Assembly (NCBI GenBank): GCA_028692715.1
Contig: JAQUWU010000003.1
Coordinates: forward strand, 109,627-173,626
Direction of reading: 5' to 3'
Source of the DNA: Paludibacter sp.
GTDB taxonomy: Bacteria > Bacteroidota > Bacteroidia > Bacteroidales > Paludibacteraceae
DNA length: 64,000 nucleotides
Shown: one piece after another, positions 1-64,000 of the stretch
Numbering within the stretch: the first letter of the stretch is position 1
How the letters are laid out: each line of letters begins with the position of its first letter
The notes under the pieces: model-generated
Told to the model about the DNA's origin: nothing
What the model saw: only the letters and a program-made list of their open reading frames with translations
The model's database searches: none
Made by a program: the position numbers and the translations under genes

Positions 1-367
1 AATTTTTTCCTTTTACAAGTTCCTCAAGAATCTTTGTTGCTTCTTTTTCATCTACTTTACTGTAAACCAACATGGGTTTACCTGGAGAATAAACTGTCAT
101 CAAAGGTTCTTCTGCACAAAACCCAAAACAACCTACGGGTTTAAGTTTACAATTGATCTTATTTTCCAGAATATTTTTCTGCAAACTTTTAAAAATAATA
201 TCGGCACCATTTCCAATCCCACAAGTTCCCATTCCAACTAAAATCATCGGGATAGTACCCCCAACCCCTAAAGGGGAGTTTTGGATACATTTATCATAGG
301 CTTTTTTCCAGAAATATAAAGGTGTATTTAAGTACCTTTTTTCAGTTATTTCATCAGGTATGATCAT
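1..367 (-). CDS. NuoF/HydB-like NADH-binding subunit, N-terminal part (partial, runs off window)
   Basis: This is the first 122 codons of a protein that continues past the left edge. It begins at an ATG on the minus strand and reads without stops. The visible part is the thioredoxin-like [2Fe-2S] domain found at the N-terminus of HydB/large NuoF proteins, with cysteines at about residues 49 (GTCGIGNGAD), 73, 80 and 84 (GCFGFC). In the family the rest of the protein carries FMN, NADH and [4Fe-4S] sites and serves a complex I or an electron-bifurcating [FeFe] hydrogenase. The NuoE/HydC-like gene lies 58 bp upstream on the same strand, so the two form an operon. Residues about 30-38 are encoded by a GC-rich palindromic repeat that also occurs between genes in this window, so this segment may be an in-frame insertion. 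Nuo versus Hyd cannot be decided here. Confidence 0.75.
   Translation of the reverse strand, partial: MIIPDEITEKRYLNTPLYFWKKAYDKCIQNSPLGVGGTIPMILVGMGTCGIGNGADIIFKSLQKNILENKINCKLKPVGCFGFCAEEPLMTVYSPGKPMLVYSKVDEKEATKILEELVKGKN
258..280. repeat. Dispersed GC-rich palindrome (CCCC..AACCCCTAAAGGGG type), inside a coding sequence
   Basis: This short repeat is built on CCCCTAAAGGGG. It is read in frame by the NuoF/HydB-like gene as Ser-Pro-Leu-Gly-Val-Gly-Gly. Close relatives occur at about 16424-16472, 24733-24757, 27543-27567, 42887-42909 and 54389-54411, mostly between genes. Confidence 0.75.
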
Positions 368-425
368 AGTATTAGCATTTTATAATTCTAAAATTTGAAA
401 GTCAAGAAAAGAAAGTTGTAACCCT

Positions 426-947
426 TTAGATGACAGAGGATATCTCTTTTACTTTTGAAAGAATTTTCAATAATTTTTGTGAATTTACATTGCTGTAAAT
501 AACCCCATCCACTGCAACAACAGGCGATTGTGCACATTGGCCAAAACAGGCTACTGTTTTGATTGTAAACTCATTATCCGATGTTGTAACAGATTGCTCA
601 GCATCAATTTCACCGGACTTGATGCCAAAAACAGTACTGATTTCATCCAGCAACCCTTTTGAACCTTTGGTGTGACAAGCAGTACCACGACATACAACTA
701 TGGAATGACGCCCTTGTGGTTTCAAATTAAAAAAAGAATAGAATGTAACAACACTATAAACTTGTGTGTATGGAACCTGCATTTTTTGAGAAACAAGTGT
801 GAGTGTGTTTTCGGGAAGGTATTTCAAAGGGTTAGCCTCCTGCACTTCTTCAAGTGTAGTTAACAATGCGCCGGGCTTACCTGCATGTTTCTCAATTATT
901 TCATCGAGAACTGTTTCGGGAATGATAGAATGAATGTGTTTTTCCAT
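426..947 (-). CDS. NuoE/HydC-like [2Fe-2S] thioredoxin-fold subunit
   Basis: This is the 24-kDa-type subunit of complex I or of bifurcating NADH-dependent hydrogenases; it holds one [2Fe-2S] cluster and passes electrons to the NuoF/HydB subunit. The four cluster ligands are visible as C-x4-C (VCRGTACHTKG) and C-x3-C (CFGQC) in the C-terminal half, after a helical N-terminal part with the typical PENTLTLVSQKMQVPYTQVYSVVTFYSFF stretch split by conserved Tyr/Val/Thr residues. Length is 173 residues, normal for the family. An in-frame ATG lies 11 codons upstream (980), but the residues between are Lys/Ile/Asn-rich and unlike family members, so 947 is preferred. It is followed by the NuoF/HydB-like gene with a 58 bp gap. 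The sequence does not say which holoenzyme it serves. Confidence 0.85.
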   Translation of the reverse strand: MEKHIHSIIPETVLDEIIEKHAGKPGALLTTLEEVQEANPLKYLPENTLTLVSQKMQVPYTQVYSVVTFYSFFNLKPQGRHSIVVCRGTACHTKGSKGLLDEISTVFGIKSGEIDAEQSVTTSDNEFTIKTVACFGQCAQSPVVAVDGVIYSNVNSQKLLKILSKVKEISSVI

Positions 948-1175
948 AAATATATTATTTTTATAAATAACAATTTTCAACCAACATCCAAAAAAATTGA
1001 AAGATTAAAATGTACGCAAAAACTTTAACTGCTTTCAAATATAGTTAACGATACAAATATAATATTTAATTACGGAAATATTTCTTTAATTACAAATATT
1101 TTTATTTTTATACAAAAATAAATCATTTCTGTTGAATCAGATCAAAATATATGTGGCATTATTTGTACTGAAAAC

Positions 1176-1210
1176 ATAAAAGGCATCCCCAATCCGAGGA
1201 TACCTTTTAT
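1176..1210 (-). terminator. Rho-independent terminator of the DUF6242-like lipoprotein gene
   Basis: A 13-bp stem (1176-1188 with 1198-1210, one G-U type mismatch) lies 20 bp after the stop codon of the minus-strand gene ending at 1230. Both arms are AT-rich at the base and the hairpin is followed by a T-rich stretch. Confidence 0.7.
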
Positions 1211-1229
1211 GTATATTTTGAAAGATTAT

Positions 1230-2633
1230 TTATTGTAAAAGAAAGCCTTTTCGGTTTAATTTTCCGGTCCAGATATCTGACAAATTCTGTGTAGCAGTTT
1301 TTCCACCAAATAAGAAAATCCTGTTTGAATTAGTAACTTGTTCTGAAGTGTAAGTTATTGTTTCATCATAATCCATTGGATTGAAGACAATGGCAGACGT
1401 GTAGTTTCTAATCAAATATTCTTCAGGAAGGACATTGTAGGCAGTATCGGGTTTATGCCAACTAAAACCTTCATCAATTGAAACCTTGTAATGTGATGTT
1501 AAAACCGTACTATCATTTCGGACTCCAAAAAGGAATAATTTATCGTCGTATGAAATTACTGACGCACCTGTGGCAAGTGTATCGAGCGTTTTATTTTCAA
1601 TACTAAAGTCGATCCAATAAGTACCATTTTCGGTGTTCCAATTCGTTTTCAAGGTGGTTCCGTCAGCACTTTTTCCTCCAATAATCATTGCTTTACTTTT
1701 ACCTGTACGCGATTTAAACGAAATTGATGTAAAATCACTGATTGGAAAATTATATTTAATTTGTTGATTTACTGTCGCATCACTAAATTCACCGTTTATA
1801 CTATTCGCAAAATAATAGTTCTGATCTGAATTTAATTTTACAACTGCACATAAATTACTGTTTAAAGTACACAACAACGAAACAAATGTGTAATCCGTAA
1901 ATTGAACTTTTGGTGTCCAATTTAATCCATCAGCTGATGAATATATTTTATTGTCTGCTGCTGTAACATATATTATGCTTCCGATAATGTTCAGATCACT
2001 AAACGTGCAATTTGAGGGCAAGCCGGTTATTGTTTTGGAACTCCAATCATATCCATTTGCCGAAACATATGCATAATTTGCAGTATTATTTTTCAAATAA
2101 TAAAATACCAAGTCATTAAAATAAACGGCTTTTTGATTTAAAGCATTATGGTTATCAATATTATCACTTACTTTATTCCATATATATAATTCTGAACTTA
2201 CTTGATGAACATTTACTTTTATAGGATATGTTCTCAGATGTATGACGTCGGCAGCATAATTTTTAATTTTCACAACATTCGTAAAATCAATAGTATCAGT
2301 TCCGGTAAGATAAACTGAATCTAACACATCATCATTTTGATAGTAAAGCAATTTGGCACCTGTACTTTGAAAGGTAAAAGTAGGATTCACACTATCGATT
2401 CGGGTTTGATAAGGCAATGAGTCAAGATTTACAATTACCGAATCATCCAACAACTCGTCCCATTCCAATGTAAAATCGGCACTGCTAAGATCTGGTATAC
2501 TATCATTATCAGCAAAAGTAAGCGAAACAAAAGTTGGATTTTCTGAATAGGTTGTATCATCTGTGCTTAAACATGAAGCAAGAAAAATAACTGCAAAAAG
2601 AGGAATAATTAACCTGAATTGTTTGAATTTCAT
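1230..2633 (-). CDS. DUF6242-like surface lipoprotein with beta-propeller repeats
   Basis: A 467-residue secreted lipoprotein. The chosen start gives a signal peptide with a hydrophobic core ending in LASC, a lipobox, followed by Leu-Ser-Thr-Asp-Asp; an ATG 12 codons upstream would put charged residues before it and is rejected. Residues about 25-150 (PTFVSLTFADNDSIPDL; DSLPYQTRIDS) match the conserved first domain of the Bacteroidota family DUF6242 as I remember it. The rest has repeated 'DGLNW', 'NGYDW' and 'SIDEGFSWHK' segments separated by hydrophobic strands, typical of sialidase/BNR-like propeller blades. The C-terminus ends FLFGGKTATQNLSDIWTGKL, Kelch-like. Function is unknown; a binding role at the outer membrane is inferred. 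It is flanked by a terminator downstream and stands alone. Confidence 0.7.
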   Translation of the reverse strand: MKFKQFRLIIPLFAVIFLASCLSTDDTTYSENPTFVSLTFADNDSIPDLSSADFTLEWDELLDDSVIVNLDSLPYQTRIDSVNPTFTFQSTGAKLLYYQNDDVLDSVYLTGTDTIDFTNVVKIKNYAADVIHLRTYPIKVNVHQVSSELYIWNKVSDNIDNHNALNQKAVYFNDLVFYYLKNNTANYAYVSANGYDWSSKTITGLPSNCTFSDLNIIGSIIYVTAADNKIYSSADGLNWTPKVQFTDYTFVSLLCTLNSNLCAVVKLNSDQNYYFANSINGEFSDATVNQQIKYNFPISDFTSISFKSRTGKSKAMIIGGKSADGTTLKTNWNTENGTYWIDFSIENKTLDTLATGASVISYDDKLFLFGVRNDSTVLTSHYKVSIDEGFSWHKPDTAYNVLPEEYLIRNYTSAIVFNPMDYDETITYTSEQVTNSNRIFLFGGKTATQNLSDIWTGKLNRKGFLLQ

Positions 2634-2772
2634 ATTGACATTTTTTTGAACGGACAAAGTTAAAAACATTTTGACTCTTTTAAACGGGTTCTTCTAAGTT
2701 TTATTATTTTTTATAATTAAAAGACATGTTGTATTAGAAAATTTAGCTGAAATATTCTCATTGCAGGAATTA

Positions 2773-3534
2773 TTATTGAATTTCAACCATTACCGGACAA
2801 TGATCAGAATGAACAGCATCCGAAAGAATAGCCGCATTTACAAGTTTCGGTTTCAAAGTATCTGTCACCCAATGATAATCAATCCGCCATCCGGCATTTC
2901 GGTAACGTGCACCACCCCTATAACTCCACCAACTGTATTTCTCCGCACTTTTATCAAATTCTCGGAACGAATCCACCATTCCTGATGCTTCATATTGGTC
3001 GAGCCACTCGCGTTCTTCCGGTAAAAATCCTGAAACTCCGTTTTGACGTTCGGGATGATTAATATCAATTGGTTTATGACAAATATTATAGTCACCACAA
3101 ATAATCAAATTTGGACGGCTTTTGCGAAGTTCTGTAACAAAGGGTAGAAATGCAGACAGAAAATCCATTTTAAATGCCTGACGTTCATCACCGGATGAAC
3201 CTGAAGGTACATAAACACTGATAATTGACAAATCACCAAAGTCAGCTCGGATAACACGACCTTCGAAATCGTAACGGGGATGATTCATGCCAATCACCAC
3301 ATTATCAGGAGCTTTTTTTGTCAGTATTGCCACGCCACTATAGCCTTTTTTTACGGCCGAATGAGCGTAAGTTGTATAACCCATTTCGGCAAAAAGCATA
3401 GTGTCAATCTGTTCGGGTTGAGCTTTTGTTTCCTGAAGACAAAGTACATCAGGATCTTCTTCTTTCATCCAACCCGTAAAATTTTTGGTCAGTGCTGCAC
3501 GAATGCCATTTACATTGTATGAGATAATTTTCAT
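2773..3534 (-). CDS. xth: Exodeoxyribonuclease III (AP endonuclease)
   Basis: A DNA repair enzyme that cuts the backbone 5' to abasic sites and degrades 3' ends of duplex DNA, acting in base excision repair in the cytoplasm. The 253-residue protein has all family motifs: NVNGIRAA at the N-terminus, the metal-binding Glu in [16 protein letters not shown] with the catalytic Asp-x-Asn, the [19 protein letters not shown] segment, and the C-terminal SDHCPVM with the catalytic Asp-His. The start ATG overlaps the stop codon of the upstream ABC ATPase gene as ATGA, so the two are translationally coupled. Length is normal. Confidence 0.95.
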
Positions 3535-4289
3535 TGGTTTACTTTTTTAACTTGTTTAAACAATTCTGACGCAAACACAAAATCGTTTAGCGCATCATTA
3601 TCAACATGAAAAATGTCATCTTTGTTCCCTTGCCACGCTTTTACTCCCTTTTCGATAAAAATAATATTTTCACCAATTTCCATTACTGAGTTCATATCGT
3701 GAGAGTTAATAATGGTTGTGATATCAAATTCATGAGTAATCTCATTGATCAACTTATCAATAATCAGCGAGGTTTTCGGGTCGAGGCCGGAATTTGGTTC
3801 ATCGCAGAAAAGGTATTTCGGTTGTAGAGCAATGGCACGGGCAATAGCAACACGTTTTTGCATCCCTCCACTAATTTCGGACGGTGCTAAACCATAAGCT
3901 TTTTCTTCAAGATTTACATGTTTCAAACAAAAACGAGCACGTTCAATCATTTCCTCCCGGTTAGTTTGAGCAAACATTTCGAGTGGATACATCACGTTTT
4001 CCAACACCGTCAATGAATCGAAAAGTGCCGAACCCTGAAAAAGCATTCCAACCTCTTTCCGCAAAACGCGAATATCACGCATATGCATATCGGGCAAATT
4101 ACGGCCATCATATTCAATCCGTCCGTTATCAATCCGATGAAGTCCAATGATACTTTTCATCAAAACCGTTTTTCCTGAACCACTCTGACCAATAATCATA
4201 TTCGTTTTCCCTGTTTCAAAAACAGCAGAAACATTTTTCAAAACATGATTCGTATCAAAGGATTTATCTACATTTTTTACTTCTATCAT
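3531..4289 (-). CDS. ABC transporter ATP-binding protein, MlaF-like
   Basis: This is the ATPase of an MlaFE-type lipid transporter, which in the family drives phospholipid movement between inner and outer membranes. The 252-residue protein has Walker A (GQSGSGKT, residues 34-41), a Q-loop (FQGSALF), the signature [10 protein letters not shown] (about 137-146), Walker [14 protein letters not shown] (about 159-171) and the switch His in NSHDM. The [13 protein letters not shown] stretch is characteristic of the MlaF/Ttg2A branch. The permease gene is upstream on the same strand, unusually separated by about 200 bp holding a heptamer repeat; xth overlaps its 3' end by 4 bp. An MCE-domain (MlaD) partner is not in the window. 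Confidence 0.9.
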
Positions 4290-4392
4290 TTCAGGGAGAA
4301 AGTTTTTAAAGTTCTTAGAGTTTGTAAGGTTTATAAAGTCTGTAAAGTTATAAAGGATAGATAATGTTACAATTTTTTTCAGTTTACGACTA

Positions 4393-4481
4393 ACTGTTTA
4401 CTGCTTACTGTTTACTGTTTACTGTTTACTGCTTACTGCTTACTGCTTACTGTTTACTGCTTACTGCTTACTGTTTGCTGC
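4393..4481. repeat. Tandem heptamer repeat (YTTACTG), about 12-13 units
   Basis: A run of near-perfect 7-bp units, TTTACTG or CTTACTG, fills most of the gap between the MlaE- and MlaF-like genes. It is preceded by a degenerate stretch of 'gtttataaag'-like words at about 4310-4350. The same heptamer in the opposite orientation occurs after purH at 7958-8017. Confidence 0.9.
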
Positions 4482-4488
4482 TTCTTCA

Positions 4489-5229
4489 TTAGTTCAACAT
4501 AATTTTTGTAATCAAAATATTGAAAAACAGAATCAAAATGCTTCCGTTTACAACTGCATTTGTACTAGCTTTACCCACATCCAATGCTCCTCCATAAGCA
4601 TAATATCCATAATATGCAGCAACAGAAGAAATTATAAACGCAAAAATCATTGATTTAAATATGGAATAGTAAATATAATAGGGTATAAATGCATATTGAA
4701 TACCAATGAGATAATCGCCAGTAGTTAATATGTCAGTCAAAACCCCTACAAAATACCCGCCTGTTAATCCTAATCCCATACTAAAAATCACCAAAAACGG
4801 CATCATAACAACAAAAGCTACAATTTTGGGAAGGATTAGATAATTTGCCGAATTAACTCCCATAATTTCAAGGGCATCAATTTGTTCGGTAATGCGCATA
4901 GTTCCTATTTCGGATGCAATATTTGAGCCCACTTTACCGGCCAAGATAAGACATAAAATGGTGGAAGAGAATTCGAGTAATAAAGTATCACGGGTTACCA
5001 AACCAGTTGTGTAAACCGGCAATAATGGATTTGAAGTGTTCAGTTTGGTTTGCATTGTCATAATGAAACCGATAAATACTGAAATAATTGCAACAATAGG
5101 CAAAGACTGCAACCCCAGTTTCTCCAGTTCTTTTGGAAATTGTCGGAAAAACATTTTCCAACGGTCAGGGAGTACGAAAACCCGTTGCATCAATAAAAAA
5201 AACCTACCGGTTTCGCTAATTAAACTCAT
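4489..5229 (-). CDS. ABC transporter permease, MlaE-like
   Basis: This is the membrane subunit of an MlaFE-type lipid transporter. The 246-residue protein has the short amphipathic N-terminal segment (RVFVLPDRWKMFFRQF) that in the family lies along the inner membrane, then about five membrane helices. The conserved cytoplasmic loop GKVGSNIASEIGTMRITEQIDALEIMGVNS, the family hallmark that contacts the ATPase, is present. The end GALDVGKASTNAVVNGSILILFFNILITKIML is also typical. It is the first gene of a minus-strand operon with the MlaF-like ATPase and xth. A good Bacteroidota -7 element (TATATTTG) sits on the minus strand at 5308-5301, giving a leader of about 70 nt. Confidence 0.9.
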   Translation of the reverse strand: MSLISETGRFFLLMQRVFVLPDRWKMFFRQFPKELEKLGLQSLPIVAIISVFIGFIMTMQTKLNTSNPLLPVYTTGLVTRDTLLLEFSSTILCLILAGKVGSNIASEIGTMRITEQIDALEIMGVNSANYLILPKIVAFVVMMPFLVIFSMGLGLTGGYFVGVLTDILTTGDYLIGIQYAFIPYYIYYSIFKSMIFAFIISSVAAYYGYYAYGGALDVGKASTNAVVNGSILILFFNILITKIMLN

Positions 5230-5346
5230 GATTTATAGTGATAAACGATTAATTACATTGAAATAAAAATGGATCTATTCAATTCTTTTTTATGAATTTG
5301 CAAATATACTCTTTTTTTGAATAACAGAAAACCCGTACATTGGAAC

Positions 5347-5384
5347 AAAAAAGAGAAACCCGCACTTGCGAATTTCTCTTTTTT
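5347..5384 (-). terminator. Rho-independent terminator of rplS
   Basis: An AAAAAAGAGAAA...TTTCTCTTTTTT hairpin lies directly after the L19 stop codon on the minus strand: a stem of about 12 bp with a short GC-containing loop region, followed by T residues. The symmetric A/T tails could make it work in both directions. Confidence 0.85.
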
Positions 5385-5406
5385 ATTTCTTTTGGAAAGA
5401 ATACGA

Positions 5407-5754
5407 TTACACGCGTCTTTCTTTGATACGAGCTTTTTTACCGGTAAGTGCACGTAAATAATACAATTTAGCGCGACGTACTTTACCACGTTTGTTAACG
5501 GTAATACTTTCAATAAACGGAGAATCCATTGGAAAAATACGTTCAACACCTATATTTCCTGATATTTTACGGACAGTAAAACGTTTTTTGTTTTCGTGAC
5601 CAACGATTTTGAGTACATCGCCTCGAAATTCCTGAATACGTTCTTTGCTACCCTCTTTAATACGGTAAGCTACTGTTACAGTATCTCCGGCTTTGAACAC
5701 TGGATGACTTTGTTCAACCAGAAATGCTTGTTCTGCAATTTTAATTAAGTCCAT
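5407..5754 (-). CDS. rplS: Large ribosomal subunit protein bL19
   Basis: A structural protein of the 50S subunit, located at the subunit interface near L14. The 115-residue protein has the family signature [28 protein letters not shown], with the conserved Gly-Val-Glu-Arg-Phe-Pro pattern, and the basic C-terminus [25 protein letters not shown]. It is transcribed alone, with a strong promoter upstream and a terminator straight after the stop. It is not next to trmD or rimM, as is usual in Bacteroidota. Confidence 0.97.
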
Positions 5755-5838
5755 TATTGCTGTTTGTTTAAATAAATATTATGCGCAATATTCACAGACC
5801 TCACTTATTCTGTCAGAGATTACGCTAAAATTGGACTG

Positions 5839-5869
5839 CAAAAGTACTGCTTTTTTTTAGTCCGGCAAA
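5839..5869 (-). promoter_or_regulatory. Bacteroidota-type promoter of rplS
   Basis: On the minus strand a TTTG (-33) at 5869-5866 is followed after 19 nt by TACTTTTG (-7) at 5846-5839. This matches the TTTG / TAnnTTTG consensus of the primary sigma factor of this phylum. The start codon lies about 80 nt downstream. Confidence 0.8.
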
Positions 5870-6370
5870 TAAATTACTCACATTTTTATACATTTCCGAT
5901 TTTGTATCAATATTAATTCACTTTTATCCAATTAATTTCAATAAAAATGAAAGAAAATTGACTCATTTAAATTCATAAAAACATTCCGGAAGAACTCTTT
6001 CAGAATAGATTGATTTTAATGATTATACGCAGAGTGTTCTGATTTAAAGTCCGGACAAGAATTGATATAAATTATTGATTCAAATCAGATTTTTTTATTA
6101 CTAAAAAACTATGAATCATGAATTTATTCGAACCAACTTTTAACGACCAAAGGAGATAATTCTCACTAAAATATATGATTATAATTTGTGGAAATTCATA
6201 TAATTCGTGGACAAAAAGATTTGTTTTGATTATTAAACAATCAACCTGTTAATTGCTTCAGGAGCTTACGTGGAGAAACATTTTGATTTTTATGTTTTTA
6301 TATTTAAAAGTTCATTTTATAATCAACTAATTAAAATTGCTTTGTATTCAAAATCAATCTTATTTATGTG
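5870..6370. other. Gene-free stretch between rplS and purH promoters
   Basis: About 500 bp of very AT-rich DNA without a supportable gene. It includes one copy of a dispersed 'aattcatataattcgtgga' phrase near 6190-6212, related to a longer inverted repeat at about 46480-46545. Nothing else was recognised. Confidence 0.6.
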
Positions 6371-6401
6371 TTGATAAAATAACTATTTTTTTGTAGCTTT
6401 G
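6371..6401 (+). promoter_or_regulatory. Bacteroidota-type promoter of purH
   Basis: TTG at 6371-6373 and TAGCTTTG at 6394-6401 are separated by 20 nt. They lie 29 bp before the purH start codon, giving a leader of about 20-25 nt. Confidence 0.8.
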
Positions 6402-6430
6402 CATCCCATAAATCAAAGTAAAAAAGGGAA

Positions 6431-7951
6431 ATGGAAAAAAAGAGAATTAAAAGGGCATTAGTATCTGTTTATCACAAAGATAACCTTGATGTTATTATTC
6501 AAAAACTACATGCCGAAGGAGTAGAATTTATCTCTACCGGCGGTACTCAATCGTTTATCGAATCGCTTGACATTCCGTGTAGTGCAGTAGAAGATTTAAC
6601 CGGTTATCCCTCAATTCTGGGCGGAAGAGTTAAAACATTGCACCCAAAAATTTTTGGAGGAATACTTAACCGCCGTGATTTAGAGTTGGATAAGCAGCAA
6701 ATTGCCGAATATGAAATTCCTGAAATTGACCTTGTAATTGTTGATTTATATCCTTTTGAAGCTACTGTTGCTGCAGGGGCCGATGAAGCAACAACGATAG
6801 AAAAAATTGACATCGGTGGCATTGCGTTAATTCGTGCAGCAGCCAAAAACTACAACGATGTCGTAATTGTGGCTTCGCAAGATCAATACAAACCGTTATT
6901 AGAAATTATTAGTGCTAACGGAGCCGAGACTTCGATTGAAGAACGGCGTTGGTTTGCAAAAGAAGCATTTGCAGTATCATCTCACTACGATTCAGCTATT
7001 TTCAATTATTTTGACGGACAGGGAAAAAGTGCTTTCCGTTATAGCGAAAACAATTCAAAATTACTTCGTTACGGCGAAAACCCTCATCAAAGTGGAGTAT
7101 TTTTTGGAAAGTTCGACGAAATGTTCGAACAACTACAAGGAAAAGAAATCTCGTACAATAACTTACTTGACATTGATGCTGCCGTTAATTTGATCAATGA
7201 TTTTGACGATATAACATTTGCTATTCTAAAACATAACAATGCCTGTGGAATTGCTTCCCGTCCTGTTTTAGTTGAAGCATGGAATGATGCATTAGCCGGC
7301 GATCCTGTTTCTGCATTCGGTGGTGTATTAATAACCAATGCCATTATCGACAAAGCAACAGCTGAAGAGATGACTAAAATTTTCTTCGAAGTGGTAATTG
7401 CTCCCGATTACGATTTGGAAGCAATTGAAATCCTTAGCCAAAAGAAAAACAGAATTATTTTAATTTTGAAAAACGCAAAAATCAAAGCACTACAATTCCG
7501 TTCGTTATTGAATGGTGTTTTGATGCAAGATAAAGACACTCATACTGAAGTGGCTGAAAACTTAACCGTAGTAACTGAAAACGCTCCTACAGCTGAAGAA
7601 ATTGAAGATCTGCTTTTTGCCAATAAAATTGTGAAACATACTAAATCGAATGCAATTGTTTTAGCAAAAAACAAACAATTGTGTGCGAGTGGCGTTGGTC
7701 AAACTTCACGGGTTGATGCATTAACACATGCTATTGAAAAAGCTGATTCATTCAAAATGGACTTGAAAGGAGCAGTTATGGCTTCCGATGCATTTTTCCC
7801 ATTTCCTGACTGCGTACAAATAGCTTTCGAAGCCGGAATTACATCGGTAATTCAACCGGGTGGTTCTATCAACGATAAACTTTCGATTGAATCGTGCAAC
7901 GAAAATGGCGTATCAATGGTAACAACCGGAATCCGTCATTTTAAACACTAA
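6431..7951 (+). CDS. purH: Bifunctional AICAR transformylase / IMP cyclohydrolase
   Basis: This enzyme catalyses the last two steps of IMP synthesis: formyl transfer from 10-formyl-THF to AICAR, then ring closure. The 506-residue protein has the N-terminal cyclohydrolase domain (VYHKDN, FISTGGT, PSILGGRVKTLHPKIFGGIL, IDIGGIALIRAAAKN) and the C-terminal transformylase domain (RYGENPHQ, the catalytic Lys-His in KHNNACG, GDPVSAFGG, SDAFFPFPD, IQPGGSIND). Length and motif order are normal. It has its own promoter and is followed, after a 115 bp gap with a heptamer repeat, by the mreB operon. Confidence 0.97.
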   Translation: MEKKRIKRALVSVYHKDNLDVIIQKLHAEGVEFISTGGTQSFIESLDIPCSAVEDLTGYPSILGGRVKTLHPKIFGGILNRRDLELDKQQIAEYEIPEIDLVIVDLYPFEATVAAGADEATTIEKIDIGGIALIRAAAKNYNDVVIVASQDQYKPLLEIISANGAETSIEERRWFAKEAFAVSSHYDSAIFNYFDGQGKSAFRYSENNSKLLRYGENPHQSGVFFGKFDEMFEQLQGKEISYNNLLDIDAAVNLINDFDDITFAILKHNNACGIASRPVLVEAWNDALAGDPVSAFGGVLITNAIIDKATAEEMTKIFFEVVIAPDYDLEAIEILSQKKNRIILILKNAKIKALQFRSLLNGVLMQDKDTHTEVAENLTVVTENAPTAEEIEDLLFANKIVKHTKSNAIVLAKNKQLCASGVGQTSRVDALTHAIEKADSFKMDLKGAVMASDAFFPFPDCVQIAFEAGITSVIQPGGSINDKLSIESCNENGVSMVTTGIRHFKH

Positions 7952-7957
7952 TTACAA

Positions 7958-8017
7958 CAGTGATCAGTGATCAGTAAACAGTGAACAGTGAACAGTAAAC
8001 AGTGATCAGTAAGCAGT
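7958..8017. repeat. Tandem heptamer repeat (CAGTRAN), about 8-9 units
   Basis: Units CAGTGAT, CAGTAAA, CAGTGAA and CAGTAAG follow one another after the purH stop codon. They are the reverse complement of the heptamer array at 4393-4481. A 'ctttataaactttcaaac' stretch follows, resembling the words beside the first array. Confidence 0.85.
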
Positions 8018-8066
8018 TGCATGACTTTTTAACTATAAAAACTTTATAAACTTTCAAACTCAAGAT

Positions 8067-9086
8067 ATGGGACTATTTTCATTTACACAAGAAATAGCGA
8101 TTGACTTAGGAACTGCAAATACCATTATCATACATAATGATAAAATTGTGGTAGACGAGCCATCGGTAGTTGCCTTGGACAAACGTACTGATAAACTGAT
8201 TGCTATTGGTGAAAAAGCACGTCAAATGCAGGGAAAAGAAAACGAAGGAATTCGTACCGTTCGTCCTTTGCGCGATGGTGTGATAGCCGATTTCTATGCT
8301 GCTGAATTATTGATTCGTGGCTTAATAAAAATGATTCCTACAAAGAATCATCTTTTCTCACCTACATTAAAAATGGTGGTTTGTATCCCATCAGGAAGTA
8401 CCGAGGTGGAAATTCGTGCGGTACGTGACTCGTCGGAACACGCCGGTGGTCGTGAAGTGTATATGATTTATGAGCCTATGGCTGCAGCAATCGGTATTGG
8501 CATTGATGTAGAAGCACCCAACGGCTGTATGATTGTTGATATTGGTGGTGGTACCACTGAAATAGCCGTTATTTCGCTGGGCGGTATCGTATCAAATAAA
8601 TCGATTCGTATTGCAGGTGATGATTTAACAGTGGACATTGTTGAATACATGGGACGCATGCACAATATTAAAGTAGGAGAACGTACTGCTGAATTAATCA
8701 AAATAAATGTTGGTGCTGCATTGACCGATTTGGAAGATGCCCCTGAAGATTATATAGTTCACGGACCAAACCGCATGACAGCTTTACCAATGCAGGTGCC
8801 AGTTTCTTATCAGGAAATTGCACATTGCCTTGAAAAATCTATTTCGAAAGTGGAAGCAGCCATCCTGAGTGCATTAGAACAAACGCCTCCCGAATTATAT
8901 GCGGATATCGTTCAACGTGGAATTTATCTTGCCGGTGGTGGTGCATTATTGCGCGGTCTTGATAAACGTTTGACCGACAAACTAAATATTCAATTTCATA
9001 TTGCTGAAGATCCATTGCGCGCAGTAGCCCGTGGCACTGGAATTGCATTAAAGAACGTTGATAAATTTTCGTTCCTTATACGATAA
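8067..9086 (+). CDS. mreB: Rod-shape-determining actin homolog MreB
   Basis: A cytoplasmic actin-like ATPase that forms membrane-bound filaments and guides lateral cell-wall synthesis. The 339-residue protein has phosphate-1 IDLGTANT, phosphate-2 MIVDIGGGTTEIAVISLGG and the adenosine motif LAGGGALLRGLD. The amphipathic N-terminus MGLFSF is typical of MreB. It heads the plus-strand cluster mreB-mreC-mreD-mrdA-rodA. No promoter of its own was found in the 115 bp after purH, so it may be read from the purH promoter. A perfect hairpin follows the stop codon and separates it from mreC. Confidence 0.97.
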   Translation: MGLFSFTQEIAIDLGTANTIIIHNDKIVVDEPSVVALDKRTDKLIAIGEKARQMQGKENEGIRTVRPLRDGVIADFYAAELLIRGLIKMIPTKNHLFSPTLKMVVCIPSGSTEVEIRAVRDSSEHAGGREVYMIYEPMAAAIGIGIDVEAPNGCMIVDIGGGTTEIAVISLGGIVSNKSIRIAGDDLTVDIVEYMGRMHNIKVGERTAELIKINVGAALTDLEDAPEDYIVHGPNRMTALPMQVPVSYQEIAHCLEKSISKVEAAILSALEQTPPELYADIVQRGIYLAGGGALLRGLDKRLTDKLNIQFHIAEDPLRAVARGTGIALKNVDKFSFLIR

Positions 9087-9094
9087 CTTTTAGA

Positions 9095-9130
9095 TTTCCG
9101 GTAGAAAACAGGATGACTTTCTACCGGAAA
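9095..9130 (+). terminator. Perfect 13-bp hairpin between mreB and mreC (terminator or attenuator)
   Basis: TTTCCGGTAGAAA at 9095-9107 pairs with TTTCTACCGGAAA at 9118-9130, with a 10-nt loop, and is followed by TTTTG. The weak U-tract suggests partial termination, which would make mreB more abundant than the membrane partners. Confidence 0.75.
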
Positions 9131-9177
9131 TTTTGTCTCCTTCAAATTCCAATTTTCTACCACCAGGTCAAACAATC

Positions 9178-10023
9178 ATGAAGAATCTAATCAATTTTTT
9201 GATTCAATACAGCGTTGTGTTTTTATTTCTTTTTCTGGAAATAATTTCCTTCAGCATGATTGTGAAAAATCAGGATTTCCAACGAAGCGTTTTCCTGTCT
9301 TCCAGTAATTCGGTTGTATCAAGTATGTATGAATGGAGTAATTCTGTCGTTGAATTTTTCAAACTCCGTGCAGCAAACGACAATTTATCCGAAGAAAATA
9401 CAACCCTTAAAAATCAGATTATCAATCTCCGAAATAAATTATCGACCTTACAAAAAGACGGCGATGATACCTTGCATTTTCAGATTCCACCCGAAATGGA
9501 ATATCAATTTATATCGGCAAAAGTAATCAATAGTTCAACCAATAAACTTCAAAATTACATTACCATAAACAAAGGAAAAGTTGACGGCATTAGTGTAGAT
9601 ATGGGAGTTATAAGCGACGAAGGAGTGGTAGGAATTGTAAAAAACGTTTCTGATCATTTTGCAGTTGTAATTCCGGTTTTAAACCCAAAAATTGAAATAA
9701 GTTGCAGGTTTAAACGTAACAATTATAGCGGATCGCTCCTTTGGTCCGGAGAAGATTACCGTTATGCAAATCTTACCGACATAGCCCGTCACGTAGAATT
9801 ATCGCTGGGTGACACACTAATAACCAGCGGATTAACCACTACATTTCCAGAAGGTATACCAGTGGGAATTATAGAAGATTTCAACATAAAAGAAAGTGAT
9901 GCTTACTATAAAATTCAAGTGAAATTAGCCGTTAATTTTCGAACACTTTCGCATGTAAAAGTGATTAATTATTTGAATTACAAAGAACAACGTAATTTGG
10001 AAATAAATTCAGAAGAACAATAG
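9178..10023 (+). CDS. mreC: Rod-shape-determining protein MreC
   Basis: A periplasmic scaffold of the elongasome that binds PBP2 and MreD. The 281-residue protein has an N-terminal membrane helix (about residues 5-25), a coiled coil (LRAANDNLSEENTTLKNQI and following, about 60-95) and the beta-rich MreC core with GKVDGISVDMGVISDEGVVGIV and GDTLITSGLTTTFPEGIPVGII. The upstream in-frame ATG at 9133 lies inside the right arm/tail of the mreB-mreC hairpin and would add polar residues before the helix, so 9178 is chosen. mreD starts 1 bp after its stop. Confidence 0.93.
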   Translation: MKNLINFLIQYSVVFLFLFLEIISFSMIVKNQDFQRSVFLSSSNSVVSSMYEWSNSVVEFFKLRAANDNLSEENTTLKNQIINLRNKLSTLQKDGDDTLHFQIPPEMEYQFISAKVINSSTNKLQNYITINKGKVDGISVDMGVISDEGVVGIVKNVSDHFAVVIPVLNPKIEISCRFKRNNYSGSLLWSGEDYRYANLTDIARHVELSLGDTLITSGLTTTFPEGIPVGIIEDFNIKESDAYYKIQVKLAVNFRTLSHVKVINYLNYKEQRNLEINSEEQ

Positions 10024-10024
10024 G

Positions 10025-10522
10025 ATGCCTGTAGTTTTACAAAATATAATTCGATTTATTTTACTGGTACTTGTTCAGGTATTAGTGCTGAATAATGTCC
10101 AGTTTTTTGGATATATTAACCCCTATATTTATATCCTTTTTATTCTTTCATTACCTGTTCTAACCAAACGTTGGCTAACCCTTCTGCTGGCTTTCGGACT
10201 TGGATTAATCATCGATTCGTTTTCAAATACAATGGGAATGCATGCTTTTGCAGCTGTTCTTATAGCATTTTTGAGAAGTGGTATTATCAAAATTTTCACT
10301 TCTCTCGAAGAAGGAAATAATCCGACTCCATCTTTTCATACTTTTGGTGTAGCTGCGTATATAAAATATGTTGTCATAATGGTCTTTATACATCATGGAG
10401 CACTGTTTTTCCTTGAAGCATTTACAGTACAACACCTTTGGATTACTACCGGGAAAATATTTTTCAGTTCACTTGTTACGATACTCCTTATATTAGGATA
10501 CCAATCTCTAAATAAAAAATAG
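10025..10522 (+). CDS. mreD: Rod-shape-determining protein MreD
   Basis: A small integral membrane partner of MreC in the elongasome. The 165-residue protein is almost wholly hydrophobic, with about five or six predicted helices, including NPYIYILFILSLPVL and LTLLLAFGLGLIIDSFSNTMGMHAFA, where Asp, Ser and Gly-Met-His residues follow the family pattern. It starts 1 bp after mreC and is followed by mrdA after 3 bp. Identification rests on this position plus topology, as MreD proteins diverge strongly. Confidence 0.9.
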   Translation: MPVVLQNIIRFILLVLVQVLVLNNVQFFGYINPYIYILFILSLPVLTKRWLTLLLAFGLGLIIDSFSNTMGMHAFAAVLIAFLRSGIIKIFTSLEEGNNPTPSFHTFGVAAYIKYVVIMVFIHHGALFFLEAFTVQHLWITTGKIFFSSLVTILLILGYQSLNKK

Positions 10523-10525
10523 CAC

Positions 10526-12361
10526 ATGATTAACGATACGCTTCAAAACAGAAGATATGTAATCGCCATTATCATGTCGGCTATAATAGTCATATTTATT
10601 TTTCGTTTATTCTCCATTCAAATTTTGGAGACAAAATACAAGGAAGGTGCTGACAGTAATGCATTTCTCAAGAAAACACAGTTTCCTCCCCGCGGTTTGA
10701 TTTACGATAGGAATCATAACTTGATGGTTTACAATAAACCGGCATATGATATTGCGCTAATCATGCGTGAAATTAAAGATATTGATACAATAGCATTTTG
10801 CAAAGCATTGAATATTGATAAAAAATTCTTTATCAAACAAATTGAAAATCTAAAAGATCGTCGAAAAAACCCCGGATATTCTTCATATACACCGCAACTC
10901 TTTATGAGTCAGTTAGGAATTGAAGATATAGCGACCATTCAAGAATCAATGTATAAATTTCCCGGATTCTACATCCAAAACAGAACCTTACGTGAGTACT
11001 CTTTTCCGATTGCAGCTCATGTATTGGGCAGTATTGGCGAAGTTTCAGCTCGCAGAATTGAGAAAGATGATTATTATAGTCAGGGTGACTATGCCGGACG
11101 CGATGGAATAGAATATATTTATGAAAAACAATTACGTGGAGAAAAAGGAGTTGAAATTCTATTACGCGATGCTAAAGGCAGAATAAAAGGCAGTTACGAA
11201 AAAGGGAAATATGATATCGCTCCAAAAGCGGGCAAAAATTTGACCCTGACACTCGACATTGAATTACAAAAGCTAGGCGAAAAACTTTTAACAGGGAAAG
11301 TGGGAAGCGTAGTGGCCATCGAACCCAAAACAGGTGAAATTCTGGCAATGGTTTCGAATCCCGCTTTTGATCCAGGCATTTTGGTTGGTCGTCAGCGTTC
11401 AAAAAATTACTGGGCATTAGTGAACGACCCTACGAAACCCTTAATGAATAGGGCAACACAAGCGCAATATTCTCCGGGATCTACTTTCAAAACGATTCAG
11501 GCTCTTATCTGTCTGCAAATGGGAGGCATTACCGAAAATACTATGTTTACTTGCAACGGCCCAAACTCCTCTCCAATAAAGTGTACTCACCATCATGGTT
11601 CTCCGGTAAGTTTACTGAGTGCCATTGAGCAAAGTTGCAATCCATATTTCTGGAACACTTTCAAAACGACACTCGAGAAAGACGGTTATGGAGATAAAAA
11701 TTTAATATTCAAAAGCAGATATCAAGAATGGGCAGACGATGCCATGAGTTTTGGTTTTGGTGAAAAATTTGAAGACGGTGATATTTACGAACAATCCAGA
11801 GGAAATATACCAAAGCAGGAATACTTCAATCGATATTTTGGTAAAACGGGCTGGCGAGCAATGACTATTCGTTCATTATCTATCGGACAAGGTGAAATTC
11901 TAGTTACACCCCTTCAGCTGGCAAACTCAATGGCTATAATTGCAAATGATGGCTATTTTATCACACCTCATCTCAACAAAACAGACTCCATGCTCACAAA
12001 AATTCACAAAACAGCGATAGACAAAAAATACTTCTCTATTGTAAATGAAGGGATGTGGCGTGTTTTTGAATTCGGAACAGGACGTTATTACAAAATCCCG
12101 AATACAAGTATGTGTGGAAAAACGGGAACAGTCCAAAATGGTCATGGTAAAGACCATTCAATTTTTGTTGGATTTGCCCCGCGCGAAAATCCTAAAATTG
12201 CTATTGCAGTTGTAATTGAAAATGCCGGTTTTGGAGCTACTTGGGCAGCGCCAATATCCAGTTTGATGATGGAGCAGTATATTTACGGAAAAATTGAACG
12301 TCAGGAATTATTAGAACGGATGTCAACCTCAATAACAAATATCGATGTCAAAGAACGATAG
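10526..12361 (+). CDS. mrdA: Penicillin-binding protein 2, elongasome transpeptidase
   Basis: The class B transpeptidase that crosslinks lateral-wall peptidoglycan together with RodA. The 611-residue protein has an N-terminal membrane helix (about 11-31), the pedestal domain with FPPRGLIYDRN and REYSFPIAAHVLGSIGE, and the penicillin-binding domain with STFK (Ser about 319), SCN (about 370-372) and KTGT (Lys about 532). The usual class B motif order and spacing are kept. Its 3' end overlaps rodA by 17 bp, coupling the two enzymes. Confidence 0.96.
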   Translation: MINDTLQNRRYVIAIIMSAIIVIFIFRLFSIQILETKYKEGADSNAFLKKTQFPPRGLIYDRNHNLMVYNKPAYDIALIMREIKDIDTIAFCKALNIDKKFFIKQIENLKDRRKNPGYSSYTPQLFMSQLGIEDIATIQESMYKFPGFYIQNRTLREYSFPIAAHVLGSIGEVSARRIEKDDYYSQGDYAGRDGIEYIYEKQLRGEKGVEILLRDAKGRIKGSYEKGKYDIAPKAGKNLTLTLDIELQKLGEKLLTGKVGSVVAIEPKTGEILAMVSNPAFDPGILVGRQRSKNYWALVNDPTKPLMNRATQAQYSPGSTFKTIQALICLQMGGITENTMFTCNGPNSSPIKCTHHHGSPVSLLSAIEQSCNPYFWNTFKTTLEKDGYGDKNLIFKSRYQEWADDAMSFGFGEKFEDGDIYEQSRGNIPKQEYFNRYFGKTGWRAMTIRSLSIGQGEILVTPLQLANSMAIIANDGYFITPHLNKTDSMLTKIHKTAIDKKYFSIVNEGMWRVFEFGTGRYYKIPNTSMCGKTGTVQNGHGKDHSIFVGFAPRENPKIAIAVVIENAGFGATWAAPISSLMMEQYIYGKIERQELLERMSTSITNIDVKER

Positions 12362-13799
12362 TATAAGATACGCATTGGATTGGACAACGATATTTTATTT
12401 TGTTGTTCTTGTTTTTATGGGTTGGATAAGCATTTACGGTGCTAGCTATGACTTTGATCAATCCAGCATTTTGGATTTTAATCAGCGTGCGGGGAAACAA
12501 TTTATTTGGATTCTGACTGCTTTTGGAATTGGTGGAATGTTACTTCTGGTGGATTCCCGGATGTATAATATTTTTGCCTATTTTATCTATGCATCAGCTA
12601 TGCTATTGCTATTAGTTACCATCTTTGTAGCTACCGACATTAAAGGGTCACGCTCGTGGTTAGTACTCGGTCCTATCAGTTTCCAACCAGCTGAATTAGC
12701 AAAAATGGCAACGGCTTTGGCTTTATCAAAATTCATGAGTTCGTATAATTACAAACTTAAAAACTGGAAAGATTTAATACCGTTGGGGTTATTTATTTTC
12801 TTGCCATTTGCACTCATCATCTTACAAAAAGAGACGGGTTCGGCTCTCGTTTTTGTTGCCTTTTTACTTATGTTTTACAGAGAAGGAATGAATGGAATTG
12901 TACTTTTAATTGTTACATTTGCCATCATTTTATTTGTCGTCATTATAAGATACAGCATTGTTCCTATTCAAGTTGACAGAGGAACATTAGGAATGATAAT
13001 TGGAATGATTCTCATACTTGCTGCTCAACTTATATATGCATTCTTTATAGCCAGGAATAGAAAAGAAGCATTTATTGTAACAATTGGAACGATTGTAATA
13101 GCATTACTTTCCTATATTATAAACATCTGGTATAACTTCAACTATAATTACGTTGCTATTTTTACAGTAATTGCAGCATGTATTTATTGGATGGTTATTG
13201 AGGTAATTTACAGATACAAACGATATTGGTTGGTTGTAGCCATATCGCTTGGCTCTGTATTATTCTGTTTTTCTGCCGATTATTTATTTGAAAAAGTATT
13301 ACAACCTCATCAACAAATCCGTATCAAAGTACTGCTTAATATGGAAGATGATCTTACAGGTGCAGGTTACAATGTCAATCAATCGAAAATTGCCATAGGT
13401 TCAGGTGGATTTTGGGGAAAAGGCTTCCTAAATGGAACACAAACAAAATTGAAATACGTACCTGAACAGGATACCGACTTTATTTTCTGTACAGTTGGTG
13501 AAGAACATGGTTTTTGGGGTTCAACATTAGTATTGTTTATCTACTGGCTGTTTTTAATGCGATTATTAAAAATTGCCGAACGACAGCGAGAAGCATTTAG
13601 TCGTGTTTATGCCTATTGTGTTGCCAGTATTTTCTTTTTCCATCTCACTATAAACATTGGAATGGTACTTGGAATAATGCCGGTCATCGGTATTCCATTG
13701 CCTTTCTTTAGCTATGGAGGGTCGTCTTTATGGGGATTCACAATAATGTTGTTTATCTTACTTCGCTTAGATGCAGCGAGGCTCGAACGAATGAGATAA
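12345..13799 (+). CDS. rodA: Peptidoglycan glycosyltransferase RodA (SEDS family)
   Basis: A SEDS polymerase that elongates glycan strands from lipid II in the inner membrane with PBP2. At 484 residues it is longer than the roughly 370-residue proteobacterial form. The family motifs are present: FQPAELAKMATALALSKF, KLKYVPEQDTDFIFCTVGEEHGFWG and GMVLGIMPVIGIPLPFFSYGGSSLW. The extra length is a hydrophobic insert around residues 190-310 (several added helices), which I recall as usual in Bacteroidota RodA. It is the last gene of the mre operon; a palindromic terminator follows about 100 bp downstream. Confidence 0.95.
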   Translation: MSKNDSIRYALDWTTIFYFVVLVFMGWISIYGASYDFDQSSILDFNQRAGKQFIWILTAFGIGGMLLLVDSRMYNIFAYFIYASAMLLLLVTIFVATDIKGSRSWLVLGPISFQPAELAKMATALALSKFMSSYNYKLKNWKDLIPLGLFIFLPFALIILQKETGSALVFVAFLLMFYREGMNGIVLLIVTFAIILFVVIIRYSIVPIQVDRGTLGMIIGMILILAAQLIYAFFIARNRKEAFIVTIGTIVIALLSYIINIWYNFNYNYVAIFTVIAACIYWMVIEVIYRYKRYWLVVAISLGSVLFCFSADYLFEKVLQPHQQIRIKVLLNMEDDLTGAGYNVNQSKIAIGSGGFWGKGFLNGTQTKLKYVPEQDTDFIFCTVGEEHGFWGSTLVLFIYWLFLMRLLKIAERQREAFSRVYAYCVASIFFFHLTINIGMVLGIMPVIGIPLPFFSYGGSSLWGFTIMLFILLRLDAARLERMR

Positions 13800-13894
13800 A
13801 AAAACAATCTATAAAACGCAAATGTTTGAGGGATTCTATCCTTTTCTGATGCAGCATGTGATATTGCGGATATTCGAAAAATTAGACCATCTGT

Positions 13895-13927
13895 ACATAT
13901 AAAATAGCCCAAAGCTATTTTATATGT
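13895..13927. terminator. Bidirectional terminator between rodA and the EamA transporter gene
   Basis: A perfect 14-bp inverted repeat (13895-13908 with 13914-13927) with a 5-nt loop sits between two convergent genes. The arms are AT-rich outside and GC-containing at the loop, so it can end transcription from either side. Confidence 0.8.
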
Positions 13928-14012
13928 CTACTGTGGTTAATGCCGATGTATACAAACAAATAGGGCAATGAGACGAAGTCGAAATTGGACTGTATTGTTT
14001 GTGCTATCGGTA

Positions 14013-14936
14013 TTATTTGTTTTTTTCCTGTCTTTCGGCATCCAATTGTACTTTTGATTTACTCGTATTTACGATATAAACACCAACAAAAACGAGTACA
14101 CCTGATAGTCCCTTTTCAATTCCAAACTGATCAATTCCCATCCATACAGCTAACATAGATGCAACTATCGGTTGCACGTAATTATACATACTGAAAGTTG
14201 TGGGACGTAGCACTTTTTGTCCAACCGGTATTAGCATATAAGCAAAAAAGGTTGCAATTACAACCATATATAGTATTCGCAAATATATATCGGAACTAAG
14301 TAGAGAAAAGTCTGTCGTATTAATAGGTTGGTAGCAAAACGGATAGATCATTATTGTTCCAAACAAAAACATCCATTTCATTAAAGTAATGGCAGAATAG
14401 CGCATAATCAGTCCTTTAAACAAGGTCAGATAAAGTGCAAACGAAACCACAGCACCCAACACAATTAGATTTCCAACCAGGTTACTTTCACCCACATTGA
14501 CATTATGGCTTGTCAATACTAAAATTAATGCTCCCGAAGCTCCAATTAAAACACCAATAGCTTTCTTTATTGTTATGGGTTCTTTAATTATTATTGCTGC
14601 CAGTATCATCGTTATAATAGGCAACATAGTCACAACAATAGATGCATCAATAGGCGAAGTCATCGATAAACCGACAAAAAAAGGCAGTTGATTAAGACTC
14701 AATGCAAATATTGAGGCAAAAAATAAGAGTAAAATATCTTTTTTGGGGACATGTTCTTTTTTTACAACAAGCGATAAAAGCCAAAATAATATTGCACCTC
14801 CGGCTATTCTAAAAAATGTAAGTGTGAACGGACTAAGAATTTCCGGCATTAAACTTCTTGAAATGGGTGTATTTAACCCGAAAAATATGTTAGCTGATAA
14901 GAGCGCTATATGACCTGTTTTTTTACTTTTTTCCAT
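14013..14936 (-). CDS. EamA/DMT-family transporter
   Basis: A 307-residue inner-membrane protein with about ten hydrophobic helices arranged as two EamA repeats. The first starts GHIALLSANIFFGLNTPISRSLMPEILSPFTLTFFRIAGGAILFW (typical RxxxA pattern), and the second follows at about residue 155 (LVGNLIVLGAVVSFALYLTLFKGL). Members export amino acids, metabolites or nucleotide precursors; the substrate cannot be told. It is a single gene, convergent with rodA. Confidence 0.88.
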   Translation of the reverse strand: MEKSKKTGHIALLSANIFFGLNTPISRSLMPEILSPFTLTFFRIAGGAILFWLLSLVVKKEHVPKKDILLLFFASIFALSLNQLPFFVGLSMTSPIDASIVVTMLPIITMILAAIIIKEPITIKKAIGVLIGASGALILVLTSHNVNVGESNLVGNLIVLGAVVSFALYLTLFKGLIMRYSAITLMKWMFLFGTIMIYPFCYQPINTTDFSLLSSDIYLRILYMVVIATFFAYMLIPVGQKVLRPTTFSMYNYVQPIVASMLAVWMGIDQFGIEKGLSGVLVFVGVYIVNTSKSKVQLDAERQEKNK

Positions 14937-15143
14937 ATTGAAGGTGCAAAGGTAGTAATATAGTTAGAAAGTTTATAGAGTTTATATTGTTATTAATGTT
15001 ATCAGACTGAATAGCTGCAACTTACATTTTATTTTAGGATTTGTGAATTTACGCAGACAAATCACTTTTGTAACAATTCAACCTGATGAGGCACAAAAGC
15101 AGTAGAACTTTATAAACAAAAAAACAACTTTTTCAAAACATAT

Positions 15144-15174
15144 TTGCAAATATCACATATAGTGTTTAGCTTTG
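15144..15174 (+). promoter_or_regulatory. Bacteroidota-type promoter of the alanine dehydrogenase gene
   Basis: TTG at 15144-15146 and TAGCTTTG at 15167-15174, 20 nt apart, match the TTTG / TAnnTTTG consensus. The -7 element lies inside the longest possible reading frame, which shows that translation must start further downstream, at 15198. Confidence 0.8.
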
Positions 15175-15197
15175 TAGTCAATCCACAAAAAGGTCAT

Positions 15198-16400
15198 ATG
15201 AAATCGAAACCAAAAGAACAGCGTTCCTTATTTCCCGAAGAATGTTTGCTTCGTGAAATCAGCAGTCAGGCTCGTTTATCGATAGGGCTTCCTAAAGAAA
15301 AAACGGATATTGAAACACGGTTGGCACTAACACCCGAAGGTGTTGCAATTGTTGTTGAAGAAGGTCATAGTGTATACATACAGCGAGGAGCAGGTGAACC
15401 CATGTCCTATATTGATTTACAATACAGTGAAGCCGGTGCGTTTTTGGTGGACGATGCTTCCGAAGTATTTGAATCCGATATTGTATTGAAAATAGCCCCA
15501 CCTACACTGGAAGAATTAAATTTAATGCATGATCATTCCAGCATATTTTCAATGTTGCAATTGAGCAATTTATCAGCCGATTGCATAAAATTAATGATAA
15601 AGAAAAAGCTGAATGCCATTGCTTATGAATTAATAAAAGATGAACAAAAAGCTTTCCCTGTTGTAAGTTCTATTTCTGAAATTGAAGGAAATACCGTTAT
15701 TGCCATTGCAGCCGAGCTAATGAGTAATGAACGGGGTGGAAAAGGGATTTTATTGGGTGGAGTTGCCGGAATTACACCAACCGAAGTTGTTATTCTTGGA
15801 GCCGGAATTACCGGAACAGTGGCTGCTCGAACAGCTTTAGCTTTAGGTGCGCAAATAAAAGTATTTGATCATGACATTAATAAACTTCGTAAAATTCAGC
15901 ATTATCTGGGTCGACAAGTATTTACATCTGTAATTCATCCAACGGTATTGTTTAAAGCACTTGCTTCAGCTGATGCTGTGATTGGAAATTTGCGATATAT
16001 AAATGGTTCTGAACGTTTTATGATTTCGGAAGATTTAGTAAAAACGATGAAAAATGGTGCTATTATTATTGATATGAGCATAGATCAGGGCGGCTGTTTT
16101 GAAACTTCAGAATGCCGGACATTAAAAAATCCTGTGTTTCAGAAACACGGCATCATTCATTATTGTGTTCCGAACATTTCTGCTCGTGTAGCGCGAACAT
16201 CTTCCATGGCGTTGAGCAATATATTTGCACCCATGTTACTTAAAATAGGACATTCAGGAAGTGTAAATTCTGCTATCTCTGAAAGTTCAGGATTCCGACA
16301 TGGTGCTTATATTTTCGATGGAGTGTTGGTGAACAGGTTAATCGGCAATTATTACGACATAGCTTCGAATGATATCGGTTTGCTATTACCGGGATATTAA
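15198..16400 (+). CDS. Alanine dehydrogenase-family protein (Bacteroidota type)
   Basis: A member of the alanine dehydrogenase / transhydrogenase-alpha family (NAD-dependent L-alanine to pyruvate plus ammonia in characterised relatives). The 400-residue protein has the N-terminal domain with GLPKEKTDIETRLALTPEGV and the conserved Lys of VLKIAPPT, then the NAD-binding fold GAGITGTVAARTALALGAQIKVFD, and near the end SIDQGGCFETSE and HYCVPNISARVARTSSMALSN. The catalytic His of classical enzymes (Tyr-Leu-His-Leu) is replaced by Gln here (MLQLS), as I recall for the Bacteroidota branch, so activity on alanine is uncertain. The start follows the promoter; upstream codons are rejected. A MITE-like element begins 15 bp after the stop. 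Confidence 0.85.
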   Translation: MKSKPKEQRSLFPEECLLREISSQARLSIGLPKEKTDIETRLALTPEGVAIVVEEGHSVYIQRGAGEPMSYIDLQYSEAGAFLVDDASEVFESDIVLKIAPPTLEELNLMHDHSSIFSMLQLSNLSADCIKLMIKKKLNAIAYELIKDEQKAFPVVSSISEIEGNTVIAIAAELMSNERGGKGILLGGVAGITPTEVVILGAGITGTVAARTALALGAQIKVFDHDINKLRKIQHYLGRQVFTSVIHPTVLFKALASADAVIGNLRYINGSERFMISEDLVKTMKNGAIIIDMSIDQGGCFETSECRTLKNPVFQKHGIIHYCVPNISARVARTSSMALSNIFAPMLLKIGHSGSVNSAISESSGFRHGAYIFDGVLVNRLIGNYYDIASNDIGLLLPGY

Positions 16401-16414
16401 TACTAATTTTCGTA

Positions 16415-16598
16415 ACTACTCAGCCCCCCAACCCCTCCCTCCTACGTCAGGAGGTAAACACCTAAAGGGGGAGTTCTGGAGCGACATTCATCATTTATGC
16501 GCTTTAATTTGGCTGTTTTTTTTGTGAAAATTACATTTTTTTACTCTGCAATTTTCCTAAAAACGTTAAATGAAGTACTTCTTGAAGTGCTGAGTAGT
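16415..16598 (+). mobile_element. MITE-like element family A, copy 1
   Basis: The element is bounded by the inverted repeat ACTACTCAGC (16415-16424) and GCTGAGTAGT (16589-16598). It contains the GC-rich palindrome at its left end and the perfect palindrome GAAGTACTTC near its right end. Flanks share the direct repeat ACTAATTTTC (16402-16411 and 16600-16609). It is about 26 bp longer than copies 2 and 3 because a second small hairpin (CCTCC..GGAGG) is inserted inside the GC-rich palindrome. It encodes no transposase. Confidence 0.85.
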
Positions 16599-16748
16599 CA
16601 CTAATTTTCAAAGAAATACCCGTTTACTGAAAATTATTATACTTTAAGACTTTAGGCTTTCAATAAAACAGAAAGAATTGAATCACAATCTACACAAATT
16701 GTCACGATAATAGATAGTTTTGATTAGTGTAAAGTATTGGTTTAATGA

Positions 16749-16841
16749 GAACTTTGTTTTGAAAATGCAGGAATTAAGGAACCCAACGGTTTAGGAACAT
16801 TTGCGGATAATATACTGAATGAAAAATTCTACAGTAATTAG
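16749..16841 (+). pseudogene. Possible C-terminal remnant of an unidentified gene
   Basis: A 30-codon open stretch ends ENAGIKEPNGLGTFADNI...YSN and a TAG inside a strong hairpin terminator. The amino-acid mix looks protein-like and the terminator position fits a gene end, but there is a stop just upstream and no start. The family is not recognised; it could be chance. Confidence 0.25.
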
Positions 16842-16857
16842 CGACTGTAGAATTTTT
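16822..16857 (+). terminator. Strong hairpin terminator
   Basis: A perfect 14-bp stem (16822-16835 with 16844-16857), with an 8-nt loop and an uninterrupted T tail on the plus strand. No complete plus-strand gene lies upstream before the alanine dehydrogenase gene, so it may be left over from a lost gene. Confidence 0.8.
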
Positions 16858-16956
16858 TTTATTCTCAGGAAAATAAATAATTAAAGTTGTGCGTGAACTC
16901 TTAGGTCACTTATTTGGTTTAAATTAAAATTAAAAATAATTCATCAAATAAAAGTT

Positions 16957-17346
16957 ATGAAATCACTTAAAACACTCTTAATTATTTGCCTATTCTTACC
17001 AATTATGGTAAGTTGTCAACCAAAAGAAAACAACATAAAGGCACTTAGTTCTCAGGAATTTCAGAAAACTATTTCTTCAAGAGATGTATTTTTGATTGAT
17101 GTACGAACAGCAGGTGAATTCAATAATGGTCATATTAAAGGTGCAATCAATATAGATGTAAATAATCCTGAATTTGTTTCTCTTGTTAAATCAAAACTCA
17201 ACAAAAGGTCGTTGGCTCTTTATTGCAGAAGCGGAAGCAGAAGTAAAGTAGCGGCTTCTAAACTGACTGAAACGGGAGTTATTATTTACGAGCTTAACAA
17301 TGGCTTTATAGACTGGATGCAATCAGGATTACCAATAGAGAATTAA
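16957..17346 (+). CDS. Rhodanese-domain lipoprotein
   Basis: A 129-residue lipoprotein with a single rhodanese (sulfurtransferase) domain. The signal peptide ends in VSC, a lipobox. The domain runs from about residue 30 (LSSQEFQKTISSRDVFLIDVRTAGEFNNGHIKGAINI) to the C-terminus, with the active-site loop YCRSGSRS holding the persulfide-forming Cys and the closing GFIDWMQSGLPI. Members move sulfane sulfur or act as redox partners; in the envelope the substrate is unknown. It stands alone upstream of rel, whose promoter begins 30 bp after its stop. Confidence 0.9.
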   Translation: MKSLKTLLIICLFLPIMVSCQPKENNIKALSSQEFQKTISSRDVFLIDVRTAGEFNNGHIKGAINIDVNNPEFVSLVKSKLNKRSLALYCRSGSRSKVAASKLTETGVIIYELNNGFIDWMQSGLPIEN

Positions 17347-17375
17347 TATTTTAGTTTAATGTTGAGCGATTTTTG

Positions 17376-17407
17376 TTGTAAAGATTACAAATAAAAGTGT
17401 ATTTTTG
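17376..17407 (+). promoter_or_regulatory. Bacteroidota-type promoter of rel
   Basis: TTG at 17376-17378 is followed after 21 nt by TATTTTTG at 17400-17407. The transcript would start near 17413, which rules out the in-frame ATG at 17405 as the start of rel and leaves a very short leader. Confidence 0.7.
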
Positions 17408-17419
17408 CACTTAAGAAAA

Positions 17420-19669
17420 ATGGAACGCATGTCGCTAAACGAAGAACTAAAGCCTCAACTCGAAGAAGACCAGATTCATCAGGAATTTGAAGCTTTACTG
17501 GGTGAATACCGAAATACCAATCACCGTCAAAAAATTGAACTGATTACCAAAGCGTTCAATTTTGCAAACGCAGCGCACAAGGGCATTAAACGTCGCTCGG
17601 GTGAACCATATATCATGCATCCGCTTGCCGTTGCACGTATTGTCGTGCGCGAAATTGGATTGGGTTCTACTTCCATTTGTTCCGCTTTACTGCACGATGT
17701 AGTGGAAGATACCGATTACACTATAGAAGATATTGAGAATCTTTTTGGGCCTAAAATTGCACAAATTGTTGATGGACTTACAAAGATTTCAGGTGGTGTA
17801 TTTGCCGAAAAAGCATCCGAACAAGCTGAAAATTTTCGTAAGTTACTCATTACCATGTCGGAAGACATTCGTGTAATCCTTATAAAAATTTCCGATCGTC
17901 TTCATAATATGCGAACCCTTGGTTCGATGCCGCCGGCCAAACAATATAAAATTGCCGGCGAAACTCAATATATTTACGCTCCCCTCGCCCACCGCTTAGG
18001 ACTTTTCCGTATAAAAACCGAACTTGAGAATCTCAGTTTCAAATACGATCATCCGGACACCTATAATAATATCGAACAGAAATTAATGGTGGATGAAGTT
18101 GCCCGGAACAAATTTTACGAAGATTTTTCGTTGCCTATAGATAAAAAACTAACAGAAATGGGTTATGAATTCTCTCTTCGCGCCCGTTTAAAATCTGTTT
18201 ATTCTATTTGGCGAAAAATGTCAACCAGAAATATTCCTTTTGAAGAAGTTTATGATTTATTAGCACTGCGTATTGTGTTTAAACCACGTGAAGGAATGAA
18301 CGAAAAGGATCAATGCTGGATGTTGTATTCTGCTATTACGGCTCTTTACAAACCTCATCCGGAGCGAATTCGAGATTGGGTTAGTACACCTAAAGCTAAT
18401 GGATACGAAGCATTACACGTTACAGTTATGGGTCCGGAAGGGCGTTGGGTAGAAGTGCAGATTCGTAGTGAAAGGATGAACGATATTGCAGAAAAGGGGC
18501 TTGCTGCACACTGGAAATATAAAATGGGCGAAGCTGAAGAGTCAGAATTGGACAAATGGCTTAAAACAATCAAAGAATTACTCGAACATCCCGAACCGAA
18601 TGCTATCGATTTTATGGATACGTTCAAGTTAAATCTTTTTGCTTCGGAAATATTTGTATTCACACCAAAAGGCGAAATTAAAACCATTGGTCAGGGTGCG
18701 ACAGCTTTAGACTTTGCGTATATGGTTCACTCCGATTTAGGGAATCATTGTATCGGAGCTAAAGTAAATCATAAATTGGTTCCACTAAGTTACAAATTAA
18801 ATAGTGGTGACCAGATTGAAATCCTGACTTCAAAAAAACAAACTCCACAACCAGAATGGCTTGATTATGTGACTACTGCACGTGCAAAATCGAAACTCAG
18901 AACTCTATTTAAAAAAGAAGAAAAAGTCTTGATTGCTGAAGGTCAGGAAAAAATTGAAGCTCAATTATCAATTTCAAAGTTACTTCCCGATAATGAAAAT
19001 ATGGTGCGTATTCTGAACCATTATAATATCACTCAACGAAATGAGCTTTATTTACAGGCAGGCAAGGGCGTGCTTAACCTAGAAGATATCAATAAGTTAA
19101 TATTTAAACCGAAAAGCCAGAATGTTTTTACTCGTTATCTTAAAATACCATTCGTAGGTTCGGGTGACAGTCCAAAACATGGACCGACTGTTTCGGTTGA
19201 CAGTAAAATTGACCGCAATAAGACCTTTAAACTTACCGAAGAAAATGCCATAACAGGATATAAACTGGCTGAATGTTGCCATCCAATCCCGGGTGATGAT
19301 GTTTTAGGTTATGTAGATGAGTCGGAAGCAGTAGTTATTCATAAACGTCAATGTCCGGTCGCTGCCAAGCTGAAAAGCAGTTATGGTGAACGGATTATTT
19401 CAGCTGACTGGGCAACTCACAAAGTTCAATCGTTCGAAGAAGTACTTGAAGTAAAAGGGATTGATAAAAAAGGAGTACTGATTGAAATATTGAAAGTAAT
19501 TTCGGAAGGTTATGGAGTGAATATCAGCAAAATAAATATTGAAACCGACGCAGGTATTTTTATGGGTCGTTTTCATATTTATGTCCACGATGTGGAAGAC
19601 ATCCAAAATCTTTGCAAAAACATAAATAAAATCAAGGAAATAAATTCTGTTCAACGAATTCAGGAATAA
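17420..19669 (+). CDS. rel: Bifunctional (p)ppGpp synthetase/hydrolase (RelA/SpoT homolog)
   Basis: The stringent-response enzyme that makes and breaks (p)ppGpp. The protein (749 residues from this start; 746 if the ATG at 17429 is used) has the HD hydrolase domain (HPLAVARIVVREIG, LLHDVVEDTDYT, RLHNMRTL), the synthetase domain (RLKSVYSIWRKM, DLLALRIVF, KANGYEALHVTVMGP, VEVQIRS), a TGS domain (IFVFTPKGEIKTIGQGATALDFAYMVH), the zinc-finger/CC region (KLAECCHPIPGDDVLGYV) and a C-terminal ACT domain. The HD motif is intact, so hydrolase activity is expected. The ATG at 17405 overlaps the -7 promoter element and is excluded. Confidence 0.95.
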   Translation: MERMSLNEELKPQLEEDQIHQEFEALLGEYRNTNHRQKIELITKAFNFANAAHKGIKRRSGEPYIMHPLAVARIVVREIGLGSTSICSALLHDVVEDTDYTIEDIENLFGPKIAQIVDGLTKISGGVFAEKASEQAENFRKLLITMSEDIRVILIKISDRLHNMRTLGSMPPAKQYKIAGETQYIYAPLAHRLGLFRIKTELENLSFKYDHPDTYNNIEQKLMVDEVARNKFYEDFSLPIDKKLTEMGYEFSLRARLKSVYSIWRKMSTRNIPFEEVYDLLALRIVFKPREGMNEKDQCWMLYSAITALYKPHPERIRDWVSTPKANGYEALHVTVMGPEGRWVEVQIRSERMNDIAEKGLAAHWKYKMGEAEESELDKWLKTIKELLEHPEPNAIDFMDTFKLNLFASEIFVFTPKGEIKTIGQGATALDFAYMVHSDLGNHCIGAKVNHKLVPLSYKLNSGDQIEILTSKKQTPQPEWLDYVTTARAKSKLRTLFKKEEKVLIAEGQEKIEAQLSISKLLPDNENMVRILNHYNITQRNELYLQAGKGVLNLEDINKLIFKPKSQNVFTRYLKIPFVGSGDSPKHGPTVSVDSKIDRNKTFKLTEENAITGYKLAECCHPIPGDDVLGYVDESEAVVIHKRQCPVAAKLKSSYGERIISADWATHKVQSFEEVLEVKGIDKKGVLIEILKVISEGYGVNISKINIETDAGIFMGRFHIYVHDVEDIQNLCKNINKIKEINSVQRIQE

Positions 19670-19731
19670 ACGGAATATATTCAGAACTTTCAGTATTTAC
19701 ATTTATTTTATAAGCTTCAACAGTTTGAATG

Positions 19732-19994
19732 TAAGTAATTGAAAACAAATAATGTCGTATTTTGCATGAAAATATTTAAGAATAGAACGCTGATTTTCAC
19801 TGATAAAGTGGATTTGAAAAAACGGATTTGAATTCCGATAAATCGGAATGATTTACAGATAGTTGCGTCTTAATCATCTTGCCGAAGGCAAGAAAAATCC
19901 GTTTTGTTTTATCCTCCATTTTCCGATAAATCAGCGAAAATCAGCGTTCTATTAATGTTTCTAAATGGCACATTAATTTGTTCCATTTACTTAA
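19732..19994 (+). mobile_element. MITE-like element family B, copy 1
   Basis: A 263-bp element with imperfect inverted ends of about 22 bp (TAAGTAATTGAAAACAAATA against the reverse complement of the right end) and a second, inner inverted pair (AGAACGCTGATTTTC with GAAAATCAGCGTTCT). It would fold into one long stem. A second copy, about 95% identical by eye, is at 25268-25549. No coding sequence. Confidence 0.8.
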
Positions 19995-20040
19995 GTCCAG
20001 GTTAGCTTAGAAACAACACAAATTAAAAAAAAATCATTTT

Positions 20041-20089
20041 ATAAACGACCATTTTGCAACTATTGCAATCGGTCGTTTATGTATTTTTG
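20041..20089 (+). promoter_or_regulatory. Inverted repeat overlapping the efflux-operon promoter
   Basis: A perfect 10-bp inverted repeat (ATAAACGACC 20041-20050; GGTCGTTTAT 20071-20080) directly precedes a TAnnTTTG element (TATTTTTG, 20082-20089). It lies about 95 bp before the outer-membrane-factor start codon. It could be a repressor operator or a hairpin in an upstream transcript. Confidence 0.55.
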
Positions 20090-20183
20090 CCTTTACGTCG
20101 ACAGAATAAGCCTATTCGTCTAATTTAATTGCAGATACATTTCGTACAAACTACTTTTGAATCAAAATTAAAGATTCAAAACA

Positions 20184-21488
20184 ATGAAAATACGAAAATT
20201 AGTTGCGGCACTGCTTATTCTTATTTCGATAAGCGTAACTGCTCAGGAAAAACCTCAGCAATGGGATTTATCTTCCTGTATCAATTATGCTCTCACCAAT
20301 AACATTCAGATACAAAAAGCTAAAATAAGTCTTGAAAGCAACCAAGTTGACACCAAACAAGCCAAAGCGCAACTTCTCCCCAACTTATCAGCTTCGGCAA
20401 GTCAAAATCTATCCTACTACCCTGCCGGTTCACTTGGAATTTATACGGGCAGTTATGGCATTAGCAGCTCCATGACTCTTTTTGATGGTGGCAAATCATT
20501 GAAAAATATTGAAGTTCAAAAACTTCAGGAAGAAGCCGGGAAATATAATATTATCAGCAACGAGAAAAGCATACAAATGTCGATTTTAGGAAGTTACACC
20601 AAAATCCTGTATGCCAACGAAGCTGTAAATGTATACGATAATACCTTAAAAGCATCGGAATATCAATTCAACCGTGGCGAGGAATTACTCAAAGCCGGAA
20701 GTATTTCGAAAGCAGATTTGGCTCAATTAGCTTCGCAACTTAGTTCCGACAAATATCAACTGGTAGTGGCACAAAACACCCTCAGTTCGGCTCGTTTAGA
20801 ACTGAAACAGTTACTCGAACTTAATCCAGGCGAAGAAATTAGCATTAGCATTCCAGAATTAAACAATGTGGATATATTGAAGCCCTTAACTTCATTGCAA
20901 GCCATTTACGAAACAGCACTAAACGTGATGCCCGAAATAAAAACGGCTAAATTAGATATGCAAGTTTCAAGTTTGGAAATAACCAAAGCAAAAGCCGGCT
21001 ATTTACCCAAAATCAATTTGAACGCCAGCACAGGAACCAACCACAGCAGCAATTCGACCTATAGTTTCAACACGCAATTATCCGATGGCTTTTATGCAGG
21101 TGTAGGAGTGTCAGTCAGCGTACCGATTTTTAGTAACCGTGATAATAAATCGACACTTGAAAAGGCCAAATTGAACGAAAAAACAGCTGAACTAAATATA
21201 AAAGACACTGAAAAAAGTATGTTAAAAGAAATTGAATCTGTTTATCAGGATGCACTTTCGGCTCAAAGTCAGTATTGGGCGGGCACCGAAAAAGTAAAGG
21301 CGCTGGAAACGAGTTACAATTTAATTGAACAACAATTCAACTTAGGAATGAAAAATACACTTGAATTGCTGACCGAGAAAAACAATCTGTTATCAGCACG
21401 TCAGAATATGATGCAAGCCAAATACCTTAGTATAATGGATATGCAGATTCTGAATCTGTATCAGGACATTCCAGTAGAGATTAAATAA
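20184..21488 (+). CDS. TolC-family outer membrane efflux protein
   Basis: The outer-membrane channel of a tripartite exporter. The 434-residue protein has a signal peptide ending near VTAQ, then two OEP repeats. Typical features are DLSSCINYALTNNIQIQKAKISLESNQVDTKQAKAQLLPNLSASAS near the N-terminus, long amphipathic helices, and the matching second repeat ALNVMPEIKTAKLDMQVSSLEITKAKAGYLPKINLNAS. It is the first gene of a four-gene operon with an HlyD-type adaptor, a MacB-like ATPase and a permease. Confidence 0.93.
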   Translation: MKIRKLVAALLILISISVTAQEKPQQWDLSSCINYALTNNIQIQKAKISLESNQVDTKQAKAQLLPNLSASASQNLSYYPAGSLGIYTGSYGISSSMTLFDGGKSLKNIEVQKLQEEAGKYNIISNEKSIQMSILGSYTKILYANEAVNVYDNTLKASEYQFNRGEELLKAGSISKADLAQLASQLSSDKYQLVVAQNTLSSARLELKQLLELNPGEEISISIPELNNVDILKPLTSLQAIYETALNVMPEIKTAKLDMQVSSLEITKAKAGYLPKINLNASTGTNHSSNSTYSFNTQLSDGFYAGVGVSVSVPIFSNRDNKSTLEKAKLNEKTAELNIKDTEKSMLKEIESVYQDALSAQSQYWAGTEKVKALETSYNLIEQQFNLGMKNTLELLTEKNNLLSARQNMMQAKYLSIMDMQILNLYQDIPVEIK

Positions 21489-21530
21489 ATACATTTCAAA
21501 ATCATAAAAAAAATATAAAATCATAATAAA

Positions 21531-22724
21531 ATGAACAAAAAGAAAATTATAATCATTGCGTCAGCTAGTCTATTCATCATAGCTATAGCAGCATATTTTC
21601 TATTCAAGTCGTCGCCAAAAGACAGTATCCATCTTGAAACCACGTCGCTCACCACTGGCAAGATAAGTTCTAGCATTACCGCCACTGGAACCCTTGAACC
21701 AATTATTGAGGTAACAGTGGGTACGCAAGTTTCGGGTAAAATTTCTAAGATTTATGTAGATTATAACTCGGTAGTAAAAAAAGGAGAAATTTTAGCTGAA
21801 ATAGACAAAACTAATTTACAAATAGAGTATAATACACAATCATTGACCGTTCAATCGTCGAAAGTAGAATACGATTATCAGAAAAAAAATTACAGCCGAG
21901 CTAAAGATTTGCACGAAAAAAATCTGATAAGTGAAACCGATTTCGAAACAGCAAAATATGCCTACGAAAAAGCCGAATCCATTTACAATCAAAATGTGTC
22001 TAATTTGGGCAAAGCAAAAACAAATTTAAGTTATGCCACTATTTATTCGCCCATTGATGGAGTTATACTTTCGAGAGCAGTAGAAGAAGGACAGACAGTG
22101 GCAGCCAGTTTTAGTACGCCAACCATGTTTATCATAGCACGTGACTTAACTAAAATGCAGGTAGTGGCCAATGTAGACGAAGCTGACATAGGTAATGTCA
22201 AAGATAATCAAAGAGTTACATTTAGCGTTGATGCTTATCCTTCGGATATTTTTGAAGGCACAGTTACTCAGGTCAGACTAAATTCAACCACTTCATCTAA
22301 TGTAGTTACTTATGAGGTTATTGTAAATGCACCCAACCCTGACTTAAAACTAAAACCAGGATTAACGGCCAATATCACAGTTTACACATTGGAAAAAAAC
22401 AACATTCAGATTTTGCCCAACAAAGCACTTAATTTCATTCCTGATACAATTTCATTGTCGCAAAATGATTTTATGCTGGAAGCTGGAAGTTCAAAAACTA
22501 CGGCAGTAAATCAGAAAAATGTGTGGATTCAAAAAGGAAGAACACTTGCAAAAACTACAGTCACCATCGGTGAAACGGATGGTATAAACACCGAAATACT
22601 TGCAGGACTAAATGCAAACGAAAAGGTTATACTTGACATGAAGCAACTTACAGCTGGCGAAAAGCCCACAAATACTGAAACAAGTCCGTTTATGCCCAAA
22701 CGTCCGGGTTCAGAGAAAAAGTAA
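21531..22724 (+). CDS. HlyD/MacA-type periplasmic adaptor protein
   Basis: The membrane-fusion protein linking the MacB-like permease to the TolC-like channel. The 397-residue protein has one N-terminal membrane helix (about 5-25), a lipoyl-like half (VGTQVSGKISKIYVDYNSVVKKGEILAEID), a coiled-coil hairpin (about 95-170), the second lipoyl half (NLSYATIYSPIDGVILSRAVEEGQTVAASF) and beta-barrel and membrane-proximal domains. It lies 42 bp after the channel gene and 26 bp before the ATPase gene. Confidence 0.93.
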   Translation: MNKKKIIIIASASLFIIAIAAYFLFKSSPKDSIHLETTSLTTGKISSSITATGTLEPIIEVTVGTQVSGKISKIYVDYNSVVKKGEILAEIDKTNLQIEYNTQSLTVQSSKVEYDYQKKNYSRAKDLHEKNLISETDFETAKYAYEKAESIYNQNVSNLGKAKTNLSYATIYSPIDGVILSRAVEEGQTVAASFSTPTMFIIARDLTKMQVVANVDEADIGNVKDNQRVTFSVDAYPSDIFEGTVTQVRLNSTTSSNVVTYEVIVNAPNPDLKLKPGLTANITVYTLEKNNIQILPNKALNFIPDTISLSQNDFMLEAGSSKTTAVNQKNVWIQKGRTLAKTTVTIGETDGINTEILAGLNANEKVILDMKQLTAGEKPTNTETSPFMPKRPGSEKK

Positions 22725-22750
22725 AAAATGCTCAAAAAAAGAATTAAGCA

Positions 22751-23494
22751 ATGACTAAAACAATTATTGAGATAAAAGATCTGAAACGAAATTTCGAGGT
22801 TGGCGCAGAAACCGTACATGCATTGCGTGGAATTTCTTTCAGCATTCAGGAAGGCGAATTTGTAACCATCATGGGTGCCAGCGGTTCGGGAAAATCAACA
22901 TTACTGAACCAGTTAGGCTGTCTCGATACTCCTACATCGGGTGAATATTTACTTGATGGACATTCAGTGGGGAAAATGGACAAAAACGAAAGATCAACTA
23001 TTCGCAACCGCAAAATCGGATTTGTGTTTCAATCCTACAATCTGTTAGCAAAAACTACGGCACTCGAAAATGTAGAATTACCATTGCTTTACAATCCAGC
23101 ATTTAGCACAAAAGAGCGCAAAGAAAAAGCACAGAAAGCACTAGAGGCAGTAGGATTGGGCGACCGTTTGTATCACAAATCCAATCAAATGTCGGGTGGA
23201 CAAATGCAGCGTGTAGCTATTGCACGTGCATTGGTCAACGACCCTGTTTTGATTCTTGCCGATGAAGCTACCGGCAACCTCGATTCCCGCACAGCTTATG
23301 AAATCATCGTGCTCCTTCAGGAATTGTACAAAAAAGGCAGAACCATCATTTTTGTCACTCACAATCCTGATTTAGCAGCATTTTCAAGCAGAAACATCGT
23401 ATTGCGTGATGGTAAAATAATAAAAGATCAGCTGAACGAAAAAATCGAATCAGCAAAAATTGCATTAGCAAAACTACCCAAACAAGAAGATTAA
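22751..23494 (+). CDS. ABC exporter ATPase, MacB/LolD-like
   Basis: The ATP-binding subunit of the tripartite exporter. The 247-residue protein has Walker [10 protein letters not shown], a Q-loop VFQSYNLL, the signature [15 protein letters not shown], Walker [13 protein letters not shown] and the switch His in VTHNPDLA. The [14 protein letters not shown] segment is typical of the MacB/LolD branch, which works by mechanotransmission rather than by moving substrate through the membrane domain. The permease starts 1 bp after its stop. Confidence 0.93.
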
Positions 23495-23495
23495 A

Positions 23496-24716
23496 ATGAA
23501 TATAGGCAATCTAATCAAAATATCATTCCGGGCGCTCAGTAACAATAAGATGCGTGCATTTCTAACCATGTTGGGAATAATTATTGGCGTAGCATCGGTT
23601 ATAACCATGCTGGCTATCGGACAAGGATCCAAGGTCAGTATTCAGAGTCAAATTTCAGAAATGGGCTCTAATATGATTATGATTAAACCCGGAGCAGACG
23701 TGAGAGGTGGTGTCCGACAAAGTGCGAGCACTATGGAGTCGCTCAAAATGGAAGATTACAATTCCATTCGCAACAATGTAAGTTATATCTCAAAAATATC
23801 ACCCGCAGTGAATGGTTCCGGACAATTTATTTTCGGAGCAAATAATTATCCTTCTTCAATTTCGGGCGTCAATACAGAATATCCTGACATTCGAAAATTG
23901 ACCGTCGATGAAGGAACTATGTTTAACGAACAGCAAATTAAAACGGCTGCAAAAGTCTGTGTTATTGGCCAAACCATAGTAACAAATTTATTTACAAACG
24001 GAGAAGACCCGGTTGGGAAAATTATCCGTTTTAATAAAATCCCATTTGAAGTCATCGGCACATTGAAAGCAAAAGGTTACAACAGTATGGGAATGGATCA
24101 GGACAATATTGTAATTGCCCCTTACACCACCATTCAAAAACGAATTCTGGCCATTACACACGTCGAGGAGATATTTGCTTCGGCCACTACCGAAGGCGTA
24201 ACCGACAAAGCAACTACTCAAATAACTAGCCTATTACGCGCCAATCATAAATTAAAAACTAATGAAGATGACGATTTCAATATCCGCTCACAAGAGGAAT
24301 TAAGTTCTATGCTTACTTCTACCAGCGACATGATGACCATACTGTTGGCTTGTATTGCCGGAATATCATTGCTCGTGGGTGGTATCGGAATTATGAACAT
24401 CATGTACGTATCGGTAAAAGAACGTACCCGCGAAATAGGACTACGCATGTCAATCGGTGCCAAAGGTAAAGACATATTGGCCCAATTCCTGATTGAAGCG
24501 ATCCTGATTAGTGTCACAGGAGGTATTATCGGAGTTTTATTGGGCGTAGGCGCATCTATAGTTGTCAATGTAGCTTTGGCTTGGCCAATATCGATTCTAC
24601 CCTATTCTGTTTTTCTTTCGTTTCTGGTTTGTACTGTTACCGGCGTATTCTTCGGTTGGTATCCCGCCAAAACAGCATCAGAATTAGATCCTATTGAGGC
24701 ATTGAGGTACGAATAA
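23496..24716 (+). CDS. MacB-like ABC exporter permease
   Basis: The membrane subunit of the exporter, with a MacB_PCD periplasmic domain and a C-terminal FtsX domain. The 406-residue protein starts with a helix containing NNKMRAFLTMLGIIIGVASVITMLAIGQG, the family signature, continues with a large periplasmic part (about 45-280) and ends with three helices including GGIGIMNIMYVSVKERTREIGLRMSIGAKGKDIL and GWYPAKTASELDPIEALRYE. Substrates in the family include macrolides, peptides and lipoproteins; none can be assigned. A MITE family A copy begins 8 bp after its stop. Confidence 0.93.
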   Translation: MNIGNLIKISFRALSNNKMRAFLTMLGIIIGVASVITMLAIGQGSKVSIQSQISEMGSNMIMIKPGADVRGGVRQSASTMESLKMEDYNSIRNNVSYISKISPAVNGSGQFIFGANNYPSSISGVNTEYPDIRKLTVDEGTMFNEQQIKTAAKVCVIGQTIVTNLFTNGEDPVGKIIRFNKIPFEVIGTLKAKGYNSMGMDQDNIVIAPYTTIQKRILAITHVEEIFASATTEGVTDKATTQITSLLRANHKLKTNEDDDFNIRSQEELSSMLTSTSDMMTILLACIAGISLLVGGIGIMNIMYVSVKERTREIGLRMSIGAKGKDILAQFLIEAILISVTGGIIGVLLGVGASIVVNVALAWPISILPYSVFLSFLVCTVTGVFFGWYPAKTASELDPIEALRYE

Positions 24717-24724
24717 AAAAACTA

Positions 24725-24882
24725 ATTACTCAGCCCCCCAACCCCCTAAAGGGGGAGTTCTGGAGCGACATTCATCATTTATGCGCTTTAATTTGGCTGT
24801 TTTTTTTGTGAAAATTACATTTTTTTACTCTGCAATTTCCCTAAAAACGTCAAATGAAGTACTTCTTGAAGTGCTGAGTAGT
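24725..24882 (+). mobile_element. MITE-like element family A, copy 2
   Basis: A 158-bp copy with ends ATTACTCAGC and GCTGAGTAGT, the GC-rich palindrome on the left and GAAGTACTTC near the right end. It is nearly identical to copies 1 and 3 and lies in the same orientation. No obvious flanking direct repeat is left apart from ACTAATT on the left side. Confidence 0.85.
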
Positions 24883-24953
24883 CACAAGAAACAAGTATTT
24901 ACTATTTATTAGAGATTATATAAGTTTGGGAATATTTTAAAGTATTTTATTTT

Positions 24954-24980
24954 GAACCTGCCTGATGACAGACAGGCGCA
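24954..24980. repeat. Dispersed palindrome, GAACCTGCCTG..CAGGC type (degenerate)
   Basis: A diverged copy of a small palindromic repeat seen in better form at 25322-25344 and 47222-47244. It is followed by a 'gcaaaggtcgctaagttgcaaagccgc' phrase that looks repeat-derived as well. Confidence 0.6.
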
Positions 24981-25021
24981 AAGGTCGCTAAGTTGCAAAG
25001 CCGCGAAAAATGTTTTTAATA

Positions 25022-25147
25022 TAGGAGAAATAGATTTTCTCTTAGGAGAAGTATATTTTCTCTTGAATCAAAAAGATTTTCACTTGGGGGAAATAGATTT
25101 TCTCTTAGGAGAAAAAGATTCTCTCTTGGGAGAAAAAGATTTTCACT
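25022..25147 (+). repeat. Tandem 21-bp repeat, six units, each a small hairpin
   Basis: Six diverged 21-bp units, each containing GAGAAA....TTTCTC-like inverted arms. On the plus strand they form an open frame encoding a heptapeptide repeat (GEIDFLL, GEVYFLL, NQKDFHL, GEIDFLL, GEKDSLL, GEKDFHL). A start codon only exists far upstream in repeat-derived sequence, so translation is doubtful. Confidence 0.85.
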
Positions 25148-25267
25148 TGGGATAAAGATCTTCATTCCTTGCTTGGAAAGTATTATTCTTAGTTAAGAAA
25201 TAATTGAATACAAGCAAATTAAAGGAAATACTCAGCATCTCATTATTTATATCGATACAAGTTCAAT

Positions 25268-25549
25268 TAAGTAATTGAAAACAAATAATGTCGTATTTTG
25301 CATGAAAATATTTAAGAATAGAACCTGCCTGCGACAGGCAGGCGCAATTTTCACTGATAGAGTTGATTTGAAAAAAAAAGATTTGAATTCCGATAAATCG
25401 GAATGATTTACAGATAGTTGCGTCTTAATCATCTTGCCGAAGGCAAGAAAAATCCGTTTTGTTTTATCCTTCATTTTCCGATAAATCAGCGAAAATCAGC
25501 GTTCTATTAATATTTCTAAATGGTATATTAATTTGTTCCATTTACTTAA
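25268..25549 (+). mobile_element. MITE-like element family B, copy 2, with a nested palindrome
   Basis: This copy matches copy 1 at 19732-19994 almost base for base, except that after AGAAC it carries about 20 extra bases forming the GCCTGC..CAGGC palindrome. The small palindrome therefore appears to have inserted into, or grown within, the element after the copies separated. Confidence 0.8.
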
Positions 25550-25660
25550 TTAATTGATAATACATTTCAACAACATACTAATTGTGTCGGAATAATATCA
25601 AATGTTCAGTCTGTATTATCAACTCAAAATACTATATTTGTAAATCTCAAAAACAAAATT

Positions 25661-26713
25661 ATGAAGACTGCCCTCAAAAAAAACAACCTGGAATTTTTAC
25701 TGCACATCGGCATTTGGATTTTAGTGTATACTTTACCGTTCCTTATTTTTTGGAAAAACGGAGATACAGATCTTCCCAACAAATTACTGCATCATGGAGG
25801 AATTGTTTTGTCGTTACTTGCCATCTTCTATTCAAATTATTTTTACTTAATAGAAGAATTTCTTTTCAATAAAAGATTGAATAATTACTTTCTTTACAAC
25901 ATTCTACTGATTGTGCTATTGGGAGTCGGAGTTCATATCTGGAATGAATATATAATACCGCAAGGAATAAATCATTTACCCAAACCCGGAATATCACAAT
26001 CTATTTCATTTTTTTTTCGTGATATAATTTCACTCATTATGGTTGCCGGATTAAGTGTGGCATTGAAAACTACCGGTAAATGGTATCGATTGGAAGCGGA
26101 CCGACAAGAAGAAGATAAAAAACGGACTGAAGCGGAATTACTAACTTTACGGCAACAAATTAACCCACATTTTTTGTTCAATACGCTGAATAATATCTAT
26201 GCACTGATCGAAATAAGTCCGGAAAAAGCCCAAACTACCGTACACGAACTTAGTAAACTTATGCGCTACGTTTTGTACGAAAACAGTGGTGAAACGGTAG
26301 CACTAAATAAAGAAATTACATTTTTGGATAATTATATAAAACTGATGAAAATCCGTTTGACAGATGAAGTTGAGATCGTATTTGAAAACAAAATTCCCAT
26401 GGAAAATAATTGGCAAATAACACCCATGCTGTTTATATCCTTAGTTGAAAATGCATTTAAACATGGAGTAAGCCCAACTCACAAGTCATTTATACATATA
26501 GTATTTGACTTTTTAGACAATAACAAACTCTCTTGTTCAATTGAAAACAGCTATTTCCCGAAAAACGATTCCGACCTTGCCGGATCTGGAATAGGTCTTG
26601 AAAATCTGAAACGAAGGCTTGAGATTCTTTACCCCGACAGACATGAATTTCACTCAGGTGAACTAAGCGGAATCTACTATTCAAGAATTATCGTACCACT
26701 TTTAACGAATTAG
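25661..26713 (+). CDS. LytS/YehU-type sensor histidine kinase
   Basis: A membrane sensor kinase that phosphorylates the LytTR regulator encoded 2 bp downstream. The 350-residue protein has four N-terminal membrane helices (within residues 10-150), a short linker, the His_kinase domain with LRQQINPHFLFNTLNNIYALIE (the phospho-acceptor His follows NP), and an ATPase domain with N-box LVENAFKHG and G-box GSGIGLENLKRRL. A TATATTTG (-7) element at 25633-25640 precedes the start; a clear -33 element is not visible. The signal sensed is unknown. The efflux operon upstream may be its target, by position only. Confidence 0.92.
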   Translation: MKTALKKNNLEFLLHIGIWILVYTLPFLIFWKNGDTDLPNKLLHHGGIVLSLLAIFYSNYFYLIEEFLFNKRLNNYFLYNILLIVLLGVGVHIWNEYIIPQGINHLPKPGISQSISFFFRDIISLIMVAGLSVALKTTGKWYRLEADRQEEDKKRTEAELLTLRQQINPHFLFNTLNNIYALIEISPEKAQTTVHELSKLMRYVLYENSGETVALNKEITFLDNYIKLMKIRLTDEVEIVFENKIPMENNWQITPMLFISLVENAFKHGVSPTHKSFIHIVFDFLDNNKLSCSIENSYFPKNDSDLAGSGIGLENLKRRLEILYPDRHEFHSGELSGIYYSRIIVPLLTN

Positions 26714-26715
26714 AA

Positions 26716-27438
26716 ATGTTGACCATTACTTGCTTTATAATTGACGATGAGCCACTGGCTCTTTCTTTAGTAGAGAGTTATGTAAATAAAACCCCGTTTT
26801 TAAAACTAAAGGGGAAATTTTCATCAGCACTGGCCTGTTCCTCTGTTATCAACGAGTCAGCGCCCGACCTCTTATTTTTAGATATTCAAATGGCCGAACT
26901 AAGCGGAATGGATTTCGCCCGCATTGTTCCGGAAAAGACCCGTATCATTTTCACAACTGCCTTTCAACAATATGCACTCGAAGGCTATAAAGTGGATGCT
27001 TTGGATTACCTATTGAAACCTTTTAGTTATACAGAATTTCTGACTGCTGCCAATAAAGCGCTCAAATGGTTTCAAATGAGCGAAAAAATCAAAACGACAA
27101 CTGAGAATACAACAGATTGCATTTATGTGAAATCCGACTATCAGCTTGTTCAAATTCAACTTAACAAAATATTGTATATCGAAGGCTTGAAAGATTATCT
27201 AAAAATATACATGGAAGGTGAAATACAACCTATAGTTTCACATATAACTATGAAAGCAATGGAAGATATGCTCCCCGAACATCAATTTTTACGGGTACAT
27301 CGTTCATTCATTGTTAATGCCGAAAAGATTAAGATTGTAGAACGAAACCGTATTATTTTTGGGAAAACCTACATCCCTGTTTCCGATTCATACAAAGAAA
27401 CGTTCCAGAATTTCCTAACTAAAAGGACTCTGAATTAA
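26716..27438 (+). CDS. LytTR-family response regulator
   Basis: A DNA-binding response regulator. The 240-residue protein has an N-terminal receiver domain (acidic pocket IIDDEP, phospho-acceptor Asp in LLFLDIQMAELSGMDFA, the Lys in DYLLKPF) and a C-terminal LytTR domain (about 125-235; FLRVHRSFIVNAEKIKIVERNRI). LytTR proteins bind paired direct repeats upstream of target genes. It follows its kinase by 2 bp. The paralogous pair at 48801-50551 has the same layout. Confidence 0.93.
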   Translation: MLTITCFIIDDEPLALSLVESYVNKTPFLKLKGKFSSALACSSVINESAPDLLFLDIQMAELSGMDFARIVPEKTRIIFTTAFQQYALEGYKVDALDYLLKPFSYTEFLTAANKALKWFQMSEKIKTTTENTTDCIYVKSDYQLVQIQLNKILYIEGLKDYLKIYMEGEIQPIVSHITMKAMEDMLPEHQFLRVHRSFIVNAEKIKIVERNRIIFGKTYIPVSDSYKETFQNFLTKRTLN

Positions 27439-27534
27439 TTTCCAATCAAAAAAGCTCCTATATATCTTTTAACTTTCAATTCAACACCAGAACTCAGTTT
27501 ATTGGCATAAATTAGAATGACTAATAATATAGGT

Positions 27535-27693
27535 AGCTACTCAGCCCCCCAACCCCCTAAAGGGGGAGCTCTGGAACGACATTCATCATTTATGCGCTTT
27601 AATTTGGCTGTTTTTTTTGTGAAAATTATATTTTTTTTCTCTGCAATTTCCCTAAAAACGTCAAATGAAGTACTTCTTGATGTGCTGAGTAGT
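27535..27693 (+). mobile_element. MITE-like element family A, copy 3, with flanking direct repeats
   Basis: A 159-bp copy with ends GCTACTCAGC and GCTGAGTAGT. It is flanked by a 15-bp direct repeat TAATATAGGTAGCTA (27525-27539 and 27697-27711), the left copy overlapping the element end. It lies between the LytTR gene and the MATE gene. Same orientation as copies 1 and 2. Confidence 0.87.
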
Positions 27694-27717
27694 CACTAAT
27701 ATAGGTAGCTAACAAGT

Positions 27718-27783
27718 AACTTGCATTTTTAGTACTTTTGTGCTCAAATAAACTTGCATTTTTAGTACTTTTGTGCTCAAATA
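27718..27783 (+). promoter_or_regulatory. 33-bp tandem duplication carrying the MATE promoter -7 element
   Basis: A 33-bp unit (ACTTGCATTTTTAGTACTTT and following) is present twice in a row. Each unit has TACTTTTG, a TAnnTTTG element, at 27733-27740 and 27766-27773. The second lies about 28 bp before the MATE start codon at 27802. Confidence 0.75.
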
Positions 27784-27801
27784 AAAAGGAAGAAAAGTAA
27801 A

Positions 27802-29163
27802 ATGAACCAAAAAGGATTACCGATAACATTAGGCACTGAAAAAGTGAGTAAATTGCTGATGCAATATTCTCTGCCTGCTATTATTGCCATGACGGCTTCG
27901 TCGTTATACAATATTACCGACAGTATTTTTATCGGTCATGGGGTCGGAGCTTTGGCAATTTCAGGTTTGGCAATAACTTTTCCATTAATGAACCTTGCAG
28001 CAGCATTCGGTTCGCTGGTAGGAGCGGGTGCCGCCACATTAATGTCGGTACGGCTGGGACAAAAAGATTATAGTACTGCCAATAATATTTTAGGAAATGT
28101 ATTTGTATTAAACCTGATTCTCGGATCGGCGTACGCCATTATTGTGTTACTTTTCCTCGATCCGATTCTTGTTTTTTTCGGGGCAAGTGCCGAAACTTTG
28201 CCGTATGCACACGATTATATGTTCGTTATTTTAATAGGTAATGTAGTAACACATATGTATATGGGGCTTAACGCACTGCTGCGTTCTATTGGTAGTCCGC
28301 AAAAAGCCATGTATGCCACTTTACTTACTGTTGTGATTAATTTGGTATTGAATCCCTTTTTTATTTTTGTATTAGGTTGGGGTATCAAGGGAAGCGCGCT
28401 TGCTACGATTATTTCACAAGTGGCAATGTTAATCTGGCAAATAAAACTTTTCAGTAATAAGGAAAGTTTTATTCACTTGCAGAAGGGCATTTTCAAATTG
28501 AAGCGTAAAATTGTTGTAGATTCTTTGTCTATCGGTTTGTCTCCATTTTTTATGAATGCTGCTTCTTGTGTAATTGTTATTTTAATAAACCAGGCACTTA
28601 TCAAACAAGGAGGTGATTTGGCTGTGGGTGCTTATGGAATTGTAAATCGGGTCGTTTTTCTTTTTGTGATGATAGTAATGGGACTGAATCAGGGGATGCA
28701 GCCGATTGCCGGCTATAACTATGGAGCCGGAAATTATGAACGGGTAAACAGGGTATTAAAACTAACCATTATTATGGCAGTATTTGTAATGACATCAGGC
28801 TTTCTGATTGGCGAATTTATTCCACATGCAGTTGCTTCTGTTTTTACAAAGGATCAAACGCTGATTGGTTTAGCTTCGAATGGCTTACGCATAGTTGTTC
28901 TGTTTTTCCCTATAGTAGGTTTCCAAATGGTAACCACAAACTTTTTTCAGAGTATTGGTATGGCGGGGAAATCGATATTTCTGTCATTAACCCGTCAATT
29001 ATTATTTTTATTGCCATTCCTACTTATTTTTCCTTCTATTTGGGGAATAAATGGAGTTTGGTACAGCATGCCGGTGGCTGATTTACTGTCGACACTTGTT
29101 GCAGGATACATGCTTATTGTTCAATACAGGAAATTTAAAATCAATTCAAGCGTCAGTCTTTAA
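27802..29163 (+). CDS. MATE-family multidrug/cation exporter
   Basis: A 12-helix membrane exporter of the NorM/MepA branch that uses a Na+ or H+ gradient to expel organic cations. The 453-residue protein starts with LGTEKVSKLLMQYSLPAIIAM and has the family stretches ITDSIFIGHGVGALAISGLAITFPLM and, in the second half, NQGMQPIAGYNYGAGNYERVNRVLK. Length is normal. The cytidylate-kinase-like gene follows after 14 bp. Two copies of a -7 promoter element lie just upstream. Confidence 0.93.
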   Translation: MNQKGLPITLGTEKVSKLLMQYSLPAIIAMTASSLYNITDSIFIGHGVGALAISGLAITFPLMNLAAAFGSLVGAGAATLMSVRLGQKDYSTANNILGNVFVLNLILGSAYAIIVLLFLDPILVFFGASAETLPYAHDYMFVILIGNVVTHMYMGLNALLRSIGSPQKAMYATLLTVVINLVLNPFFIFVLGWGIKGSALATIISQVAMLIWQIKLFSNKESFIHLQKGIFKLKRKIVVDSLSIGLSPFFMNAASCVIVILINQALIKQGGDLAVGAYGIVNRVVFLFVMIVMGLNQGMQPIAGYNYGAGNYERVNRVLKLTIIMAVFVMTSGFLIGEFIPHAVASVFTKDQTLIGLASNGLRIVVLFFPIVGFQMVTTNFFQSIGMAGKSIFLSLTRQLLFLLPFLLIFPSIWGINGVWYSMPVADLLSTLVAGYMLIVQYRKFKINSSVSL

Positions 29164-29177
29164 AATTTGAAGAAATC

Positions 29178-29804
29178 ATGAATGAAAACTTTGTAATAAA
29201 TATCGGACGTCAATTAGGTAGCGGTGGTCATCAAATCGGAAAACAGTTAGCTGGAGAGCTTGACGTTCCTTTTTATGACAAAGAGTTAATACAGATAGCA
29301 TCTCAGGAAAGCGGCTTGGAAAAAACATTTTTTGAACAAGCAGATGAAAAATCAAAACATTCGTTGTTGGGCGGAATATTTAATCTTAGGAGTTCATTGG
29401 TTGACGAAATATATGTCAACAATTACCTGAGTAATGAAACGCTGTTTAAAATTCAAAGTGATGTTATCCGCAAGCTGGCCGAACAAGGTTCAGGTGTTTT
29501 TGTGGGTCGATGTGCCGATTATATTTTAAAGGATCACCCGTTGATGCTAAGCGTATTTATCTGTGCCGATATGGGAGACAGAATAAAACGTATTGCGGAG
29601 AATCAACAATTATCAGAATCAAAAGCGAAGGAGCTTATTGAAAAAATAGATAAAAAACGTGCAGGCTACTACGAATATTATAGTAATAAAGTTTGGGGTG
29701 CAGCAGGTTCGTATCATTTATGTGTCAATTCATCTGTTTTGGGTATTGATGAAACCGTACAGTTTATTCGGAAATTTGCAGAGCAAAAGTTGAATTTGAA
29801 ATGA
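29178..29804 (+). CDS. Cytidylate kinase-like family protein
   Basis: A P-loop kinase of the cytidylate kinase-like (AAA_26) family, distinct from housekeeping Cmk. The 208-residue protein starts with ENFVINIGRQLGSGGHQIGKQLA, a P-loop variant, and contains VPFYDKELIQIASQESGL, SGVFVGRCADYIL and SEKA-like lid residues (RIAENQQLSESKAKELIEKIDKKRAGYYEYYS). In these proteins the nucleotide substrate is not known. It forms a pair with the MATE gene (14 bp gap), a neighbourhood often seen in anaerobic bacteria. Confidence 0.85.
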   Translation: MNENFVINIGRQLGSGGHQIGKQLAGELDVPFYDKELIQIASQESGLEKTFFEQADEKSKHSLLGGIFNLRSSLVDEIYVNNYLSNETLFKIQSDVIRKLAEQGSGVFVGRCADYILKDHPLMLSVFICADMGDRIKRIAENQQLSESKAKELIEKIDKKRAGYYEYYSNKVWGAAGSYHLCVNSSVLGIDETVQFIRKFAEQKLNLK

Positions 29805-29903
29805 CCATTTAATTGATGTACTGAATTCTCTTTGGCTATTTTTTTACTTTCTTCTGTTAAACGGATAAATTTCTAACACTACTACAGCGGACTCCGATTA
29901 AAT

Positions 29904-30474
29904 GTAAGCATCCAAATCAGCCGTATAATTTCCAAAACAAATGGACTATCAATAAAAATACTCTAGACAGTCTGTTTTGTATTTTAGAAGTATATTATGA
30001 TAGCAACTCTTCCGGTTTATTAGGGTTTGCACTTGGGTATCGTTTCAAGTGTCGTAGCAACCCATTTGTGTTGTTTGATACCAGCTTGAAAACAGCTGCA
30101 TGATAGTGTGAGAAAATGCAATTATCTTCCACGCTGCTGACATTGTCTGAGAATAAGTAATTCTTTCGAACGAGTGTAATGGTTGAATGGAATTTTCTAC
30201 AGCATTGTGTCAATATTAAAATACCGTTCCTTACAATACAGACTGATACGAGCCCACACACCAAAAGCATAGCTAATAGCTTTTCCTAGCGGACTTTTGG
30301 CTTACAACAGTTATAGGTTCACTTCATCCAGTTCTCCTTTTGTTGTTGCGCAAATCTACTACTAGTAAGCACACTAAAAACGATTTCCTTCATTCAGACT
30401 AAACATTGCTATTTTTTAAACAAAGGTCAACTATTTTTATATTTAGTCAAATGCGACCGATTTAGGATGCTTAC
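29904..30474 (-). mobile_element. IS66-family relic, internally deleted, both ends present
   Basis: About 570 bp bounded by matching inverted ends: GTAAGCATCCAAATCAGCCG on the plus strand at 29904 and GTAAGCATCCTAAATCGGTC read on the minus strand from 30474. IS66 ends typically start GTAAGC. Inside is only the C-terminal part of the transposase (see the pseudogene). No 8-bp target duplication is visible, so the flanks have changed or the relic is old. Confidence 0.75.
29998..30310 (-). pseudogene. IS66 transposase (TnpC) C-terminal fragment, frameshifted
   Basis: Reading the minus strand in shifting frames gives SPLGKAISYAFG..W (one frame), then NIDTML, a stop, then VENSIQPL (another frame), then TLVRKNYLF, and finally RYPSANPNKPEELLS. 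These match the order of the TnpC C-terminus as known in the family (KSPLGKAI, NNLVENSIRP, GRKNYLF, and the final IEELLP-type end). At least two frameshifts and a stop make it non-functional. Confidence 0.75.
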
Positions 30475-30521
30475 TCTACACGAACTATCTATTTTTTTTG
30501 TTTTGAGTAAATATTATCGAA

Positions 30522-33140
30522 TTAATCTTCATCAATTGAATATCTTGCTGGATATGGTTTGTTTCCCATCATAGCAAACCATAGTATCTGATTAAATTGT
30601 TCGTCATTGCCCGAATCGATACCATCAAATTGAGGTTCGAGACTTAAACGAGCATAATGCAATGCTTTACCAGTCAGTGCTGTGAGTTGTGGATTCATTT
30701 CGTCCAATGGAATTTGGTTTTTTACTGCTTTATAAACAGTAAAGTCAGGTTTATTGCTAAAACAATCGAACATGGGCGTGGCAATAGCATCCTGAATGTT
30801 CATGGGTGATAGACCAAGTATTTGCTCAATGGTTCGTATCATCGATGGCTGATTGTAAGATGAATGAATGGTAGTTGGGATTTTGGAATAAGGGCTGATT
30901 ACTAAGGCCGAAGTTCTATAGGCTGATACATGATCCCAGCCATCCTGCGAATCATCTTCTACAACAAAAATCACTGTATTTTCCCAAAATTTACTGTGCG
31001 AAATTGCTTCTACTATTTGTCCGAGGGCTAAATCATTATCGGCTACCATGGCGCGAGGAGTTGGAAAGCCTGGTCGTGTACCTGATGTATGATCGTTAGG
31101 TAGTGCCATAATCATTAACTGTGGTAATGAGTCTGCTTCCAGCGATTCGTAATGTTTTAATTCGTCGATAAAGGTTTTTGCTCGCAATACATCGGGTATT
31201 TTATGACCGTCATAACCGGGGTAATTTTCCGCTAATATTGGGCTTACCGTGTTCAATGTTGTTCTGTTTTTAAAATCAAATTTTTCCCCTTTTACAAAAC
31301 CGGTATAAACATCGGTCCATGTTAATTTGTTGTCGAATATTGGAGTGCAAGCCTCGCCATAAATGCGACAACTTACTCCATGCTTGCGGGCATTGTCCCA
31401 AATAAAACCACTGGGAGGATAAACCAAAGCATCTTCGAGCACATGTGGATAACTTCGAAACCAGGCACGTACATTTTTTTCGACATAATCCGTTACTATG
31501 GAAGCATCTGTCCAGCTATGACCTTCGGCCGAACATTTACCGGATACAAAAAAGTTGTCCATCAATTGAAACTGCTCCACCAAGCGATGGATATTTGGAG
31601 TTACTTCTTTACCAAAAACACACAGGCTACTATCCCCATTTCCTTTGGCCACATCACCCAATACCTGATCGTAAGTTCTGTTTTCTTTGATAATATAGAG
31701 TACATGTTTAAATACTGAAGGTTCACCTATTCTTTCAGGTAAAGGTTTTGGTAAAACCTCAGCTCTGGCAGGAAGTTTAGTTGTTTTTAAACGCTCTAAT
31801 TGGTTGCAAGCTATGACTGTTTGGGTGTATTTTTTCAATTTGCATTTACCGGGAACAGGAATTACTGAAACGGAGGCCATGGCATGATGTGAATTGTAAA
31901 CAGGGGCATGATTTGGCACAAAACTGAATGGAATATTCGGACCATAGGATTCGAGATTTGTGACGTATAGTTTTTTATCAAACAGGCATACCGACGATGG
32001 AAAAGCGGCGGTGGGTATAAATCCAAGGTTTGTACTTTGTTCCGACCGACCTTTGGCGGATGCATTTTTTCCTAATTTAATGACAGAAAGTGCATTATCC
32101 ATACCATTGGCAACATACAGTATTTTTCCTTTAGAGTTCACGGCCAAACCATTGGGAATATCTCCAAATAAGTTGTTGAAACTGTTTTGCAGATGCAGCG
32201 AAATGGATTCGGTAACCAAGTCCGATTTGGTATTTATCACGCTCACCATGTCACTGTTCGAATTGGTGAGGTAAATGTAGTTCTCGTCTGGTGAAGTAAT
32301 GATTTTATTGGGATGAAGACCCACAACTATTTCTTTTAAAAGCTCTCCGCTTTCCGTGCTGAATACACTTACGCTCCCTTCTCTAGTGGCTCCTTGACTT
32401 GTGTTTATTCTGGCAATTCCCCAAGGAACTCCAGCAACATCAGCATCTTTTTCGTCAGGTACTCTTCCAGCCCAATTGCTAACATAGAGTTTGTTTTTTG
32501 CCAATGCAATGCCATAGGGTGCTATGCCAGTATTTTTCACCCAAATATCTTCGCCAGTAATCAAATCCTTTTTTACAAATTGATTATTGCCATTGAGTAC
32601 TACATATAGATAGTCCTTGTCATTTTCACGCCGAATGAGTATCTCGTTGGGAAGTGCTAATTTTGCAGGAGCTATAGCTTTGAAATCAAATAACTTATTA
32701 ACGCTAGCCTTTTTCCCATCCCATTCGAGTTGCACAACAAAAGAATTGCTGCTATAATCCGAAACACTCAAAAACACATAATTCACTTTATTTTTTGTGT
32801 ACCAGCAAATTCCAGAATAAGTACTCATGGCTGTTTTAAGTTCAGGAACATCTTTTAGCTGAAGAACATGCTCCACTTTATTATTAGCCGTATTTATAAA
32901 AAAAACACTGTATCTTTCCTCAACAGCAAGCCATTTTTTATCGGGAGATAACGCACAATCCAAAGCATGGTTTTCTTTAGTCGAATCACCCATGACAATT
33001 AATTGTCCGGCTGGTTTTATCATTCGGTCGTTTGTAAGCATTTGCAGGGGAGCTGCAGTCTCTTTTGATTGGCTTTGTGCTTGAAGATTCGGCATCATAG
33101 CCGAAAGGAGAATAATAAGAAATACAAGGAGTTGTCTCAT
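30522..33140 (-). CDS. YncE-like beta-propeller fused to an alkaline phosphatase-type phosphoesterase
   Basis: An 872-residue exported protein (signal peptide MRQLLVFLIILLSAMMPNLQAQ). Residues about 50-420 form a YVTN/YncE-type propeller (VVGLHPNKIITSPDENYIYLTNSNSDMVSVINT; IPNGLAVNSKGKILYVANGMDNALSVIKL). Residues about 490-850 are a phosphoesterase of the phosphatase / phospholipase C-like superfamily: FKHVLYIIKENRTYDQVLGD near its start (metal-binding Glu-Asn), GHSWTDASIVTDY, MIMALPNDHTSG and VIFVVEDDSQDGWDHVSAYRT with the Asp/His metal ligands. The C-terminus has no T9SS sorting domain, so a periplasmic location is likely. The substrate is unknown. A TATCTTTG -7 element lies on the minus strand at 33176-33169. 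Confidence 0.88.
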   Translation of the reverse strand: MRQLLVFLIILLSAMMPNLQAQSQSKETAAPLQMLTNDRMIKPAGQLIVMGDSTKENHALDCALSPDKKWLAVEERYSVFFINTANNKVEHVLQLKDVPELKTAMSTYSGICWYTKNKVNYVFLSVSDYSSNSFVVQLEWDGKKASVNKLFDFKAIAPAKLALPNEILIRRENDKDYLYVVLNGNNQFVKKDLITGEDIWVKNTGIAPYGIALAKNKLYVSNWAGRVPDEKDADVAGVPWGIARINTSQGATREGSVSVFSTESGELLKEIVVGLHPNKIITSPDENYIYLTNSNSDMVSVINTKSDLVTESISLHLQNSFNNLFGDIPNGLAVNSKGKILYVANGMDNALSVIKLGKNASAKGRSEQSTNLGFIPTAAFPSSVCLFDKKLYVTNLESYGPNIPFSFVPNHAPVYNSHHAMASVSVIPVPGKCKLKKYTQTVIACNQLERLKTTKLPARAEVLPKPLPERIGEPSVFKHVLYIIKENRTYDQVLGDVAKGNGDSSLCVFGKEVTPNIHRLVEQFQLMDNFFVSGKCSAEGHSWTDASIVTDYVEKNVRAWFRSYPHVLEDALVYPPSGFIWDNARKHGVSCRIYGEACTPIFDNKLTWTDVYTGFVKGEKFDFKNRTTLNTVSPILAENYPGYDGHKIPDVLRAKTFIDELKHYESLEADSLPQLMIMALPNDHTSGTRPGFPTPRAMVADNDLALGQIVEAISHSKFWENTVIFVVEDDSQDGWDHVSAYRTSALVISPYSKIPTTIHSSYNQPSMIRTIEQILGLSPMNIQDAIATPMFDCFSNKPDFTVYKAVKNQIPLDEMNPQLTALTGKALHYARLSLEPQFDGIDSGNDEQFNQILWFAMMGNKPYPARYSIDED

Positions 33141-33303
33141 TTTAGTAAATTTCGGGATGTTATTTATGCAAAGATACTAAAGCTAAATTAGATTTATGTT
33201 TTCAAAGAGAGTAAGTCTTATAAAGAAACTTTTTTATAGTAAAGTGAATAACTGTATTTTGTTGTTGTTTCGAATTTAAATATCCATCAGTTGAAATTGG
33301 GTG

Positions 33304-33984
33304 CTATTTTGCAATTGAATTAAATTCGTCCCATTGCAATATTTCGTAGGCCTCACCAGCTTTGAAAATGTTTTTTACCATTGCTTGTCCCAAAATATTT
33401 ACAGAGATACCACGGTATTTCCGTAAACTTCCCATAAATAGTGGTTTCAAAAGTGGCCACAGCTTCAAGGTGATGGCTTGCGCAATTCCATATCTGTTTG
33501 TTGGAGTTAATATCATTGAAGGTTGAAAAATGCTTAATCGTTCAAAATTTAAAGCTTTTAATTCTTCAACCAATTCGCCTTTTGTACGCAGGTAAAATGA
33601 CTTTGATTTTGGACTTATATCCACTGAAGCAAGTAATTCAAAATGCTTTACTCCAGCTTTTTTACATGCAGTTGCAAAATCAATTACAGCTATTTTGTCA
33701 ATTCTCACAAATTCTTCTTTGCTTATTTTTGAAGGTTCACCAACCCCTAAGGTACAAATGGCAGTTGTGTAATTTTGTAAGTACTGCTGATAAGAACTGC
33801 TATCACTTATGTCTATTTTATGTTGTTTTACATAATCAACATTAATATCTGAAATGGGTTTTCTACCCAGCAATGTTAGCTGCTGAATATCGTGGAGTTG
33901 AAGTAAAGTTTTTAAGCTTTCCGTACCCACTGCACCACTTGCTCCCAACATTACAATTGAAAGTTTATCGTTTTTTTGATTCAT
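33304..33984 (-). CDS. NAD(P)H-binding SDR-like protein (TIP30/HTATIP2-like)
   Basis: A 226-residue atypical short-chain dehydrogenase-like protein. The nucleotide-binding loop MLGASGAVGTESLKTLL lies at the N-terminus, followed by TLLGRKP, AICTLGVGEPSK, the SVDISPKSKSFYLRTKGELVEEL segment with the Tyr-x3-Lys pair, and FQPSMIL. The longer frame starting at 34059 reads into a repeat element, so the ATG at 33984 is used. The reaction is unknown. Its promoter region carries a MITE-like insertion that has duplicated the -7 element. Confidence 0.8.
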   Translation of the reverse strand: MNQKNDKLSIVMLGASGAVGTESLKTLLQLHDIQQLTLLGRKPISDINVDYVKQHKIDISDSSSYQQYLQNYTTAICTLGVGEPSKISKEEFVRIDKIAVIDFATACKKAGVKHFELLASVDISPKSKSFYLRTKGELVEELKALNFERLSIFQPSMILTPTNRYGIAQAITLKLWPLLKPLFMGSLRKYRGISVNILGQAMVKNIFKAGEAYEILQWDEFNSIAK

Positions 33985-34017
33985 GTTTATTTGTATTTGA
34001 TTAAAATGTAAAGATAG

Positions 34018-34239
34018 GTTACTACTCAGCACACGGATTAAACGGGATAAACGGAACAACTGGTTTTCTTATGAAAACATTGTTAGGTGTTACTTTTGTG
34101 ACCTTAAAAGAATTTAGAATTTTTCAAGAAACACAGTAGAAACAATAAACTTATTATTATAAAATATCACGTTATATTATAGTCAATAAAAAAATATATT
34201 CTGTAAATTCTGTGTTTTCTGTGTGCCCTGAGTTACAAC
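34018..34239 (+). mobile_element. MITE-like element family C with 8-bp target duplication, in a promoter
   Basis: A 222-bp element with imperfect inverted ends (GTTACTACTCAGCACACGG against the reverse complement of GTGTGCCCTGAGTTACAAC). It is flanked by a perfect direct repeat AAAGATAG (34010-34017 and 34240-34247). Read on the minus strand, the repeat is CTATCTTT, the core of the promoter -7 element of the NAD(P)-binding gene. It shares the ACTACTCAGCAC terminal word with MITE family A. Confidence 0.7.
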
Positions 34240-34310
34240 AAAGATAGAATAGTTTGGAGTAAATGTCAATTTTATATGTGCAGATGGAAAAAAAGTGCTG
34301 TCAAACAAAT

Positions 34311-34337
34311 GGGAGTTCAGTTTTAAACTAAACTCCC
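34311..34337 (-). terminator. Terminator hairpin after the thioredoxin-family operon
   Basis: GGGAGTT...AACTCCC arms, 13 bp with one G-U type mismatch, lie 40 bp after the stop codon of the minus-strand gene ending at 34377. The poly-T tail is weak. Confidence 0.6.
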
Positions 34338-34376
34338 AAATCTTAATGTCAATTTAGAATGCAGATAATCAATTCA

Positions 34377-35006
34377 TTACTCTGCTTTTATTCCACAGCC
34401 AATAGCCAGAGTAGTTGTCTGTGCAATAGCTTTCCCGGCTAATAATTCGTCCACGGCTGTTTCTACATATTTATGACTTACATCATTGGCATTGGCATAG
34501 TTATCGTCGATGGCTCCAATATAACGTACGATGTTTTTTCCTTTTTCTTTCTGTAATATAAATACATGTGGAGTTTTAGTAGCACCGTACTGTGGATATA
34601 TTTTTTGTCCATCGTCGAACAAATAAGGGAAAGTAAATCCTTTTTCTTTCGCTCTCACTTGCATAGCTTCAAAGCTATCACTGGGAATTAATTTCGGATT
34701 GTTAGGATTAATGGCAATTACAGGATAACCCTTTGCTGAATACTTATTATTCAACGCAATAATGCGATCCTCATAGGCTTTTGCGAATGGACAATGATTG
34801 CAAGTAAAAATAACAATATAGCCTTTTGCGTCTTTGTAATCGGATAAGGACAGCATTTTATTATCCACGTTTTTCAACTTAAAATCGGTAGCTATATCGC
34901 CAATCTTGTACCCTTTATTTTCCGTTGTTTCCATTTTCTGTGCATTTATCTGACCAATGAATGTCAGGATGATTAGTATACTTAAAAAAAATCTATTTGT
35001 TTTCAT
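34377..35006 (-). CDS. Exported thioredoxin-family protein (CNHC motif)
   Basis: A 209-residue exported protein with a signal peptide ending near INAQ. It contains a thioredoxin/peroxiredoxin fold of the AhpC-TSA type: IGDIATDFKLKNVDNKMLSLSDYKDAKGYIVIFTCNHCPFAKAYEDRI, with a C-x2-C active site (CNHC), and the cis-Pro stretch KTPHVFIL. The C-terminus has LAIGCGIKAE, with a third conserved Cys seen in this subfamily. It lies 11 bp after the TlpA-like gene, so the two are one operon. The paralog at 37559-38110 has the same CNHCP site and a similar end, AMGCSIKW. The target is unknown. Confidence 0.85.
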   Translation of the reverse strand: MKTNRFFLSILIILTFIGQINAQKMETTENKGYKIGDIATDFKLKNVDNKMLSLSDYKDAKGYIVIFTCNHCPFAKAYEDRIIALNNKYSAKGYPVIAINPNNPKLIPSDSFEAMQVRAKEKGFTFPYLFDDGQKIYPQYGATKTPHVFILQKEKGKNIVRYIGAIDDNYANANDVSHKYVETAVDELLAGKAIAQTTTLAIGCGIKAE

Positions 35007-35017
35007 ATTGTTCTTAT

Positions 35018-35536
35018 TTACATGTTTTTAGTGATTAATTGTTCTAGTTCTGATTTTTCTAATTTGCCTTCTACAAATTCAAGTTTCTTCCCATTACGAT
35101 AAAAAACAGTTGCAGGTATAGCTCCACTCCAACTTGCATCAATAGCTGGAATCCACTCGTTCATTCGTTTATTATCATCCAAAATAAATACATCGGTATC
35201 AATGTCCTTTTTCTCTAAGAAGGACCGAACTACAGTTTCCATAACATCTGCATTATCGAGGCTTACCAAAATCATTTTGAAACCGGCATTATCTCGATAT
35301 ATTTTATTTACTTCCATAAAGTCCGGAAGTTCCTTTACACAAGGCGTACACCAGGTAGCCCAAAAATTCACCACATAGAGTTTATTATCGTTCTTATTGA
35401 GTATTGTTTTTAACTCATCGTAGTTTACAGTTCTCAGCATGGGTTTTTGAATTGGGTCAGCAGATTTAGTTTCGTTTGTTTTTGCAAAACCATTCAGGCT
35501 TATTGTTGCGATTAAAAGAATAAAAAGTTTTCTCAT
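35018..35536 (-). CDS. TlpA-like periplasmic thiol-disulfide reductase
   Basis: A 172-residue exported thioredoxin-fold protein (signal peptide ending near NGFAK). The active site is WATWCTPC in LYVVNFWATWCTPCVKEL, and the cis-Pro segment is SWSGAIPATVFYRNGK. TlpA/ResA-type proteins keep cysteines of envelope proteins reduced. It is the first gene of an operon with the CNHC thioredoxin-family gene. Confidence 0.9.
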   Translation of the reverse strand: MRKLFILLIATISLNGFAKTNETKSADPIQKPMLRTVNYDELKTILNKNDNKLYVVNFWATWCTPCVKELPDFMEVNKIYRDNAGFKMILVSLDNADVMETVVRSFLEKKDIDTDVFILDDNKRMNEWIPAIDASWSGAIPATVFYRNGKKLEFVEGKLEKSELEQLITKNM

Positions 35537-36182
35537 GTTATTGTTTTAGTTTTACAAACGCTTTTAGCCTGGAATATGTTTTTGATTTAGCTTTGAGGAG
35601 TTCGCTTAAAGCTATATTTTATAAAATATTTTGATTTATAACTGTCATGTTTTGTTTTGTTGATTGTTTTGGCAATTCGCATTTTTGCAATTAAGAATTT
35701 GCCTTTCTAATATAAGTTATAAACAAAGTCTTTACTCTTAAAACTCATGGCGATGGTTTGCTCGAAGAGTATTTTTGAACCTGCCTACCGACATTCAGGG
35801 GCAGATGACAAATTTCCGCTTAATATGAGTTGATTATCGTTCTGATATTATGACTTATTACAATTTGTGATTGTTTGTAGCGACAGTATTAAAATTTCTT
35901 TTGAATCATCTATTGTTCTTTTGATTCGTTTTTTTTTACGAGAGGGAATTGCGAAAGAGGGGGGCTAATACTACACCTTAAATGATGCTCTTACTGAATA
36001 AATAAGTGTATGAACTGAGGGTTAAAACACAAAAATCAAAAGGGTGGAAGATCAACATATTCTATTCTCAATCTGTTTAATAATTTGCTTTCTGTTAAAA
36101 GTTTTACTTTGTAGATCTGTTTTGGAATTATTATTTTGTCAAATTTTAAAAACGATTTTTTAAAATAATTCCACGAGTTCAA
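35537..36182. other. Gene-free stretch with a degenerate palindrome
   Basis: About 650 bp of AT-rich DNA. It holds one diverged copy of the GAACCTGCCT..CAGG palindrome (about 35777-35804) and a polypurine GAGAGGG..GAGGGGGG-like tract near 35940-35966. No gene or RNA was recognised. Confidence 0.55.
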
Positions 36183-36797
36183 TTATTTTTTAAATTGCGC
36201 TCTCAGTCCGTTGATTGAATTAATTGGAGAATCAATTAATATCATGTTTATCAGCCAGTCAGGGAGATTTTCAGCCGGACTTACATAAAATTCAAGTTCT
36301 ACTTGTGTAATATCTTTACTCAATGGTTTAATTATCCATTGTTGTTTGTAATTTTTGATACGGACTAAATTCTCGTATTCCTTTTGAGTTCCGGCTAAGG
36401 GTACAGCCGTAAGCTTATGTTCTCCGGTTGATTGATTGATGCTTGTGGTTACTTCCACATACATATCTCGATTAGTGAACGGCCAGGGCATTTTATACAC
36501 TAAATAGTATTGTGACAGTTTGTCCTTTTCATATTTCAATAATTTGATCTGATCAAGATTTTTATCCCACCATTCCCTGTGGTTGACGTCCTCTAGCAAT
36601 TCAAACACCTGATCTACAGGAATATTTATTTTAGATACGCCTTTAAATGTTTGAAGTTTATTCCCGGTCTCTTGTCGTGAATAGAGTTTTATTCCATCTT
36701 TTTCCTTAATAAATTTCCATGATTGGGCATGAATCTGAATAGAGAGTGACAGTCCTACAAAAAAGACAAAGAAATTATTCAGGTACTTATTTTTCAT
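36183..36797 (-). CDS. START-domain lipid-binding protein, exported
   Basis: A 204-residue protein with a signal peptide (ending near IHAQ) and one START/SRPBCC domain from about residue 27 to the end. Features are SWKFIKEKDGIKLYSRQ, FELLEDVNHREWWDKNLDQIKLLKY, YYLVYKMPWPFTNRDMYVE and QWIIKPL. START domains form a hydrophobic pocket for lipids or aromatic ligands; the periplasmic location suggests lipid binding. The frame extends upstream to 36860, but that part holds a repeat-like segment, so the ATG at 36797 before the signal peptide is chosen. Confidence 0.88.
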   Translation of the reverse strand: MKNKYLNNFFVFFVGLSLSIQIHAQSWKFIKEKDGIKLYSRQETGNKLQTFKGVSKINIPVDQVFELLEDVNHREWWDKNLDQIKLLKYEKDKLSQYYLVYKMPWPFTNRDMYVEVTTSINQSTGEHKLTAVPLAGTQKEYENLVRIKNYKQQWIIKPLSKDITQVELEFYVSPAENLPDWLINMILIDSPINSINGLRAQFKK

Positions 36798-37558
36798 AGA
36801 AATTCTTTTGTGTAAAAAGTTGTAGTTTCCGCCTGTCGACAGCTTATGCCCATTACACATATAACATAATTTAATTTAGGCTCTGTCTGATGCAGGCAAG
36901 TTCGTCTAATTGTACTATTTATATGTTTTGCATCGACATCGTTAAAACAGTACAATTATAAAACAACTTTGGGCTATTTTATAAATACAGTTGGTGCTAC
37001 AAGTTTAAGAAATACTTTTGAGATATCCTCCTAAACATATAAAAACTTTGTTTGGTTTGATTCACTAATTTTGTTGCATCTGGATTAGCTTGTGGTTTTT
37101 ACTAGTGAAAATATTCTATACATTTATGGGTACAGTTTTTATTCAACATTTCGTTGCGGGATTAGTTAAGTTACAGAGTCATAATAACATAAATTTGTGA
37201 TATCTATATGCGATATTTTTTGCTTCTTATTACTCACCCAAATGAGACATGCCGAGTATCGATAGTCGCAAGGATACAAATTGTTTATGTAACTATCAGA
37301 TAATCAAAGTCAATAAAGCGTGACGCAAATGATCCCTATCTATTATCGCAAGTGAAAACCTAACAGTTTCCTTGACGTCAGGATATTTTCACAAAAAAAA
37401 CGAATATTTTATAAAGAATCATTGTTATTTTATTGTCAACAATTTGTCTACTGTACAATTTTACCCAGTACTGCGGCACGAATGTATTGTGTGGCCGAAC
37501 TAAATAACTTTTCAATTATCTAAAATATCTTTTTCTCTTACAGAATCACCATCAGCGC
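36798..37558. other. Gene-free stretch between the START and thioredoxin-family genes
   Basis: About 760 bp. Near 36823-36906 there are two diverged fragments of the GCCTG..CAGGC palindrome family. The rest is AT-rich with no supportable gene, tRNA or conserved motif seen. Confidence 0.55.
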
Positions 37559-38110
37559 TTATTTCCATTTGATACTACAACCCATAGCAGGATGCTGATT
37601 CAAATTTACTTTTGTTCCGGCAATAATTGCATCCAATGCAGCAGCAAGGTCTTTTCCGGTAGGAATCCCTTTTTTAGGACGGGATTCGTCAAAACGGCCA
37701 CGGTAAACACACTTCAAATTATTGTCAAATACAAAAAAATCAGGAGTACATTCAGCCATGTATGCTTTTGCTATTTCCTGCGATTCATCATACAAATAGG
37801 GGAAGGGATATCCTAATTTTTCAGCTACTTGTTTCATAAATTCAGGCCCATCCTGAGGATGTGTGGCGATGTCGTTGCTACTTATTGCAATAAATTGAAC
37901 CCCTTTTGCTTGGTATTTATTGGCGACTTCAACCAATTTTGGATTGACGTGAATTACATAGGGACAATGGTTGCAAATAAAAGCAACTACAGTTGCTATA
38001 TCAGATTTAGCTTCAACGAGTGAAAGCTTTTTGCCAGAAATGGTATCAGTCAAAATAAAATCAGGAGCCTTTGTTCCCAGTTCCATCATGTTGGATAAGG
38101 TAAGTGACAT
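37559..38110 (-). CDS. Cytoplasmic thioredoxin-family protein (CNHC motif)
   Basis: A 183-residue AhpC/TSA-type thioredoxin-fold protein without a signal peptide. It has MELGTKAPDFILTDTISGKKLSL, the active site AFICNHCPYVIHV (C-x2-C), FIAISSND, and the cis-Pro region AECTPDFFVFDNNLKCVYRGRFD, which contains an additional Cys, and it ends PAMGCSIKWK. This architecture is common in uncharacterised bacterial 'thioredoxin family' proteins, likely thiol oxidoreductases. The ATG at 38110 is chosen; the 13 preceding codons are polar and poorly conserved in type. Confidence 0.85.
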   Translation of the reverse strand: MSLTLSNMMELGTKAPDFILTDTISGKKLSLVEAKSDIATVVAFICNHCPYVIHVNPKLVEVANKYQAKGVQFIAISSNDIATHPQDGPEFMKQVAEKLGYPFPYLYDESQEIAKAYMAECTPDFFVFDNNLKCVYRGRFDESRPKKGIPTGKDLAAALDAIIAGTKVNLNQHPAMGCSIKWK

Positions 38111-38456
38111 ATATTTATGTTTATTAATCGATTTGTCATTATACAACAACGGTCAAAAAGAATAGTTTTAATTAATACAATAAAGAGGAAAGGATGTATG
38201 GTTTAATAGAAAAAAAAATCTCCTTACAGTCTAAATAAGTATTTACCATTAAACAATGTACCATTTAATAAAAAGAAGATAAACAGCATATTACGAGTTT
38301 ATTAATGAGACATTATATTATTCTCATTACTTACACGACGGATATCATTAACAAATAAAGAGACAGAACCAATAAAAAAATTTGTAGAAGCCCAACTTAA
38401 AGTCGAACTCCCACACATCTATTATTAGTTTTTACCCTAGCTATTATTCTTAAAAA
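38111..38456. other. Gene-free stretch
   Basis: About 345 bp of AT-rich DNA between two minus-strand genes. No repeat, gene or terminator could be supported. Confidence 0.5.
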
Positions 38457-39668
38457 TTAGTTGCGAACTAATCTTACATAATTTTTTATACGAATTGAAT
38501 CCGAAGCATTTACCGATTCCAATAGATAATCTTCTATTTCTCCACCTTTAGGATCCGAGCGTTGAGCCCCTGCCCCATGCCAATCGTAATAAGTTGTTGC
38601 ACTGCTGTTGTCTTTACTATAAGCATATCCAAATGCAATATAGCAAGCAGTGTATTTAAAATCTCCTTGTGTTGTACTAGTCCAAAACCAACTATCATTA
38701 TTGGTACAAGTAAAATAAGTTTCATCAATTGCTGGAATCGTCGTTTTGTCGTAATCCACAATACTTTGAAGTTCCTTTGTGTTAGGTAATCTCCAATCTT
38801 TATATCCCGCAACTTCAGCATTTTTTGCATAAATAAGTGCATCTTTCCAATTGTAAGTATTGCCATCATCGCTTTGTTGCCACATCAAACTAGTCGCTTT
38901 ATCGGTTACTGTTCCGTCGCCATTATTTACAAAATCATTGACTCCATAAATATTCTCAGTACCTCTCACCGCTCTCACATAACAACCTGGGGCCTCAACT
39001 CCAGAACTACCATCCCAATACAAACCTGTTTCGTAGGCTTTTAAGTGACCATCGGCGAAATTATAACCGAAAGCTCCTTCCATAAGTATATTTTGTAATG
39101 GGCCTTTTACATATTTAGTACTCGACCAATATTGTCCCGCATACGACATTCTTGAATCGTATTGAAAATCAAGATAATCACTAAACAAATAAGGTTGTGA
39201 ACTTGAAGTTGATGAACTCGACAAACTACCATTAGAGTAAATAATTGAATACAATTCTTTGATAGTCGGCATTCTCCAGTCTGTGTATCCGCCTATTGTT
39301 AAGCCATCTGTATAAGTGGATGCAGCATAAAACTGATATTTCGAGTAGGTTGGCGTTTGTTGCCACATCAAACCTGTTTTTAAATCGGTAACCGTTCCAT
39401 CACCATTGTCCTGATACGAGGGTGTTATTCCAAGGTATTGAGCATCTTGCCCATAAAAATCGTCTGATTCACTGGGTGTTGTTATTACATTTCCATCGTT
39501 GTCATAAAAAATATCTTGACCTGTATCTGTTAGCGTGAAACTTACTGTTGTATCTTTAGAAGTGTCATCTGTCACATCTTCAGTGTCGCAGGAGTAAAGG
39601 AAGAAACTTAATCCTATAAATAGATAGATGAGTTTTGTTGCAAATGAATGCTGATTTGTAGTTGTCAT
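38457..39668 (-). CDS. DUF1566 (Lcl C-terminal domain) lipoprotein, two repeats
   Basis: A 403-residue lipoprotein; the signal peptide ends in the lipobox LYSC. Two DUF1566/Lcl_C domains follow, each with the pattern 'DNGDGTVTDLKTGLMWQQ ... YTDWRMPTIKELYSI ... YWSST ... VRAVRG' (about 85-245) and 'NNGDGTVTDKATSLMWQQ ... YKDWRLPNTKELQSI ... WTST ... VRLVR' (about 250-403). These domains resemble the C-type lectin / FGE-like fold and are found on exposed lipoproteins; binding function is unknown. The 754-residue protein at 56363 carries the same domain pair. Confidence 0.87.
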   Translation of the reverse strand: MTTTNQHSFATKLIYLFIGLSFFLYSCDTEDVTDDTSKDTTVSFTLTDTGQDIFYDNDGNVITTPSESDDFYGQDAQYLGITPSYQDNGDGTVTDLKTGLMWQQTPTYSKYQFYAASTYTDGLTIGGYTDWRMPTIKELYSIIYSNGSLSSSSTSSSQPYLFSDYLDFQYDSRMSYAGQYWSSTKYVKGPLQNILMEGAFGYNFADGHLKAYETGLYWDGSSGVEAPGCYVRAVRGTENIYGVNDFVNNGDGTVTDKATSLMWQQSDDGNTYNWKDALIYAKNAEVAGYKDWRLPNTKELQSIVDYDKTTIPAIDETYFTCTNNDSWFWTSTTQGDFKYTACYIAFGYAYSKDNSSATTYYDWHGAGAQRSDPKGGEIEDYLLESVNASDSIRIKNYVRLVRN

Positions 39669-39862
39669 ATGGCTAATTTTTTAATTATGCAACAAAGATA
39701 TTTACACAATGCTTATCTGAAAACTATAATCAATGGAATAGGAGATTTTATCGATAGAAAATGTTATTTCTCAAATGCTTATCATTTTTTTTTTGAAAAT
39801 AGATTTAAAAATTTGATTGCTGAAACTGAAAAAAAAATGATTTAAAATAATTGTTCATCTTT

Positions 39863-40303
39863 TCAATTAACTGACTCGCCATTAATAAGCTCTTCAATGG
39901 CATAAAACAATCTGTTTTGAGCGCCATCCTGCGAGCCGAAAATGGATCGGAATAGTTCGCCCTCTGCCGTTATTAATATCCATTGAGGCGTACCTTCCGA
40001 CTCAAATTGATCATAAACTCTGTGATTTTCGTCGATATAAATGGGGAAAGGTACTTCGCCAGAAGTAAAAATACTTTTGATGTCCTCTTTAGTAGTTTCG
40101 TTTTTTCCAAAATTACTGTGTATCCCAATTACTTGAATGGAAGCATTTTCTTGTTGAAAATCGAAAGCCAATGGAATGGCTCTGCCCGTACAACCCAAAC
40201 AACTGTTGTTGTAAAATATTAACACCAACGGTTTGCCTTTGTACTCGGTCATTATATCCACTTTACGACCGTCTAAATCTGTTACTTCAATTGAGTTAAT
40301 CAT
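39863..40303 (-). CDS. Redoxin/AhpC-TSA family protein (CLGC motif)
   Basis: A 146-residue cytoplasmic thioredoxin-fold protein without a signal peptide. It has LVLIFYNNSCLGCTGRAIPLAFDFQ with a C-x2-C site (CLGC), VIGIHSNFG, and the cis-Pro stretch EGTPQWILITAEGELFRSIFG. It is probably a thiol oxidoreductase or resistance-type redoxin of the TlpA group; the substrate is unknown. A hairpin at 40320-40354 lies just upstream. Confidence 0.8.
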   Translation of the reverse strand: MINSIEVTDLDGRKVDIMTEYKGKPLVLIFYNNSCLGCTGRAIPLAFDFQQENASIQVIGIHSNFGKNETTKEDIKSIFTSGEVPFPIYIDENHRVYDQFESEGTPQWILITAEGELFRSIFGSQDGAQNRLFYAIEELINGESVN

Positions 40304-40319
40304 TTGCTTTGCTTTTTAT

Positions 40320-40354
40320 TAATCAGGAAGTGACTTCAAATCACCTCCTGATTA
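40320..40354 (-). terminator. Hairpin between the CLGC redoxin gene and the upstream gene
   Basis: TAATCAGGAAGTGA and TCACCTCCTGATTA pair over 14 bp with one mismatch and a 7-nt loop. It sits 16 bp before the redoxin start and about 215 bp after the stop of the membrane-protein gene. It could end the upstream operon or fold in the redoxin leader. Confidence 0.5.
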
Positions 40355-40568
40355 GATGAGTTATATCTGACAGTTGAAGGCTATTTCTTATTTTTTCGGA
40401 GAAGATTTTATCATATAATAAGAAATTGCTCTTTCATTATCTCAAGATTTGTGTTTATTGTTTGATAAAATTAAAAAAGTATTTAGAAGAAAGAATCTTA
40501 AAAGTTTTATTTAAAATCTTCTATAACTTACCTGATTAATTTCTGGAAATTTCAACCATAATCAACTT

Positions 40569-41066
40569 TTATTTTATTTCTTCGAGTTTAGTTTTGTAAG
40601 TTAAAGTATATTGCTCCGCAAAGTTATCAATGGTAATCGCGAATGCTAAATGTAGAATTAGTGCCATTAAAACTCCATTTAGTTGAGGCTTGTTGTCAAA
40701 AGATATTGCAATAATACAACAAATTATCATACATGCGTATAACAATTTTATCAAAAAGAAGACTTGTTGTGTATTTGCAAGATTTCCTTTCTCTATTTTC
40801 AAAAATGAGTTAGTATCAGTTTTTATTAAACTTATTTTCTGCTCCATTTTTTCTTTTTGAACTAAAGCACTGTGCGTAAAGACACTTGCTTCAAGCGTTC
40901 CTAAAACCAGTAGTGTAATTCCAAAAATTTTATAATTGCTAGAAAAATAAGTAAAAGCAATCCCGATTAATACAGACGAGATACCTATCAGTATAATAGC
41001 GAGAAATATATTTTTCTCGCTATTATAGAAACTGGTTAATATATCTATCATGATTTTATTTTCCAT
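40569..41066 (-). CDS. Small four-helix membrane protein, unknown function
   Basis: A 165-residue protein with four predicted membrane helices: FLAIILIGISSVLIGIAFTYF, KIFGITLLVLGTLEASVF, FFLIKLLYACMIICCIIAI and LNGVLMALILHLAFAITI. Between helices 2 and 3 is a charged loop (QKEKMEQKISLIKTDTNSFLKIEKGN). I do not recognise a named family, but similar small proteins occur in Bacteroidota. The start at 41066 overlaps the end of the SDR gene by 11 bp, so it is co-transcribed with it and thus probably TetR-regulated. A slightly later Met (41051) is an alternative start. Confidence 0.65.
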   Translation of the reverse strand: MENKIMIDILTSFYNSEKNIFLAIILIGISSVLIGIAFTYFSSNYKIFGITLLVLGTLEASVFTHSALVQKEKMEQKISLIKTDTNSFLKIEKGNLANTQQVFFLIKLLYACMIICCIIAISFDNKPQLNGVLMALILHLAFAITIDNFAEQYTLTYKTKLEEIK

Positions 41067-41865
41067 AAAATAAGTTTTCAATTTCTTTACTAGCCTGCTC
41101 ACTTCCTACTTCCAATCGTCTCGCATACATAGCTTTTGCATCTTCCCCAGCCACATATCTCAATTTTTCGCTTTCATCATTTGCTGCTTCCCATACATAC
41201 TGAGCAATTTGCTCCGCAGTAGAATAGCTTTTTGCTCTTTCGGTATCCATAAATACTGGTAAAACTTGTTTCATTTGGTCCTCATAAGCCGGATGTTGGG
41301 TCATTACTAAAGAACGACCAGAAAAATCGGTAGTAATTCCACCTGGCGAAACAGTTTTCACTTTAATTCCAAAAGGTTTTAATTCAAACGCCAAACTTTC
41401 ATTCCAGCCCTCCAAAGCCCATTTTGTAGCATGATAAACCGAGTTGAATGGTAAAGCTACCAATCCTCCAATAGAAGTAGTTGTGATAAATGTTCCATTT
41501 TTATTGTTTCTAAAATGAGGTATAAAAGCTTGTGTAACTCTCATTACTCCCAATAAATTGGTATTGATTTGTTGCACAATTTGCTCGTCTGTAGCACCTT
41601 CAAACGGTCCCGCCAATCCATAACCAGCATTATTGAAAACTACATCAATTGATTTTTCAGCAATAACTTTTTCCGTTGTTTGTTTAATTTGCTCTGCATT
41701 TGTAACATCTAACGACATTAATTGAATGTTGGCATATTTTGTAAGCTCTTCTTCCTTTTTAGGGTTACGCATCGTGGCAATCACATTCCAACCTTTTTGA
41801 GCAAAAAGTATTGCTGTAGCTTTTCCTAATCCTGAACTTGCACCTGTTATAAATATTGTTTTCAT
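41056..41865 (-). CDS. Short-chain dehydrogenase/reductase (SDR)
   Basis: A classical SDR of 269 residues with the NAD(P)-binding TGASSGLGKATAILFAQKGWNVIATMRNP, the NNAGYGLAG motif, the catalytic Ser (ITTTSIGG) and Tyr-x3-Lys (YHATK), and SPGGITTDF. Arg/Asn after the second strand (TMRNP) suggests NADP(H). The substrate is unknown. A palindromic operator matching that of the neighbouring TetR gene lies 56-76 bp upstream, so the gene is likely repressed by that regulator until an effector is present. Confidence 0.92.
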   Translation of the reverse strand: MKTIFITGASSGLGKATAILFAQKGWNVIATMRNPKKEEELTKYANIQLMSLDVTNAEQIKQTTEKVIAEKSIDVVFNNAGYGLAGPFEGATDEQIVQQINTNLLGVMRVTQAFIPHFRNNKNGTFITTTSIGGLVALPFNSVYHATKWALEGWNESLAFELKPFGIKVKTVSPGGITTDFSGRSLVMTQHPAYEDQMKQVLPVFMDTERAKSYSTAEQIAQYVWEAANDESEKLRYVAGEDAKAMYARRLEVGSEQASKEIENLFYGK

Positions 41866-41921
41866 AATTCTATATTTGTTATTAAATGATTACTGATTTA
41901 CTAATTTCTGCTGTTGATATT

Positions 41922-41942
41922 AGAATGAATGTTCATTCCATT
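41922..41942 (-). promoter_or_regulatory. Putative TetR operator upstream of the SDR gene
   Basis: On the minus strand this reads AATGGAATGAACATTCATTC, sharing the 16 bases AATGGAATGAACATTC with the palindrome in front of the TetR gene at 42517-42556. It also forms its own dyad GAATGAA-TG-TTCATTC. Confidence 0.75.
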
Positions 41943-41958
41943 TATTAGTGAAATTTTT

Positions 41959-42510
41959 TTATTCCTTAATGGCATCCCACAACATTCTCATTTGATTTTG
42001 GATTGATTTATTAATCAATTCTTTCTGGTTAAAATACCATCTTAAGTAAGACAATACTGCCCCCCCCATAAATTGAAGCAATTCTTCAGTGTCAATGTTT
42101 TTTATTATCCGTTCTTGTTTTCCCTTTTCCAACAGTTTAATAACTGAAGCTACTGCCTCAACGCCAGCATTTTTACTTTCTTCAGTAATTATAGGGGAAG
42201 CCTGAAGTTGCTCCATAAAAAGGAAATATACGCGATTACTCAAATAGAAATCAACAGTTGAAGTAAAATAATATTCAAATTGAGTCTTTAATGGCTTATC
42301 TATTTCAAAATCAAGCAATAGTATTTTTTCCTTCTCCTTAATAAAAACATAAATCTCATTGATCAGAATATCTTTATTGGCGAAGTAATTATATATCGTT
42401 CCCATTCCTGTGCCGGCAGCTTTCGCAATGGCCGACATTGGGGTGTTGTGAATTCCTTTTTCTGTTAACAGATTAAGTGCACTTAATAATATAACTTCTT
42501 TTTTATTCAT
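41959..42510 (-). CDS. TetR/AcrR-family transcriptional regulator
   Basis: A 183-residue repressor with the N-terminal helix-turn-helix (ILLSALNLLTEKGIHNTPMSAIAKAAGTGMGTIYNYFANKDIL) and an all-helical ligand-binding domain with a C-terminal TetR_C-type region. The start at 42510 follows a TATCTTTG -7 element by a few bases, so the longer frame to 42540 lies in the promoter and is rejected. The promoter overlaps a perfect 19-bp-arm palindrome, and the same core lies before the SDR gene: autoregulation and control of the SDR/membrane-protein operon are inferred. Confidence 0.9.
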   Translation of the reverse strand: MNKKEVILLSALNLLTEKGIHNTPMSAIAKAAGTGMGTIYNYFANKDILINEIYVFIKEKEKILLLDFEIDKPLKTQFEYYFTSTVDFYLSNRVYFLFMEQLQASPIITEESKNAGVEAVASVIKLLEKGKQERIIKNIDTEELLQFMGGAVLSYLRWYFNQKELINKSIQNQMRMLWDAIKE

Positions 42511-42514
42511 GCCA

Positions 42515-42556
42515 CAAAGATACAAAAATGGAATGAACATTCCATTTTTGTATCTT
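42515..42556. promoter_or_regulatory. Palindromic TetR operator overlapping the TetR promoter
   Basis: A perfect inverted repeat with 19-bp arms (42517-42535 and 42538-42556), centred on TGGAATG-AA-CATTCCA. On the minus strand its end merges with TATCTTTG (42522-42515), a -7 element, 5 bp before the TetR start codon region. Bound repressor would cover the promoter. Confidence 0.8.
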
Positions 42557-42570
42557 AATTTTAATATACT

Positions 42571-42864
42571 TTAGTTATTCGTTTTTTGAGATTCATTATA
42601 AATCCCTTTTTTGTCGATTCTACAATTCCATTTAAAGTGCGAAGTCCATCCACCCTGTGTATTTAATTCAACAACACCTTCGGCAATTAAATTATCAATT
42701 TTGCCACAACTGCTTAAATCGTCAGCATAAATCTTCACTTTTAAACCTTCTTTTAAGTGAATGGTTTTTCCTTTTGAATCGACCATAGTATCCGTTTCAG
42801 ACAAAAGAACAAGGTTGTCTTCTATCATTTCACCGAAATCTACGTTTAGTCTGGCAGTTTTCAT
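42571..42864 (-). CDS. Small conserved-looking hypothetical protein
   Basis: A 97-residue cytoplasmic protein without signal peptide or membrane helix: MKTARLNVDFGEMIEDNLVL, SETDTMVDSKGKTIHLKEGLKVKIYADDL, GKIDNLIAEGVVELN, and WTSHFKWNCRIDKKGIY. The length, even composition and beta-rich pattern look like a real small protein; similar ones occur near redox or stress genes in Bacteroidota, from memory. No function can be given. It lies just upstream of the TetR operator on the same strand. Confidence 0.6.
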   Translation of the reverse strand: MKTARLNVDFGEMIEDNLVLLSETDTMVDSKGKTIHLKEGLKVKIYADDLSSCGKIDNLIAEGVVELNTQGGWTSHFKWNCRIDKKGIYNESQKTNN

Positions 42865-42886
42865 GGGGTTGTATTTGGTTAATCTG

Positions 42887-42909
42887 CCCCCTAACCCCCT
42901 AAAGGGGAA
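42887..42909. repeat. Dispersed GC-rich palindrome (CCCCTAACCCCCTAAAGGGG)
   Basis: An intergenic copy of the same palindrome seen at 258-280 and in the MITE family A left end. Confidence 0.75.
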
Positions 42910-43020
42910 ATAATATGGGAATAGGGAGTTTTTGTACTCTTATGTTCCGACAACCATCAGGAGTCCTTGTGTGTCCAAAATTGCTGTTTTGAACATGGGT
43001 GTTTCATGTGTTATAATTGA

Positions 43021-43809
43021 TTATTTCTTTGCTTTTATTTTTGCCAAAGCTTTTAATATTTCAGTTGGCTCAGCTCTGTTTCTATAATCGGCATCTAAAA
43101 ATGCATATTGAATAATACCGTTTTGGTCTATAACATAAGTCGCAGCTAAAGGCAATTCATTACTTTCGTCGCCATTATACTTGTGTAAATCGAAAGCTTT
43201 TTGATACATATCGGCAACTTCCGGTGTCAGCTTAAAAACCACACCATATTGTTTCCCTATTTTGTTTTCAATATCACTAAGCACCTGAAATTCAAGCTTA
43301 TGTTTCTCGGAGGTAGTTAATGATTGATCGGGTAATTCAGGAGTCAAGGCAATGAGCGTGGCACCTGCTTTTTGAAATTCGGGAAGCTTTTCTTGCAAAT
43401 AATGTAAAGTAATGTTGCAATAAGGACACCAACCTCCACGATACCAGGTAAGAATAACCGATCCATTTTTTAATTCAGCATATAATCCAACTGGTTTATG
43501 AAGCGAATTATTTAAACTAAAGTCAGGTGCCTTATCTCCAACATTCAAGGCTTTATCAAGTATCCCTGAGTTTTCAACTGATTTTAATCCTTCGGCATAT
43601 ACTTTTTTCTTTGCTTCAGGGGCTGTATTGTTAAATGCATCGCGTTTCTCATGGAGCATTGATTCCAATGTAATATCATTATTCATATTGCTAACTTGTT
43701 TTTTTGAGTCATCCATTATTGTCTGATTGTTTTTAATCCCTTTGTTTTGGCAACTCACAGTAAATAGTATTACTCCGATTAATATAATTTTACTTTTTAT
43801 TTTTAACAT
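43021..43809 (-). CDS. Peroxiredoxin-like AhpC/TSA lipoprotein
   Basis: A 262-residue lipoprotein; the signal peptide ends in the lipobox VSC followed by Gln-Asn. The thioredoxin-fold domain (about 90-255) is of the 'peroxiredoxin-like' type: VGDKAPDFSLNNSLHKPVGLY, ILTWYRGGWCPYCNITLHYLQ with a C-x2-C site (CPYC), IALTPELPDQS, LEFQVLSD and ATYVIDQNGIIQYAFLDADY. A role in peroxide or thiol stress at the envelope is inferred. It lies 18 bp after the DsrE gene, in a run of minus-strand redox genes. Confidence 0.87.
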   Translation of the reverse strand: MLKIKSKIILIGVILFTVSCQNKGIKNNQTIMDDSKKQVSNMNNDITLESMLHEKRDAFNNTAPEAKKKVYAEGLKSVENSGILDKALNVGDKAPDFSLNNSLHKPVGLYAELKNGSVILTWYRGGWCPYCNITLHYLQEKLPEFQKAGATLIALTPELPDQSLTTSEKHKLEFQVLSDIENKIGKQYGVVFKLTPEVADMYQKAFDLHKYNGDESNELPLAATYVIDQNGIIQYAFLDADYRNRAEPTEILKALAKIKAKK

Positions 43810-43827
43810 GTTTTTGAATTTAAATAT

Positions 43828-44163
43828 TTAAATAGTCAATATCTTTTCATCCCCCTTTAGATATCCTGTCAACGGTTCGCCCATATATTTAAGGTCAATA
43901 CCAATACTTTTCAAAACTTCAGTTACTCCAAATTGATCACTACATGCCAGGCAACCTTCCACTTGAATTCCTGCATCCAACATTTGTTTTACATAGTCCT
44001 GAATTTCCACATCTTCACCAATAAGTTTAGCCGAAGCACCCCAGATAATAATATTGATTTCTTTCCACCAGCCACGTTTTAAAGCATTGATTGAATACAT
44101 GGCTATCATGTTGATAATGGTATCTTTATTGTTTGTTGTCCAAAGTATATTTAGTTTGTCCAT
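43828..44163 (-). CDS. DsrE-family protein
   Basis: A 111-residue DsrE/DsrF-like protein. It has LNILWTTNNKDTIINMIAMYSINALKRGWWKEINIIIWGASAKLI, then IQVEGCLACSDQFG with two cysteines at the position of the family's active-site Cys, and LKYMGEPLTGYL. Such proteins relay sulfur or act in small redox modules. Gaps to its neighbours are 20 bp (upstream dehydrogenase) and 18 bp (downstream peroxiredoxin), so it belongs to the same operon. Confidence 0.83.
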   Translation of the reverse strand: MDKLNILWTTNNKDTIINMIAMYSINALKRGWWKEINIIIWGASAKLIGEDVEIQDYVKQMLDAGIQVEGCLACSDQFGVTEVLKSIGIDLKYMGEPLTGYLKGDEKILTI

Positions 44164-44183
44164 CTTATTCTACTATTTACAAA

Positions 44184-45050
44184 TTATTTATTCTGTTCCA
44201 GGTATTTAAAGATGGCGGACATATCAAGCCTACCCATTCCACTTTTGTTGGCTTCAGCATATAATTCTTTTGCTAAATTTGCCAAAAATAAGGGTTGATT
44301 CTGTTCAATTGCTGTCAGTGATGCCAAATTCAAATCTTTTGACATCAATTCTAATGGAAATTGAGGTTCGTAATTTTTAGCTTTTATTTTTTCCGCTTTA
44401 AACTTTGTAAAAGGAGCAGAAACAATTAAATTGGGAACTACATCCAAAAGAAATTCTTTAGAAATCCCCATTTTTTCTCCAAATAACACCGCTTCTGAAA
44501 AAATAACCATCGATTGTGCTAGCATCATATTCACCACCATTTTAAATGAGGCACCTTTACCTGTTTCTCCAATCTGTAGAACTTGCTTTCCCATCATGTT
44601 CAGATAAGGCTCCACTTCCAGAAGTGTTTCTTTTTCACCACCTACAAAAAACAACAATTCTGCATTGTCGGCCTGTGGTAACGAACCAGAAACCGGTGCA
44701 TCTAAAAATCTCACGTTGTTCAATTTGGCCTCTTGAGAAGCTCTAACACTAAACGATGGATTGACAGTTGTGCAATCAACCCAGATAACATTATCTTTCA
44801 TCGATTTTAGTGCTCCTTCTTCTCCGAAGAATACTTCTTCAACAGCATTGGGAGCTGACAACATACTAAATATGATGTCTGCATCTTTAACGGCATGTTG
44901 TACGGAATCTGAAATAATTACATTTTGTAATTTGAAGGCAGCAATATCTTTTTTTGTTCTGTTATAAACTGTTAGTTCTACATTATTATTTGCCAGATGA
45001 GAAGCCATTCTACTTCCCATAATTCCGAGTCCTATGAATGTTATTTTCAT
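44184..45050 (-). CDS. NAD(P)-dependent beta-hydroxyacid dehydrogenase-like oxidoreductase
   Basis: A 288-residue member of the 3-hydroxyisobutyrate dehydrogenase / GLYR1-like family. It has the dinucleotide motif FIGLGIMGSRMASHLANNNVELTVYNRT, the substrate-binding DAPVSGSLPQADNAEL, the catalytic Lys in GKGASFKMVVNMML and the C-terminal helical domain ending with PLELMSKDLNLA. The Asn-Arg-Thr after the second strand suggests NADP(H). Substrates could be small hydroxy acids or semialdehydes. It lies 16 bp after the DsbA-like gene. Confidence 0.9.
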   Translation of the reverse strand: MKITFIGLGIMGSRMASHLANNNVELTVYNRTKKDIAAFKLQNVIISDSVQHAVKDADIIFSMLSAPNAVEEVFFGEEGALKSMKDNVIWVDCTTVNPSFSVRASQEAKLNNVRFLDAPVSGSLPQADNAELLFFVGGEKETLLEVEPYLNMMGKQVLQIGETGKGASFKMVVNMMLAQSMVIFSEAVLFGEKMGISKEFLLDVVPNLIVSAPFTKFKAEKIKAKNYEPQFPLELMSKDLNLASLTAIEQNQPLFLANLAKELYAEANKSGMGRLDMSAIFKYLEQNK

Positions 45051-45066
45051 AATCTATATGCTTTTA

Positions 45067-45708
45067 TTATTTAATCAAATCAGCTAAAACTTGTTTGTAC
45101 ACATGTATGGGTTGTGCGCCGGTCAATGCGCTTTTAGCATTAAAAACAATAGTCGGAACTGATCTTACTCCTTTGTTTTGCCAAACGGCTTCATTTACTT
45201 TTATTTGCTCACGGTAGCTTTCATTTTCTAATCTCGCCAACCCTTCTTTCTCATCCAAACCAATTCTTTTCAATTCCTGAATTAGCACTTCACGGCTCGA
45301 AATATCTTTTCGCTCGCTAAAAAAAGCTTCCACCAAACGTAAATTCATTTCAGTTTGTTTGCCGTTTTCTTTTGCATATTCAATTAAGATATGTGCATCA
45401 CGTGTATTGGGCATTTTCATGGTATCAAAGTAATCAAACTTAAAATTCAATTCTGCACCAAGTTTGGATAACTGTGCTTTCGAACGTGTGTTGTCTTCCT
45501 GTCTAGTTCCATATTTCCGGCTGATATGTTCATCTATATTTTCACCTTCGACAGGCATATTGGAGTTTAATTCAAAAGGTTGCCACTCTATCTCTACTTT
45601 GTCTTGAATTCCCATCTCAACAATTGCTTTTTCCAATCGTTTGTAGCCAATAATACACCATGGACAAACCACATCCGAAACGATGTCAATCATAATTTTA
45701 TCTTTCAT
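45067..45708 (-). CDS. DsbA-family oxidoreductase (FrnE-like)
   Basis: A 213-residue cytoplasmic DsbA-like protein. The active site is SDVVCPWCIIGYKRLEKA (CPWC), followed by the helical insert (EHISRKYGTRQEDNTRSKAQLSKLGAELNFKFDY) and the cis-Pro VRSVPTIVFN. FrnE-type proteins act as thiol oxidoreductases in polyketide pathways or oxidative stress. It is the first gene of an operon running through the dehydrogenase, DsrE and peroxiredoxin genes. A palindromic operator lies 31 bp upstream. Confidence 0.9.
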   Translation of the reverse strand: MKDKIMIDIVSDVVCPWCIIGYKRLEKAIVEMGIQDKVEIEWQPFELNSNMPVEGENIDEHISRKYGTRQEDNTRSKAQLSKLGAELNFKFDYFDTMKMPNTRDAHILIEYAKENGKQTEMNLRLVEAFFSERKDISSREVLIQELKRIGLDEKEGLARLENESYREQIKVNEAVWQNKGVRSVPTIVFNAKSALTGAQPIHVYKQVLADLIK

Positions 45709-45738
45709 TCTTTTTTTTTATTATTTATATATTTTGTA

Positions 45739-45754
45739 CTAAGCAATCGCTTAG
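45739..45754. promoter_or_regulatory. Putative TetR operator upstream of the FrnE-like operon
   Basis: A perfect dyad CTAAGC-AATC-GCTTAG lies between the FrnE-like gene and the TetR gene downstream of it on the map. A similar sequence (CTAATCAATCGCTTTGAT) is at about 46738-46755, upstream of the TetR gene. These fit an operator shared by the regulator and the operon. Confidence 0.65.
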
Positions 45755-45770
45755 ATATGAGACAAAAAAA

Positions 45771-46334
45771 TTACAGATTATCAAATGTTGTTTCAATAAA
45801 ATCTACTATTTGTATTTGGCTAAAAACCTTTGAAGCTATTGATAATCCAAACATTGAAATAATCAAAAAATTAGCTTCTCTTTCTAAAGTCAATCCACAT
45901 TTACTTGTATCCGACTTTAAACTATTCAGAAATAAATCACGTACAATATTGGTGAATTTAATAATTTCAGATTGTACAATCGGATCAGCATTCTCACCCA
46001 ATTCATTCGCTGCATTTGTAATCATACAACCTCTGGGATGTTCATTTTCCTTCGAAAATTCTATAAAATCATAAAAGTATTGCCTCACTCCTTCTACCCC
46101 ATTCGTTGATGCTTTAAGTTTGTCTGTTATGTTCTTAATCTTTATTTCATAACATTTTATACTTTCCAGAAAAACCCCTTGCTTACTGCCAAAACTGGAA
46201 TATATCGAAAACTGATTAATGCCCATTTCTTTCTCCAACATACGGGTAGAAGTGGCTTCGTAACCATTTCGCCAGAATAAGTTCATTGCTTTTTCTATGA
46301 CTTCTTCTTCAATATATTCTTTCTTTCTTGCCAT
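45771..46334 (-). CDS. TetR/AcrR-family transcriptional regulator
   Basis: A 187-residue TetR-type protein with the HTH VIEKAMNLFWRNGYEATSTRMLEKEMGINQFSIYSSFGSKQGVFLESIKCYE and a C-terminal domain with CMITNAANELGENADPIVQSEI, typical of the AcrR/YcdC-like branch (TetR_C_6/16-type, from memory). It is transcribed first, with the FrnE-like operon 62 bp downstream and the dyad between them. It probably represses that operon in response to an electrophile or oxidant. Confidence 0.9.
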   Translation of the reverse strand: MARKKEYIEEEVIEKAMNLFWRNGYEATSTRMLEKEMGINQFSIYSSFGSKQGVFLESIKCYEIKIKNITDKLKASTNGVEGVRQYFYDFIEFSKENEHPRGCMITNAANELGENADPIVQSEIIKFTNIVRDLFLNSLKSDTSKCGLTLEREANFLIISMFGLSIASKVFSQIQIVDFIETTFDNL

Positions 46335-46956
46335 AATAATTTCAAATGATTATCAGCATAAGCATCAATAAATTTTTTATGATTATCCGTAATTTGACCT
46401 AATTTAAATTTGAGACATGGATTAATATTGGTTTTTGATTCAAAAAAATGATTACTATAAATAAAAAAATATAAACACGAATTTACACAAATTAAAAATA
46501 TGCATTTTTAGTAAAAATTCGTGTAATTCGTGGTTGAAAATGAATTCTATATTTTATTATATAAAATAATTGTGTTTAATATTTATAGGAGCTTTTGCAG
46601 ATAATCATTATTTTCAACTTTATTATACAAATATGTCAGATCTATAGCCCTTATTAAATTGACGATATTTTTTTGAAAAACTGAAATATTTCTCTCCCTG
46701 AATTGCGGATAATCATTTAATTTTAATACGGCACAAAACTAATCAATCGCTTTGATATAGCCAAAATCATTTCAAAGCTTTTGCTTAGTTTAACTATTGA
46801 ATGTGTTTTTTGTAAAAAACTACAAATTCAGCTACAAGATAATTATGTGAATGAATGGTATTTGTAAGTCAGACAAAGGAACTAATGCTATGCCCTGATT
46901 ATTAATTACTCAACTGTCGCAAGTTCTCTTTAAGGGACTTCCGCCCTTAACCCCGA

Positions 46957-46986
46957 CTTACTTTTTGTCTTGACCCAAAAAGTAAG
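46957..46986. repeat. Hairpin CTTACTTTTTG..CAAAAAGTAAG in a composite repeat
   Basis: A perfect 11-bp inverted repeat with an 8-nt loop, preceded by another perfect hairpin TTAAGGG..CCCTTAA (46930-46950). From memory such 'CTTACTTTTTGTCTTGACCC' tracts recur in Bacteroidota genomes. The related tail 'gtcaaggctgcgcccccttcgctcg' is displaced to about 47164-47190. Confidence 0.65.
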
Positions 46987-47221
46987 CAAAAAAGACACTA
47001 TTCAGGCTCTACAAGGAGAAGCAAGGGGTGCAAAATCATTTTTTTCGATATACAAAATATGTTATCTGTCAAGACTGGCTTATCCCCTTGTTGTAATTCG
47101 TTCTGGTTTGTATGCAAATATCCATATTTTTTTAGAATATAGATATTGACTTAAAACATACGGGTCAAGGCTGCGCCCCCTTCGCTCGAAAAACGAACGC
47201 TCAGTTGGCTAAAACCGTATA

Positions 47222-47244
47222 AACCTGCCTGCAGCAGGCAGGTT
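47222..47244. repeat. Perfect palindrome AACCTGCCTGC-A-GCAGGCAGGTT
   Basis: The best-preserved copy of the dispersed CCTGC/GCAGG palindrome family. Other copies are at 24954-24980, 25322-25344 and about 35777-35804. Confidence 0.8.
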
Positions 47245-47366
47245 CGCTCCTTCGTCGTTCAAGCAGGACGATTTTTACGCCAACTTCACTTGTTTTTCGG
47301 CTCACCGGACGAGGTCGCTCACATGCAACGAAGATCAATAAAGCATTATTATTAAATATTTAATCT

Positions 47367-48782
47367 TTATTTTTTTAATTGATAGGAAAAGTAACTGGAT
47401 TTATTCACTGATTTAGCTTGAATATCTGTTTTAACAAATTCAAAAGTTGCTATGTCTGCTGTTATTTTCACTCGCATATATCCCGGACTAACAAAGATTT
47501 TACCCGATAAATATTTATATTCCTCTGCCTGGTTGTTATTTCCTTTCTCTTTAGCGCCTGGTTGAGAAATGCATTGATAAACAATTCCATCCAAATCCTG
47601 CTTCGCAAAAATATGATCGTGACCATGAAAAACCACATCGACTTTATATTTTCTCAATAAATCATGTATGGGCATTTCCCAATCGGGTCGGTGTTCTTTG
47701 AAACCATCCGTTCCGTCCGTATTTTTTCCGCCCCATTCAAAAAATGGAGCAGCTTCAGCACCACCTCTTCCACGTCCTTTTATATCCAATCCGCCTACCA
47801 AATTGTGAATAAAGACAAATTTAAAAGCGGCTTTACATTTTTCTAATGTGCTTTTCAACCAATCGTATTGCTCTTTGCCCAAAGTACGTGCCCACGGATC
47901 ATTACTGCCTTCGCGCAGGGTGTACAGAAATGGATCGAGTACAATAAACTGCGCGTTTCCCCATTCAAAAGCATAATAATTCCGTGGCAAACCGATAAAT
48001 GGTATCTCTGTTTTACTGCCCGTATAAAATTCGTTTGGTTCAGGATTTGGGAAATACTTTTGTCGTGTTTGATTGGCCCAAACAGTCATATTATCTTCCT
48101 TGCCATTCAATTTTTGCCCCGATTCACCATCATGATTGCCTTGTACGAAAAACAAAGGTGATGAATTACACAACAGTCCCAAATAATAACGCTGTACAAT
48201 ATATTGATTCAGTGCGTCTTTGTAATTGTCACGATACTTATCGGTCATAAAAGTATCGCCCAAATCAAAATGCGCATCGGTCGAATCGGAGGCTGCATTA
48301 AGTAAAGTTTGTTTGTAAATTTCGGTATCAACATTTTCGTCGAGATGCGAATCGGCAATGATGCTAAAGCTAAAATCACTGTTTTCTGCCCGCGCAGTAT
48401 GAAATGGCAAGACATCCGACTTGCTGATTTGAATTTTTGGATTTTCTGAAACAATACGATAATGATATTGAGTATCTGCTTTTAAACCCTTCAAAATTAT
48501 TTCTTTTGGTTGATTGGCTGCCAAACTATATTTTTCCGATGACGAAATTATTTTAGAATCGGTCCAGTATTCTACTTTGATATTGGCCGATTTATAAAAT
48601 AAAACCGATAAGGTAATGGAATGATTGGTTGGTCGCCCTAAAATAACATCAAAAGTATGAGCAGGGACAACCGTTTGAAATGCCGGTGTAGGATGACTGT
48701 CTGTTTTTGGTCTGTTTTTCTGACCATAAGTCTGTGTAATGCAAATAAATAGTATTAGACTGAATACTGATATTTTTTTCAT
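47367..48782 (-). CDS. Exported calcineurin-like metallophosphoesterase
   Basis: A 471-residue exported protein (signal peptide ending near TYGQ). Residues about 45-130 look like the fibronectin-like N-domain of purple acid phosphatases (TQYHYRIVSENP). The phosphoesterase domain follows with ADSHLDENVD (metal ligands D-x-H), DLGDTFM (GD), VQGNHDGES (GNHD), FIHNLVGG and FHGHDHIF (GHxH). It ends without a T9SS sorting domain. It is the last gene of the operon that begins at 58627, 18 bp after the LytTR gene. It is clearly paralogous to the phosphoesterase half of the protein at 59341-61809 (shared DLGD, YFPNPEPNEFYTG / YYPGPQPDGFYTG, TLGKEQYDWLKSTLE / TLGKTQYDWFRSTLE). Confidence 0.92.
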   Translation of the reverse strand: MKKISVFSLILFICITQTYGQKNRPKTDSHPTPAFQTVVPAHTFDVILGRPTNHSITLSVLFYKSANIKVEYWTDSKIISSSEKYSLAANQPKEIILKGLKADTQYHYRIVSENPKIQISKSDVLPFHTARAENSDFSFSIIADSHLDENVDTEIYKQTLLNAASDSTDAHFDLGDTFMTDKYRDNYKDALNQYIVQRYYLGLLCNSSPLFFVQGNHDGESGQKLNGKEDNMTVWANQTRQKYFPNPEPNEFYTGSKTEIPFIGLPRNYYAFEWGNAQFIVLDPFLYTLREGSNDPWARTLGKEQYDWLKSTLEKCKAAFKFVFIHNLVGGLDIKGRGRGGAEAAPFFEWGGKNTDGTDGFKEHRPDWEMPIHDLLRKYKVDVVFHGHDHIFAKQDLDGIVYQCISQPGAKEKGNNNQAEEYKYLSGKIFVSPGYMRVKITADIATFEFVKTDIQAKSVNKSSYFSYQLKK

Positions 48783-48800
48783 TTTTGTATTTTTTATTAA

Positions 48801-49520
48801 TTAAAGCATAAAATTCTTATCTAAAAACTCTTGAAAATTTGTTTTGTACTGAGCACTTACCGGAATAATAGTTCCATCGTCGTACACAATTTCATTGCGT
48901 TCTATTACGTTAATCTTTTGCAAGTTTACTATATACGATTTATGTACCCGCATAAACATGTTGGAAGGAAGTTGCACTTCCAACGATTTCAAACTCAACA
49001 ACGACATAATAGGTTTATTGGTTGTCAGGTGGATTTTTACATACTCACTCATTCCCTGAATGTATTTAATATCCTGAAAATTAATGCGAATAATTTTATA
49101 TTCCGATTTGATAAACAGAAATTCCTTGTTGGTTTCAAACTGAGCTGTTTTTTCTTTCCGTACTACCAGCCACTCTTTAGCTTTGTGGACTGCTTTTTGA
49201 AAATCAGGCAAGTCGATGGGTTTCAGTAGAAAATCGATGGCATCCACTTTAAATCCTTGTAAAGCATACTCACCAAAGGCAGTAGTGAATATTAAAACCG
49301 GTTTATTTTTCAAACTAGAAACGAGTTCTAATCCCGATAAGTCAGGCATTTGAATATCTATGAATAAAATATCCGTTTCATTTTCGTTCAGATAGTTCAA
49401 CGCCTGAACAGGATGCGTGAATTTGGCTGTCAATTCAAGCGCAATATCCTGCTGAATATAGTTTTCTAAAATACTCAAAGCCAAAGGCTCATCGTCTACA
49501 ATTACACATTTAATTTTCAT
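48801..49520 (-). CDS. LytTR-family response regulator
   Basis: A 239-residue regulator with a receiver domain (IVDDEP; ILFIDIQMPDLSGLEL with the phospho-acceptor Asp; DFLLKPI) and a C-terminal LytTR DNA-binding domain (FLFIKSEYKIIRINFQDIKYIQGMSEYVKIH; FMRVHKSYIVNLQKINVIERNEI). Its ATG overlaps the stop of the kinase gene by 4 bp. Its position inside the T9SS/sulfotransferase operon suggests that it controls this operon. Confidence 0.93.
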   Translation of the reverse strand: MKIKCVIVDDEPLALSILENYIQQDIALELTAKFTHPVQALNYLNENETDILFIDIQMPDLSGLELVSSLKNKPVLIFTTAFGEYALQGFKVDAIDFLLKPIDLPDFQKAVHKAKEWLVVRKEKTAQFETNKEFLFIKSEYKIIRINFQDIKYIQGMSEYVKIHLTTNKPIMSLLSLKSLEVQLPSNMFMRVHKSYIVNLQKINVIERNEIVYDDGTIIPVSAQYKTNFQEFLDKNFML

Positions 49521-50551
49521 ACTGTGGGTATTTTAAGATTTACTTCAAATTCATTTTCAGGTGAATTGATATTTAATTCATAGTCATTACCAAACAATAA
49601 ATTCAGTCGGTTTTTGCTATTTTCCAACCCTATGCCTCCTTTTTCATTTTGATAGTGTTTAATATTTTTACAATTAAATATCAATTCATTATCAATCAGT
49701 TGAAATGAAATATCTATCTGACTTTCGTTTTCGTAACTTGTGCCGTGCTTGAAGGCGTTTTCGATATACGAAATAAACAACAAAGGTGGAATAAGCACAT
49801 CGTCGTAAACTTCAGGAAGAGTTAACTGTATGTCTTTTGCATCGGCATAGCGCAATTTCATTAAATCGATATAACTCTTTACAAATTCAAATTCTTTACT
49901 GAGTTTCACTTTCCCGTTTTTGTTTTCGTAAAGCATATAACGCATCAATTTCGATAATTTCATCACCGCTTCTTTGGCTTTGGGCGAGTCCAAATCTATC
50001 AATGCGTAAATATTGTTGAGCGTATTCATTAAAAAGTGTGGACTCACCTGATTGCGAAGTATATCCAACTGCATTTCAGTATTTCGCTTTTCTAATAAAT
50101 TTCGAGCATGTTCATTTTCATTCCATTTGCGGGTAAAAAGCAAACCTGTATCAACGCCAACAATTAACAATGAATACATCAGTAGATGGGCATAGGGAGG
50201 AATGGGGTTTGGTTTGTTTGTTGGGTTTTGCACTGTATTCGATTTCGATTTATAAGTATTTGACTCGAATCCTTTATAACCCAATGAAAAAGAAAGTATT
50301 AATGATAAAATAATTACAAAATAGGATATGTATTTTTTCCGAAGCAGTAATTTGGGTACTAATAAGAAATGATTGATCAGAAATAAAGGTAAAAGTAGTG
50401 ATTGATCGATCCAGATTTTTCTTACATGCAACCAACTTATTTGGTCATCAACTCGCGTAAATATCACTGGTATGGCAAATAAAACAAGAAATACAAATCC
50501 CATGATTAGGAGTTCGAAATTTCTGCCTTTATGGTGTGTTCTTTTAGTCAT
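49517..50551 (-). CDS. LytS/YehU-type sensor histidine kinase
   Basis: A 344-residue membrane kinase with four N-terminal helices (about 12-150), the H-box LRNQVSPHFLMNTLNNIYALID, the N-box ISYIENAFKHG and the G-box GGIGLENSKNRLNLLFG. It is translationally coupled to the LytTR regulator (4-bp overlap) and starts 28 bp after the LVIVD-redoxin gene. The signal is unknown; the membrane part has no large extracytoplasmic domain, so it probably senses something in or near the membrane. Confidence 0.92.
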   Translation of the reverse strand: MTKRTHHKGRNFELLIMGFVFLVLFAIPVIFTRVDDQISWLHVRKIWIDQSLLLPLFLINHFLLVPKLLLRKKYISYFVIILSLILSFSLGYKGFESNTYKSKSNTVQNPTNKPNPIPPYAHLLMYSLLIVGVDTGLLFTRKWNENEHARNLLEKRNTEMQLDILRNQVSPHFLMNTLNNIYALIDLDSPKAKEAVMKLSKLMRYMLYENKNGKVKLSKEFEFVKSYIDLMKLRYADAKDIQLTLPEVYDDVLIPPLLFISYIENAFKHGTSYENESQIDISFQLIDNELIFNCKNIKHYQNEKGGIGLENSKNRLNLLFGNDYELNINSPENEFEVNLKIPTV

Positions 50552-50579
50552 TGTTCTTATTGTTACTTGTATAACAAGA

Positions 50580-52667
50580 TTATTTTTTCAAAAGCATTTT
50601 GTTCGTGTATATTTTCCCATTTATTTCTAACTGACAGAAATAAACTCCATTTTCGTAAGTTGTTGCATTCCAGCTATAAGAATGCTGACCAATATTTAAA
50701 TATTCATCCAGCAGTTTATCTATTGGATGTCCTAACACATCCAATATTTTTAAGCTGACTTTACTGTTTTCGGATAAATTAAACTCAATCTTGGTGGATG
50801 TGTTGAATGGATTAGGGTAGTTTGTCAATGAAAATTTATTGCCATCAGCATATTTTAAATCTTTTATTTCAGTGGAGTTCTGCAACAAATTATTTATTGT
50901 TTCAATCGTTTTAAATGGATCATATCCAAACGAAGAAGCCTGAACAATTCCATTTTGATCGATAATATACGATTTTCCCCAGGGTAATCCACCATTTATT
51001 TGTTCGTAAAACTGACTAAAAGTTGCTGCTGTTTCTTCATAGGCAATTCCAGTATTCAAATAATACCAATCAAAATATTGTTGCAACCGGCTTAAACCTT
51101 CGCCCTCTTTGCCATCGAAAATAAAAGTAACTACATTGGGATTATTTTTAAACTCCTCAAATACTTTAGTTTGCATATCGGAAAGTACAGGAGGACAAGC
51201 CGGACAAGATGATCCAAATATCGGAAACCAAACCACTTTACCCAAATAATCCGAAAGTCTTAGTGTGCTTTGTGAATAAACTCCCGACGTATTATTTCGA
51301 GTCAGGTAATTCAGATTGAAATCTACCGCTTTTTCACCCGGGTCTAAATATTGAGTTTTGCCATACAATTGTATTGGCAGAGGATTTTCATCAATGTCGT
51401 TTGAATTTACCAGCAACACGTCACTTGCTTCGGCATCGGTTGGTGTATAAGTCACATCTACCCACACCGTGTCGTTGTGATTCAAGGTTTTTGGTCCTAC
51501 GAAATTGGTTTCAAAGGAATTATCTTTATTTGTAATACTTTGAATATTCAGACTTCCGTACCCATTGTTGCTCAAAGCAATTCGTTGCGTTTCGCCATTG
51601 ACATCAAAACAGATGCGGTCGGTGGTGCTGTTAATGTCGGGTGTAGAACTTTTACCGGCATCTTTAATTTTATAGAAATCGAGATAATTCCAGTTGGCGC
51701 ACATCAAAATAGAATCGTTCATACTTCCTGCTCCAGCCAATAAACGCATGACTCCTCCATTTTCGCGACGAGTCATATTTTCATGTGCTGCAAGGGTTGG
51801 TATTCCATTGCTATTGATATTAAAAAGCAAAACTTTGGTGTAGCAGGTCACAAACAATAAATTACCTGCCCAACCACATTCTTCGGCAAATGCATTGGTT
51901 GGAATCACAGTTTTATTATTCAAATCAGATTTATTGTATACTAATAAACCTTCGCTTCCTGCCACCATATACACGTTTTTGCTATCGGTAGTTATGGCTT
52001 GTGAAGTCCCTATTCTGCTTTCTGTTGCTTCGCTAAATACAATTTTTGGATTTTGTTTATCCGATACATTTACTACTTTTAAACCACCACGACCATCGGC
52101 CACATAAGCCAAATCGCCCGAAACTGAAATGGCATAAGCATCAGTAAATCCATCCAAAATTTTTCCTGTAAGTGTAGGGTTTTCTCTATCCGAAATATCA
52201 TATATCCGCATCCCATTTCGGTGTGCAGTAACATAAAGATAATTTCCAGCTATGCACATTTTTTCGAAAAATACATTCGTTTCCGACATTTCTTTCACCA
52301 ACGAAATCACGTCGTTTTCAATTTTAAAAATATCGAAACCCGGAATTACCTTACTGTTCGTGCTGTTTATATTAGCATAAATATACTTGTCTTTTACATA
52401 AATATTCCGAATATTATACTCGACAAATTGTTGTATGCTTTCTTGTGTACCTGTCAAGGGCAAAGTGTTTGGGTTGATTAATGCCAATCCTAAATTTCCC
52501 GCAACAACAATTCGATTAGCACTAAACTGTTCGGCACACATCAAATGATCAGCCGTAGGATTTTTATGGCAATTATAACGGTACATATATTCCAGCGTTT
52601 TCTCCTGAGCATAGTTATTCATTGAAACAAGAAAAATTGCAGTGAAAAGTATGAATCGTTTTTTCAT
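50580..52667 (-). CDS. LVIVD-repeat + redoxin + T9SS sorting-domain surface protein
   Basis: A 695-residue secreted protein with three parts after the signal peptide (ending NNYAQ). Residues about 40-330 are LVIVD-type propeller repeats (GNYLYVTAHRNGMRIYDISDRENPTLTG; GDLAYVADGRGGLKVVNVSDKQNPKIV). Residues about 440-600 are a thioredoxin/redoxin domain with active site FGSSCPACPPVL (CPAC) and the cis-Pro region GLPWGKSYIIDQNG. Residues about 620-695 are a T9SS type A sorting domain (SLTNYPNPFNTSTKIEFNL ... GVYFCQLEINGKIYTNKMLLKK). It lies 66 bp after the sulfotransferase gene. A surface-exposed redox protein is inferred. Confidence 0.88.
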   Translation of the reverse strand: MKKRFILFTAIFLVSMNNYAQEKTLEYMYRYNCHKNPTADHLMCAEQFSANRIVVAGNLGLALINPNTLPLTGTQESIQQFVEYNIRNIYVKDKYIYANINSTNSKVIPGFDIFKIENDVISLVKEMSETNVFFEKMCIAGNYLYVTAHRNGMRIYDISDRENPTLTGKILDGFTDAYAISVSGDLAYVADGRGGLKVVNVSDKQNPKIVFSEATESRIGTSQAITTDSKNVYMVAGSEGLLVYNKSDLNNKTVIPTNAFAEECGWAGNLLFVTCYTKVLLFNINSNGIPTLAAHENMTRRENGGVMRLLAGAGSMNDSILMCANWNYLDFYKIKDAGKSSTPDINSTTDRICFDVNGETQRIALSNNGYGSLNIQSITNKDNSFETNFVGPKTLNHNDTVWVDVTYTPTDAEASDVLLVNSNDIDENPLPIQLYGKTQYLDPGEKAVDFNLNYLTRNNTSGVYSQSTLRLSDYLGKVVWFPIFGSSCPACPPVLSDMQTKVFEEFKNNPNVVTFIFDGKEGEGLSRLQQYFDWYYLNTGIAYEETAATFSQFYEQINGGLPWGKSYIIDQNGIVQASSFGYDPFKTIETINNLLQNSTEIKDLKYADGNKFSLTNYPNPFNTSTKIEFNLSENSKVSLKILDVLGHPIDKLLDEYLNIGQHSYSWNATTYENGVYFCQLEINGKIYTNKMLLKK

Positions 52668-52733
52668 TTTGTAGTATAATGAAGTATTAAAACTGAATTA
52701 GAAGGATTGAAATTGTTAGACTAAATATAAAAT

Positions 52734-54455
52734 CTAACGTTTAATAAGTGATGTAACCTGTGTATTACTTTTATTTTTTATTTTCAAAAAATACATACCT
52801 TTTGAGATGTTTGATAAATCTTGTTCTACAATCTTGTTTCCACTCCAAATTGTTTGACCAATAGAATTAATGAGTTCAAAACTTTCATCTCCAACAGCAT
52901 TTTGTAAGTTGATTTTAGTAGAAAATGGATTTGGGTAAACAAGTAAATTTGAAGTGTTATTTACATCATTTATACCTGAAGGATATTTTTCAATAAAATC
53001 TCCTGGAGTCATTGTTTTTCCGGTAAAAGCGGGATAATCCAACGGATATTTATAAACCCTGAAAACAGAATTCATCGTTTCATCTGCTCTGGCTGCATCA
53101 ACATCTGGTGCCACGCCTTGCGTTATCACACCGTTTAGTTGAACGGGACAAACATATTTCCAAACCACCTGACCATCAGCTGTTACTTCGCGGAATTCGC
53201 CAATAGTTCCTGAGCAAATTATGGTATTTCCATTGGGTAAACGTTCAGCTCCTGAGATATTTTCGGAATACATGGGGGAAATTGCATCTGCCTGATAAAA
53301 CCATGAATACGTTGCGGGTAAAAACTTCGAACCTACAGTAATAGCATAATTTCCATTGGCATCGACGGCTGGTGTAAATTCATCGACCGTTGAATAAATA
53401 GTTGAGCCTCCACGTCCTAAACCATTATCAAAACAAGTCATATTTCCTGCACCCGGATAACCTGGTTTTACCCATTCCACATCGTGTTGCTGAAAATAAC
53501 GTTGGTCGCTGGCAGTTCCGGCACCATAGCAAATCGGATTTCCCCAACGATACAATAGATCACCGCCTTTACCACGATTTCCACCGGCATGACTTTTTGC
53601 TTCGGCAGTAGTGGTGCTGTGGTCAATAATCCACACTTCGCTGTTGCCGCGTACACTTAAGGCAATTTGATCGAACTGTTCGTTATAATCTATCGAGTTC
53701 ATGTGGTTCCAGAAAGCAGGTAGTTTTTTGCCGTCGCCATCACAATCTACTAACTCCGGATGTTGCTTTGGTGTTCCATAATTTAGTTTTGTTGCATCAA
53801 AATCCTGAATTAAATGATCCCAGGTGTGCCATTCCCAAACTACAGTGCCACCTTTGGGATAAGTTGGTTTAATTTCAGCCACATAATCAGGTAATACTAT
53901 TGTAGGTAGTTGTTGTGTTTTAGGATCTAATTGAAAATTTGCGGTATTAAATCCTGCTGCAGCACATTCAGCCAATGTTTTTTTCTCAATTACCAACATG
54001 ATTATATTCCCATTAGGTAAAATATGAATGTCGTGATGTTGCATGTATGTAGCGGTTGAAAAATCGAGTTCCCAAACCAAATTGTCATCCCAGTCGTATT
54101 CTTCAATCCGACCACCTTCGCCACCGCCACTACTCAACTGACCTTTAGTCATGCATGAACGTAGGATGTGTCCGTTTGGTAATAAATAAACCGATTGTCC
54201 CGGAGGATAAATACTATTTGACCATTGGTGCACAACCCGACCTTCATTATTTATCAGGTAGGTAGTGTGATATTGCTTGGGTGCAAACAAAGTATAACCC
54301 TTATAAACTTTAGCTGTATCGTTCAGGAATAAACCAACTGTGCGGGTTTGAGAAAAAGAGGAAAATATAAAAAAAAGAAAAAGAAAAGCCCCCAACCCCC
54401 TAAAGGGGGCTTTGTAGTTACTTTTGTTTGATATATTTTTTATTTGAGTTCTCAT
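52734..54455 (-). CDS. Aryl-sulfate sulfotransferase-family protein with T9SS sorting domain
   Basis: A 573-residue secreted protein of the arylsulfotransferase (ASST) family, which transfers sulfate between phenolic compounds without PAPS. The six-bladed propeller part (about 45-490) has the family His-containing motifs MQHHDIHILPNGNIIML, FWNHMNSIDYNEQFDQIALSVRG, and QQHDVEWVKPG, plus SGAERLPNGNTIICSG. The end (about 500-573) is a T9SS sorting domain (LLVYPNPFSTKINL ... GMYFLKIKNKSNTQVTSLIKR). The signal region MRTQIKNISNKSNYKAPFRGLGAFLFLFF is partly encoded by the dispersed GC-rich palindrome. The substrate is unknown. Confidence 0.88.
   Translation of the reverse strand: MRTQIKNISNKSNYKAPFRGLGAFLFLFFIFSSFSQTRTVGLFLNDTAKVYKGYTLFAPKQYHTTYLINNEGRVVHQWSNSIYPPGQSVYLLPNGHILRSCMTKGQLSSGGGEGGRIEEYDWDDNLVWELDFSTATYMQHHDIHILPNGNIIMLVIEKKTLAECAAAGFNTANFQLDPKTQQLPTIVLPDYVAEIKPTYPKGGTVVWEWHTWDHLIQDFDATKLNYGTPKQHPELVDCDGDGKKLPAFWNHMNSIDYNEQFDQIALSVRGNSEVWIIDHSTTTAEAKSHAGGNRGKGGDLLYRWGNPICYGAGTASDQRYFQQHDVEWVKPGYPGAGNMTCFDNGLGRGGSTIYSTVDEFTPAVDANGNYAITVGSKFLPATYSWFYQADAISPMYSENISGAERLPNGNTIICSGTIGEFREVTADGQVVWKYVCPVQLNGVITQGVAPDVDAARADETMNSVFRVYKYPLDYPAFTGKTMTPGDFIEKYPSGINDVNNTSNLLVYPNPFSTKINLQNAVGDESFELINSIGQTIWSGNKIVEQDLSNISKGMYFLKIKNKSNTQVTSLIKR
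54389..54411. repeat. GC-rich palindrome inside the signal-peptide codons of the sulfotransferase
   Basis: A copy of the CCCCCTAAAGGGGG repeat that is read in frame as Ala-Pro-Phe-Arg-Gly-Leu-Gly-Ala. It sits between the basic start and the hydrophobic core of the signal peptide, 16 codons into the protein. Confidence 0.8.
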
Positions 54456-54498
54456 ATTTATTATTTTAAATGGTTTATTTAGATGTTACTAATTTCTG

Positions 54499-54542
54499 TT
54501 CCCCGCCATTTATCCCGATATTATCGGGAGGGGTTAGGGGTT
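54499..54542. terminator. Palindrome CCCGATATTATCGGG between the two sulfotransferase genes
   Basis: A perfect 7-bp stem (54514-54520 with 54522-54528) with GC-rich flanks related to the dispersed palindrome family. It lies just after the stop codon of the frameshifted paralog on the minus strand. It could act as a transcript-stabilising hairpin or weak terminator; there is no T tract. Confidence 0.5.
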
Positions 54543-54543
54543 T

Positions 54544-56350
54544 CTATCTTGTAAAAATCATTTTGTTTCCAACTTTCAAATTGTTGTTCAATAACACATA
54601 GAAATAAAGCCCACTGTTTAATCGGTTTCCAGAATCATCAGTTCCATCCCAAATCAAGGTGTTTTTTCCTGAATAAAACATTCTGTCAGCCAAATTTCGA
54701 ACGGTCCTCCCATTTAAATCATAAATTACAACCCTGATTTTTTGGTCTGCCGGTAATTGAAATTCTATATTTGTATTTACAATGAATGGATTTGGATAAT
54801 TCTGACTCATTACTCCAATGTTTATTTGCTCCGCAATTTTCTTGATAGATGTAATATCGGCCGGAACCAAATAAGAAGGATCATAACCGGTCATTGTTGC
54901 ACCAGGAGTCAGGTCATGTCCAGCTAAAGCCGGATGATCAGACGTATACCGATAAGCACGGAAAGCAGCATTATCGGTTGGATATGTATCGGTTTTAATT
55001 TTCTTGATACCGCTGCGTGTAAAAGGATTAATGTATTCCCAAACAATAGAAGTGTCTGTCGGACAAATCTCAAAAAAAATGACCGGAATTCATGGCACAA
55101 ACAAAAGTGTTTCCGTTAGGTAAGCGTTGCGCACTTGACCCAATAGTACTAAAAAACGTTGTATTGTTTTTACTGGAGTACATCCAGCTTACTTGTTTGG
55201 AAATATTTTTCTTTTCTTTCATCAAATCCGAATTGGCAGGAAGCAAAATATTATATCCAGCATCGGGAGGATTGACATAAGCACTTGTTTGAGTTCCGGA
55301 TGCATTTAAAAACGGGTTTATCTCAAAAATATAAGATTGAGGAGTCATTTCATACAAATTCTGTCCATTATTGAAAATCAAAAAATTTCCTTCACCAGGC
55401 AATCCTGGTTTAATCCATTGAATATCGTGAGCACCTCCAATTTGTTTGTTTCCGGTGGATGTTTTTTCGGGATTGGTAGAAAATGATGGTGCACTTCCCT
55501 GACCATATTTATACGGATCGCCAAAACGGTACAAGAAATTTCCTGCTGCAGAAGCAGCCAATGTTACAGAGGCTGCAGAATCATTTTTGACAAAAGTATT
55601 GCCATGATCTATCACATAAAATTCACCATGCACGGAATTTATCACCACTTGATCCAATTGTTGATTATAATCCATCGAATTACAATGTAACCAATCACTT
55701 TTCAGTGGATTTCCAGTCATATTGATATTGATTTTGCCGGGCATATTTTTAACAACGCCATAAGTTGCTGTTTTGCTAGCGTCATAATCCTGCACTGTAT
55801 GGTCAAAAAACGCCCATTCCCAAATAACTTTTCCGGCACGGTTCACTTCCACCACCACATCCAATTGAACTCCCGTATAAGTTCCACTTTGTGCCAATGC
55901 CGGATTTGCGCCAATTGCCAAACATTGCTCCGAAGTATAATCTTTGTTGGCAATATACATAAAAGTAGAATCGCCAAGAATAGGATTGAATATTTTTACA
56001 AAGTCGTGATGCGGATGATAATTCGTACGCTTTTCGGTATACGTCCACACGGTATTTCCATTCCAGTCGAGCTCTTTCCAAACATTTGAATTGCTTGGGT
56101 CACCACCCACTGCATCAAGTAAAGTGCCGGCTTCGGTAAACCGAGGATTGGTTCCTATTTTCCATGTATGAATTACATGTCCTTCCATATCAACAAGATA
56201 AGTTGTGCCTCCAGACCCGAACAAAGTATAACCATTATAAGCTTTTGAACTGTCCCAATAACGTGTCTCGGTAGGAATAAAAAAAGTTTCCTGAGCAAAA
56301 AGTGCAATTACTGAAAAGCCAATAATTAAAGTAATTATAGATCGTTTCAT
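54544..56350 (-). pseudogene. Second aryl-sulfate sulfotransferase-family gene with a homopolymer frameshift
   Basis: The first part (55070-56350) gives a signal peptide (ending LFAQ) and the ASST-like propeller with YHPHHDFVKIF, LHCNSMDYNQQLDQVV, GAHDIQWIKPG and SAQRLPNGNTFVCAMNSGHFF, then stops inside a run of eight A (T on the coding strand, 55072-55079). With one base fewer, the frame continues without interruption through FEICPTDTSIVWEYINPFT ... GHDLTPGATMTGYDPSYL into a T9SS sorting domain (SQNYPNPFIVNTNIEFQL ... GLYFYVLLNNNLKVGNKMIFTR) ending at 54544. The joined protein (about 600 residues) aligns in order with its neighbour at 52734. It may be a phase-variable or sequencing-error frameshift rather than a dead gene. 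Confidence 0.85.
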
Positions 56351-56362
56351 AATATTTAAAAA

Positions 56363-58627
56363 TTATCTGTTTAGAATAAGTTTGTGTCCGGATATAGTAT
56401 TGTCAACTTGTAATATTAAATTGTAAAACCCAACAGGAAAACCACTACAATTAAAATCAAATTGATGATTTCCAGCAGATAGTTTTCCTTTGGTAATCTG
56501 TGTCATCAACTGACCTGTTGAATTAAAAAGTTTCACACTGACATTGGCATCAGAAGCAGTTGAGAATTTAACGGTAACATTCGTAGAACAAGGATTTGGG
56601 AATGTGCTTAATTGAAAAATGTTTGAGTTTACATTTTCAATTCCTGAAACTGTTTTGTCAAATTTTCGAACCACCCTAAACCCAATATGATACCATGGAT
56701 GATTAGGATCTTGTGGTCCACGAAAATAGGATGGATTTCGATTCGACACACGTGAATGCCCGTCGTCTATTCCGTTTACAATATCGCCATTGTACCAACA
56801 GCCACCTCGCATTCCTTTGTATTGTTTACCATCGGGCATGGGCGAACCTGAACTTGGTCCTTGCGGATTGCTTGCCGGACTTATGCTGTAATAGGTTGAC
56901 GAATACCAGTCGTTAATAAATTGCCATACGTTTCCTGCCATATCTACCAATCCAAAACCGTTTGTACTATTTGAAGTTTGGTAGCTTGCTGCACTTGACG
57001 GCCAGTTATAATCCGATTTTTGTTTCAATGTTCCGTCATAAAATCCAACCGGTGTACTAAAGGGATAAAGATTTGTATCGGTACTTTCATAAGGATCGAC
57101 TGTTGAAGGCCAGTTGGCATGAGTTTTATCGCCTTCGGTATTATCGCCCCAGGGATAATTGTAATATGGATTGTTTTGTCCGCCACGTGCTGCATATTCC
57201 CATTCGGCTTCGGTTGGCAAGCGGTAACCGTTTTTTGAAAAGTCGCAAATGCCGGTGCTCAGATTGTAGCAATTATCAAATCCGTTTTGTCCACTTAACC
57301 AATTACAAAAAGCAATAGTTCCATACCATCGCATTCCAACTACGGGATGATTAGCACGAAAATCAGCCATCGAAAATTCCTTTCCATCAAAACTAATACT
57401 GTAATACGAAGCGTATTGATAGGTATAACAATAAATTGAATCGGAACCAACTCCATACACTATTTTATTTTTTACGGTTATCAAACCATTGGCATAAGCC
57501 GAATTCAAATAAGTAAGATATTGCTGATTGGTGATATGTGTTTTAGACATGTACATCGAGTCAATTTTCACGTAGTGCAAAGGTAATTCGTCGCTCGGAT
57601 GTTTTGGATCAACAAATCCAATGTGATCACCCATAGAAAATGTCCCGGAAGGAATCAATACATCCGAAATATTCAAACTTTCGTTGTCCATTCCACCCCG
57701 AACCAAAATAACGTATTCATTTTGAGATTTATCGTTATAAGTAACCACTCCATAATCAGTGTTTAAATCCCAGGCAATTGTTGTTGTTTTATACTGACTG
57801 GTTGACGACCAATAAAAAGCTGATGTGACTATATTGGGAAAAAAAGTTTTATTGAAAGATGGTTTAATGCGTGAAACATCATTTAGTGATTGTAATTCCT
57901 TGATATTAGGTAATCGCCAGTCCGATTTGCCACCAATCGTTACCGTTTTAGCATATGCCAATGCTACATCCCAAGTCATTGGAGTTGTCGATGATAATTT
58001 TTGCCAGGTTAATCCGGTAAAATTATCTTTTATAGTTCCATCACCCTTATCTATAAAATGTTCAACAGTGAAAATTGTCGTGATGGTATTCCGAACTGCC
58101 CGCACATTAAAATTTTTTGTACCTCCGGCACTGATTGTCTCCGTTTTTAGATGATTACCGATACCTCCTCCAGCATTTGTTGCCCAAATATGAGTTGCAT
58201 TTTCAGCTTGTTTTTCACTGCTCCACCAATATTCTGCCAGTGTTTTTGTAAAATATGTTGTATTCAGAGCCGGATTATTTGTGTCAAAATGATGAATGCT
58301 GAATAACTCCTGTGCTGTTGGTAATCGCCAATCTGTAAACCCAGCCAAAGTCGAAGTCTCGACGTAGTTCACGGCATTCTCATAAGTCATTTCGCCACCA
58401 TCAGTTTTTTGCCACATCAATTGGGTGTTATTATCAGTAACAGTTCCATTGCCATTATCGGTAAACGACATGGGATTAATTTTTGAATCTGTATCTTCGC
58501 CCAAAGTGCTTGTATAACTAACAACCTGACCTGTGTCAGGGAGTTTAAAAGGCACTGTTTTTTGAGCTGAAATAGCTGTAGAAAATATTACACAAAATAG
58601 GGTTATTTTCTTAAATGGTTTTATCAT
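56363..58627 (-). CDS. DUF1566 x2 + FGE-sulfatase-like domain + T9SS sorting domain protein
   Basis: A 754-residue secreted protein (signal peptide ending ISAQ). Residues about 50-310 are two DUF1566/Lcl_C domains (TDNGNGTVTDNNTQLMWQK ... WRLPTAQELFSI; GDGTIKDNFTGLTWQ ... DWRLPNIKELQSL). Residues about 320-665 form a formylglycine-generating-enzyme-like (SUMF1) domain: IPSGTFSMGDHIGF, NGYRLPTEAEWEYAARGG, GLVDMAGNVWQFINDWY, GMRGGCWYNGD, GFRVVRK. The true FGE copper-binding Cys-x4-Cys after RGG is not seen (one Cys only), so sulfatase activation is unlikely and a ligand-binding role is favoured. A T9SS domain ends the protein (STFPNPCSTNVTVKF). It is the first gene of the operon, 12 bp before the frameshifted sulfotransferase gene; TAAATTTG on the minus strand (58659-58652) may be its -7 element. 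Confidence 0.88.
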   Translation of the reverse strand: MIKPFKKITLFCVIFSTAISAQKTVPFKLPDTGQVVSYTSTLGEDTDSKINPMSFTDNGNGTVTDNNTQLMWQKTDGGEMTYENAVNYVETSTLAGFTDWRLPTAQELFSIHHFDTNNPALNTTYFTKTLAEYWWSSEKQAENATHIWATNAGGGIGNHLKTETISAGGTKNFNVRAVRNTITTIFTVEHFIDKGDGTIKDNFTGLTWQKLSSTTPMTWDVALAYAKTVTIGGKSDWRLPNIKELQSLNDVSRIKPSFNKTFFPNIVTSAFYWSSTSQYKTTTIAWDLNTDYGVVTYNDKSQNEYVILVRGGMDNESLNISDVLIPSGTFSMGDHIGFVDPKHPSDELPLHYVKIDSMYMSKTHITNQQYLTYLNSAYANGLITVKNKIVYGVGSDSIYCYTYQYASYYSISFDGKEFSMADFRANHPVVGMRWYGTIAFCNWLSGQNGFDNCYNLSTGICDFSKNGYRLPTEAEWEYAARGGQNNPYYNYPWGDNTEGDKTHANWPSTVDPYESTDTNLYPFSTPVGFYDGTLKQKSDYNWPSSAASYQTSNSTNGFGLVDMAGNVWQFINDWYSSTYYSISPASNPQGPSSGSPMPDGKQYKGMRGGCWYNGDIVNGIDDGHSRVSNRNPSYFRGPQDPNHPWYHIGFRVVRKFDKTVSGIENVNSNIFQLSTFPNPCSTNVTVKFSTASDANVSVKLFNSTGQLMTQITKGKLSAGNHQFDFNCSGFPVGFYNLILQVDNTISGHKLILNR

Positions 58628-58748
58628 TGGATATGAATTATTTCATTTTTACAAATTTATTTTATTCATCCATTTTTTCATAATGCTAATCTATGAAATG
58701 AAAGATTCTATCAGCGAAACAGAAAAATAAATAAAAAATTTCGAAATC

Positions 58749-58781
58749 TTGAAGCATTTTCATTCTAAGTTATTATATTTG
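58749..58781 (+). promoter_or_regulatory. Bacteroidota-type promoter of the toxin-antitoxin pair
   Basis: TTG at 58749-58751 and TATATTTG at 58774-58781 with 22 nt between them lie about 28 bp before the antitoxin start codon. Confidence 0.6.
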
Positions 58782-58809
58782 TATTTGAATACATTAAACA
58801 CTCAATCAC

Positions 58810-59013
58810 ATGATACACACTGTAAAGATAGACGATAATACACGAAACGGAAAGAAAATCATTAATGATTTACGTCGTTATCGAAAAGGTGTTGAATTTG
58901 AAAATCCTGCTGTAACCGGCATTGTACCTGAAGGTTATATGACCGCAGAAGAGTTTGAAAAAGAAACTACAAAGGATATAATTGAAATATGTCAAAAACA
59001 TGGTATTTTATAA
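58810..59013 (+). CDS. Probable type II antitoxin
   Basis: A 67-residue protein: MIHTVKIDDNTRNGKKIIND LRRY (basic helix), VEFENPAVTGIVPEGYMTAEEFEKE, IIEICQKHGIL. The N-terminal ThrVal/Ile strand followed by a basic helix resembles antitoxins of the RelB/DUF2683-like kind, with an acidic C-terminal part that would wrap the toxin. It overlaps the following toxin-like gene by 14 bp, the usual antitoxin-first order. It is on the plus strand, against the surrounding minus-strand operon. Confidence 0.7.
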   Translation: MIHTVKIDDNTRNGKKIINDLRRYRKGVEFENPAVTGIVPEGYMTAEEFEKETTKDIIEICQKHGIL

Positions 59014-59317
59014 TAATTCTGCAAGATTAGATTTAAAAAATATTTTTGACGGATTATTAACTTGGTCAAAATATAAATTAGAATATAATCATGTTGTAAA
59101 ATATCATAATGACATACTACAAATTTGTAATTGTCTTGATTCCAAGTCTTTTCACTTCAATGCCCAATTCCCTTCTCACAAACGCTTTGGTAAAAAAGTA
59201 CATACCTATAAACGAAATAAACTAACACACTGGTACATTATTTACAATCTCGACTCTCACGGTAACGTTTTTATTCAACGTATTTTTTCAAACTACAAAA
59301 CCACAGAAACTGAGTGA
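59000..59317 (+). CDS. Probable RelE/ParE-like toxin
   Basis: A 105-residue basic protein: VFYNNSARLDLKNIFDGLLTWSKYKLEYNHVVKYHNDILQICNCLDS, then FPSHKRFGKKVHTYKRNKLTHWYIIYNLDSHGNVFIQRIFSNYKTTE. The order helix pair, then strands with Lys/Arg/Tyr (KRNKLTHWYIIY), matches RelE/ParE-fold toxins. The start is the ATG overlapping the antitoxin end; a longer form from 58982 is possible. The target (mRNA at the ribosome or gyrase) cannot be told. Confidence 0.72.
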   Translation: MVFYNNSARLDLKNIFDGLLTWSKYKLEYNHVVKYHNDILQICNCLDSKSFHFNAQFPSHKRFGKKVHTYKRNKLTHWYIIYNLDSHGNVFIQRIFSNYKTTETE

Positions 59318-59340
59318 TTTGAATTCATTTTTTAATCGTA

Positions 59341-61809
59341 TTAAATTATAATTTTCATCGAATTAACTCCACTTTTCATATTAATTGAAAGTATATAAAC
59401 TCCTGAAACCAGATTCTCTGGCAATTGTAAAACTGAGGTTTTAGTAGTTAAACTTATTTTTCCAAAACTGAAAATTTCTTCTCCGGTTAATGAATATATT
59501 TTAGGGTATACAACTGATTCGCTGGATGATTTAAGAAAAATAGATTGTCCCGATTGATAGACTTCCAGTATCTTCGAATTACCTTCCGGAGAATTTATTG
59601 CTGACATTACTTTGGGTTTTACCGAAAACGACCGTCGGATATTTCCATTTATTTGCCCTAGCGAAACATTATCCACGTGATAACCACCAATATAATCCAC
59701 TTTAGCACTATCATTTGTTACCGTAACATTGATATGGCCGGAACAAGGTAAGATTGTTCCGGTAACATAGCCGTAACCGGCTGCAGTGGTAGTGTTGGTG
59801 TACTGAGGTAACGATGGCTGTGGTACTTCCATATACACAATTCCATCTTTGGGTTGCTCAACATATAAGTGATCGTGACCATGAAAGAAAATCTGTACAC
59901 CATTCTCCACCATAATTTGATGAATCGGTTTTCCCCAACCCGGACGTTGTGTATCAAAACCATAAGTACTATCAGCGTTTTGCCCACCCATTTCAGCTAA
60001 ATTTACCCGTTCCGATCCTCCTCGCCCTTCCTTATCTCCGCCAACCAATTGATGAGAAAATACAAATTTGTATTTCGCTTTACTGTTTTCCAAGGTACTG
60101 CGGAACCAGTCATATTGTGTTTTTCCGAGTGTAAAACCCCAGGCATCCGAAGGTTTTGGAGTGGTGTATGCATACGGATCAATCACAACAAAAAGTGCAT
60201 CACCCCAATTCCAAGCATAATAATTCTGAATTTGACCCTGAATAAGATCATTGGTTTCATTCCCTGTATAAAATCCATCGGGTTGTGGGCCCGGATAATA
60301 TTTTTTTCGCAATGCTGTGGTTATATTATATTCATCGGTGGGTTGATTGGAGTTCAGCCAACCTAATTCACCTTCATGATTTCCGACCACCAGATATAAT
60401 GGCATTGAATTGCATACATTATCCCAAAAGTTTCGATACAACAAAGTGCGTCGCTCAATATTATTATAATTGACAAGGGGTAGTTTTTCCGACATGAAAT
60501 TATCACCCAAATCAATCAAAAAATCGGGATTCAACTTCAGTTCATTCTGCAGAGTATTCCTGAAAGTATAATAATTGGAGTTTTCGTCCAAATGTGGATC
60601 GGCTTCTACTGCAAATGAGAAAGTTTGTCCTTGATTACGCTGAGTCATGAAACTCCCTGAAGTTGCATTTTTAAAGTTAGTTTCACCAGACAAATGATAA
60701 TAAAGCTGATAATAATACTTCGTGTTTCCCGATAATCCCGTCAGTGTAATATTAATCGGCTGATTTGCAGCAAAATTTGTAATGGGAGTCTGCAATGCTA
60801 AATTTGATGCATTTGTTCCGTATGAAATATATGCTGACATATCTTTTTCTGAAAGTGCATTGAAAATAATGGAATTATCACTTGGAACACTTAAAATACC
60901 GGTAGCAATGAAATCGCCAAAGTAAGGTATTTCCACTTTATAAACCGAAACTCCGGCTGTAATAAAAAGCAGATTATTATATTTACCGCCAAAACAAAGA
61001 TTACGGACTCTTTCTCCAGCCGGAAGTGTTATTGAGCCTACGAGTGTTGCCGTTTTGTCGTAAATTTTTACACCGCCATCACCAAAAGCCACAAAAAGAT
61101 TACCAAAAACATCTGCTGTTATTCCATCAATTTCACCAGTTCCCGCAACTTTCAAAAATACTTTTTTATCTTTAGCTAAATCAACCGCACTTTCGTTTTT
61201 CAGTGCGTAAGTGTAAATCGTATTTGTGCTACTTTCGTTCACATAAAGTGTTCTCCAATCTTGCACAAAAGTGAGTCCGTTGGGTTTAATTAATGTGCTA
61301 TCTAAAAGAACAGGAGTAGTTGAATTATATGGAATGCAATACAATCCCTGAAAAGTTAGTTCACGGTTGGGTGCGCCAAAATCCGGATCTGTAAAATAAA
61401 TAGAACCGAGATAACTCAAGGCTACATCATTCGGAGCATTAAGTTTTTGTCCGTTCCATGTTGACATTATCGAGGTGAAATTACCAAGTGTATCCATTTT
61501 AGCCACATCACGGGTTCCTTGTCGGCAAACAACGAATTCATTCAATTTGGTGGCAATGATTCCATTTGCATTGCCCGAAGGATTTGCCAATGTTTGCAAT
61601 CCTGTTGCATCGCTCCATTTGTAAATGATATTTCCTGTTACATCACTGAAAACAAGATAGCCAGCGGGATGCCAAACAGGACCTTCGGGAAATTGCAAAC
61701 CCGTGACAATTTGAACTGGTTGTAAATTGTCGAAAATGTCGGCAGAAAGTGTAACAGGATTAAAAAACAAAAAAAGAGCAATAGTTTTTAGAAAATTAAT
61801 CGTTTTCAT
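59341..61809 (-). CDS. SMP-30/gluconolactonase-like + metallophosphoesterase + T9SS sorting-domain protein
   Basis: An 822-residue secreted protein (signal peptide ending near TLSAD). Residues about 30-290 are an SMP-30/gluconolactonase-like propeller (GLQFPEGPVWHPAGYLVFSDVTGNIIYKW; LNAPNDVALSYLGSIYFTDPDFG; KPNGLTFVQDWRTLYVNES). A short fibronectin-like linker leads to a calcineurin-like phosphoesterase (about 395-715: VEADPHLDENS, LIDLGDNFM, VVGNHEGELG, FSHQLVGG, FFHGHDHLYV). The last 80 residues are a T9SS domain (SLTGEEIFSFGKI ... GVYILSINMKSGVNSMKIII). It is paralogous to the gene at 47367. The catalytic GNHD is GNHE here. The ATG at 61833 is passed over because it precedes the signal peptide by eight unlikely codons. 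TACATTTG at 61849-61842 (minus) may be its -7 element. Confidence 0.88.
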   Translation of the reverse strand: MKTINFLKTIALFLFFNPVTLSADIFDNLQPVQIVTGLQFPEGPVWHPAGYLVFSDVTGNIIYKWSDATGLQTLANPSGNANGIIATKLNEFVVCRQGTRDVAKMDTLGNFTSIMSTWNGQKLNAPNDVALSYLGSIYFTDPDFGAPNRELTFQGLYCIPYNSTTPVLLDSTLIKPNGLTFVQDWRTLYVNESSTNTIYTYALKNESAVDLAKDKKVFLKVAGTGEIDGITADVFGNLFVAFGDGGVKIYDKTATLVGSITLPAGERVRNLCFGGKYNNLLFITAGVSVYKVEIPYFGDFIATGILSVPSDNSIIFNALSEKDMSAYISYGTNASNLALQTPITNFAANQPINITLTGLSGNTKYYYQLYYHLSGETNFKNATSGSFMTQRNQGQTFSFAVEADPHLDENSNYYTFRNTLQNELKLNPDFLIDLGDNFMSEKLPLVNYNNIERRTLLYRNFWDNVCNSMPLYLVVGNHEGELGWLNSNQPTDEYNITTALRKKYYPGPQPDGFYTGNETNDLIQGQIQNYYAWNWGDALFVVIDPYAYTTPKPSDAWGFTLGKTQYDWFRSTLENSKAKYKFVFSHQLVGGDKEGRGGSERVNLAEMGGQNADSTYGFDTQRPGWGKPIHQIMVENGVQIFFHGHDHLYVEQPKDGIVYMEVPQPSLPQYTNTTTAAGYGYVTGTILPCSGHINVTVTNDSAKVDYIGGYHVDNVSLGQINGNIRRSFSVKPKVMSAINSPEGNSKILEVYQSGQSIFLKSSSESVVYPKIYSLTGEEIFSFGKISLTTKTSVLQLPENLVSGVYILSINMKSGVNSMKIII

Positions 61810-61931
61810 ATTACAGACTATTATCCTTATCAAAAAGTTTTCAAATGTAATAAGAATAATGAAATATTATTTTAGAAATCATCAAACAAGATGATTTTGT
61901 CTGTCAAATGAAGAAAGGATTCATTACAGAC

Positions 61932-62418
61932 CTAGCTTTTAAAGATTGTTTTAACCCAACTTGCTGCTAAGCCGACCCGAAAAAAATGTTGTTCAGTAAG
62001 TTGAGCTTCTTCAAGTTCAAATTTGTGTATTACAGATTTTCCTTTTGTGAACGGGGCATATTTATATTTTAAAGCATCCTATAGTTGTGTCACCTTTTAA
62101 TTTGGCTTGGAACAAGGTCTTATTTAGATGACTTCTTCCACATGATTTTGGGCCAAAGTTGTTACCGCTTTTTGGGTATTCATTATGCGGACAATCTCAC
62201 GCCAACCAATTTTTATCCCGTTTTTTTTAATTGATATCTAACTGTAGTTACTTCCGCCAACAATTCCAAATGTAAATGAGCCATTGTGTTTTCATCTTTC
62301 TTGTGATAAATTGGGCGTAAATCGAGGTCGGTTTTCAACACTCTGAATGTAGCTTCAATTTCACTGTAACATTGCCAAAGAAGCTCCTCGGAATCTGCCT
62401 CTAAGATAGTACGAAGAA
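61932..62418 (-). pseudogene. IS1634-like (DDE) transposase C-terminal relic
   Basis: The minus strand reads LRTILEADSEELLWQCYSEIEATFRVLKTDLDLRPIYHKKDENTMAHLHLELLA, then TVRYQLKK, then after a shift IGWREIVRIMNTQKAVTTLAQNHVEEVI-stop-IRPCSKPN and DALKYKYAPFTKGKSV. This matches the C-terminal third of IS1634-type transposases (catalytic Glu region 'EIESSFRTLKTDLDLRPIYH'). There is no N-terminal part, at least one frameshift, and several stops. Confidence 0.75.
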
Positions 62419-62684
62419 AAATGAAATTTTTAAATTTATATTATCTGATTTTCAGCAATTTATAGAAATGGTTATCCTCCATAAATGTAAATCAGCCCAT
62501 AATATCAATAGATATTTTATAAGCTAGACTTAAAAAGATGCAAACAAGGAAGTAAATTATGTTATTATTAGAAATGTTTTTCAACAGATCCTTCTAAATA
62601 CTTTCTCCTAATATGTCATAGGAACAAAGTGAAAAGCTTTAGGTATTTTAAACAACCCGAAAAAATCAAATAACATTTCAGCGT
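62419..62684. other. AT-rich stretch between transposase relic and regulator remnant
   Basis: No gene or clear repeat could be supported here. It may include the rest of the decayed insertion element. Confidence 0.5.
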
Positions 62685-63428
62685 TTAGTTTTTAATCCGG
62701 TTATTCATTATTAAAACGTTTAGTATTTGAGGGAAAACCTTTTGCACCTTTAATTCGGCTATTCCACCTTTCAATGTGATTTCTTTTAAGCTTTTCGAAA
62801 TACATTTAACATATTTAAGATTGACTATAAACTGGCGGATTATTTGTAAAAAACAGTCCTTCGGTATTTTTCCTGATAAATTAGTAAGATTACTTCTTAT
62901 TATACGGTTTGTATTATCTGTAAAATACGCAATCGAATAACGTTTACTCGACTTGAAACATAGGATTTCATCTGACTCTACAAAACGTTCATCTATATCT
63001 GTAAGTAAGAAGAATCGTTTTGAATTATTACTTCCACTAGCTAGTACTATGTATGGCTTGTTTACAAATACTTTTTTAAAAGCATTATCAACTCGGTCGG
63101 ATCAACCGGTTTGTCCAGATAATCGACAGCATTCAATCGGAGAGCTCGTTGTATAAACTCAGCGCGTTTATATGCCGATACAAAAATAACGGGTACATTT
63201 TTTAGACTAGTTTGCATTTCAGCTACTAAATCTAAACCTGTCATCCCTGGCATTTCAACATCGAAGAAGACAAGATCGTAACAATTTTATTTAATCAAAA
63301 AAAGTGCCTCTGTTGGAGATGGCCAATTGAATTTCCAATTCGGGATGAAGTTCTAAAAGTATGTTTGCTAAATATAAACGAGCTTTCTCTTCATCGTCTA
63401 CAATTAGCGTTTTTCTATTTTTATACAT
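62685..63428 (-). pseudogene. LytTR response regulator with several lesions
   Basis: Joined from three frames of the minus strand: MYKNRKTLIVDDEEKARLYLANILLELHPELEI, then PSPTEALFLIK-stop-NCYDLVFFDVEMPGMTGLDLV ... LNAVDYLDKPVDPTELI, then KKVFVNKPYIVLASGSNNSK ... FLQIIRQFIVNLKYVKCISKSLKEITL ... NNRIKN. These are in order a receiver domain and a LytTR DNA-binding domain. Lesions: frameshift near 63333, stop near 63288, frameshift near 63070. It would have been the partner of the kinase fragment 48 bp upstream. Confidence 0.8.
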
Positions 63429-63476
63429 ATATTAGGTTATTGGTTATTTAATTTTGAATATTTTTTATCAGAATCG

Positions 63477-63725
63477 TTATGTAAATGAAAACCTATATTC
63501 CTGAGGAATAAATAATTCAACTTTCGTTCCGATTCCAACGCCTTCCTCGTTTGTTAAATCCATAATTATTTGAGTAATGTGATTCTCATTTATTTGATTA
63601 TAAAAATCAAGTTGAGCCTGAATCAATTTTAGTCCTTGACCATTCCCGTATGTTCCTAATTCTTTTGCCCTTTTCCGTCCGATTCCATTATCAGATATAG
63701 TTATAAACATCCCATTATCAACAGC
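63477..63725 (-). pseudogene. Histidine kinase C-terminal fragment (LytS-like ATPase domain)
   Basis: The fragment AVDNGMFITISDNGIGRKRAKELGTYGNGQGLKLIQAQLDFYN ... GTKVELFIPQEY has the N/G-box region of a LytS-type kinase (SDNGIGRKRA, NGQGLKLI). It is cut at its 5' side next to a putative insertion-sequence end at 63741-63760. Kinase and regulator were probably an operon like the two intact ones in this window. Confidence 0.75.
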
Positions 63726-63740
63726 TTAAACACATATAAC

Positions 63741-63760
63741 TACTCAACTTTCGCAAGCTC
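63741..63760. repeat. Putative insertion-sequence end (TACTCAACTTTCGCAAGCTC)
   Basis: This word recurs as TACTCAACTGTCGCAAGTTC at 46908-46929. It lies between the truncated kinase and the stop codon of the last partial gene, where an element end is expected. Its ACTACTCA start also matches the MITE family A and C ends. Confidence 0.55.
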
Positions 63761-63762
63761 TA

Positions 63763-64000
63763 TCACACCGTTTGCATAAGGCATTTATAATTTAACAATT
63801 TTTCAAATTTCTGATTTTCAGTGATTATTTTCTCCATTAACACTTCGGTTTCGATGTCTAATAAAACAGCTAGTTGAGCTATTATTTCTATTATTATCAA
63901 CCATATACGCTCAGCAATAGTTAGTTCGATAGTTTCGGTATTTGCCGTTCTAAATAATTCGCCCAATGTTTCATAGTCCGAAAACCGTTTTACTACTGAG
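63763..64000 (-). CDS. C-terminal part of an unrecognised, possibly transposase, gene (partial)
   Basis: An open frame of about 79 codons runs in from the right edge to a TGA at 63763: SVVKRFSDYETLGELFRTAN, then IAERIWLIIIEIIAQLAVLLDIE, then VLMEKIITENQKFEKLLN. It is helical and mildly charged, without a family I recognise. Because a putative IS end lies 3-20 bp beyond the stop, it is probably the C-terminus of the transposase that truncated the kinase gene. This is inference. Confidence 0.4.
   Translation of the reverse strand, partial: SVVKRFSDYETLGELFRTANTETIELTIAERIWLIIIEIIAQLAVLLDIETEVLMEKIITENQKFEKLLNYKCLMQTV

Follow-up and report, generated by a model that had tools for sequence, protein, structure and literature searches.

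The minus-strand gene cluster described here, which lies in a window of 64,000 nucleotides from a Paludibacter sp. contig (the whole stretch of DNA that was analyzed), probably represents a real working unit of surface sulfate and phosphate enzymes, kept in distant relatives. A first-pass annotation had proposed an operon whose genes should be neighbors in related genomes as well, and this is what we found: the gene for the DUF1566-FGE protein was clustered with the arylsulfotransferase-fold gene ASST2 at all 19 ASST2-positive loci and with its paralogue ASST1 at 18 of them. These loci were spread over 10 families, most also held PhoD/PAP-like metallophosphoesterases (MPEs), and such co-occurrence of gene families is more than chance. 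We give about even chances to the reading that the cluster encodes a Bacteroidota assembly, displayed by the T9SS, that would transfer sulfuryl groups and cleave phosphoesters under either of two interchangeable regulators. We found no description of such a cluster in open-licence PMC papers.

The 19 loci were delimited as follows. G239 (E 4.6e-77) and G382 (E 1.2e-72) were left out because their genes were nearer to ASST1/ASST3 than to ASST2 and no other component was found in the 20 kb fetched, while L079, with only the FGE part of the DUF1566-FGE gene on its contig, and L077, with just one DUF1566 found in that gene, were counted. The ASST search gave 60 match rows in 33 genomes, from which 20 stretches were fetched. 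Four of these contained the cluster, and in four others an ASST had a single kind of partner (FGE in L042, DUF1566 in L053, HK-LytTR in L046, and a distant HK in L048); the remaining 12 had no partner from the query set, eight with an ASST match only and four with no match at 1e-5.

Seven minus-strand genes were confirmed at 47367..58627, with gaps of 12, 88, 66, 28, −4, and 18 bp, the second of which becomes 614 bp if measured from the first ASST2 piece. In order from the highest coordinate, they encode the DUF1566-FGE protein (56363..58627), ASST2 (in two pieces, see below), ASST1 (52734..54455), an LVIVD-redoxin (50580..52667), a LytS-type sensor histidine kinase (49517..50551), a LytTR response regulator (48801..49520), and a terminal PhoD/PAP-like MPE (47367..48782). 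Pfam returned the domains first assigned to them: two Lcl_C/DUF1566 domains with FGE-sulfatase, two Arylsulfotrans, LVIVD with AhpC-TSA, His_kinase, Response_reg-LytTR, and Metallophos. The upper boundary at 58627 had to be moved. An eighth minus-strand gene (59341..61833), encoding an SMP-30/gluconolactonase-like SGL domain (132.8 bits) fused to a PAP/PhoD-like MPE (Metallophos, 51 bits), belongs to the unit, since its orthologue is the first cluster gene in G015 and G019; orthologues were present in L039 and L040. Here, this SGL-MPE gene is set apart from the DUF1566-FGE gene by 713 bp containing two small overlapping plus-strand ORFs (58810..59317; 58810–59013, 67 aa, and 59000–59317, 105 aa), which have an aligned DNA counterpart in G019 and none in G015. 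Neither had a Pfam match, and the pair could represent a toxin-antitoxin-like arrangement.

The claim of two ASST paralogues stood as far as both families are present, but ASST2 reads as two ORFs rather than one open gene. Its N-terminal piece (55070..56350, minus strand, 426 aa) loses the frame at its 3' end in a run of eight T, and its C-terminal piece (54544..55065, minus strand; listed ORF 54544–54894) continues in another frame with the end of the propeller and a T9SS tail. In a profile search, ASST2 was in two pieces in this genome and full length in the other hits. Both pieces had low dN/dS (0.03–0.07) relative to three relatives, but with dS mostly near saturation these values do not date the break, which may be an assembly error.

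The predicted structure of a cluster ASST (mean pLDDT 72.5) had the AssT-type propeller fold and aligned to AssT and Cpz4 at 18–21% identity, with structural Z to true sulfotransferases higher by ∼3 to 10 than in unrelated rows. AssT residues H356 and N358 corresponded to the aligned H251 and N253, which were invariant in 37/37 ASST sequences. H141 and H324 were invariant in the same 37; the alignment piece that pairs H141 with AssT H252 scored −0.6 bits, which is not significant, and H324 fell one residue off the AssT nucleophile H436 in the ungapped alignment. At the position of AssT R374, all 18 ASST1 sequences had Arg, while ASST2 sequences had His (17/19) or Gln (2/19) and never Arg. AssT T501 was not kept, a different residue being aligned by eye, with Ser adjoining. 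By these comparisons, ASST1 appears to keep most of the AssT active-site residues. It was considered that the ASST-fold proteins might be non-catalytic, ligand-binding propellers, with the MPEs as the sole enzymes of a surface complex that serves adhesion or structure; given the invariant histidines and Asn, the Arg kept throughout ASST1, and the Z difference, we regard this as unlikely. We favor catalytic ASSTs: an aryl sulfate would give up its sulfuryl group to the histidine of ASST1 (Arg type), which would then pass it to an acceptor, and ASST2 (His/Gln type) would perform a similar transfer that differs in donor or acceptor. Compared with AssT of E. coli CFT073 and Cpz4 of Streptomyces (PF05935), the cluster ASSTs differ in being T9SS cargo with phosphoesterases alongside, in occurring as two diverged paralogues at the same locus (18/19 loci), in the His/Gln of ASST2 that replaces the active-site Arg, and in low overall identity.

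The DUF1566-FGE protein, which carried two Lcl_C domains (187.9 bits), an FGE-sulfatase domain (139.5 bits), and a T9SS tail, probably does not act through FGE chemistry. The FGE catalytic cysteine pair was absent in 19/19 sequences, with Asn in all 19 at one position and N, T, S, G, or L at the other; these positions were placed from the conserved RGG, using the spacing of the cysteine pair in the FGE motif, as the catalytic region aligned poorly in PDB alignments. With the formylglycine-forming cysteines missing, a role as sulfatase activator is not supported, and the matches listed for ASST2 loci included none to a sulfatase query taken from L009. Given this loss, the domain is probably a lectin-like scaffold, which could hold a sulfated or phosphorylated polymer or the sulfotransferase itself; in one genome (G822), an FGE-like domain is fused to ASST1 in a protein without a T9SS tail. 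The cluster protein thus shares the FGE-sulfatase domain with FGE (SUMF1) but not its catalytic cysteines, and differs from Lcl/DUF1566 proteins (PF07603) in that its two Lcl_C domains are joined to an FGE-like domain as well as a T9SS tail. According to a published study, the Lcl C-terminal domain, DUF1566 included, binds sulphated glycosaminoglycans (PMC11162425).

The loci usually held two or three PhoD/PAP-like MPEs with complete metal-ligand motifs (DxH, GD, GNH, H, and GHxH), all eight residues being present in 32/32 sequences. The closest fold was PhoD (2yeq, E 2.5e-20). Fold and motif residues are thus common to these MPEs, PhoD, and purple acid phosphatases, whereas the cluster MPEs are neighbors of sulfotransferases, one of them has an SGL domain fused to it, and several have, by eye, T9SS-like C-terminal tails. 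They would cleave phosphoesters on the same substrate as the ASSTs. Two loci (G883 and G739, the latter stretch stopping at a contig end) had the three core genes and no MPE within the fetched stretch, so MPEs may not be obligatory.

Display outside the cell, as first proposed, is supported by predicted sorting domains: a Por_Secre_tail T9SS domain was present for four of the seven genes, namely in the DUF1566-FGE protein, in ASST1, in the LVIVD-redoxin, and, on the detached C-terminal piece, in ASST2. The SGL-MPE tail was borderline (TIGR04183, 23.4 bits against a cut-off of 23), and the domain scan found none on the terminal MPE. T9SS machinery was present in the genome, with the PorU sortase at 1190 bits, and most scanned copies of the ASSTs and the DUF1566-FGE protein carried T9SS tails. 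Given the sorting domains and active-site residues, T9SS secretion combined with sulfate and phosphoester chemistry is a supported prediction.

Secreted phosphatases are classic scavengers, and with PhoD as the closest MPE fold, the surface enzymes might instead release sulfate and phosphate from dissolved esters of aromatic compounds or sugars for uptake of the groups or cores, with the regulators sensing nutrient state. A sulfatase-DUF1566 fusion near the LVIVD-redoxin of UBA5342 would fit such scavenging. However, ASSTs pass sulfate to an acceptor rather than freeing it, as stated in a published account (PMC13426309), the alternative regulator described below is an ECF/Spy-like module and not of the PhoB type, and neither the SusC/SusD pair that marks a polysaccharide utilisation locus nor any other transporter domain was found in the nine proteins scanned with Pfam. 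We therefore find scavenging doubtful; with no transporter among these nine proteins, surface modification or detoxification fits better than feeding.

The LVIVD-redoxin, which combines LVIVD repeats, a redoxin domain with CPAC, and a T9SS tail, had been presented as a surface redoxin integral to the system. Instead, it is a lineage-specific swap: in G015, G019, and G023, all of the same genus, its place is occupied by an MPE that is missing here. It was found only in its own genome, both among 100 relatives (E ≤ 1e-20) and among 395 phylum genomes (E ≤ 1e-30), a rarity that rules it out as a core part. With two peptide patterns, one further LVIVD-redoxin locus was detected among genome contigs; 19 pattern matches in viral contigs included no relative. 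The AssT-DsbL-DsbI arrangement occurs in uropathogenic E. coli, and the CPAC motif, together with an LVIVD-redoxin likewise near an ASST in the second ASST cluster of this genome, could suggest a similar unit, with the surface redoxin acting as a thiol oxidoreductase devoted to folding the sulfotransferases. We consider this very improbable, given that LVIVD/redoxin occurred at one of 19 ASST2 loci, with none among the matches listed for the other 18 within the stretches fetched, and that UBA5342 has an LVIVD-redoxin with no PF05935 match in its genome. With the middle MPE replaced by the LVIVD-redoxin and ASST2 reading as broken, the gene set of this genome may be partly impaired.

The dedicated LytS-LytTR pair was borne out insofar as a PF06580 kinase adjoins a receiver-LytTR regulator, but the cluster can carry either of two switches: at nine loci its place is taken by an ECF sigma factor together with a small membrane protein and a Spy/Metal_resist-like protein, a clear case of regulator replacement beside the same enzymes. 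At 4/19 loci no regulator was in view; three of these (L072, L079, and L080) lie near contig ends, and L091 does not. The ECF module in these relatives resembles CnrYXH-type ECF regulation in that the sigma factor gene is followed or preceded directly by genes for a protein of ∼100 aa, in which one TM-like segment was seen by eye, and for the Spy/Metal_resist-like protein, all three in a row, and differs in that the Spy-like protein of eight loci has one invariant Cys and no invariant His. Metal_resist was above cut-off in L090 and below it in L070, the two Spy-like proteins scanned. As in other LytS-LytTR two-component systems, a PF06580 kinase is paired with a receiver-LytTR regulator, here with genes overlapping by 4 bp; Pfam recognized no sensor domain in the kinase. 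Within its own genome, the response regulator had its nearest match in the second ASST cluster (56%, next 48%), whose regulator scored 285 bits to the C62 one and 277 to that of the window. For the kinase, in a comparison covering six of the seven His_kinase places in the genome (C18 left out), the C62 kinase came first (234 versus 228 bits), and no ASST gene was seen on contig C62. Taken together, these similarities give no more than weak support to the idea that the regulator is specific to ASST clusters.

LytTR-type repeats had been anticipated upstream of 58627, and one candidate imperfect direct repeat was found there (58689..58719, minus strand, spacing 21 bp), with a geometry that presumably fits LytTR sites. 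It was conserved in G019, where it was located with a pattern made from the candidate site itself, but the wider scan gave no support: upstream of ten genes, scanned for repeats without shuffle comparison, there was no shared motif, and the candidate of the window was not listed at the cut-off. When the regions upstream of nine ECF genes were searched for dyads, the best count was 4, against 3 to 4 in shuffles, and the promoter and terminator scan was uninformative (57 promoter-like sites versus 66.6 expected; 12 terminator-like versus 10.8 expected).

A more specific version of the displayed assembly, which we advance as quite unlikely, is a two-enzyme sulfuryl relay on the Bacteroidota cell exterior. 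ASST1 (Arg type) would be loaded with sulfate from aryl sulfates in the environment, and ASST2 (His/Gln type) would hand it to a glycan of the surface or matrix that the DUF1566-FGE-like scaffold holds. The phosphoesterases would remove phosphate from the same sites, all under control of the envelope-stress (ECF/Spy-like) module or LytS-LytTR. If this were true, the cell would change its surface charge with neither PAPS nor ATP. According to the published account cited above (PMC13426309), most PAPS-independent sulfotransferases have no known natural acceptor. In this conserved cluster, two such enzymes nearly always occur together, mostly alongside phosphoesterases, with a probable glycan-binding scaffold and a neighboring regulator, probably at the cell surface; the acceptor question thereby becomes testable, because partners and regulator indicate what to assay.

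Our analysis supported the first-pass annotation of the seven minus-strand genes at 47367–58627: ORF coordinates confirmed the genes and the gaps between them, and a domain scan of the gene products recovered the domains that had been named, including a T9SS sorting domain on four products. The PorU sortase of T9SS is also encoded in this 4.85-Mb genome (contamination estimate 5.3%), in which the window extends to the right edge of a 173.6-kb contig. We found that the unit is conserved and larger than the reported interval, upstream of which lies a SGL-MPE gene (59341–61833). The order in three same-genus genomes (G015, G019 and G023) was SGL-MPE, DUF1566x2-FGE, ASST2, ASST1, MPE, HK, LytTR and MPE, with SGL-MPE past the contig end in G023 and the last MPE past it in G015, and with the genes around the kinase overlapping by 1 to 4 bp. 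Elsewhere, the window encodes a second HK-LytTR pair, a PF04185 phosphoesterase with a weak lactonase-propeller match, and a further DUF1566x2 gene (25661–27438, 30522–33140, 38457–39668).

Matches to the ASST2 profile (A6; E ≤ 1e-60) were present at genus level in 4 of 48 genomes, at order level in 14 of 393 and at phylum level in 5 of 395, every count including the own genome. After G239 and G382 were left out, having weak hits and no other cluster component, 19 ASST2-positive loci in 10 families remained, one family (f72) being outside the class. The conserved co-occurrence expected in related genomes was clear: DUF1566-FGE was in the same cluster as ASST2 at all 19 loci and ASST1 at 18 (the exception being G342), along with MPEmid at 15 and an MPE2-like gene at 14; several missing components correspond to contig ends, G883 not being such a case. 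At four loci (L071, L074, L078, L091), ASST2 and DUF1566-FGE were separated by other genes of the set. Variable gene order within a constant set suggests that the association reflects function and not the recent inheritance of a single stretch. Counting against linkage, 12 of 20 stretches retrieved around relatives' ASST genes had none of the partner genes queried. G822 encodes an FGE-like domain and ASST1 fused in one 1028-aa frame, with separate copies of both alongside, and at a second G023 locus an ASST1-like gene adjoins an FGE-like gene without DUF1566. Across the 19 loci, the position of AssT R374 was consistently Arg in ASST1 vs His/Gln in ASST2.

ASST2 had been read as one open gene in the window, which did not hold: a stretch of eight T near 55070 disrupts the frame and splits the gene into a 426-aa ORF and an out-of-frame tail. 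A profile from intact relatives matched ASST2 in two pieces in this genome, its other hits being full-length. Both pieces seem to be under constraint, but dS was mostly near saturation, and the break may reflect a true mutation, phase variation or an error in assembly.

The LVIVD-redoxin of the window is a swap for an MPE: G015, G019 and G023 have a 555–559-aa MPE at its position. No near relative of this MPE was found in the window's own genome, the only matches being the two other cluster MPEs (38%). LVIVD-redoxin itself was rare in searches of relatives, phylum genomes and genome contigs. The same genome has a second cluster with ASST, DUF1566x2, LVIVD-redoxin, HK and LytTR, pieced together from the terminal parts of contigs C119 and C14, which are likely adjacent given the nearly identical DUF1566 sequence that both carry. 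The second cluster (L007:2731-11234 and L006:3-6171) also encodes another DUF1566x2, a ferric-reductase-like membrane protein, a FAD flavoprotein with a Tat-like signal, and an MBL-fold and EF-hand protein. The nearest named locus with LVIVD-redoxin was in Bacteroidales bacterium UBA5342 (L009:9950-16213), where its neighbors are a redoxin-EF-hand protein and a sulfatase fused to DUF1566x2 and a T9SS tail; this genome had no PF05935 match. Other large secreted-looking proteins adjoin that locus. Together with the T9SS genes, this nearest locus suggests that the window's genome probably belongs to the order Bacteroidales.

The regulator appears in two alternative forms. At nine loci (L047, L069, L070, L073, L074, L075, L076, L078, L090), the cluster contains or adjoins genes for an ECF sigma factor and a Spy/Metal_resist-like protein, separated by a gene for a ~100-aa protein with one TM-like stretch. 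The ECF sigma factor had a clear Pfam match (one protein scanned), and Metal_resist scored over the cut-off in L090 and under it in L070 (two scanned). The four same-genus loci have LytS-LytTR instead of this module, and in G883 (L077) such a pair sits 3.2 kb upstream, beyond another regulator-like gene; at four of the 19 loci no regulator was seen. G735 (L071:11036-11908) encodes a 290-aa protein in which the membrane and H-box region of a LytS-type kinase runs directly into the end of a LytTR domain; it lacks ATPase and receiver and may be a deletion remnant or fusion, a one-component regulator or the product of faulty assembly. In the ASST2 tree, where most inner forks are weak, L077 fell in a four-row clade with ECF-type L074 (support 94/91, just under the starred level). 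This placement, together with the presence of the ECF form in f72, suggests that LytTR is the derived form. Among the response regulators of this genome, the one in the second ASST cluster was closest to that of the window cluster (56%; next 48%), a pattern not repeated for the kinase, whose best match was on contig C62 (234 vs 228 bits). At L046:3685-11951, the neighbors of an ASST are a CotH kinase-T9SS protein, a CBM-like T9SS protein, an HK-LytTR pair and a protein that by eye looks like a VTC polyphosphate polymerase.

The LytTR repeats suggested upstream of 58627 could not be established: a repeat-like site (58689–58719) is kept in G019, but no shared motif was found across ten upstream regions. 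The 713-bp gap upstream of 58627, between SGL-MPE and DUF1566-FGE, holds two small overlapping plus-strand ORFs (58810–59317) in a toxin-antitoxin-like layout; neither has a Pfam match, and a counterpart aligns in the DNA of G019 but is missing from G015.

Each protein family is already known; we found no description of their assembly or of the regulator exchange in the open-licence PMC papers searched. At the level of sequence, the set of genes and their linkage are established. Judging from the tails and PorU, T9SS would place the set on the cell surface, where the DUF1566-FGE-like protein may bind either ASST1 or a polymer that carries sulfate or phosphate groups. ASST1 would move a sulfuryl group via its histidine, ASST2 would perform sulfuryl transfer with another partner, and the MPEs would remove phosphate, with the regulator coupling the enzyme set to an envelope signal. 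Feeding is a less likely role, given that none of the nine proteins scanned was a transporter and that ASSTs transfer sulfate rather than release it. The cluster is probably an extracellular PAPS-independent sulfotransferase system.
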